Origin: a virus | Length of the DNA: 35,018 nt | IMG/VR virus record: IMGVR_UViG_3300009151_000205 | Span: 1 to 35,018 of that record | Reading direction: 5' to 3' (one strand) | Part shown: piece after piece, positions 1-35,018 of the stretch | Position numbering within the stretch: position 1 is the first letter of the stretch | How the letters are laid out: each line of letters starts with the position of its first letter | Position numbers and translations under genes: made by a program | Notes under the pieces: generated by a model | Databases searched by the model: none | The model's input: the letters and a program-made list of their open reading frames with translations, nothing else | Told to the model about the DNA's origin: nothing

Positions 1-1
1 A

Positions 2-2641
2 AAGACATTATTGGGTGGATTATTTTCACACGTATCGTCAGCCGATGCAGCTAAGTGGTATGATGCTGGGAAAAGAAATATTCCAAGAATAGAGTTCTTT
101 GGGTGGTTGTATGGAACACGATTACCAGGAGGCACCCCAGCTAACGGAAACTATTATGGAAGAGGATTTATTCAGCTAACTGGTAAAGAAAACTATGTAA
201 TGGCTGGTAAGAAAACTGGATTAGATTTAGTCAATAGCCCTGACCTTATGGTAGGAACTGATGATGCGACTATGGCAAGATGCGCTAAGGTTGCAGTTGA
301 GTTCTTCAAATGGAGAATATCTGGCTGGGAACAAGCTCAACACCAACCTGGATTTATATTTAAAGCATTAGCGGCAGTCAATCCTGGAGATAAGTCAGGT
401 TCAGACCACTTCAAAAAGAAAGTTAGATATTATGAATATTTCTTAGGAGGAAAGGCAGCTGCTGCTCCCTCAAATAAGGATGCTTCTAGCACCACTATTA
501 ACAAATCTGCAGCTGATATAGCTGCTGCTTCTGCTAATAAAAGAGATGCTTATATGGAAGATAGGTCCGGAAACTTTGATAAAGATGGATTCACCGACCC
601 TGAAGGAAAGTATCCCCTTAGAGATTATATGAACGAGCCAGATACTAACAGACTTGCTAGAGGCATAATAAAAGAAACTTGTATAGATTTCAAAGATGCG
701 TCTAGGAAAACCAATATTCCGATTGCTAATACCTCAGGCACTTATGATCAACCCTTATCGTCATACAATACTGTATATCCATATAATAAAGTATTTGAAT
801 CTGAAGGTGGTCATGTATTAGAATTTGATGACAGCCCGAATGGCGAACGAATTAATCTTTATCATCGTATGGGTACTTTTATTGAAATAGACCCAAACGG
901 CTCTCAGATTAATCATATTGTTGGGGACGGATTCTATATTACAGAAAAGAATGGTAATGTTTTAATCAACGGAACTTGTAACATAACAGTTAATGGTCCA
1001 ATGAACGTATTGTGTCAAGGTGATGCTAATATTGAAGTTGCTGGTCAAGTAGATGCTGTATTTCATAATAATGTTAATATGGGTGTTGCTTTAGACTTAA
1101 ACGTTGCCGTTGGTGGAGACTACAATATCCTAGTTGAGGGTAACTATAATGTAGAAGTAGGAAAAACTTCTAATACTAGAGCTATAGGCACGATGTCTAT
1201 TGAATCTACCGATGCTTTAAAATTAAAGACTGGTTCAAATATGAGTTTAGAGGGAGGCGATACTGCTTCAACTGCTGAAACTCTTATGAAAATGTCAAGT
1301 AGTATTAAATATGAAACCTCTGCAGATTTCCAAATCAAAGCAAAAACTTTTACATTAGATGTTGCTGAAACGACTGTTATTAGAAGTGGGTCTTTAACGG
1401 CAGAGACAACAACAGGCGATTTAAATCTAAATTCTTGTATGAATACAAATTCTTTATCGTTACTTAACTTTAATGTTACGGGGCTGACTGTTCAGCTTGA
1501 TCCATTAACACCAGTGGCAATAAAGCCGACAACACCTTTGACTTTATTAGGAAACCCTCAAGCACCTGTAGATTTTGCGGGAAATGTTATAGAAGGTAGA
1601 GCACAAGAAAATGTGTTGGTTGATACTACATTAAATCCAGCAGGTGAATATAACCCCAATACTTTATCTGAAAGCGTACTATCATCAGTATTAGGTGGAA
1701 TACCATTAGTTGGAAATGCACTAGCAGCATTTGGTGGAACTGCTCCTAACATTTATGACCCAAAATATGCAAATACTCCTATTGAAACAAAAACTTCTTT
1801 ATCTGCCGCAGGCGTTACAACATCTAACAGGCTGGTAGTTCCACCAGTAGATTCTTCTCACAGCCAAGGCAGCTTAAACTTAGTTCCTCCTGCAAGAACT
1901 GCGAGCGGTGAGTTTAAATATGAGGATGAGGATGATTGGGGTAGTCCAGCAGGTCAAAAGTCTGCTGATGCATTATATACTACCAGTGATTATAAAAATA
2001 ACGGTATAAATAATCCAACAGAACAAGATTCTGCCACTATATCAGGTGGTATGGGGCTTGGGACTAAATTATCTACCACAAAACAAGCAGAAATTGAGGC
2101 TCAATCAGATTTCCCATTAAGCTATAAACTATCAGACCATTTCACACTAGGTATGTTGACATTGGGCGGTAAGTATAGAGTTACAGATGTGAGCTTACCC
2201 TCTGCTGGTTCTTCTTCTAGGTCATTATATACTAAACAAAATCTTGTTGCTAACTTAGCTGCATTATCTATAAATATATTAGAGCCTATATATAAAGAAA
2301 TAGGACCTTGCCAAGGTAGTGGACAAGGGGCAACGTGGATGATTACTTCTGGTCTGAGAACCGAAGGCGCAGTTGCTTCTTCTAAAGCGTCGTCTGACCA
2401 TAATAAAGGCAGAGCAGTAGATATTCAATTACTGACTGATAATACTATTGATAATCTATTTGAATTAGTTAGTAAGTTAGAAAAGATTTTACCTTACAAT
2501 AAATTGTTAATGGAATATCGTAGTAATGGAGCTTCTAGATGGATTCATTGTTCCTATTCAACGGAAGGTAATGTTGGTCAAACGTATACTTATGTTGATG
2601 ATAAAAAATATTCTTCTGGTTTGAAAAAGTTATTCGCATAG
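2..2641 (+). CDS. 5: gp5-type baseplate central spike, GH19-like glycosidase + beta-helix + M15-like peptidase (5' partial)
   Basis: This is the cell-puncturing hub protein of the baseplate, expected to form the trimeric spike at the tail-tube tip and digest peptidoglycan on entry. The frame is open to the left edge, so the true start and the first GH19 part (and any OB-fold) lie outside the window; the TTG at 11 is not a credible start. Numbering from that TTG, residues 1-147 look like a GH19 chitinase/endolysin, with the signature YYGRGFIQLTG at 48-58. Residues about 245-470 match the gp5 C-terminal spike: PYNKVFESEGGHVLEFDD leads into short alternating V/I-x-G/N beta-helix repeats. Residues about 700-876 resemble an M15 peptidase: S-x-H-x-x-G-x-A-x-D at 795-804 (H797, D804), E835 in LLMEY and WIH at 844-846. 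The PAAR gene follows six bases later. Family calls are from recalled motifs; the spike assignment is firm and the exact enzyme specificities are inferred. Confidence 0.88.
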   Translation, partial: KTLLGGLFSHVSSADAAKWYDAGKRNIPRIEFFGWLYGTRLPGGTPANGNYYGRGFIQLTGKENYVMAGKKTGLDLVNSPDLMVGTDDATMARCAKVAVEFFKWRISGWEQAQHQPGFIFKALAAVNPGDKSGSDHFKKKVRYYEYFLGGKAAAAPSNKDASSTTINKSAADIAAASANKRDAYMEDRSGNFDKDGFTDPEGKYPLRDYMNEPDTNRLARGIIKETCIDFKDASRKTNIPIANTSGTYDQPLSSYNTVYPYNKVFESEGGHVLEFDDSPNGERINLYHRMGTFIEIDPNGSQINHIVGDGFYITEKNGNVLINGTCNITVNGPMNVLCQGDANIEVAGQVDAVFHNNVNMGVALDLNVAVGGDYNILVEGNYNVEVGKTSNTRAIGTMSIESTDALKLKTGSNMSLEGGDTASTAETLMKMSSSIKYETSADFQIKAKTFTLDVAETTVIRSGSLTAETTTGDLNLNSCMNTNSLSLLNFNVTGLTVQLDPLTPVAIKPTTPLTLLGNPQAPVDFAGNVIEGRAQENVLVDTTLNPAGEYNPNTLSESVLSSVLGGIPLVGNALAAFGGTAPNIYDPKYANTPIETKTSLSAAGVTTSNRLVVPPVDSSHSQGSLNLVPPARTASGEFKYEDEDDWGSPAGQKSADALYTTSDYKNNGINNPTEQDSATISGGMGLGTKLSTTKQAEIEAQSDFPLSYKLSDHFTLGMLTLGGKYRVTDVSLPSAGSSSRSLYTKQNLVANLAALSINILEPIYKEIGPCQGSGQGATWMITSGLRTEGAVASSKASSDHNKGRAVDIQLLTDNTIDNLFELVSKLEKILPYNKLLMEYRSNGASRWIHCSYSTEGNVGQTYTYVDDKKYSSGLKKLFA

Positions 2642-2650
2642 GAGTTTGTG

Positions 2651-3028
2651 ATGTCGGCAGTGGCAAGAGGTAATGGGCAAGATAGTGTATCTACTGGTCA
2701 CCCTTGTGATTTAATTACCGTTACTCAACAATGCTCACCAAACGTATTTGTGAATGGTTATGGTGCTTGTAGAATAGGAGATGCTTTACAGACTCATAAT
2801 TATAAGGTTGGTAATGTTTGCGTTCCTCATATAGCGGTTGTGATAAGCGGTTCAAGTAGTGTATTTGTGAATGGAATAGGTATATCTAGATTGGGCGATA
2901 GTGCTGATCAAGGAATTATTTTAACAGGTTCTTCAAACGTATTTGCAGGATCAAAAGGATTTATCTTAATAACACAAGATGGGTTCACTTTAATAACAGA
3001 AGATGGATATGAATATGAAGGTACATAA
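2651..3028 (+). CDS. PAAR-repeat spike-tip protein (T4 gp5.4-like)
   Basis: This 125-aa protein is a PAAR-type cone expected to cap the gp5 spike and sharpen the tip. It shows the PAAR layout: an N-terminal A-R-G-N-G-Q-D-S-V-S-T-G-H segment, two VFVNG repeats (SPNVFVNGYGACRIGD and SSSVFVNGIGISRLGD), and the His/Cys residues (HPCD, then CVPH) expected to bind a metal ion. The start is set at ATG 2651, because GGAG at 2641-2644 is well spaced from it; an in-frame GTG at 2648 is too close. After the PAAR fold there is a tail of two copies of an L-I-T-x-D-G motif (ILITQDG, TLITEDG), an extension beyond a minimal PAAR protein. The stop TAA shares its last A with the next gene's ATG. Position directly behind gp5 supports the role. 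Confidence 0.9.
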   Translation: MSAVARGNGQDSVSTGHPCDLITVTQQCSPNVFVNGYGACRIGDALQTHNYKVGNVCVPHIAVVISGSSSVFVNGIGISRLGDSADQGIILTGSSNVFAGSKGFILITQDGFTLITEDGYEYEGT

Positions 3029-4485
3029 TGAGTTCTAAAAAAATAAGTGAATTACCGTTAGCGCAACCCTTGACAGGTTCTGAAACTGTTCTTGGGATCC
3101 AGAACGGAGTATCTGTGCAGGTGTACGCTTCTGCATTAGGTGGTGGTGGTGGCGGCTCTGGTGGTGGTGGTGGCGGCTCTGGTGGTGGGAATTTATCCAA
3201 TGTTGTAGTGAAAAATTCAAACCCAATTTTTATATTCACATCAAATATTAACGGTGAAGTATTTTCTTATTCGCATTCAGGGACTACTATAACTGTAGAG
3301 GAAAATGATGTTCCCCTTGTATATGATGGAATAGGAGTGACTGCAGGAACATATAAAGTCGATACTATCCCTATCAATATTACTGTCGGGGCATTATCAT
3401 TAGACGGCAATACATTAAAAGTAGCTAATCATTTAGGGGTTTCTGCTACTATAGGTAATTCTTCTATTATATACAACATTTCTGGGACTCGTTATGTTGG
3501 AGGAGCATTTGCTACAAATACTTCCCAAACATTCACTAAGGTACAATCTGTTATTACTTCTTTGCCTGTATTTGATGGCATTAATACAGATTCATCAGTT
3601 ATTGTAAAACAATCTACAGATGTGGATACAAATGGCGTATTTTCGCCTTTAGTCATACAAGGGTTTCAAACAATAAGTTCTAATGTATCAAAATATGGTT
3701 GGATAACAGTAACTACAAATTTGGGGGTGGCTTTAACAGGCGCTACAGCAATTGATACTTCAGTAACACCTTATACTTGTCAGTTAGCAGAGGATTCTAA
3801 AGTTTCTTCCGTAACTATTAAAATGTATAATCAAGCAACTATTGCTGGTGCGACACTACTGGATACGGAAGTAAGGCAGGTTGTGTATGCTAAAATTGCC
3901 GACCCTTTGTATGTTGTAGTTACTGGATCTCAGGTATTTAAGTTTACAACAGGAACTTCTATACCAACTACGACCAATACGACATTAACCGCTACACTGT
4001 CAGGCGCACTAAATACATATAAGTGGCAATACTGGAATGGTACTACTTGGCTTGATTTGAGCGGAGTAAATAACTCATCGACCTACGATTTGGCGTATAA
4101 TAATTCTGCTTGGTCAACATCAAGTTTACTTATTAGGTGTTTATCTGGTACTCATTATGATGAAACGACTATAATCAAACTTTATGACGGATCATCTCCA
4201 TATAATGTTGAAATATATTCATCTAACGGACAAACTTTTAGGCGTGGAAACCATACACATACTGTATTAGCTGCAAAAGTTTTCCAAGGCGCAAATGAAG
4301 TGACCGACTCTTTTGATGCTTCACAATTTCGTTGGAGAAGAGTTTCTATCATCGATGAAGATCCAACAACAACTGATGCTGCTTGGAATAATTTATATAT
4401 TACTGGATATAAACAAGTAGAAGTATCTGTAGATGACTTCGAATCTAACGCTACTTTCTTTTGCGACATTTACTCACTTAATTAG
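3028..4485 (+). CDS. Tail-fibre-like protein with Gly6-Ser linker and Ig-like domains
   Basis: A 485-aa virion-surface protein, probably a tail or baseplate fibre. Residues 5-37 (KISELP...PLTGSETVLGIQNG) are an anchor motif seen at the N terminus of many phage tail fibres. Residues 38-54 are a flexible linker, two Gly6-Ser units plus Gly3. Residues about 67-172 form a beta-rich domain (ending in a SQTFTK motif) that recurs at residues 560-682 of the 1359-aa protein encoded at 6014. The C-terminal third looks Ig-like (SSNGQTFRRG, FRWRR, late FFCD cysteine strand), the type found in phage tip and fibre proteins. It overlaps the PAAR stop by one base, so it is probably co-expressed with the spike. 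No chaperone or peptidase domain is visible. The specific receptor or partner is unknown. Confidence 0.7.
   Translation: MSSKKISELPLAQPLTGSETVLGIQNGVSVQVYASALGGGGGGSGGGGGGSGGGNLSNVVVKNSNPIFIFTSNINGEVFSYSHSGTTITVEENDVPLVYDGIGVTAGTYKVDTIPINITVGALSLDGNTLKVANHLGVSATIGNSSIIYNISGTRYVGGAFATNTSQTFTKVQSVITSLPVFDGINTDSSVIVKQSTDVDTNGVFSPLVIQGFQTISSNVSKYGWITVTTNLGVALTGATAIDTSVTPYTCQLAEDSKVSSVTIKMYNQATIAGATLLDTEVRQVVYAKIADPLYVVVTGSQVFKFTTGTSIPTTTNTTLTATLSGALNTYKWQYWNGTTWLDLSGVNNSSTYDLAYNNSAWSTSSLLIRCLSGTHYDETTIIKLYDGSSPYNVEIYSSNGQTFRRGNHTHTVLAAKVFQGANEVTDSFDASQFRWRRVSIIDEDPTTTDAAWNNLYITGYKQVEVSVDDFESNATFFCDIYSLN
3139..3180 (+). repeat. Tandem 21-bp direct repeat coding for the Gly6-Ser linker
   Basis: Two identical adjacent 21-base units (3139-3159 and 3160-3180), each GGT x4, GGC x2, TCT, followed by a partial third unit (GGTGGTGGG, 3181-3189). 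They encode residues 38-54 of the fibre-like protein. Perfect identity, including codon choice, points to recent slippage or unequal recombination, so the linker length may vary between relatives. Confidence 0.9.
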
Positions 4486-4494
4486 GATAAAAAC

Positions 4495-5988
4495 ATGGCT
4501 GCTACTTTAGTTTCAACAGGTCAGTTTACAATAGTCGATAACAACGATGCAAGAACCATTACAGCTGTATTATCAACAAGTGGAGGTACACAGCAAGTAT
4601 TTACAAAAGATGAATCAACTCTTACCTTTACCCCAAGCTTTGTAACCTCAAATTTAACTTTATCACCTAAACTTTATATTAGTGGATTATCTGAGTCTCA
4701 AGTATGGGGCGCATTAACAAACAAACAGTTCTCTTTGACTCAAGGGGGCACAGCTTTAACAACTGCAAGCACCTCTACGGCTTTTGTTGATAATAGCTAC
4801 GTAGCCGTCTCTGCTCCGTTTACCGTGACGCATAGTGCAAATGGAACAGCGACTTTGTCCACCTTAGTTGTAAAAGCTAACCTATTGGACACAACTGCCT
4901 CTTTAGTTTTATTCTTTGAAGCGGATTATATTGACCCAGTTACTAATCTAACCACGCACATTATTACTCAAGTAACTTTAAGTACAGTGAAAACAGGGAC
5001 TAACGCTGTTTTCATAACGCTGAGGGGTCAAACAAATATTGAGCAAGCTACAGGCGCAACAAAAAATAATATCTGCATAGCGGCTGATTTAATTCGATCA
5101 AGCGGCATCGACACTTCAGGTCTTACTTATAGATGGTATGACCAAACTGGAGCTCAGATCAATACAGCCTACCCCAGCGTATCAACACTGTATGGGTTTA
5201 AAGGTACTATAAACCCTGCCGTACCTACTGCTGCGGCTGCGGGTGCAGACCTAAACACTAATTTACCCGTTGGAACTGCGGGGATTAGTTGGGCATTAGG
5301 AAATACCATGACATTATCAGAAGCGGCTGTTAATCAAATAGGTATCTATCGGGTAGATATTACCGATGCAGATGCCAAAACCTATTCACAGTATTTTACT
5401 ATTTATGACATCTCTGATGCTTATAAGGTAACTATCAACTCATCTACAGGCGACAAGCTCCAAAATGGAATAGGTCAAACAGTGTTAACTCCTTCGGTTT
5501 ATTATGGCGCTGTCTTAGTTTCACCATTAACAAGTTGGGCATTCACTTGGCGTTTTTACGACAGAAATGGTAAGAGAGGCGCTTTTATTGATACCTCTAA
5601 GATAAGCATAGCAGGTGGTGCGAACATTACAGCCAATACAACAACAGCCAGTGCGACTTTTACTTATAGCGGTACTTCGTACGCCTTTGTAGCTGGTGAT
5701 GTTATTAAAGTTGTGAATGCGGCAGGCTTGGCATCATTCTTTGAAGTTGCAAGTAGTATAACGAATGTAGTAACAATGAGAACGCCAAGCACTAACACAT
5801 GGCTGTCGATTACTGACTTCCCAGCCCCTACTGCGACAACTGACTTTGTTGGTGGAAAGTTATACGGTTGCTTTAGTACTGTAGCTGGGGCAGGTACTAG
5901 AGTTACAGCGGCAGGTGCATCTATTACTCTAACAGGCGATGAAATAGATGCTAAAAGTACAGTTGCTTGTGATGCCACTAGACCTTAA
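4495..5988 (+). CDS. Tail-fibre/tip-type structural protein with Ig-like domains
   Basis: A 497-aa protein in the tail-fibre cluster. Its first 20 residues (STGQFTIVDNNDA) match the start of the next gene product (SSGTFTIVDVNDG), so the two share an N-terminal attachment module. The body is Thr/Ser/Ala-rich beta structure. Residues about 310-370 (SSTGDKLQNG, FTWRFYDRNG) resemble the Ig-like domain at the C terminus of the 485-aa neighbour. There is no signal peptide or membrane segment and no enzyme motif. It begins nine bases after the previous stop, with AGGA ahead of ATG. DNA here is visibly richer in G+C than the genes after 10.09 kb. Probable role: virion-surface decoration or receptor contact; the exact function is unknown. 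Confidence 0.62.
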   Translation: MAATLVSTGQFTIVDNNDARTITAVLSTSGGTQQVFTKDESTLTFTPSFVTSNLTLSPKLYISGLSESQVWGALTNKQFSLTQGGTALTTASTSTAFVDNSYVAVSAPFTVTHSANGTATLSTLVVKANLLDTTASLVLFFEADYIDPVTNLTTHIITQVTLSTVKTGTNAVFITLRGQTNIEQATGATKNNICIAADLIRSSGIDTSGLTYRWYDQTGAQINTAYPSVSTLYGFKGTINPAVPTAAAAGADLNTNLPVGTAGISWALGNTMTLSEAAVNQIGIYRVDITDADAKTYSQYFTIYDISDAYKVTINSSTGDKLQNGIGQTVLTPSVYYGAVLVSPLTSWAFTWRFYDRNGKRGAFIDTSKISIAGGANITANTTTASATFTYSGTSYAFVAGDVIKVVNAAGLASFFEVASSITNVVTMRTPSTNTWLSITDFPAPTATTDFVGGKLYGCFSTVAGAGTRVTAAGASITLTGDEIDAKSTVACDATRP

Positions 5989-6013
5989 TAATATTTTAAA
6001 ATAAGGAATAAGG

Positions 6014-9000
6014 ATGGCATCAATAGTAAGCTCAGGCACATTCACCATCGTTGATGTTAATGATGGAACAAGTTCGTCGTTGGTTCAACTTTTTTATTCT
6101 GGCGGAGCTGCTCCTGCGTTACCGACTTCTGTTGTTTATACTGTATCAACTGGGCTTGTTACTAATATAGGTACTTGGTCACAAACTAGACCAAGCACAG
6201 GATCAGTCCCTGTATGGATGACGACGTATTTGTTTACTATTCCAACAGGTGTCACTACCGTAACCACTAACCAAAATTGGACAACAGCAATAATTGTAGC
6301 ACAAAATGGTCTTGATTCACTTAATACCATTCAAGCTATGATGTCTAATGAAAATCAAAGTATTGTTGCAGATAAAGATGGTGTTACTGGTACTTTTAGT
6401 GATGTTCATACTATGACCGTCTATAATGGTACGACAGATGATTCAGCTAATTGGACTTATGCTAAAACGAATATAGATCCAAACGTTACTTCTGCATTAT
6501 CAGGAACTCTCGGTAATATACTCACTGTTACTGCCTTTGCTACAGCAAGCGATACAGGTAGTGTTGAGGTAACAGCAACACGAACCGCAGCTGCTCAGGT
6601 TAATATATTATCGGGTAGTGAAACCTTTGACACTACGCAAGGTTGGTCCAATGCTGTTACTTTAGGTAATACTGGGGTTCTTGTAGAAACATCGCCCATA
6701 ATTGCACCAAATGGAACATTAACAGCAAAAAGGATAACTGCCAATGCTGGTTTAGTTTTATTATATAGAAAAGGGTACACATTTCCTGCTAGTCAGTATT
6801 CAGTTAGCACCTATGTTTATGTACCCACTCAAGCTGGTATTAATAATTGGATTGTTGGTAATGATTTTGCCGATGCTGAGACTGCTGGTGGAACTGTTTA
6901 TACTGTGTTTGATAAGTGGGTTAGGTTTGAAAATACAATAACGACTACCTTATCAAGAGGTTTCCTTGATTGGAATATAAACATGAATGGTGCTGCATTA
7001 CCTGCCGGCACAGTGTTCCATGTCTGGGGTGCAATGTGCAAAACAGGGGCTGCTTCAGGTATGTATATTCCTTATATTGCTCCAATATCTAAAAAACTTA
7101 ATCTAACTAAAGCCAAAGCTGGCGCAACTGGTCCTAGAGGAACTTCTTACAATTCTTTAGATATATATTTCACGAGCACTTCTTCTACAGTTCCAGGGAC
7201 TCCTACAGGAGGCTCATATAACTTTAGTACCAATACTTTTAATACTGCTGCGATTGCTAGTGTGAATTTAGCACTTACAGCAGGTTGGTCAGAAACTAGA
7301 CCAGCTTCAAATCTAACTGGTATCTACTCATCTACTTTTCTGTTTTCTACTGATACAATCAGCAATAATGTTCCTGCAGGAACATGGTCTGCACCCGTCC
7401 TTGATCAAAAGGATAATGTTTTGTATGAGGCAACTGTGTATTATCAAGTGTCCTCGCCAACTGCAGCCGCACCCTCACCATCTCCTACAGGAGGCTCATA
7501 TAACTTTAGTACCAAGGTACTGACTCCTCCAACTTCTTGGCTAGTAGATAAACCTGCAACCACAACATCACCAACATACCGTTGCCAGTATACGTTTATG
7601 AATAATAATATAGACTCAGGTAGCTCAACAACTCAAACTGCAGCAACATGGGGTACTGTGCGTATGGAAGTTGTTAATGGTATTGCAGGGGCAAATGCAA
7701 TTACTGCCGTACTATCAAATGGTAGTTCAAGTGTGATGGAAGCTACCAACGCAACTTTTAGATATGATGGAACTGCTACGACTCTTGAAGTTTTGGAAGG
7801 AGCAACAGCTTTAACATATTCTGGATTTGCAACAGCAAGTGTTGCAGCTGGTCAATGGACAGTATCTACTATAGCAGCAACAGGAATTACGGCTAATGCT
7901 ACCGCAGCTACAGGCACTGGAACAACAAAGGCTAGTTATGGCGTTGCTTCAGTTATAACTGCTGATGCTGCATCTATTTTATATACAATAAATGGAAAAA
8001 CTGCAGGAGGAACTGCATTTAGCACAACAGCTACTCAACGATTTACTAAACAGAAAGATGGATTATTAGCACCCTCAGTTTCGATTAGCACGGATCGTGC
8101 ATTAATTTTTACATCAACAAGCGGCACAATAGATACAAAAAACACAACATCTTCAAGGAATTTGGATATAGTATTAACAGCTAATACTGCAAATATGTCA
8201 GGAACGAAATCATACGTTTGGACATTTACTGGATTTTCTACTGCCCCTGCAACCCCAGCTTCTACATCTTCTACAGCAACTATACTAGCTAGTGATTTTG
8301 GTGCATCAAAAAGTGCAACAGTTAGTTGTTCGGTTACATATAATTCTATAGCATACCCCTCTTATCCAATAACTATTAATAGAGTTGAAAAACAGAACGC
8401 ATCAACTCAAGGATCATCAGATCCAACAGCATTGTTGCCAGCTAATCCTGTTGCGGGAGATAGTTATTTTAATACCACAACAAATCTACTGTGGGTTTAT
8501 AATAACTCAGTGTGGTCTAAATGTTTGCCTGAATTAACATCTGCTAATATTGCAACCTTTATGCCTGGAGCAGCTATTGGCGAATTGCAGGTAGCTAATG
8601 GTGCTATTACCAACCTAAAGATTGGCAACGTTATCCAAAGCACTGATTTTACGTGGACTCCTTCCACTTCTCTAGGTGATGGTAATTGTGTGGGTTGGAA
8701 AATAGATAAGACAGATGGTGCTTATTTAACTAAATTGCAAATTAGAACAGCTACAGGTGATCTGGTTATGGCTGCTGGCGGAGGCATTGAGTATACTACA
8801 GGTATTAAAGACAAACCCACTAGCCTTGCAGGTATAAACGCTACCGAAGGAAGTAAACTAGGAGGTATAGCTAATGGTGCTACCAAAAACCTAGTCTACA
8901 ACCAAGCTACTGTTCCAACATCACCCAACGAAGGGGATGTTTGGTATGTTTCGGGTGCTTTATCAGGTTATGTTACTGGCACTGTTTACATCTATAAAAG

Positions 9001-10093
9001 CTCAGCTTGGGTTCCGACAGCAGATTCCACCAAGAGTCAGTTGTCGGGTTCGGGGGTCAATATACTTGACCCAAGATACTGTACGTTTGAGGAAGCAGCT
9101 TTGCCTCCTTTTTCACCTCACGCAAGTGGAACGCTAAGTCAAGATGCGACTGCTAAATATTTTGGCACTAAGTCATTAAAAGTAGTGACAACAGGGACTG
9201 GTGGTTGGTGGGGCGTTACAGGTTACACAACCAATATACAACCTAATAAGAAATGGATTATTTCTGGATACGTTTATAGTAGCACGGTTATTGCTGCTCC
9301 AGTTTGGGGATCAGCGGGTGTCCATTTAGGAATTCAGACTGCCTCTATTTATTATGGCACTAGTGGTTATGATGGAAATACATTAACAATTCCTGCAAAC
9401 ACTTGGACAAGAATTTACGGTATTTTAGATTTAACCGCAGACTCAAATACAACTTGCTTTTTTAGACTGGACAGTCATGCCTCAGGCACGACAGTTTGGT
9501 TTGATGGAATAATGCTTGAAGCTCAAATAGGCGACAAGACAACACCTTCAATCTATCAAGAACCACCCAACTTCTTAAATACTTATATCGGAGCTTTGGA
9601 CGCAACTAAGAATACTATCTACAGAGCAACCTCAGCCCCTTCTGGGGGTACTTATACTCAAGGTGACTTATGGTTTGACACTGATTCCAGTCCTGCTACA
9701 TTCTATCAGTGGGACGCTACACTTGTTACACCCGCTTGGTCAGTCGTCTCTAATGCAGTTACCAACACCAATCAAGTGGTCGATGGGGCGGGTCTGGGTA
9801 CAAAGGCTGTATGGGCTAATGTCACTGATAATAATTCTACCAAACCTGCTGATAATGCTACTGTAGGTGCAACAATAGGTGTGAATCTAGGCGGACAAAT
9901 TACCCTCGCCAATTCCAGCACCTTTATTGGTGCAGGTGCTATCGAAGCAGTTCAAATAAGTAGTCTTGCTCTTGTAGGTAATTTTAGTGTAAAATCTACT
10001 GTAGTAGGGGCTAGAACTGAAATGGATGCTAATGGTATGAAAGTGATTGATGCAAATGGAATTATTCGGGTTCAGATAGGTTTATTAGTATGA
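6014..10093 (+). CDS. Large mosaic tail-fibre protein with gpJ-like sections and carbohydrate-binding-like domains
   Basis: A 1359-aa host-recognition candidate, the largest protein of the fibre cluster. Reading left to right: shared start FTIVDVNDG; an about 80-residue W/P/Y module (22-97) that returns at 378-464 and 469-553; a jelly-roll-like domain (about 197-352); a short collagen-like GATGPRG (370-376); a beta domain (560-682) shared with the 485-aa protein; an Ig-like domain (about 684-790); two short G-D-x-Y/W 'wrapper' motifs (815-834, 973-1000); a section like siphovirus tip protein J (840-960, including IGNVIQST and KPTSLAGINATEGSKLGGI); a second jelly-roll-like domain (1016-1180, NILDPRYCTFEE to WFDGIMLEAQIGD); and a gpJ-like C terminus (FSVKST, ARTEMDANGMKVIDANG). 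AAGGA at 6003-6007 serves ATG 6014. Its stop overlaps the next ATG (ATGA). Carbohydrate binding is inferred from fold-like features only. Confidence 0.7.
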   Translation: MASIVSSGTFTIVDVNDGTSSSLVQLFYSGGAAPALPTSVVYTVSTGLVTNIGTWSQTRPSTGSVPVWMTTYLFTIPTGVTTVTTNQNWTTAIIVAQNGLDSLNTIQAMMSNENQSIVADKDGVTGTFSDVHTMTVYNGTTDDSANWTYAKTNIDPNVTSALSGTLGNILTVTAFATASDTGSVEVTATRTAAAQVNILSGSETFDTTQGWSNAVTLGNTGVLVETSPIIAPNGTLTAKRITANAGLVLLYRKGYTFPASQYSVSTYVYVPTQAGINNWIVGNDFADAETAGGTVYTVFDKWVRFENTITTTLSRGFLDWNINMNGAALPAGTVFHVWGAMCKTGAASGMYIPYIAPISKKLNLTKAKAGATGPRGTSYNSLDIYFTSTSSTVPGTPTGGSYNFSTNTFNTAAIASVNLALTAGWSETRPASNLTGIYSSTFLFSTDTISNNVPAGTWSAPVLDQKDNVLYEATVYYQVSSPTAAAPSPSPTGGSYNFSTKVLTPPTSWLVDKPATTTSPTYRCQYTFMNNNIDSGSSTTQTAATWGTVRMEVVNGIAGANAITAVLSNGSSSVMEATNATFRYDGTATTLEVLEGATALTYSGFATASVAAGQWTVSTIAATGITANATAATGTGTTKASYGVASVITADAASILYTINGKTAGGTAFSTTATQRFTKQKDGLLAPSVSISTDRALIFTSTSGTIDTKNTTSSRNLDIVLTANTANMSGTKSYVWTFTGFSTAPATPASTSSTATILASDFGASKSATVSCSVTYNSIAYPSYPITINRVEKQNASTQGSSDPTALLPANPVAGDSYFNTTTNLLWVYNNSVWSKCLPELTSANIATFMPGAAIGELQVANGAITNLKIGNVIQSTDFTWTPSTSLGDGNCVGWKIDKTDGAYLTKLQIRTATGDLVMAAGGGIEYTTGIKDKPTSLAGINATEGSKLGGIANGATKNLVYNQATVPTSPNEGDVWYVSGALSGYVTGTVYIYKSSAWVPTADSTKSQLSGSGVNILDPRYCTFEEAALPPFSPHASGTLSQDATAKYFGTKSLKVVTTGTGGWWGVTGYTTNIQPNKKWIISGYVYSSTVIAAPVWGSAGVHLGIQTASIYYGTSGYDGNTLTIPANTWTRIYGILDLTADSNTTCFFRLDSHASGTTVWFDGIMLEAQIGDKTTPSIYQEPPNFLNTYIGALDATKNTIYRATSAPSGGTYTQGDLWFDTDSSPATFYQWDATLVTPAWSVVSNAVTNTNQVVDGAGLGTKAVWANVTDNNSTKPADNATVGATIGVNLGGQITLANSSTFIGAGAIEAVQISSLALVGNFSVKSTVVGARTEMDANGMKVIDANGIIRVQIGLLV
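7200..7233 (+). repeat. 34-base exact direct repeat, copy 1
   Basis: Identical to 7482-7515; both copies encode PTGGSYNFST at the same place in successive copies of the W/P/Y module. A diverged relative at about 11139-11165 in the 501-aa gene encodes PTGGSYTF. Confidence 0.9.
7482..7515 (+). repeat. 34-base exact direct repeat, copy 2
   Basis: Second copy of the repeat at 7200-7233, 282 bases downstream, matching the period of the protein module. Sequence around the repeat has diverged, so this stretch is either strongly constrained or recently homogenised by recombination. Confidence 0.9.
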
Positions 10094-10509
10094 GTTATGG
10101 TTTTGCAATTAAGGATAGTGCTGGTAAAAGTACATATCAGGCTGAAGCTAATACATTACATGTACTTTATACTCAAACTTTAACAAAGGCGGGTTCTTCG
10201 ATAATAAAAACAGTAAGTTTGGTAAATACCTATGGTTGGAAAGTTTCTTATCTAGGTTTAGGAACTACGTGTTTTGTTGATGTAAGAGCTTTAACTTTTA
10301 TAAATGGTGTAAATGTTGTTACAAATGTAGGTTATGATTATGGTACGGGTGGTGGATTTTGGCATAGTAATCCTGCTTGGTCGTATGGTGATATGGGTTT
10401 AGCTACATCGTATGTTCTCATTTGGAATAGTAATGCATCTAATGCTACTAACTACCGTTATATAGATGTTGACAATAAGTGTATAATTTATGAAAAAGGT
10501 ACTGTGTAA
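10090..10509 (+). CDS. Small tail-cluster protein, function unknown
   Basis: A 139-aa protein starting inside the stop of the large fibre gene (ATGA overlap), so translation is probably coupled. Its start MSYGFAIKDSAG parallels the start of the next gene product (MAFGFKLVSN), suggesting related N termini. Composition is beta-rich with many aromatic residues (WHSNPAWSYGD, YRYIDVD) and no enzyme motif or membrane segment. Small proteins with a similar start follow gpJ-like tip proteins in some siphoviruses, which fits the J-like C terminus just upstream; that link is inference. Its stop overlaps the next ATG by one base (TAATG). Possible roles are fibre tip or accessory adhesin. Confidence 0.6.
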   Translation: MSYGFAIKDSAGKSTYQAEANTLHVLYTQTLTKAGSSIIKTVSLVNTYGWKVSYLGLGTTCFVDVRALTFINGVNVVTNVGYDYGTGGGFWHSNPAWSYGDMGLATSYVLIWNSNASNATNYRYIDVDNKCIIYEKGTV

Positions 10510-12014
10510 TGGCTTTTGGTTTTAAACTTGTAAGTAATACTACTAATGATATAAATTTAACTGCTGATGATCCTAGTTATTATGTAGTTAGTGAAAAAAT
10601 GACATTGAATAGGGTAAAAGAAACATTTACAGGAAGTGGTATAAATTTATTTAGACCTATTAGAACTATTTATAATGGGCAAAAACCCTTAAGTTTTGTA
10701 AATATACCTATAGGTAAATCCATATTTTTATATAATCAATTAGGATACCAAAGTGCAACTTATGGGATTACTGGTGGAGTAAATTCAAATTGGCAGAATA
10801 ATTCTGCATTTATTGACCCTATGACAGGTTCTGCTATATTACAACTAGCGGCAAGTTTATATAGTGATGCTACTACTATATCAATAGTAAATTGTGTTAA
10901 TTCTGAAGATTTAGGTAATGTTGGGTTAGAACCACAACGAACAGATTATGGTTTCGCTATTTTCTCACCTACTCCTGCGAGAGTAGTAACTGCAAAAAAC
11001 TGGTCTAATTCTGTATTACTAAGTAGTAGACCTGTAAAATCAGTTGGGGGTACATCTACCTATACTGCTACTATTTATTATAAGCAAGGTACAGTCGCAA
11101 GTGGGGGTACAGGTGGTCTTACTACTATTCCCCCTATACCTACAGGAGGAAGTTATACATTTAATCCAAGTACAAGTCTAGCCTATGATTCATCCGGAAT
11201 AACTCCACCAACTTCTGTTTGGAAAAGTACAAAACCAACAGGTGTTTTAACTACAATACCTATTTATGCTTGTGATTATACTTTTATAACTACTGAAGCT
11301 CCTAATAATACTACTAATATTATAGTTACTGCTGTGACATGGGGAAATCTTAGAATAGTCAGTCAACTTGGTTCAGGAACTACTAACTCTATTTATGAAG
11401 TGACTATGTATAATAATAATTGGGGGAATGGTAATATAGGATATCCTTCTGCGCTTACTGGTGGTAATTTTGACTTTGTCTTTGCAATGGCTACGGGTTT
11501 TAATGGAAGTCTTAAATTTAGCCCTCCTGCTTTAATAGGAACTTGGGAGGTCTCTCCTCAATTTACAGGAACTATTTATAAGTCTAGCTATACCTTTATT
11601 AATGATAAAGGAGGTTGTATACTCTCAAATGAGTCTGAACTTTTAAATGTTGTGGCAACAACATCTTATATACCAGTAAGTAGAGCAGCAGGAAATGAAC
11701 ATGTAACCCCTTCTGCCATAGGTAGTTCCTCTAACGTAATTATACCTTCTCTTACTATAGATGGAGCAGTAGCTAAACCTTTTATTTGCCTAGATTTACT
11801 TGGTTTAGAATATATGAACGCTACTGGTTGGGATATATATTGTACTGCAATATATAGAGTCTCAGAAAATACATATAGGGTAAGTAAATGGAATTGGTTA
11901 CCTGCTTTAGGTAATTATACAACAAACGGTGGTACGATATACTATACTTATAATAATAACAGTGGTACATCTTTAGGTACTACTCCTTTTGCAAGATTTA
12001 ATTACGGAAGTTAA
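10509..12014 (+). CDS. Tail-fibre-like protein with two W/P/Y modules
   Basis: A 501-aa protein whose start (MAFGF) resembles the preceding small protein. Its middle holds the same about 80-residue module found three times in the 1359-aa protein: a Y-x-A-T-I-Y-Y strand, PTGGSYTFNP, a TPPTSVW...KPTG stretch, an ACDYTFI strand and VTWGNLR. A second, diverged copy begins at NSIYEVTMYNN with LTGGNFDF. Codons here favour A/T endings (many ACT, AAT, TTA) more than the fibre genes upstream. There are no catalytic motifs. It most likely belongs to the virion surface and was built by module exchange with its neighbour. Confidence 0.62.
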   Translation: MAFGFKLVSNTTNDINLTADDPSYYVVSEKMTLNRVKETFTGSGINLFRPIRTIYNGQKPLSFVNIPIGKSIFLYNQLGYQSATYGITGGVNSNWQNNSAFIDPMTGSAILQLAASLYSDATTISIVNCVNSEDLGNVGLEPQRTDYGFAIFSPTPARVVTAKNWSNSVLLSSRPVKSVGGTSTYTATIYYKQGTVASGGTGGLTTIPPIPTGGSYTFNPSTSLAYDSSGITPPTSVWKSTKPTGVLTTIPIYACDYTFITTEAPNNTTNIIVTAVTWGNLRIVSQLGSGTTNSIYEVTMYNNNWGNGNIGYPSALTGGNFDFVFAMATGFNGSLKFSPPALIGTWEVSPQFTGTIYKSSYTFINDKGGCILSNESELLNVVATTSYIPVSRAAGNEHVTPSAIGSSSNVIIPSLTIDGAVAKPFICLDLLGLEYMNATGWDIYCTAIYRVSENTYRVSKWNWLPALGNYTTNGGTIYYTYNNNSGTSLGTTPFARFNYGS

Positions 12015-12015
12015 A

Positions 12016-13095
12016 ATGATAAAAACTATAATGGTTGACTTTAATACTAGGCTTGTAGTATCGGTTATAGAAACTATTACTCCTATGTATGAAGTTGGGG
12101 CAGTATATGGAAATTCAGTTGTTACTGATTTAACCACTTTGCCTTCTCATATTTTAGATTCAGATTTATATTCCCTTTGGCATTATACTACTGATAATAT
12201 TTGGGAGGAGCATATACCTATTCCTAATACTTTTTATAAATGGGATAGTTCTACTTATGGTTGGGTAATCGCAATACCAACCCCAAGTATAAGTATTATA
12301 CCAACTATTAAATTTCAAGAAATTAGTTTAACTTGGGTTATTGAGGATTCCATTTGGTTTGACTATCCCTTTGGAGTTGATATATCTAATGACCCTAGTT
12401 TTACTACAATATTACCGTTATCACAAAATATAATAGGTAAACAAAATACTTATACTGATGCATTCTTTAACTCAACTCCAAGAACATACTATCTAAGACC
12501 ATATTGGGTAGATAAAGATAATATAACTTATTATGGAACTGTGGTTAATACAGGATTAATAATCCCTACTCTAGTTACTGGTACTGACTTACAAACTAAT
12601 TTAATTACACCTGACAATGTTAATTCTTTAATAGTAACTAATTCACTCTCACAAAAGGGTATGATTGGTGGTTCGACTGACTTAATAATAATACCAACTA
12701 CAAGACAAGTATTAGGTACAATAGTATTACCTTCTACTCCTACAGGACAAAGATCACATAATATGGGTATTTCTGTGCTTATTTCAGGTACGGTTGTTTC
12801 TACTTTAGAGGTTGTTAATAAGACTATATTATTTGAGATAGGTGTTTCTGAAGGTACTGGGAATACAATGTATCGTTCCGATGGTATTGATCCCACTAAG
12901 GAATATATGTCTTCCGAGTTAATGCCTGTATCTGTACCAGCACTTAACAATACAGGTGTTCCTTTCATGATTAATGATATTTTTTATCCTGCTACTGATG
13001 CGCTCGTAACATTTACTTTAGCCTTTAAAGGTATTGATGTCTACCCAACTACTTCTATTAATTGGTCAATTATAGTAATGGAGAACCATAAATGA
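12016..13095 (+). CDS. Tail-cluster structural protein, function unknown
   Basis: A 359-aa protein. The start is taken as ATG 12016, with GGAAG at 12006-12010 five bases upstream; a longer version from TTG 11989 would overlap the previous gene and lacks a ribosome site. The middle (SLTWVIEDSIWFDYPFGVDIS to RTYYLRPYWVDKDNITYYG) looks like a fibronectin-III-type sandwich. The C-terminal 120 residues (GTIVLPSTPTGQRSHNMG to INWSIIVMENHK) look like a compact beta domain. The gene is AT-rich like its neighbours and ends in an ATGA overlap with the next gene. It is probably a tail surface protein; no closer family is recognised. Confidence 0.58.
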   Translation: MIKTIMVDFNTRLVVSVIETITPMYEVGAVYGNSVVTDLTTLPSHILDSDLYSLWHYTTDNIWEEHIPIPNTFYKWDSSTYGWVIAIPTPSISIIPTIKFQEISLTWVIEDSIWFDYPFGVDISNDPSFTTILPLSQNIIGKQNTYTDAFFNSTPRTYYLRPYWVDKDNITYYGTVVNTGLIIPTLVTGTDLQTNLITPDNVNSLIVTNSLSQKGMIGGSTDLIIIPTTRQVLGTIVLPSTPTGQRSHNMGISVLISGTVVSTLEVVNKTILFEIGVSEGTGNTMYRSDGIDPTKEYMSSELMPVSVPALNNTGVPFMINDIFYPATDALVTFTLAFKGIDVYPTTSINWSIIVMENHK

Positions 13096-13532
13096 AAATA
13101 ACAGTTTTCGACAATAACTTAAAGATACTTTATTGGGCTGATATTCATTCTGATAATATACAAAGCCAAGTAGGTACTTTACACTATATTGAGGGTATCT
13201 ACTTAGCCAGTGAATATTGTATAAAGCAAAATACAACTGGTTACTTTGCAGAAACCTTACCTGAACCTGATGTAGTTAGCCAAAGGAAAGACTTTAATAA
13301 TAAAGTAAATGCTCTTGCAAGTGATAGGATACTTATTAAATTTCCTTTTTATTTACAAAATAATATAGGAAGAAACCCTACTTCAATCGAAGCTATATCA
13401 ATGTTTGCTTGGATAGACAGTGTACGAGCTTTAGCAAATATAGCTAAGGTGGAAATATCAACTGCCTCTAATATGGTAGAAATAAGAGCAGCGATGTCGA
13501 CTTTTAATGATGCTCTACTATTAATAAATTAA
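13092..13532 (+). CDS. Small tail-cluster protein, possibly fibre-assembly related
   Basis: A 146-aa protein whose ATG overlaps the preceding stop (ATGA). The N-terminal half is beta-like (MKITVFDNNLKILYWADIHSD) and the C-terminal half is helical, Ala-rich and amphipathic (DFNNKVNALASDRI; WIDSVRALANIAKVE). That two-part layout and its place among fibre genes are reminiscent of tail-fibre assembly or C-terminal chaperone-like proteins, but no diagnostic motif was recognised, so this is only a suggestion. The next gene starts nine bases downstream with AAGGA. Confidence 0.55.
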   Translation: MKITVFDNNLKILYWADIHSDNIQSQVGTLHYIEGIYLASEYCIKQNTTGYFAETLPEPDVVSQRKDFNNKVNALASDRILIKFPFYLQNNIGRNPTSIEAISMFAWIDSVRALANIAKVEISTASNMVEIRAAMSTFNDALLLIN

Positions 13533-13541
13533 GGAACAATA

Positions 13542-14528
13542 ATGGCAAATGTAAAAATATCAGATTTACCTACAGTCTCATCTATAACACCAACAGTCGA
13601 TTATATACCAATAGTTTCTGGTGGTACGATTAAAAAAGCGACTGTAAATCAAATAATTGCAAGTAATACTACACTTGGTAATATGTCTCTTCAGAATTCG
13701 AGTTCTATTACTGCTACTGATTTAATATTGTCAGGATCTTTAGGGATTGGGTCTAAAGCTGCTGGTAATGCCCTCACACTATCAAAAAGTATAACAGGTG
13801 CGACTACTGCTAGAGCTGTGTGGGTTTCTGCAAACATTTTATCTGATGTCACTACAAATGCGTTTGGGTTTGCAACAAACATTTCTACTCAGGCAACAAG
13901 TTTTACTATACCAACTATAGTACATTACTATGCTAATCAGGGTGCAAAAGGTCTTACGTCAACAATCAACACACAATATGGGGTTCTTGCTGAGGCAAGT
14001 TTAGTTGACGCAACAAATAACTATGCTTTTTTTGGTAATATTCCGGCAGGAACAGGTCGTTGGAATTTATATATGAGTGGCACTGCCAGTAACTATTTAG
14101 CTGGATCATTACAGGTAGGTGGGTATTTTTATAATTCTTACAATACAGGATCCGGAATTTATCCCGCTTTATTGCAAGGAGGTGCTCAAGGGTGGAACTT
14201 TCAATCAGGAGCAGGTGAAGTAGATTATTGGAATACATTTACCGCAGCAAATACGTCATTTACGTGGAGACAAATGACGACAGCAAGTGCTGCTACTTTA
14301 TTAATGTCGTTATCATCAACGGGTAGTTTGGGTTTTGGTGCACCGGCAAACGCCTCAGCTATTCTTGATGCGCAATCGACGACTAAAGGCATCAGATTCC
14401 CGAACATGACAACCACACAGAAAACTGCAATACCGTCCCCAGCTGCAGGTCTTGTTATTTTTGATACTACAGCAGCTAAACTTTGCGTATACACTGGCAC
14501 AGTTTGGCAAACTATTACTTCGGTTTAA
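13542..14528 (+). CDS. Tail fibre protein
   Basis: A 328-aa fibre. Residues 1-40 (MANVKISDLPTV, DYIPIVSGGTIKKATVNQI) repeat the anchor motif of the 485-aa fibre-like protein at 3028. A repetitive Ser/Thr/Ala/Gly beta shaft follows. The C terminus (SAILDAQSTTKGIRFPNMTT, then QKTAIPSPAAGLVIFDTTAAKLCVYTGTVW) is a tip motif common in phage tail fibres and similar bacterial surface proteins; it usually precedes a receptor-binding end or an S74 chaperone, and here the protein simply stops after TITSV. AAGGA ahead of ATG 13542 supports the start. A function in host binding is likely from family and position. Confidence 0.75.
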   Translation: MANVKISDLPTVSSITPTVDYIPIVSGGTIKKATVNQIIASNTTLGNMSLQNSSSITATDLILSGSLGIGSKAAGNALTLSKSITGATTARAVWVSANILSDVTTNAFGFATNISTQATSFTIPTIVHYYANQGAKGLTSTINTQYGVLAEASLVDATNNYAFFGNIPAGTGRWNLYMSGTASNYLAGSLQVGGYFYNSYNTGSGIYPALLQGGAQGWNFQSGAGEVDYWNTFTAANTSFTWRQMTTASAATLLMSLSSTGSLGFGAPANASAILDAQSTTKGIRFPNMTTTQKTAIPSPAAGLVIFDTTAAKLCVYTGTVWQTITSV

Positions 14529-14556
14529 TTTTTACATAACTAACTAAGGAAGATAA

Positions 14557-14880
14557 GTGAGCAATACGTACGATTATAAAATAATAGATTTACAACGCGA
14601 TAAAGATGGCATTATAGTTGCTGCATCTTTCGCTATTACAGCATCTGATGGGATTGATAGCAATACTCACAAATACCATACTGCTTTTGGTGCACCAAAA
14701 GACAACATTATCGATTTTGCAAATGTAACTGAAAGTAAAGTTATTGAGTGGATTAAAGATATGTTTGATACCAAAGATGAAAAGGGTGTTAGACAAAACG
14801 CACACGAAGATCAAGCGGACGCTGAACTAGCAGCATTTAAAGGGCGCAAAGAAGTTGAAATTGGTACGCCTTGGAATTAA
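14557..14880 (+). CDS. Small conserved tail-cluster protein of unknown function
   Basis: A 107-aa protein starting at GTG 14557; AAGGA at 14546-14550 is correctly spaced and no better ATG exists. It has a beta-rich N-terminal half (YDYKIIDLQRDKDGIIVAASFAITASDG) and an acidic helical end (VIEWIKDMFD...EDQADAELAAFK). It resembles a family of small proteins found beside tail-fibre genes in T4-like and other phages (I recall a DUF7936-like pattern), but no role is established. It closes the fibre cluster: the following 74 bases hold a late promoter for the baseplate genes. Confidence 0.62.
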   Translation: MSNTYDYKIIDLQRDKDGIIVAASFAITASDGIDSNTHKYHTAFGAPKDNIIDFANVTESKVIEWIKDMFDTKDEKGVRQNAHEDQADAELAAFKGRKEVEIGTPWN

Positions 14881-14925
14881 CGTATTATTAGACTCTAATT
14901 CTAGTATTTTAAATTCTTTTTTTTA

Positions 14926-14937
14926 TATAAATACTAT
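14926..14937 (+). promoter_or_regulatory. T4-type late promoter upstream of gp25
   Basis: TATAAATACTAT, a perfect match to the T4 late -10 octamer TATAAATA plus its usual CTAT continuation. It lies in the 74-base gap between the fibre cluster and gp25, 29 bases before the gp25 ATG, after a T-rich stretch. In T4 this motif is read by the phage sigma factor gp55 with gp33 and the sliding clamp. Confidence 0.85.
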
Positions 14938-14954
14938 AAAAAATAGGAACAACA

Positions 14955-15347
14955 ATGGCAAAAAATACTAGAACATTTTCTGATTTGGATTTGAATTTTA
15001 CCCCAAATCCAAATACAGGAGATATTAATATTAGATACGATTCTGATGCCATTAAAGCGTCAGTAAAGAATTTGGTTATGACCCAAAATTATGAAAGACA
15101 TTTTCATTCTGAGATTGGGTCACCTATCAATAGCCTATTGTTCGATTTGGCAACCCCTCTCCTAACGCTCACATTAAGACAAGTTATTTCAGATCTAATT
15201 AACAACTTTGAACCCAGAGTAAATCTCAAACAGGTAGATGTTAATGTTTCTTCTGATAATAACTCAGTGTATGTTTCAATATATTTTACCATATTAAACA
15301 CTCAAGCACCTATAACACTTGATCTAATATTAGAAAGGACTCGCTAA
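14955..15347 (+). CDS. 25: Baseplate wedge subunit gp25
   Basis: A 130-aa protein matching T4 gp25 in size (132 aa in T4) and sequence character. The conserved start FSDLDLNFTPNPNTGDINIRY is followed by the family's central block, with DAIKASVKNLVMT, ERHFHSEIGSPINSLLFD and a helical LTLTLRQVISDLI stretch. gp25 belongs to the sheath-polymerisation-initiating wedge proteins shared with type VI secretion systems (TssE family) and binds gp6 at the inner baseplate. It sits directly downstream of a late promoter and its stop shares a base with the gp6 start (TAATG), matching the conserved 25-6 order. Confidence 0.95.
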   Translation: MAKNTRTFSDLDLNFTPNPNTGDINIRYDSDAIKASVKNLVMTQNYERHFHSEIGSPINSLLFDLATPLLTLTLRQVISDLINNFEPRVNLKQVDVNVSSDNNSVYVSIYFTILNTQAPITLDLILERTR

Positions 15348-17170
15348 TGGCATCTAAGAAAATTAATTATACTGCATTAGATTTTGATGAACAGAAAACA
15401 AGCCTTCAGACGTTCCTTCAAGGGCAAACCATATTCTCAGATTATGATTTCGAAGGCTCAGGGTTATCTGTATTGTTAGATGTTTTAACTTACAATACTC
15501 ATTATAATGCAATCTATAATAACTTATCAATCAATGAAATGTTCCTTGATTCGGCTAGGAAAAGAAACAGTGTTGTTTCTATAGCAAAGGAATTGGGATA
15601 CACTCCTAATTCAGCTATTTGTGCAACAGCAACAGTTGATATAACTTTCAACTCCGTAACAGCTTCTTTATTTACCTTGCCTGCAAATACTCCGTTCAAT
15701 ACAATCGTAAATGGTGTAAACTATACTTTTTATAATGCATCAGCGTTGGCATCAGTTTCACCAGAAGTATCGCATACGTTTTCTAATGTAGTAATAACTG
15801 AAAAATCTAATCAGCTTTCGTTTAAATATACGGCAGCTTCAGGTGTTTCATATATTATTCCTAATCAATATGCAGATTTATCTACTTTATCTGTTACGAT
15901 TCAAGACAATATTAGCTCCTCTAACTTAACTACATTTACTCTTGCAGATAATATTGTTAATATTACAAACGCATCTACTGTATATTGGATTAAAGAAATT
16001 GATAATGGTTTATATGAATTAACTTTTGGGAATGGGATAATAGGGCTTGCGTTAGTTCCTGGTAATATAGTTTCTTTAAATTATTGTATATCAAGTTTAG
16101 GTGCTCCAAATGGCGCAAGAGTGTTTTCATATAACGGATCTTTACCGCAAGGCGTAACTACTTCAATCAGAACTACCTCAAAAGCAACAAATGGCTCAGG
16201 TTCAGAAGATATAGAATCTATTAGATTTAATGCACCAAGAGCTCATTCAGCCCAAAATAGGGGTGTGACGACAAGTGATTATAAGTCAATATTAATGTCA
16301 AACTTTCCTGATGCTCATTCAGTTTCAGTATGGGGTGGGGAAGATAATATACCTCCTGTTTATGGTAAGGTCTTTATATCAATCAAACCCAAATCTACAG
16401 ATATTTTAACGACGGCTCAAAAAAATTATATATTAAATACTCTATTGCCGTCTAAAAACGTTCTTACCGTATTTCCTGTTATCGTTGACCCAGAACACAT
16501 TAAAATAATGTTGACGACTACTGTTTATTTCAATCCTCTAAACACTATTAGAACACCAACCGACATACAAAATATGGTCCTTGGCACTATATTGAATTAT
16601 AATTCAACAGACCTTCAAGTATTTGACGGGGTGTTTAGGTATTCGCATGTAAGTAAATTGATTGACAGTTCAGAAGATTCGATAATCAATAATATTACAA
16701 CAGTTACTTTTAAGAGAGCAATAGCTCCAAAGTATAATATAATTGCTCAGTATTTTGTTAATCTAATAAATCCAATTTACAGCTCAGGCGTTGCAAATGA
16801 TAGTGTTTTGAGTTCAGGGTTTTATACGCCTGATAATAACTTTATCAATTATGTGGTTGATGATGGCATAGGCAATATACAATTATTTCACGTCAATGAA
16901 AATAATTTTAGAGTTTATACTAACCAAACATTAGGAACCGTAGATTATAACAAAGGCACAATATCGTTCAAAAACTTGAACATAACTTCTATAGTTGGTA
17001 ATGCATTTTATCTCTATATTAAACCTAGTTCAAATGATATCATATCTGCTTTAACGCAAATACTAGAAATTTCACAAGAAGATTTAAAGGTTAATGTTGT
17101 ATCAGATACATCATCTTCAGGAGATTTAAGGGGTGGTCAAAATTATACTTTTACTACAAGTAGATCATAA
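15347..17170 (+). CDS. 6: Baseplate wedge subunit gp6
   Basis: A 607-aa protein, slightly shorter than T4 gp6 (660 aa). Residues about 9-60 carry the family signature (TALDFDEQKTSLQTFLQGQ, DYDFEGSGLSVLLDVLTYNT), and the middle has the baseplate-J-like region (FNAPRAHSAQNRGVTTSDYKSI, then SVWGGEDNIPPVYGKVFISI). gp6 forms the continuous ring that joins baseplate wedges and rearranges on contraction. The gene is overlapped by gp25 upstream and its TAA shares a base with the next ATG, so 25-6-7-like are probably translated as one coupled block. Confidence 0.95.
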   Translation: MASKKINYTALDFDEQKTSLQTFLQGQTIFSDYDFEGSGLSVLLDVLTYNTHYNAIYNNLSINEMFLDSARKRNSVVSIAKELGYTPNSAICATATVDITFNSVTASLFTLPANTPFNTIVNGVNYTFYNASALASVSPEVSHTFSNVVITEKSNQLSFKYTAASGVSYIIPNQYADLSTLSVTIQDNISSSNLTTFTLADNIVNITNASTVYWIKEIDNGLYELTFGNGIIGLALVPGNIVSLNYCISSLGAPNGARVFSYNGSLPQGVTTSIRTTSKATNGSGSEDIESIRFNAPRAHSAQNRGVTTSDYKSILMSNFPDAHSVSVWGGEDNIPPVYGKVFISIKPKSTDILTTAQKNYILNTLLPSKNVLTVFPVIVDPEHIKIMLTTTVYFNPLNTIRTPTDIQNMVLGTILNYNSTDLQVFDGVFRYSHVSKLIDSSEDSIINNITTVTFKRAIAPKYNIIAQYFVNLINPIYSSGVANDSVLSSGFYTPDNNFINYVVDDGIGNIQLFHVNENNFRVYTNQTLGTVDYNKGTISFKNLNITSIVGNAFYLYIKPSSNDIISALTQILEISQEDLKVNVVSDTSSSGDLRGGQNYTFTTSRS

Positions 17171-18111
17171 TGACTATAAAAAAGCCTAAATTACCCACAT
17201 TAGTAGCAAGTCAACTTCCTGAATTTGTTCGGGAAGATTACCAAACATTTGTCACGTTTGTTAAAGCCTATTACGAGTATTTAGAGAATAACATTCTTGT
17301 TGATCTATATAAAGTTAGTGATGTTGATAGCACATTAGATTCTTTCTTACAATACTTTAAGAGTGAAGTTGCTTTAAACTTTCCAGCAACCCTGATAGAC
17401 GACAGGTTTCTTCTTCCTAAATTGAAAGAGTTGTATATATCAAAAGGCACTATAGCATCTTATAACTTATTGTTTAGAATATTATACAACAAAGAAATCA
17501 CCATCAAGCAACCTTCATCACAAATGCTTAGGGTTTCAGATGGTAAGTGGGTTCAAAATATCTCTATATTTGTGGATCTTAAAGTAGGTTCTTTTGATTC
17601 AGTAATAGGGAAAACAGCTAATATTGTATCTTCAGATAGAAACAATAGAAAGAATATTGTTGTGGTGGTAGATAACTACAAAACTACAGAGACTGCAGGA
17701 ATTTATGAAGTCGTTTTAATAAATAATTTTTTAGGGACATTTGAACAAGGCGATTTATTTAATTATGGCTCAAATGTATCTGGAGTTATAACAAATATTG
17801 TAAAACAGCAAGGTTATTATTCAAATAGTGATGGGTTTTTGAATAGTGATATGTATATACAGGACAGTAAATACTATCAAGCATTCTCTTATGTCATACA
17901 GATTGATGAGTTATTTGAATCTTACAAATCAGCAGTGAAAAATTTGATTCACCCTGCAGGAACAGAATTATTCGGTGAATACCATATAAATACTATTTTA
18001 GAGTTATCTGAAGACACCGACATCAATTTTGCAGAATTCTTATTGGGATTAACGACCGATGCTGGTCAATTAACTAACGAAAACGGTGATATACTTATTT
18101 TTGTGTTATAA
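17170..18111 (+). CDS. 7: Short gp7-like baseplate wedge protein
   Basis: A 313-aa protein in the place of gene 7, between gp6 and gp8. T4 gp7 is over 1000 aa, but this one appears to keep only the part resembling its C-terminal domain: an aromatic helix (PEFVREDYQTFVTFVKAYYEYLE, residues 17-39), a KGTIASYNLLFRILYNKEI block (92-110), a beta region (130-210) and a helix leading to NLIHPAGTELFGE (258-270). The assignment rests on gene order and remembered similarity to the T4 gp7 C-terminal region. A small GTFEQGD...SGVITNI motif (189-210) also appears in other proteins of this window. The end of the gene holds a late promoter for gp8. Confidence 0.75.
   Translation: MTIKKPKLPTLVASQLPEFVREDYQTFVTFVKAYYEYLENNILVDLYKVSDVDSTLDSFLQYFKSEVALNFPATLIDDRFLLPKLKELYISKGTIASYNLLFRILYNKEITIKQPSSQMLRVSDGKWVQNISIFVDLKVGSFDSVIGKTANIVSSDRNNRKNIVVVVDNYKTTETAGIYEVVLINNFLGTFEQGDLFNYGSNVSGVITNIVKQQGYYSNSDGFLNSDMYIQDSKYYQAFSYVIQIDELFESYKSAVKNLIHPAGTELFGEYHINTILELSEDTDINFAEFLLGLTTDAGQLTNENGDILIFVL
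17985..17999 (+). promoter_or_regulatory. T4-type late promoter inside the end of the gp7-like gene, for gp8
   Basis: TATAAATACTATTTT, a full match to the extended T4 late consensus, 166 bases before the gp8 ATG and within the final 45 codons of the gp7-like frame. The octamer sits over codons for I-N-T, so the protein constrains it little. It would let gp8 be made separately from the 25-6-7 block. Confidence 0.65.
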
Positions 18112-18157
18112 TAGCATCAGATAATTATATACTCTTACTATAAAATAAAGGGATACT

Positions 18158-19858
18158 ATGGCAAACTCATTGATAAAGACAACAGCCCATAATTCGTTTG
18201 CTGATTCGATTTATTCAGAAATAATGACAAGAACTTCAAGATATTATTATTTTTTAGGTAGAACTTTGCCTTGGGTAGATGAAGCAAACCCTCCTCCTAT
18301 TGTTGATTCTATAACATACGAAAGAGAATCTCGCAATGAAATCATTGCCTTTAAGGAAATCACTTCTTCTGATATATCTTATGTTATTCCAAGAATAGAT
18401 TGGACATTAAACACACCTTATGATAATTACGATGATCAGTATTCTTCAGAAATTCAAGGATTGAATTTAACGTCTGGTGGTTCAGGATACTTAACAACAC
18501 CAACCATTACTATTGGCGTTATCGTCCCAATCTCTCAGCTGATAACTGCTAATTCTCAATATTTTTATAATGGTTATTTGTATTCAGTGACTGCAGCAGG
18601 AACAAGCGGATCAAGCAATTCAGTTTTACTTAATGTAATTGGAAATACCTATACGCACGGCACCTCTGTTTTAACTTGCGTTGGTATTCAAGCAACAGCA
18701 ACTTGCTCAGTTGGAACTTCAGGCGTAAATAATCAAAAGGTAACAACAACTTCTATAGTCAATAGAGGGTTTGGATATACTACCGCCCCAACCGTAACTT
18801 TTTCTAGTGGAACAGCATCCGCAACAGCTGTGGTTAAACTAGGCAAATTAGAAAATACTAATTATTATGTTTATAGCGATTTAAATATCTATATTTGTGT
18901 AGACAATAATAACAAAGGCTTATCTACTATTGCTCCGTCCGGAATATCAAGCGGATATCTAAATACCTCTGATGGGTATATTTGGAAATATATGTCTACA
19001 GTTACATCAGATAACAAATTTCTAATAAATAATTTTATACCAGTCAATACCGTTTCTAAAAATTCGCCTATAACAATAAACCAATATTCTTTACAAGCTC
19101 AAACAGAAATTGCAACAGTGACGGGCAATATTTGTAGCTTAAAAATCGTTTCTGGTGGTTATGGATACTCTAATCCTACAATATCGATAATTGGTGATGG
19201 AACAGGAGCTACTGCTACTGCCACTATTACAGGTGGAGTAATTTCTAAAATATCCATTTCTAATAGAGGAACAAACTATAATTGGGCAAATATAGTAATA
19301 ACAGATTCTGCTGGAACTGGGGCAATAGCAAGAGCTATCGTATCTCCGTTTGGTGGTTTAGGGAAAGACCCAATCAATCATATTTCTTGCCGCCACTTAA
19401 TGTTTTATGCTAAAGTATCAGATAATACTAATCAAGGGCTAACTGTAACTAACGATTATAGACAAGTTGGTATAGTTAAGAACCCATTACAATATAATAC
19501 AGACCTAATCTTAACATCAAACTTTGCTACACCTTGTTGGAAAATTACTGCAACTTCAGCTATAAATTTAGGCATCGTGGCAGATTCTATTGTATCCTCA
19601 ACCATAAACTCAGTTACTTATAGATTTAGAGTTGTTTCCGTGTCGGGTTCTATCGTATTGTTAATACCTTTAGACAACGGTATACCAACATCAACTATGA
19701 CATTTTCATTAACACCATTGATAACTTTTATAGCCTCCACTGTAGTCCCACCCACAGTAAATAAATATTCTGGTGATTTATTATACTTGAGTAACGAAAC
19801 TGCCTTTGTTGCGACGAGCGAATCCCCTGCAGTTTTAAGAACTATAATTAAACTATAA
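18158..19858 (+). CDS. 8: Baseplate wedge subunit gp8, enlarged with glycine-rich inserts
   Basis: A 566-aa wedge protein, versus 334 aa in T4. The gp8 framework is recognisable: residues 1-85 (YYYFLGRTLPWVDE, then VIPRIDW), the TSDGYIWKYMSTV motif at 270-282 and the C-terminal RQVGIVKNPLQY at 435-446. Between these lie G-x-G-Y-x-x-x-P-T-x-x-x repeats at 107-120, 202-215 and 332-395, a type common in aquatic T4-like phage structural proteins and probably exposed beta loops. gp8 dimers bridge wedges and carry long-fibre attachment proteins in T4. A 46-base leader precedes it, with AAGGG ahead of the ATG, and a late promoter lies in the upstream gene. Confidence 0.88.
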   Translation: MANSLIKTTAHNSFADSIYSEIMTRTSRYYYFLGRTLPWVDEANPPPIVDSITYERESRNEIIAFKEITSSDISYVIPRIDWTLNTPYDNYDDQYSSEIQGLNLTSGGSGYLTTPTITIGVIVPISQLITANSQYFYNGYLYSVTAAGTSGSSNSVLLNVIGNTYTHGTSVLTCVGIQATATCSVGTSGVNNQKVTTTSIVNRGFGYTTAPTVTFSSGTASATAVVKLGKLENTNYYVYSDLNIYICVDNNNKGLSTIAPSGISSGYLNTSDGYIWKYMSTVTSDNKFLINNFIPVNTVSKNSPITINQYSLQAQTEIATVTGNICSLKIVSGGYGYSNPTISIIGDGTGATATATITGGVISKISISNRGTNYNWANIVITDSAGTGAIARAIVSPFGGLGKDPINHISCRHLMFYAKVSDNTNQGLTVTNDYRQVGIVKNPLQYNTDLILTSNFATPCWKITATSAINLGIVADSIVSSTINSVTYRFRVVSVSGSIVLLIPLDNGIPTSTMTFSLTPLITFIASTVVPPTVNKYSGDLLYLSNETAFVATSESPAVLRTIIKL

Positions 19859-19861
19859 ATA
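19854..19861 (+). promoter_or_regulatory. T4-type late promoter for the DUF4815 gene
   Basis: Perfect TATAAATA overlapping the stop codon of gp8 (TAA at 19856-19858), followed by TAATTA and 30 bases of leader before ATG 19892. Perfect octamer at the typical promoter-to-start spacing. Confidence 0.78.
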
Positions 19862-19891
19862 TAATTAAATACCAATTTAGGATAAAACAAG

Positions 19892-22800
19892 ATGCTTGAT
19901 TTTAACACAGAACCATATTTTAATGACTTTTCTGAAGATAACAAATTTTATTCTATTTTGTTTAGACCTTCTGTTGCAGTTCAAGCTAGAGAATTAAATC
20001 AGTTTCAAACCATTCTTCAAAATCAAATTTCTAGACATGGTTCTGCTATATTTAAAAATGGTGCTGTTGTTATTCCTGGCGAATTTGATATTAAACCTTC
20101 AATAGATTATTTAACTCTATCTAATATTGGAACTTCAATTACAGTTTCTAATTTGATAGGAACAACGATCATAAATGGTGTGGGTGTTACTGCTAAGGTT
20201 GTGCACGCAGTTGATGCTACTTTAGCAGACCCTGCCACATTATATCTTAGTTATATTAGTTCATCAACTTCAGGTGCTGAGACTAAAATATTTTCAAATC
20301 ACGATACGTTGACTTCAACAGATAGTTTATATGTTGGTATGATTTCTTCAGACGTTGCTTCTTCTGGGTTTGGTTCTATATCAACAATTAGGCGTGGTGT
20401 TTACTATGTTAATGGATATTTTGTATTATGCGACACTCAAACAGTCGTTTTAGATAAGTATTCAACAAATTCATCATATAAAGTTGGGTTTATTGTATCC
20501 GATTCAGTCAAAACTTCTGACGATATTGGTTATGATTCTTTATTAGATAATTCCCAAGGAAGTTCTAATTATTCAGCTCCTGGTGCTAACAGATATTATA
20601 TAGATTTAACATTAACTGCTTTGCCAATATTTACTGATAGTCCATCATTCATTGAATTAGGTCGCATAAAAGAAGAAATAATAGTTTCCACTACAGCAAT
20701 TACAGGCTATTCACAGTTAGAAAAAACTTTTGCAAGAAGAACCTATAATGAGTCTGGAGATTATACAGTTACGCCATTCCAAACGGATATAAGAGAACAT
20801 CGTAATAACGATAGAAAATCTTGGGTATCCTCAAACACCTACTTGACTGGCGACATAGTTTCTAATATAGTTTTAGGAACAACCTATTTCTATTCTGCGA
20901 TACACGATATGATTGCGGGAGCCGCAGTTCCTGTTCACACTTCAGGAATTGTAAACTATTGGGAACAAACAGCAAGTCCTTTATATAATAGAGGAATATA
21001 TTCACCTGATGTTGTTGCTCCAGATACAGTTGGAGATGCCTCAAAATTTGTAGTGGGGTTTGAACCTGGAAAGGCATACGTTCAAGGTTATGAAATAGAA
21101 AAGATTTCAACTTCTTATATTTCTATTGATAAACCTAGAGACCAAATTAACGATGTTGTAACAGATCCTTTAACGTCTATACCAACAACAGTAGGTAGTT
21201 TTGTTGAAGTGACTAAGGTATACAAGCTCCCTCCAATATTAGATGGTGGCGAAGTAGGTCTGTACGATTCGCTCGTTTCAACTAATGGAACGTTAGCAGG
21301 CAATAAAATAGGAACTTGCAATGTTAGTGGTATCCAATCAGAAAGTGGTACTGGTGAAAATACTTATTGTAAAATGTTTATCTACAATATTAAGTTAAAT
21401 GAAGGGAAAGATTTTGCCTTAAACGTAAAATCATTCTATAGTGCAAATTTTACTGCTAATGTCTCGCAAGACACATATTCCTTGTCTTTAGGAACCGTAT
21501 CGTATGCACAAGGTGCAATAAACAGCTTAACAGGCATTGGAACTACGTGGTATTCAGACCCCGATCCGTCTAAAAGATTGATCGCAAATGATTGGGTACA
21601 TTTTGGTGCGTATTCAGCACAAGTAGTATCTACCCCAACATCAGACGCGTCACTTACTATTTCTGCCGTAAACACCACAGGTTCAAGTGCAGGGACTAAT
21701 TTAGTTAAAATACAGACAAAAGTAAATGAACCAAATGGTGCTGTGTTAGTTTTTCCTTTACCACACTATGCAACAAAAACTATAGATAGCCAATCTTATC
21801 ATATTATTCAACAAGCCACTGTAGGTGGTATTACCACCACAGGTTCACCACCCAATAACACATTATCTATTTCTGTTTCTGCTGGAATTTTGTTGCCTGA
21901 TGCGTCTAACTATTATGTTCAAAATGGTTCTGGGATTTCTATTGGCGCAAATAATTTCACAGTAGTAGCAACAGGAAGTACAGCTAAATTAATTTTTGAT
22001 ACTGCTGTAACAGGAACTTATTCGGTATTTTGTACTGTAAATAAAACAAGCGTATCGGCTAGGAAAATCAAAACTTTAACTTCTGCATCACAAACCTATA
22101 CTCAAGCTAATGCAGCAGCAACTAAATTGACATTGAGTGATGCAGATTGTTATAAAATCGTTAATATAATGATGGGAGATACCGATATAACATCTTGGTA
22201 TGAATTCAATAATGGACAAAATGACTATTTTTATGATTATGGAAGTATATCATTAATTCCATCTTATCCTACACCATCATCAGCAATAACCGTAAATTAT
22301 CAATATTTCGCACACACCGCTGGTGATTTTTGTGATTTAGGGTCTTATACTAATATAGATTATTCTTTAATCCCTTTTTATAATGGCATTAATTTAAGAA
22401 ATGCTATAGATTTTAGACCAAACAAACAATCCTTTAATATGTATCTGCCTAAACGTGGATACAATATGAATGCAAATATTTCATATTATCTACCAAGACA
22501 AGATAAATTAGCTTTAGATATTTCAGGTAATTTCTTTAATATAGAGGGTTCATCTTCATTAAACCCAGGAATTCCAACCGACTCGTCTAACGGAATGACT
22601 TTAAATGTATTAAACATAGCACCTTATGTTTTTAATGTATTATCTGATGTAGAAGTATCAAAAGTTGAAAATAAAAGATACACTATGAGGGATATTGGTA
22701 AACTAGAAACTCGTATTAATAACCTTGAATACTATACTTCATTATCACTTTTAGAGCAAGAAACTTCTTCATTGAGCATATTAGATGATCAGGGGAATGA

Positions 22801-25800
22801 AAGATTTAAAAATGGGTTCATTGTTGATAATTTTACAGGACACAATATTGGAGATACTGCATCACCAGATTATTTGTGTTCTATTGATATGGTAGCTAAT
22901 GAGTTAAGACCCTTTGCCTCAATGGACAATATTAACCTAATAGTTGATACTAATAGTTCTAGCAATTATAAAATGTATGGTGACCTAGTTACTTTGCCAT
23001 TAGACCCTAGTACTCCTCACGTAGTTTTAGCTCAAAACACTTATGCGTCAAGGACTGAAAATATAAATCCGTTTGCAGTATTTACATTCTTAGGAAACGT
23101 AAATATAAACCCCTCTTCAGATGATTGGTTTGAGGTTAATAGACTTCCAGATATAATTACTAATGTTGAAGGTAATTATACAATAATGACTCAGATGGCA
23201 GCATCTTCTGGCGTATTAGGAACTGTTTGGAATTCTTGGCAAACTCAGTGGACTGGCACTCCATTAGTCACTAACACATATTCTGGTGCTTATGCTACAC
23301 AAGCAAAGAATTTAGGGCTAACAGGTCAAAAGTTTAGTGTATCTGCAGGGCTTAATACATCTATACATGGTTGGGATCTTAAGGCAGGTTCTTATTCTTT
23401 AGAGACTACGACCGCAACTCAAATAGGTCAATCAAGGTCAGGAATCAATACTGTCGCTGTTGCTAAAATTGATACGCAGCTTGTTGATGATAAAGTATTA
23501 TCAATTGCAGTTATTCCATATATCCGTTCAAGATATGTACTAATACAAGCAAAAGGATTAAAGCCTAACACAATATTTTATCCTTATTTTGATAACTTAA
23601 ATATTTCTTCACACTGTAGTGTTGCTAATGTTATAACCTATACTCCTGTATCTGGAGTATTCGATTCGCAAACTAATTCTGGAATTAATGCAGCTTTAGA
23701 TTCTGTAAGAACCATCTCAGGCGACACTCAAGTTTGTTTAAATATTGGTGACGTTATTGTTGGTGGTGTTTCTGGAAATAAAGCAGTTGTTGTCGGTAAA
23801 GAAAGAATTTTAAGTAGTGCCGGAGTTGCAACTTATATATTATACACTATCAACAAATCTGAATTGTCTAGTGGGGCGTTCATTGTCGGAGAAACTTTAA
23901 CAGGTTCTATTAGTAATGCAGTTGGTACTTTTGTATCGACTTCTGTTCCTACAGATTTTAAGACTGGTTCTACTGGCGACTTAAATATGTTATTTAAGAT
24001 CCCTAATACTGATGCAATGAGGTTTAGAACTGGCACTAGAGAACTTAAATTGATAGACAACTCTAATGCTAATGGCGCGTTTGAATCTAAGGGAGTTTCT
24101 AGTTATACTGCTTCTGGAACTATTCAAACTAAACAATCCAATATTTCTGCTACTAGGAATGTTGAGTTTGTGCAATCTCAGGTATCAGATAATCAAACTA
24201 TCACAAACACTACCAGCAAGGTAGTATCAGGAACGGCTTGGTATGATCCATTAGCGCAAACCTTTTTAGTTGATTGTTCAGGAGGAGCATTTTTATCTAA
24301 AATCGATTTGTTCTTTGCTTCTAAAGATAGCAATATCCCAGTATCTATTGAGATTAGAGAAGTTGTTAATGGGTTTCCAACAGCAGTTATTTTGCCATTC
24401 AGTAAAGTAGTTGTTAAATCAGAAGATGTTAATTTGTCTAGTAATTTAGTCAAAACTTGGGACGATGTAAGCTATCCAAAATACGATACTCCAACCACCA
24501 TCACATTCCCAAGCCCAGTTTATGTAAAAGATAAAACTGAATATGCGATAGTTCTAGTGAGCGATTCCGATAGCTATAAAGTTTGGATTTCACAAATGGG
24601 TGATCTAATTCCTGGTGGCGAAGGTAGTATTTCTAAGCAACCTTATTTAGGAGTTTTACTTAAGTCTCAGAATGCTTCTACGTGGACTGCTTCACAAGAC
24701 CAAGACTTAAAATTTACTTTATATAGAGCAAATTTTAATAAAAATGTTATTGGTAATTTGGTTTTAACTAATGATAACCTACCAAAAGTTACTTTGGTGA
24801 ATGACCCTATTCAAACATTATTAGGTTCTTCTACTGTGAGGGTTTGGCACAATAATCATGGATTTAATAGCAACGATCAAGTTACTTTAACAGGATCTTC
24901 ATCAACTGATGCTACTATAACCTCAGCTGTTTTGAATAATACTTTTACTGTATTGAACCCTAAACTAGATAGCTATACTATTGTGGTTTCTGCAGTAGCA
25001 ACAAAAACAGGGTATATTGGAGGTTCTAGTCTTAAAGCAACAAGAAGTGTTGTATACGAAACTCTACAACCTAATATAACTGAATTAAATTTTTCTGAAA
25101 CTAATATTAACTATTCTATAGTAACCACAGAATCGTCAAATAGCACTTCTAACGCTGAACTATCTTGCATAACTAACGATAATAATTATTTTTATACGCC
25201 TAAAGTAGTTAAGAGTGGAAGAAATGCAAATTTGCAAATGAAAGCTAAGTTGAAAACATCTAATTCTGCTTTATCGCCTATTATTGATACGCATAGTTGT
25301 TCTGCAGTGGCAGTAAGAAATAAGATAGATTCTCCAACAGAAGCAAATACTAATATTCCGTTGATAGATAACGTCACTATTTTATCTAGCGTTTCTTGTA
25401 CTTTATCTGGTAATACTTTAACAACTGGCGTTGATGCTAATAGAATCATACTAACTAGATGTATCGTAGGCTCTTATATAACTTTTACTGGGGCTTCAAC
25501 TAATTCTGCATCTAATGGTATTAAATTTTTAATAACTGGCGTGGATTATAGTTCTTCAGCCTCTAAAGGAACTTTGACATTATCTAATGCTAATTTTACT
25601 GCAGAAACTGTTAATTTAACCGTATCATACTATAATTCATTCTTTGATGAAATTACGCCTATGAGTAGTTCATCAACAAGTAAATACGTATCAAAAGCAA
25701 TAACTTTATCAAACCCATCTAATAGCCTTAGAGTTAGGTACGCAGTTTGTTGCCCAACAGAAGCAGATGTGTTTGTGTATTATAAAATTGGAACTAACCC

Positions 25801-26014
25801 ATCTGATTTTCAATCAACAATCTGGGTTTTGATGAACCCAGATTCAACGATGCCTAAAACAGCTATTGGTTCTAATAATTTCACTGATATTGATTATACT
25901 GGATCAAATTTAGCTAATTTTAGTGTAGTATCTGTAAAATTAGTAATGAGGTCAACTAACACAGCTTCAATTCCTAGAGTTAAAGATTTAAGGATAATTG
26001 CTTGTGTTAGCTGA
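19892..26014 (+). CDS. Giant DUF4815-type baseplate/tail-fibre structural protein
   Basis: A 2040-aa protein, the largest in the window. Residues 7-63 (EPYFNDFSEDNKFYSILFRP, ARELNQFQTILQNQISRHGS, AIFKNGAVVIPG) are the DUF4815 signature found in cyanophage-type myoviruses. About residues 925-990 hold a coiled-coil-like segment (MRDIGKLETRINNLEYYTS, SLLEQETSSL) with ERFKNGFIVDNF and GHNIGD after it. About residues 1450-1575 form a beta-sandwich (YDPLAQTFLVDCSGGAFLSK, PVSIEIRE, TEYAIVLVSDSDSYKVWISQ) that resembles a virion surface domain. It takes the place of T4 genes 9-12, suggesting a peripheral baseplate role similar to gp10 or a fibre; that role is inferred. A late promoter lies just upstream. 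Confidence 0.75.
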   Translation: MLDFNTEPYFNDFSEDNKFYSILFRPSVAVQARELNQFQTILQNQISRHGSAIFKNGAVVIPGEFDIKPSIDYLTLSNIGTSITVSNLIGTTIINGVGVTAKVVHAVDATLADPATLYLSYISSSTSGAETKIFSNHDTLTSTDSLYVGMISSDVASSGFGSISTIRRGVYYVNGYFVLCDTQTVVLDKYSTNSSYKVGFIVSDSVKTSDDIGYDSLLDNSQGSSNYSAPGANRYYIDLTLTALPIFTDSPSFIELGRIKEEIIVSTTAITGYSQLEKTFARRTYNESGDYTVTPFQTDIREHRNNDRKSWVSSNTYLTGDIVSNIVLGTTYFYSAIHDMIAGAAVPVHTSGIVNYWEQTASPLYNRGIYSPDVVAPDTVGDASKFVVGFEPGKAYVQGYEIEKISTSYISIDKPRDQINDVVTDPLTSIPTTVGSFVEVTKVYKLPPILDGGEVGLYDSLVSTNGTLAGNKIGTCNVSGIQSESGTGENTYCKMFIYNIKLNEGKDFALNVKSFYSANFTANVSQDTYSLSLGTVSYAQGAINSLTGIGTTWYSDPDPSKRLIANDWVHFGAYSAQVVSTPTSDASLTISAVNTTGSSAGTNLVKIQTKVNEPNGAVLVFPLPHYATKTIDSQSYHIIQQATVGGITTTGSPPNNTLSISVSAGILLPDASNYYVQNGSGISIGANNFTVVATGSTAKLIFDTAVTGTYSVFCTVNKTSVSARKIKTLTSASQTYTQANAAATKLTLSDADCYKIVNIMMGDTDITSWYEFNNGQNDYFYDYGSISLIPSYPTPSSAITVNYQYFAHTAGDFCDLGSYTNIDYSLIPFYNGINLRNAIDFRPNKQSFNMYLPKRGYNMNANISYYLPRQDKLALDISGNFFNIEGSSSLNPGIPTDSSNGMTLNVLNIAPYVFNVLSDVEVSKVENKRYTMRDIGKLETRINNLEYYTSLSLLEQETSSLSILDDQGNERFKNGFIVDNFTGHNIGDTASPDYLCSIDMVANELRPFASMDNINLIVDTNSSSNYKMYGDLVTLPLDPSTPHVVLAQNTYASRTENINPFAVFTFLGNVNINPSSDDWFEVNRLPDIITNVEGNYTIMTQMAASSGVLGTVWNSWQTQWTGTPLVTNTYSGAYATQAKNLGLTGQKFSVSAGLNTSIHGWDLKAGSYSLETTTATQIGQSRSGINTVAVAKIDTQLVDDKVLSIAVIPYIRSRYVLIQAKGLKPNTIFYPYFDNLNISSHCSVANVITYTPVSGVFDSQTNSGINAALDSVRTISGDTQVCLNIGDVIVGGVSGNKAVVVGKERILSSAGVATYILYTINKSELSSGAFIVGETLTGSISNAVGTFVSTSVPTDFKTGSTGDLNMLFKIPNTDAMRFRTGTRELKLIDNSNANGAFESKGVSSYTASGTIQTKQSNISATRNVEFVQSQVSDNQTITNTTSKVVSGTAWYDPLAQTFLVDCSGGAFLSKIDLFFASKDSNIPVSIEIREVVNGFPTAVILPFSKVVVKSEDVNLSSNLVKTWDDVSYPKYDTPTTITFPSPVYVKDKTEYAIVLVSDSDSYKVWISQMGDLIPGGEGSISKQPYLGVLLKSQNASTWTASQDQDLKFTLYRANFNKNVIGNLVLTNDNLPKVTLVNDPIQTLLGSSTVRVWHNNHGFNSNDQVTLTGSSSTDATITSAVLNNTFTVLNPKLDSYTIVVSAVATKTGYIGGSSLKATRSVVYETLQPNITELNFSETNINYSIVTTESSNSTSNAELSCITNDNNYFYTPKVVKSGRNANLQMKAKLKTSNSALSPIIDTHSCSAVAVRNKIDSPTEANTNIPLIDNVTILSSVSCTLSGNTLTTGVDANRIILTRCIVGSYITFTGASTNSASNGIKFLITGVDYSSSASKGTLTLSNANFTAETVNLTVSYYNSFFDEITPMSSSSTSKYVSKAITLSNPSNSLRVRYAVCCPTEADVFVYYKIGTNPSDFQSTIWVLMNPDSTMPKTAIGSNNFTDIDYTGSNLANFSVVSVKLVMRSTNTASIPRVKDLRIIACVS

Positions 26015-26231
26015 TTACCTCAAAGTTGAAGGTAATGGTTCTCTAGTAAGGGATATGTCAACTCATGCTATTATTAATACTAATAGCGCAGAGTATGATA
26101 ATTACAAAAAGAAAGCTAGTTTTAGGGAAGCACAAAACGAAGAGATTCTTAAAAATTCTAACGATATAAATATAATGAAACAAGAGTTGTCTGAAATCAA
26201 AGAGCTTCTCTTGTTATTAGTACAAAAATAA
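26004..26231 (+). CDS. Small conserved protein with a coiled-coil-like end, before gp13
   Basis: A 75-aa protein overlapping the end of the giant gene. GTG 26004 is preferred: AAGGA at 25990-25994 lies nine bases upstream, and the product then begins M-L-A-D-Y-L-K-V-E-G, like similar small phage proteins at this position. A TTG at 25998 is too close to the ribosome site. The N-terminal half (VEGNGSLVRDMSTHAIINTN) is followed by a charged heptad-like helix (QNEEILKNSNDINIMKQELS to LLLLVQK). It may associate with the baseplate or neck, but the function is unknown. It contains a candidate late promoter for gp13. Confidence 0.62.
   Translation: MLADYLKVEGNGSLVRDMSTHAIINTNSAEYDNYKKKASFREAQNEEILKNSNDINIMKQELSEIKELLLLLVQK
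26165..26172 (+). promoter_or_regulatory. Candidate T4-type late promoter for the neck genes
   Basis: TATAAATA followed by TAATG, inside the preceding small gene and 79 bases before the gp13 ATG. Because the octamer also occurs by chance in AT-rich coding DNA elsewhere in the window, this assignment rests mainly on position. Confidence 0.45.
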
Positions 26232-26250
26232 AGCGTAGACGAGGTATTAG

Positions 26251-27216
26251 ATGGCAGTTAGTAGTAGAGAAGATTTAAAGCAATATTGTCTTCGAGCATT
26301 AGGTGCTCCAGTTCTTGAAATAAATATTGAAGATGACCAATTAGAGGATAGACTTGACGATGCTTTAGAGTATTGGAGACAGTATCACTCAGATGGCGTA
26401 GAGCAAATATATATGAAACAAATGATTACAGCATCAAGGCTTAATCTAACTACATCAACTGCTGGTAATTTTACTTTATTAGAAACTGTAACTGGACAAA
26501 CTTCAGGAGCGACTGCTCTTATCACTCAAGAAGGTACTTCCGTTTCATCAGGCTCATCGCTTTTAGTTTATAAGATAGTCGGTACATTTGTTGCAGGTGA
26601 AACTATTACAACCCCAACTCGCACAGCTATTCTTAGTGCTATTCCATTCGTAAAGGGGGTGTATGATAATCAATTTATCACTGTACCCGATTTAGTTTAC
26701 GGTATAACCAACATTCTACCTATTGGTAATACATATCAAAATTCACAAAATCTATTCAACAATATTCAATATCAAATGAGGCTCAATAGTTTTGCTGATC
26801 TTTCATCTATATCGATGATATATTATACTACAGCAATGAGCTACCTTGATATGGTAAATTTTGAATTAAACAGAATCCCAACTATCAGATTTAATAGATA
26901 TCAAAGTAAGTTATTCCTTGACATCAATTGGGATACTGAAATATTTGTTGGGCAATATATAGTTGCTCAGTGTTATCGAGCTTTAGACCCAACAGAATAT
27001 AATAAAGTTTGGAGTGAACCTTGGTTGAAACACTACACCACTGGGTTATTCAAGAAGCAATGGGGAATCAATTTAAAGAAATTTGGTGGTATGTTACTTC
27101 CAGGTGGTGTTACGATAGATGGTCAAGGTATGTACGATGAAGCAATGGGTGAGATAAAAGACCTTGAAGAAGAGTTGATGAATAAATCAGCACCAATGAG
27201 CTTTTTTACAGGTTAG
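26251..27216 (+). CDS. 13: Neck protein gp13
   Basis: A 321-aa head-completion and neck protein (T4 gp13 is 309 aa), which forms the collar ring joining portal and tail with gp14. Family features are visible at both ends: REDLKQYCLRALGAPVLEIN at 6-25, DDALEYWRQYHSDG at 36-49, and the C-terminal block with DINWDTEIFVGQYIVAQCYR and LKHYTTGLFKKQWGINLKKF. Residues about 73-130 form an inserted beta module (TGQTSGATALIT, GTFVAGETITT) that also appears in the giant protein upstream. GAGG ahead of ATG 26251 marks the start. gp14 begins three bases after the stop. Confidence 0.93.
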   Translation: MAVSSREDLKQYCLRALGAPVLEINIEDDQLEDRLDDALEYWRQYHSDGVEQIYMKQMITASRLNLTTSTAGNFTLLETVTGQTSGATALITQEGTSVSSGSSLLVYKIVGTFVAGETITTPTRTAILSAIPFVKGVYDNQFITVPDLVYGITNILPIGNTYQNSQNLFNNIQYQMRLNSFADLSSISMIYYTTAMSYLDMVNFELNRIPTIRFNRYQSKLFLDINWDTEIFVGQYIVAQCYRALDPTEYNKVWSEPWLKHYTTGLFKKQWGINLKKFGGMLLPGGVTIDGQGMYDEAMGEIKDLEEELMNKSAPMSFFTG

Positions 27217-27219
27217 GTT

Positions 27220-27873
27220 ATGGCAAGGAATACATATTTCTCTCAAGGAACAACTAACGAACAAAATTTGATGGAAGACATTATCATCGAATCTATGAAG
27301 ATTTATGGGCAAGATTTGTTTTATATTCCAAGAACCTTAATATCAAAAGATGAGATACTAGGGGAAGATAGGTTATCAAAGTTTACAAACAGTTATCCTA
27401 TTGAAATGTATTTTGAAAATATTGATAACTTTGACGGGCAGGGAGCTATGCTTCAAAAGTTTGGCTTGATGATGGAACAATCAGCCACCCTTGTTGTTGC
27501 TAGGAAACGATGGAATCAGTTAATAGGTTCGTCAGGAAATACTATTATACCTTCTAGACCGTGCGAGGGAGATTTAATTTATTTTCCTTTAACAAAAGGA
27601 TTGTTTGAAATCAAGTTCGTCAAACACCAAGATCCATTCTATCAACTAGGTAAGTTATATGTCTATAAACTTCAAGTTGAACTATTTCAATATGCCTCTG
27701 AAAAACTTGATACTGGTATTGCTGATATTGATGTGTTTGAAACGCTAAAATCGTTTGACACCTTAATCAACACAAATGTTGATGTGCCTGACTCTTTTGG
27801 AGATAATAATAAGTTTAAGGCTGCAGCATCTAATGTTATATTCTCAGAATCAAATCCTTTTGGGGAAGTTTGA
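27220..27873 (+). CDS. 14: Neck protein gp14
   Basis: A 217-aa partner of gp13 in the neck (T4 gp14 is 256 aa). Conserved elements: MARNTYFSQGTTNEQNLMED at the start, EDIIIESMKIYGQDLFYIPR, GQGAMLQKFGLMMEQSATLV, then EGDLIYFPLTKGLFEIKFVK and LYVYKLQVELFQYASEKLDTG. The last 20 residues (NVIFSESNPFGEV) are the usual short end. Gene order 13-14-15 is the same as in T4. The stop TGA shares its A with the gp15 ATG. Confidence 0.93.
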   Translation: MARNTYFSQGTTNEQNLMEDIIIESMKIYGQDLFYIPRTLISKDEILGEDRLSKFTNSYPIEMYFENIDNFDGQGAMLQKFGLMMEQSATLVVARKRWNQLIGSSGNTIIPSRPCEGDLIYFPLTKGLFEIKFVKHQDPFYQLGKLYVYKLQVELFQYASEKLDTGIADIDVFETLKSFDTLINTNVDVPDSFGDNNKFKAAASNVIFSESNPFGEV

Positions 27874-28343
27874 TGTTAAATAATAACACATTTTATCACG
27901 GTATTATAAGAAAGGTGATTGTGGGGTTTGGTAACCTATTCTCTGATATTTACATTGATAGGAAACTAACTGATTCAGTTAATGGTTCTACAGTTCAACG
28001 ACTTCAGATACCCTTAGCCTATTCTAATAAAGAGAAGTGGATTCAGAGATTAGATGGTGATCCTAACCTTGAAAATAATACAGCTAATACATTGCCTAGA
28101 ATGGCGTTTGAAATAAATGGATACTCTTATGATGCTACTAGAAAAGTAAATAAGATGCTGAAGATTACAAACACATCAGGGACTAATTCAGCTAAAAGTA
28201 TGCAAAGCCCTGTGCCATATACTGTTGACATTGTATGTATATTCTTACTAAGACACAAGAGGATGGTCTTCAGATACTTGAACAGATTCTTCCTACTTTC
28301 ACTCCAGAATATACACTATCAATTAATGCTATACCTAGTATGA
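27873..28343 (+). CDS. 15: Tail completion protein gp15, N-terminal part (frame broken)
   Basis: N-terminal part of the gp15 tail completion protein, which caps the tail tube and sheath and docks the tail to the neck. ATG 27873 overlaps the gp14 stop; GGGGAAG at 27862-27868 is well placed. The typical start (TFYHGIIRKVIVGFGNLFSD, then QIPLAYSNKEKWIQRLDGDP and LPRMAFEINGYSYD) runs to PVPYTVDI. After that the frame leaves the family pattern: the last 36 residues (CIFLLRHKRMVFRYLNRF...) look like out-of-frame sequence. The true continuation lies one base back in the frame starting at 28235. T4 gp15 is 272 aa; the two parts joined would give about 248. Confidence 0.85.
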   Translation: MLNNNTFYHGIIRKVIVGFGNLFSDIYIDRKLTDSVNGSTVQRLQIPLAYSNKEKWIQRLDGDPNLENNTANTLPRMAFEINGYSYDATRKVNKMLKITNTSGTNSAKSMQSPVPYTVDIVCIFLLRHKRMVFRYLNRFFLLSLQNIHYQLMLYLV

Positions 28344-28618
28344 ATATAGTGCAAGATGTACCTATTATATTGAATAGTGTATCTGTTCAAGATGACTATG
28401 AGGGTGACTTTCAATCTAGAAGGTTAGTTACTCATACCTTATCGTTCACATTAAAAGTGAACCTGTTTGGTGGAATATCTAATAGTAAGATTATTACAAC
28501 AGTTCATACCAATCTTAAGGATAAGATACCTAACCCAGATACCTTTGCTAACTATACAGCAGTAGGTAATCCAACTAATGAAACAATTACTTCAGAAAAT
28601 TGGTTAGAAAACTTATAA
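28235..28618 (+). CDS. 15: Tail completion protein gp15, C-terminal part (-1 frame)
   Basis: Continuation of gp15 in the -1 frame: YILTKTQEDGLQILEQILP, TFTPEYTLSINAIPSMNIVQ, RRLVTHTLSFTLKVNLFGG, to ENWLENL. This matches the second half of gp15, including the T-x-E-D-G-x-x-I-x-E-Q-I-L-P motif. The ATG at 28235 lies inside the N-terminal frame and has no ribosome site, so it is probably not a real start. The simplest explanation is one missing base near 28233-28236 (GTATG in place of GTAATG would restore V-M-Y). A sequencing or assembly error, a real mutation, or a recoding site remain possible. Confidence 0.82.
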   Translation: MYILTKTQEDGLQILEQILPTFTPEYTLSINAIPSMNIVQDVPIILNSVSVQDDYEGDFQSRRLVTHTLSFTLKVNLFGGISNSKIITTVHTNLKDKIPNPDTFANYTAVGNPTNETITSENWLENL

Positions 28619-28659
28619 GCAACTAATCTACTTAACCCAACCACAGATATATTATAACG

Positions 28660-28677
28660 TACTTTTAACAAAAAGTA
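28660..28677 (+). other. AT-rich hairpin before the 64-aa gene
   Basis: TACTTTT / AAAAGTA, a 7-bp stem with an AACA loop, in the 70-base gap after gp15. It ends beside the ribosome-binding AAAGGA of the next gene and could weakly affect its translation. It has no T-tail, so it is not a good terminator. Confidence 0.3.
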
Positions 28678-28688
28678 AAGGAAATACG

Positions 28689-28883
28689 ATGATTACCTTC
28701 AAAGATTTTTTAATAGAATTGTCTAAGAAAACTTTAAACAAGTATCTAGATAAAAGTGCAGAAGAAAGGAAAGAATTGACTGCTTCTGGGGATACAGAAA
28801 AAGTTAAGAAAAGATTAACAGGTGCTAATGTAGCCGTAAATAAGTTACAAGCTAAGATGGATAAGCAACGCTCGGGGATGTAA
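28689..28883 (+). CDS. Small conserved protein between gp15 and gp17
   Basis: A 64-aa, highly basic, helical protein (MITFKDFLIELSKKTLNKYL, then SGDTEKVKKRLTGANVAVNK, LQAKMDKQ). A similar 'IELSKKTL.SY' pattern is found in short proteins of T4-like phages, sometimes annotated as prohead-related; the function is unknown. It occupies the place where gp16, the small terminase subunit, sits in T4, but is much shorter than gp16 (164 aa in T4) and lacks its recognisable central domain. AAAGGA before ATG 28689 is good. The gp17 GTG follows the stop directly. Confidence 0.65.
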   Translation: MITFKDFLIELSKKTLNKYLDKSAEERKELTASGDTEKVKKRLTGANVAVNKLQAKMDKQRSGM

Positions 28884-30461
28884 GTGGGTTTATTTTATAA
28901 TGCTAACGTAAACCTCAAAAGCTCCAACGTCCCTATAGAGTTCACAAAGGAACAGGTTGCTGAATATATTTTATGTAAAAATGACCCAATATACTTTATA
29001 GAAAAGTATTGCAAGATTATTTCGTTAGATTTAGGTCTTATTGACTTTAAGTTATATGATTATCAGAAAAGGTTTATTGAAACTATTCATAAAGAAAATA
29101 GGATAATCTCAATACAACCGAGACAGCAAGGTAAGACTCAGGTTGCTGCTGCTTATGTCTTGCATTATTCAATATTCAATGAACATAAGACTGTTGCTAT
29201 TCTTGCTAATAAGGCTACAGCAGCTCGAGAAATATTGTCTAGATATCAACTAATGTATGAGTATCTACCAAATTTCCTTCAACAAGGCATTGAGACTTGG
29301 AACAAAGGCGACATTGAGCTGGAGAATGGTTCAAAGGTATTCACCTCTGCTACTTCTGCATCTGGGATTCGTGGAAAGTCTGTCAACTTTTTATATGTTG
29401 ATGAGGCAGCTATCATTCCTAACAACGTTGCTGAAGAATTCTTCACATCAACCTATCCTACCATTTCATCTGGTAAAACCACAAAGGTTCTTATTACATC
29501 TACTCCCCTTGGATATAATCACTTTTGGAAGTTCTGGAATGAAGCAGAAACAAACGTCAATGGATTTGTTCCTGTAAGAGTAAATTATTGGGAACATCCT
29601 AATAGAGATGAGAAGTGGGCAGAAGAACAAAAACAACTACTTGGGGAGCTCAAATTTACGCAGGAGATATTGTGTTCTTTCTTGGGGTCATCATCAACCC
29701 TAATAAATAGTGATGCACTTGCAAGACTTTCAGCTACTCCTATAATATACTCAAAAGACAATTTTGATGTGTATGAAAGACCTATGATTGGTAGAGTTTA
29801 TACAATGATTGTTGATGTTGCTAAAGGCGTCGGCGGAGATTATTCTGCATTTACTTTAATTGATATCACGGAAATCCCTTATAGGGTGGTTGCTAAATAT
29901 AAAGATAATCTCATAACCCCTTTGTTGTTTCCAAACATCATTTATAAAGTAGGCACAGAATATAATAATGCTAATGTTCTTATTGAAGGTAATGTTGGCG
30001 AACAAGTAGGTTACATACTTTATAATGAATTAGAGTATGAAAACATACTATTTATAAATAGAGGTGTGGCTGGTCAAACTATCACTGGTGGATTTGGCTC
30101 GGGTAAGTCACAAGTTGGTATTATAACAGATAAGAAAGTGAAAAGACTGGGATGTTCTTCTCTCAAAATGTTAATTGAAGAACAGAAGTTATTAATAACC
30201 GACGCAGACATTATATCAGAACTTTCAACCTTTATTGAAACGAAAGGTTCTTTTGCTGCCGATAGTGGTTACCACGACGATTTAGTGATGACATTAGTTT
30301 TGTTTGGTTGGTTAGTAACTCAACCGTATTTTAAAGAATTAAACAACGTAGATTTAAGAAATATGATCTACCAAAACCAGATTAGACAAATAGAAGATTC
30401 GTTGACACCATTTGGTTTTTATAATGACGGAACAGAACCCGAGGTTCTCTATAACTTTTAG
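28884..30461 (+). CDS. 17: Large terminase subunit gp17
   Basis: A 525-aa DNA-packaging motor (T4 gp17 is 610 aa) that pumps DNA through the portal and cuts concatemers. ATPase domain: adenine/Q region near KLYDYQKRF (57-63), Walker A PRQQGKT at 79-85, Walker B FLYVDE at 169-174 (E174 catalytic), coupling motif TSTP at 205-208. Nuclease domain: D311 in MIVDVAKG, E368 in LIEGN, and HDD at 464-466. All key residues are present. The start is GTG 28884, immediately after the previous stop, with GGGG a few bases upstream; the first in-frame ATG would cut the conserved FTKEQVAEYI region. Confidence 0.96.
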   Translation: MGLFYNANVNLKSSNVPIEFTKEQVAEYILCKNDPIYFIEKYCKIISLDLGLIDFKLYDYQKRFIETIHKENRIISIQPRQQGKTQVAAAYVLHYSIFNEHKTVAILANKATAAREILSRYQLMYEYLPNFLQQGIETWNKGDIELENGSKVFTSATSASGIRGKSVNFLYVDEAAIIPNNVAEEFFTSTYPTISSGKTTKVLITSTPLGYNHFWKFWNEAETNVNGFVPVRVNYWEHPNRDEKWAEEQKQLLGELKFTQEILCSFLGSSSTLINSDALARLSATPIIYSKDNFDVYERPMIGRVYTMIVDVAKGVGGDYSAFTLIDITEIPYRVVAKYKDNLITPLLFPNIIYKVGTEYNNANVLIEGNVGEQVGYILYNELEYENILFINRGVAGQTITGGFGSGKSQVGIITDKKVKRLGCSSLKMLIEEQKLLITDADIISELSTFIETKGSFAADSGYHDDLVMTLVLFGWLVTQPYFKELNNVDLRNMIYQNQIRQIEDSLTPFGFYNDGTEPEVLYNF

Positions 30462-30504
30462 AGATTCTATTTTATATAAATACTATTATTGAACCAGATG
30501 GTTC
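30434..30504 (+). terminator. Cluster of three small hairpins around the end of gp17
   Basis: AGAACC-CGA-GGTTCT (30434-30448, inside gp17), TCTCT / AGAGA (30446-30464, spanning the stop) and GAACC-AGAT-GGTTC (30491-30504, followed by TATTT). The first and third share the same arms. They may end or attenuate upstream transcripts, but no strong U-run follows, so the call is weak. Confidence 0.35.
30475..30489 (+). promoter_or_regulatory. T4-type late promoter for tail sheath gp18
   Basis: TATAAATACTATTAT, perfect octamer with the CTAT continuation, in the 77-base gap before gp18. The transcript leader would carry the GAACC/GGTTC hairpin and a TAAGGA ribosome site ahead of ATG 30539. This matches the T4 arrangement, where gene 18 has a strong late promoter. 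Confidence 0.88.
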
Positions 30505-30538
30505 TATTTGTAACAATAACATAATAAGGAATATCGAT

Positions 30539-32461
30539 ATGGCATATGCATTATCACCTGGAGTGACAACAGTAGAGAGAGACTTTACTTCTATTGTTCC
30601 TTCTGTAGCTTCATCAACTGGCGCATTTGCTGGTGCGTTTCAATGGGGTCCAGTTTTACAACCCATTCAAATATCTTCTGAGAATGATTTAGTAAACATT
30701 TTCGGCAAACCAAGTGTAGGCAACTTTGAATCGTTCTTTACTGCTGCAAACTTTTTATCATATACTGGTAGCTTATATGTTACTCGTCAAGATTCTGCTG
30801 CGGGTAAAAATGCTGTTGGTAATACTTCTCTTTTAGTATTAGGTACAGCAGTTAATATCAACAATATAGATGCTTATAACGGCACATTCTTAGGTGGAAC
30901 TAATCTAGTAGATTGGGCTGCAAAATATGAAGGAACTTTAGGTAATTCTTTACAAGTTTCTTTTGCTGATTCTGCAACCTTTAAGGATAAAGTTCTAACA
31001 GGTACTGCTTATGCAGTTGCTCTTGCTGGTACTGCTTTAACTGCTACTGGTTCTGCTTTCCTAACTGAATTACATATTGGTGCTATCCTTAAGAATTCTT
31101 CTGGTGTTGTTGTTGGTACTGTAACTGCAATTGCAACTGATATTGCCGCTACTATTACTCCAGCTTCTGTTGCTCTCGCTAATGCAACTGGTTGTAAAGC
31201 TGATTGGGCATTTGCTAGTCAGTTTGATTCTATTCCTGGTACTTCATTATATGCTACTACTCAAAATGCAACTAACGATGAACTTCACGTTATTGTAATT
31301 GACCAAGATGGAGCATTTACTGGAACTGCTGGCACTGTTTTAGAAAAGTTTACTTCCGTATCTAAAGCACTAGGGGCTAGAAACTATGATGGCACTAATA
31401 ACTATTACCGTGATGTAATTAATGCATCGTCACAATATGTTTACTGGATGCGCCATACAGTTAATGTTGCAGCTACAGGCACTATTTGGGGTACTGTTGC
31501 TGCTGGTGCAACCTTCAAATCTATGGTTGGTGCTATGCAAACATCATTGAATAATGGTGTTGATGATTTTGCTGATGCTTCAGGTTCATATGCTCAAGCT
31601 GCTTGGATATTATATGCTGACGATCGTTACGATATTAGTTTACTTCCGGTAGGTAAAGCAAATGCTACAACTGCAAACTATGTAATTCAAAACGTTTGTG
31701 AAGCTCGCAAAGACTGTGTTGCGTTTGTATCGCCTCAAGACGTTAGCACTGCTGCTATTATTACAGGTACAAATTCTACAGCTACTGGTCCATTAGTTCT
31801 ATTCCGTAACGCCATTACTTCATCTTCTTTTGGGTTTATGGATACTGGCTACAAATATCAATATGATCGCTATAATGATGTATATCGTTGGGTTCCATTA
31901 AGCGGTGATATGGCAGGTCTTGCTGCAAGAACCGATCTTACTAATGATGCTTGGTGGTCACCAGCAGGTTATACTCGCGGTCAAATTAAAAATGTTGTTA
32001 AATTAGCAGTTAATCCAACTAAAACTGATAGAGATACTTTATACTCAAGTGGCATTAACCCAGTTGTTGCATTTCCTGGTCAAGGTGTTGTTTTATATGG
32101 TGATAAAACTCTTCAAGCTAAACCATCCGCATTTGATCGTATCAACGTTCGTAGATTGTTTATTTATTTGGAAAAGGCTATTTCTACTGCATCTAAATAT
32201 CAGTTGTTTGAATACAATGATGCGTTTACAAGAGCTCAGTTCAAAAATATCGTAGAGCCGTTTTTGCGTGGCGTTAAAGGTCGTAGAGGCGTTACTGACT
32301 TCAAAGTAGTGTGTGACGAATCAAACAATACTCCTCAAGTAATTGATAGCAACAATTTTGTTGGTGATATCTATATCAAACCTACTCGTTCTATCAATTA
32401 TATACAGCTTTCTTTCATAGCAACCGCAACAGGTGTTGACTTCGTTGTTGTTGGTGGTTAA
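30539..32461 (+). CDS. 18: Tail sheath protein gp18
   Basis: A 640-aa contractile sheath subunit (T4 gp18 is 660 aa). The start MAYALSPGVTTVERDFTSIV and FAGAFQWGPVLQP are typical, as is the C-terminal polymerisation core (INPVVAFPGQGVVLYGDKTL, FDRINVRRLFIYLEKAI, KPTRSINYIQLSFIATATG). Residues about 150-222 are an added module (TGTAYAVALAGTALTATGSAF, GAILKNSSGVVVGTVTAIATD) between FADSATFKDK and FASQFDSIPGTS; it is probably an outward-facing loop. Codons in this gene strongly favour GCT, GGT, ACT and TCT, as expected for a highly expressed protein. It has its own late promoter and a downstream hairpin. Confidence 0.96.
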   Translation: MAYALSPGVTTVERDFTSIVPSVASSTGAFAGAFQWGPVLQPIQISSENDLVNIFGKPSVGNFESFFTAANFLSYTGSLYVTRQDSAAGKNAVGNTSLLVLGTAVNINNIDAYNGTFLGGTNLVDWAAKYEGTLGNSLQVSFADSATFKDKVLTGTAYAVALAGTALTATGSAFLTELHIGAILKNSSGVVVGTVTAIATDIAATITPASVALANATGCKADWAFASQFDSIPGTSLYATTQNATNDELHVIVIDQDGAFTGTAGTVLEKFTSVSKALGARNYDGTNNYYRDVINASSQYVYWMRHTVNVAATGTIWGTVAAGATFKSMVGAMQTSLNNGVDDFADASGSYAQAAWILYADDRYDISLLPVGKANATTANYVIQNVCEARKDCVAFVSPQDVSTAAIITGTNSTATGPLVLFRNAITSSSFGFMDTGYKYQYDRYNDVYRWVPLSGDMAGLAARTDLTNDAWWSPAGYTRGQIKNVVKLAVNPTKTDRDTLYSSGINPVVAFPGQGVVLYGDKTLQAKPSAFDRINVRRLFIYLEKAISTASKYQLFEYNDAFTRAQFKNIVEPFLRGVKGRRGVTDFKVVCDESNNTPQVIDSNNFVGDIYIKPTRSINYIQLSFIATATGVDFVVVGG

Positions 32462-32467
32462 ATGAAG

Positions 32468-32498
32468 ATGGGCTAGTTAATTCTAGCCCATTTATTTT
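32468..32498 (+). terminator. Hairpin terminator after gp18
   Basis: ATGGGCTAG / CTAGCCCAT, a 9-bp stem with a TTAATT loop (32468-32491), followed by TTATTTT. It begins seven bases after the gp18 stop and just before the gp19 late promoter. Confidence 0.8.
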
Positions 32499-32500
32499 CA

Positions 32501-32508
32501 TATAAATA
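32501..32508 (+). promoter_or_regulatory. T4-type late promoter for tail tube gp19
   Basis: Perfect TATAAATA three bases after the terminator T-tract and 31 bases before the gp19 ATG, with AAAGGA as ribosome site. It separates tube expression from sheath expression. Confidence 0.85.
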
Positions 32509-32538
32509 ATATAAACTAATAAACAAAGGAACCACAAA

Positions 32539-33141
32539 ATGGCTAATATCGCGGATTTTACCTCGCAACTGATTGGTGGTGGCGCAAGAGCTAACCAATT
32601 CAGAGCATATCTTCACTTTCCTACATTTGTAGGTTTAGGTGCATTTGAAGGAGCAAGAGCTCAATTCTTATGTAAATCTGCATCTCTTCCAGGTTCTACT
32701 ATTTCAGAAATAGAGATTCCGTATAGAGGTCGCCCAATTTATATTGCTGGGGAAAGAACTTTCCAACCTTGGACAATAACCGTATATAATGATACCACTT
32801 TTGGTTTGAGAAACGCATTTGAAACTTGGCAGTCGGGTATCCAAAGATATGCAGCAACTAATGGATTAGTTAATCCATCAGATTATCAAGTTGAGTTAGA
32901 AATTCATCAACTAGATAGAAATGGCGCAACTCTTAAAACATACAAGTTCTCTGATGCTTTCCCAATTTCAATCGGTCAAATCCAACTAGACTTCGGTCAA
33001 GGTAACGATATTGAAACGTTTGATGTTGAATTTCGATATAACTACTTTACCTCTAATAAAGGCACTGATACAGACGGAAGTTCTTTTGGTGTTAATTTGT
33101 CAATAGATACACCAATCGGAACTATTCCTTTTTCTTTTTAA
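32539..33141 (+). CDS. 19: Tail tube protein gp19
   Basis: A 200-aa tube subunit (T4 gp19 is 163 aa) that stacks as hexameric rings inside the sheath. Family features: FRAYLHFPTF, the FLCKSASLPGSTISEIEIPY segment, GRPIYIAGERTFQPWTITVY, then FETWQSGIQRYAA and GQGNDIETFDVEFRYNYF. The C terminus has a short Gly/Ser/Thr-rich tail (GTDTDGSSFGVNLSIDTPIG) beyond the usual end. Preceded by its own late promoter; the portal gene follows 17 bases later. Confidence 0.96.
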   Translation: MANIADFTSQLIGGGARANQFRAYLHFPTFVGLGAFEGARAQFLCKSASLPGSTISEIEIPYRGRPIYIAGERTFQPWTITVYNDTTFGLRNAFETWQSGIQRYAATNGLVNPSDYQVELEIHQLDRNGATLKTYKFSDAFPISIGQIQLDFGQGNDIETFDVEFRYNYFTSNKGTDTDGSSFGVNLSIDTPIGTIPFSF

Positions 33142-33158
33142 TAGGCTAAAGACATATA

Positions 33159-34631
33159 ATGGAAATTTTTGGAATTAAATTAACCAAAAAGAAATCGAAA
33201 CCAAATCAAGTGGCGAGTGTTGTTTCTCCACCACTTGATGATGGGGCTGCTTTAGTATCTGCCGCAAATTACTATGGTATATCTGTAGACCTTGATGGTA
33301 GTTTAAAAAACGAAAATCTTCTCATACAAAAGTATAGGGAAACTTGTAACTATCCTGATTGTGATTCTGCTGTTGAAGATATCATTAATGAGTCTATTGT
33401 TAATGACGGCAATAACCCTATCGTTAAGATTAGTTTAGCCGGTTCTAAAATATCTGAATCTATTAAGACTAAAATAAGCGATGAGTTTAACGAGGTTCTA
33501 AAATTATTAAAGTTTTCTGATAGAGCGCATGACATATTCAGAACTTGGTATGTTGATGGAAAACTTTATTACAATATCTTAATAGACGATAAAGATGTTA
33601 AAAATGGCATTGCCGAATTAAGGTATATTGATCCTCTAAAAATTAGAAAGATTAGAACAGTTAAAACAGAAAGAACACCAACAGGTGTTGATGTTAATAC
33701 TAACGTTGAAGAATATTATTTGTTTAATGATAAAGGTTTAACAACTACTGCCACTCAAGGTGTGAGGTTGAGTTCAGATTCTGTTGCTTATTGTGGATCT
33801 GGTCTAATAGACCCTAACACTGGTGTGGGGTTAAGTTATCTAAACAAGGCTATTAAACCGACTAATCAACTAAAAATGATTGAGGATGCTCTAGTAATAT
33901 ACCGTGTTTCAAGAGCACCTGAAAGACGAATTTTCTATATCGATGTTGGTAATTTACCTAAAGTAAAAGCAGAGCAGTATGTTCAAGATATTATGAACAA
34001 GTTTAGAAATAAACTGGTTTATGATGCTAATACTGGCGAGATAAAGGACGATAAAAAACATCTTTCTATGATGGAAGATTTCTGGATGCCAAGAAGAGAA
34101 GGCGGCAAAGGAACAGAAATAACCACATTAGACGGAGCTCAGAACTTAGGACAGATTGAAGATATTAACTATTTTCAAAATAAACTATTTCAAGCTTTGA
34201 ATGTACCATTATCGAGGCTGAAACCTGATATGGCTTTTTCAATAGGAGCATCAGCTACTATTACAAGAGACGAAGTTAAGTTTGCAAAGTTTATATCAAG
34301 ATTGCGTAGCAAATTCTCTCATCTGTTTTCTCAGGTACTTAGGGTTCAGTTAATCCTAAAGGGTGTAATTAGGGAAGATGAGTGGGATGATTTATTACCA
34401 GAAATTAAATATATTTTTGCTGTCGATAACCATTATGCCGAACTTAAAGAAACTGAGATTATTCAGAATCGTATCGCCACTTTGAACTCTATTGATATGT
34501 TCGTAGGTAAGTATTATAGCATAGAGTGGGTAAGAAAAAACGTGTTGATGCAGACTGATGAAGAAATCAAGGACATTAATAAACAAATAAAAGCGGAGCC
34601 AGAACCTGCTCCAGAACAAAACCCTCAATAG
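33159..34631 (+). CDS. 20: Portal vertex protein gp20
   Basis: A 490-aa portal subunit (T4 gp20 is 524 aa), expected to form the dodecameric ring that nucleates the prohead and carries packaged DNA. Conserved segments: KYRETCNYPDCDSAVEDIIN and ESIVNDGNNPIVKI near the start, YYNILIDDKDVKNGIAELRY, PLKIRKIRTVKTE, VIYRVSRAPERRIFYIDVGN, KVKAEQYVQDIMNKFRNKLV, DFWMPRREGGKGTEITTLDG and FQALNVPLSRLKPD. The last 20 residues are charged and Pro-rich (KAEPEPAPEQNP). The start ATG 33159 has only a weak ribosome site (AAAGAC). Confidence 0.96.
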   Translation: MEIFGIKLTKKKSKPNQVASVVSPPLDDGAALVSAANYYGISVDLDGSLKNENLLIQKYRETCNYPDCDSAVEDIINESIVNDGNNPIVKISLAGSKISESIKTKISDEFNEVLKLLKFSDRAHDIFRTWYVDGKLYYNILIDDKDVKNGIAELRYIDPLKIRKIRTVKTERTPTGVDVNTNVEEYYLFNDKGLTTTATQGVRLSSDSVAYCGSGLIDPNTGVGLSYLNKAIKPTNQLKMIEDALVIYRVSRAPERRIFYIDVGNLPKVKAEQYVQDIMNKFRNKLVYDANTGEIKDDKKHLSMMEDFWMPRREGGKGTEITTLDGAQNLGQIEDINYFQNKLFQALNVPLSRLKPDMAFSIGASATITRDEVKFAKFISRLRSKFSHLFSQVLRVQLILKGVIREDEWDDLLPEIKYIFAVDNHYAELKETEIIQNRIATLNSIDMFVGKYYSIEWVRKNVLMQTDEEIKDINKQIKAEPEPAPEQNPQ

Positions 34632-34639
34632 GAATTAAG

Positions 34640-35018
34640 ATGACAGATTTTACATTAAATTTAGTTGATGCAATCATTTCAGGTAGAGCTACTGATATTG
34701 AATCTGCATTTCAAGAAGCTATTAAAGATAAGATTTCAATAGCAATGGAAGACAAAAGAAATTATATGGCTCAATCTATGTTCAAAGAAAGTGCCGATGC
34801 TTATGAGCTTCATGACCCAAAACACCCTCACTTTGTTAAGAATCATACTAAGTGGAAAAAGTCTAATCCAAATGGAACGACTTCAGAATTTATTAGCCAC
34901 ATGAAAACTAAAAGATTTAATGTGGATGAAGAACTAACATTAGAAGATTACTCTTTAGAAGAAATCGAAGACTTTATGATGTCTGAAGAATTTGAACAAC
35001 TAGATGAATTGTCAAAAG
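34640..35018 (+). CDS. Probable prohead-core protein (gp67-like), 3' partial
   Basis: An open frame from ATG 34640 (GGAATTAAG ahead) to the right edge with no stop, 126 codons seen. The N terminus (LVDAIISGRATDIESAFQEA, IKDKISIAMEDKRNYMAQSM) is an amphipathic helix pattern like T4-type prohead core proteins, and the rest is highly charged with an acidic end (EELTLEDYSLEEIEDFMMSE). T4 gene order after gp20 is 67, 68, 21 (protease), which fits a small core protein here. The middle (HDPKHPHFVKNHTKWKKSNP) is basic and His/Lys-rich. Assignment rests on position and character; it could be a different small head protein. Confidence 0.55.
   Translation, partial: MTDFTLNLVDAIISGRATDIESAFQEAIKDKISIAMEDKRNYMAQSMFKESADAYELHDPKHPHFVKNHTKWKKSNPNGTTSEFISHMKTKRFNVDEELTLEDYSLEEIEDFMMSEEFEQLDELSK

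Follow-up and report, generated by a model that had tools for sequence, protein, structure and literature searches.

In phage T4, the hub/spike protein gp5 bears a single glycan-cutting domain, and the order along its chain is OB fold, linker motif (111–135), lysozyme and spike (from ~361). We take the lysozyme domain to lie at about 174–342. Proteins that combine two wall-cutting domains are described from other systems. Five two-domain virion lysins were counted in a 2017 review, each of them from a phage of Gram-positive bacteria (PMC5380687); among Gram-positive phages, HydH5, phiMR11 gp61 and CwlP join glycan-cutting and amide- or peptide-cutting domains in one virion protein (PMC5380687), but they are siphophage tail proteins and not T4-type needles. 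On the bacterial side, T6SS TseP is a dual wall-cutting effector (amidase and lysozyme) with a different peptide-side enzyme from the one described here, while the evolved VgrG proteins carry an enzyme fused after the VgrG spike, as bacterial secretion effectors rather than phage spikes. The spike type described here is known and two-enzyme hubs are present in the named phages compared below; the GH19–M15 pairing was found in no paper, and a literature search of open-licence papers gave no published description of an M15 domain on a gp5 spike.

Organisation of the spike gene

The window analysed here is the entire 35,018-bp IMG/VR virus record IMGVR_UViG_3300009151_000205. The ORF at 2–2641 (+) shows no stop between the first base and its terminal stop codon and encodes 879 residues of a T4 gp5-like central spike, which is 5′-truncated as the record begins ~70 codons inside the gene. 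A previous sequence-only reading had proposed that this spike is flanked, in one polypeptide, by a GH19-like region and a C-terminal M15-like peptidase, and this arrangement was confirmed. The following features were identified:

2..451 (+): GH19 domain (predicted endolysin-type muramidase), 5′-truncated, from Pfam PF00182, a profile match and AF2/Foldseek of relatives; ~70 N-terminal residues including both catalytic Glu lie beyond the record start
584..664 (+): gp5 linker motif (DGFTDPEGKYPLRDYMNEPDTNRLARG), aligning to T4 gp5 111–135 and to PF06714 positions 79–108
743..1510 (+): gp5-type triple-stranded beta-helix spike (needle), from PHROG 430, PDB 9f4a and T4 gp5
1511..2110 (+): linker of ~200 residues, without family match, the least constrained part of the gene
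2111..2638 (+): M15/LAS-type domain (predicted Zn peptidase) with R786, H800, D807, E838 and H849, from PHROG 894, hhalign, AF2/Foldseek and invariant residues
2648..3028 (+): PAAR spike-tip protein gene, immediately 3′ of the spike gene (PF05488 E=4.4e-8, above cut-off; PHROG 281 E=6.6e-21)
14955..18111 (+): baseplate wedge genes of the same T4-type operon, given as context (PHROGs 261, 219 and 17744)

The structural genes of the record follow the T4-type order, with the gp5-like spike, PAAR, tail genes, baseplate wedges, neck, terminase, sheath, tube and portal. Two other ORFs were recorded along it: a 1359-aa ORF in the tail region (6014–10093), without Pfam or PHROG match, which is possibly a tail fibre, and a strongly conserved 2040-aa protein (19892–26014; 1424 bits) assigned to PHROG 358 of unknown function.

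Residues of the spike ORF are numbered here from nt 2. The motifs pointed out in the earlier reading are present as noted, whereas its residue positions are 3 too low in this numbering, having been counted from the first TTG (nt 11).

No closer copies of the window gene were found in viral_contigs by exact DNA pattern search, and 28 relatives with 52–80% identity were retrieved. Complete relatives open with MADxIExxPIPDTPP, with the GH19 domain directly after, and continue with the gp5 linker motif, the triple beta-helix spike, a long linker and the M15/LAS-type Zn-peptidase domain.

With T4 gp5 (tail-associated lysozyme, PDB 1k28/1wth) the locus shares the spike, the linker motif and a PAAR-containing baseplate operon. 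The spike of the window ORF matched PHROG 430 (E=1.2e-53), the PDB 9f4a spike (E=2.2e-19) and also T4 gp5. On the other hand, the single lysozyme of T4 lies between the linker motif and the beta-helix, whereas here the motif (residues 194–221) is followed by the spike at ~234 with nothing intervening. As GH19 stands before the linker motif, and the motif leads directly into the spike, the domain is no in-place swap for the T4 lysozyme. The M15 domain, in turn, has been added after the needle. Relative to T4, the difference thus goes beyond the extra enzyme: GH19 has its place across the linker motif, and relatives encode the OB fold separately.

The OB fold, which tethers T4 gp5 to the hub, is not N-terminal in the same chain in complete close relatives; there it is encoded immediately upstream by a separate gene of ~225–228 codons (PF06714 E=5.9e-18). 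It is fused in more distant members. The window's own upstream gene lies beyond the record start, and its separate OB gene is read from these complete close relatives. A tree built from 54 genes sets the split and fused forms apart with a single change between them, so that one event best accounts for the separate OB gene of the window's clade.

The GH19 and M15 domains

The GH19 domain proposed earlier was detected by Pfam (PF00182) in the window with E=1.5e-7, above the cut-off (31.9 vs 25.5 bits), and in 16 of 17 aligned genes. Its motif YYGRGFIQLTG occupies residues 51–61 (nt 152–184) of the ORF, and the pattern Y-x-G-R-G-x-I-Q-L-T was absent from 20,000 shuffled versions of the window protein with the same composition. 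A profile of the relatives' domain retrieved the SPN1S endolysin (4ok7; E=8.8e-13) and 33 other GH19 chains. Modelled with AF2 (pLDDT 90.5), the relatives' domain had phage GH19 endolysins as its best PDB matches in Foldseek (E about 3e-5), with T6SS TseP (PDB 8xcl) also among the fold matches.

Because the window starts ~7 residues past the second catalytic Glu, its own Glu pair cannot be read; both occur in its closest relative, which is 80% identical. A missing catalytic Glu had been named beforehand as evidence against this domain, and both residues, E56 and E64 in the numbering of L002, the complete relative nearest to the window, were present in all 69 relatives covering the site, while Q128 and T130 of the GRGxIQLT motif were found in 70/70 sequences. 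These four residues correspond to E51, E60, Q127 and T129 of PaGH19Lys, a proven muramidase in which they are active-site residues (PMC12329726). Two other active-site residues of GH19 endolysins, His50 and Asn188, showed no clear conservation in the spike GH19 domains. The assignment to the GH19 family is secure, and the domain is predicted to be a muramidase.

At the C-terminus, SDHNKGRAVD was identified at residues 798–807 (nt 2393–2422) and WIH at 847–849 (nt 2540–2548), and this part of the ORF also carries L-M-E-Y. The pattern S-x-H-x-x-G-x-A-x-D turned up 13 times among the same number of such shuffled versions (20,000). The Zn ligands H, D and H (SxHxxGxAxD ... WxH) are all present in the window; across the family, the first His, the Asp and the SGxR arginine were found in 86/86 sequences, and the Glu and second His in 85/85, with the roles of the Glu and Arg assigned by homology. 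By Pfam, which the sequence-only reading had suggested as a check, GH19 was significant but M15_3 in the window stayed below the cut-off (E=0.015; 15.8 vs 23.2 bits), and M15_3 reached E<0.01 in 3 of 17 relatives. PHROG 894 ("endolysin"), however, matched residues 744–875 with E=5.9e-11, and hhalign linked this type of M15 domain to the PAAR-linked M15 of PA5oct with E=2e-18.

As a profile search of PDB sequences gave nothing relevant for M15, the fold was compared instead. The AF2 model (pLDDT 81) had LAS-fold proteins as its leading Foldseek matches, namely Hedgehog N domains, 1lbu, ChiX and VanXY, with a best E of only 5e-3. The M15 assignment is therefore weaker than that of GH19 by single-sequence search, yet the earlier family claim is supported by the PHROG match, the complete set of metal and catalytic residues and a model led by LAS-fold matches, and the domain is predicted to act as a peptidase.

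Occurrence, related phages and selection

A scan with the M15 domain only gave 253 loci, and the best 80 of these were analysed. GH19, spike and M15 were in one ORF at 57 of the 58 environmental loci with a complete gene start, a rate that may not apply to more distant M15 spikes because the best 80 are those nearest to the window. In these 57, the OB fold was fused in front in 27, was a separate gene just upstream in 27, and was not seen in 3. At the exception (L144, 4097–6558), the OB fold, the GH19-spike and M15 are spread over three overlapping frames, which may be sequencing frameshifts or a real three-way split. Overall, 32 distinct GH19-spike-M15 and 32 distinct OB-GH19-spike-M15 proteins were collected from many samples. 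The two-enzyme spike is thus no one-off but the established layout in a clade of uncultured, environmental T4-like phages.

Among deposited genomes, gp5 of Synechococcus phage BUCT-ZZ01 (UTS51949.1) is a 939-aa protein that likewise unites OB, GH19, spike and M15, although its OB is fused, its sequence is very distant and its annotation is merely that of a baseplate hub subunit. A second, free M15 ORF (182-aa open frame) lies at 76757–77209 of this genome (ON615601.1) and is a possible donor or endolysin. The same M15 module was also found paired with an enzyme other than GH19: Caulobacter phage Cr30 has OB-Phage_lysozyme2-spike-M15, whereas Rhizobium phage RHph_I1_18 has a separate OB-Phage_lysozyme2 protein and a spike-M15, and Methylophilales phage Melnitz a separate OB-VanY protein and a spike-M15. 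The OB hub protein of Melnitz (3862–4902) carries its own VanY-like M15, so that the hub/spike complex of this phage has M15 peptidases of two kinds. In Pseudomonas jumbo phages such as PA5oct and the vB_PpuM phages, in Vibrio phage 1.244 and in Milchi, the module is borne by the PAAR cap and not by the spike, and mass-spectrometry evidence is marked in the record of the PA5oct PAAR-M15 protein. Pelagibacter phages have stand-alone M15 relatives annotated as peptidase M15 or endolysin, which, together with the free copy in BUCT-ZZ01, suggests that the spike M15 was recruited from lysis enzymes.

The portal protein of the window was nearest to those of marine cyanophages (53.6%), which does not by itself establish a cyanobacterial host. 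Neither psbA (PF00124), searched in 16 relatives' records, nor CpeT, searched in 11, was found. In Synechococcus phage S-RIM8 (NC_020486.1), a marine cyanophage close to the window by portal, nothing matching this gp5 spike family was found across the whole genome.

Median dN/dS over close pairs was 0.053 for the spike, 0.070 for M15, 0.094 for GH19 and 0.147 for the linker, estimates which are not independent as the pairs share sequences. The patterns used for fetching loci included the GRG and EY motifs, so the conservation of these letters is biased upwards; the patterns of the domain scans contained neither the two GH19 Glu nor the H/D/H ligands of M15. Both enzyme domains are under purifying selection. 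Degeneration of one of them had been raised beforehand as an argument against a two-enzyme spike, and with invariant residues and low dN/dS neither looks degenerate in the relatives.

Mode of action and implications

It is highly probable that the gene encodes the spike of a T4-like contractile phage with two peptidoglycan hydrolases on one trimeric needle, GH19 near its base and M15 on a linker beyond its tip. The M15 domain follows the needle in the chain and is elsewhere fused to the PAAR tip protein, and its location would therefore be at the tip in both arrangements. Since the chain break is on the OB side of GH19, this domain would be expected to travel with the needle. Upon sheath contraction, the PAAR-capped needle would be driven through the outer membrane. 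The wall would be met first by the three tip-borne M15 domains, which would cleave stem or cross-link peptides, and glycan strands would then be cut by the three GH19 domains that follow, so that the hole is widened for the tube. More tentatively, we propose a two-stage drilling needle in this T4-like clade, in which the peptidase tips lead and the muramidase collars follow. The chain break would have shifted across the lytic domain, from its spike side (the maturation cleavage of T4) to its hub side (the separate OB gene), so that both enzymes enter the periplasm with the needle.

Alternatively, GH19 could be the sole working lysin, with the C-terminal M15-fold as a Hedgehog-like, non-catalytic zinc domain binding wall peptides or the PAAR tip. 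Hedgehog domains have the LAS fold and the zinc site in common with this domain and are not known as peptidases; their N domains top the Foldseek list, and the Pfam M15 match is under the cut-off. We nevertheless consider this unlikely, as the highest TM-score among the listed matches (0.46) belongs to the Zn DD-peptidase 1lbu, the Arg, H, D, E and H are all invariant, and such a role is improbable for the stand-alone relatives in Pelagibacter phages, which are annotated as M15 peptidase or endolysin.

Similarly improbable is a separation in time, with one enzyme acting at entry and its partner, freed by proteolysis of the linker, in late lysis or after infection. The weaker constraint on the ~200-residue linker, the endolysin annotation of the Pelagibacter phage relatives and the fact that T4 gp5 is itself cleaved in maturation would agree with it. 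However, the architecture is fixed at nearly all the loci with a complete gene start among the best 80 of 253, other phages carry M15 on PAAR tip proteins, and BUCT-ZZ01 keeps a separate M15 gene beside its spike copy, so that the latter is not its only source of this enzyme. A fusion created by an assembly artefact joining two genes would fit the truncated window gene and the three overlapping frames of L144, yet the same chain is present in the 32 + 32 distinct proteins from many samples and in the deposited BUCT-ZZ01 genome. It was rejected as a practically negligible possibility, many independent contigs carrying the fusion.

The Gram-positive-only view of two-domain virion lysins in the 2017 review (PMC5380687) can now be set beside a predicted enzyme pair that is fixed on a T4-type needle. 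Dozens of distinct genes from environmental phages, and also a deposited cyanophage (BUCT-ZZ01) with a growable host, pair a glycan-cutting with a predicted peptide-cutting domain. Natural, predicted bifunctional wall-degrading proteins are thereby made available for tests, and which enzyme acts first, and whether it is hub-retained or needle-borne, becomes directly testable. The gp5 needle appears in this light as a modular platform, much like evolved VgrG.
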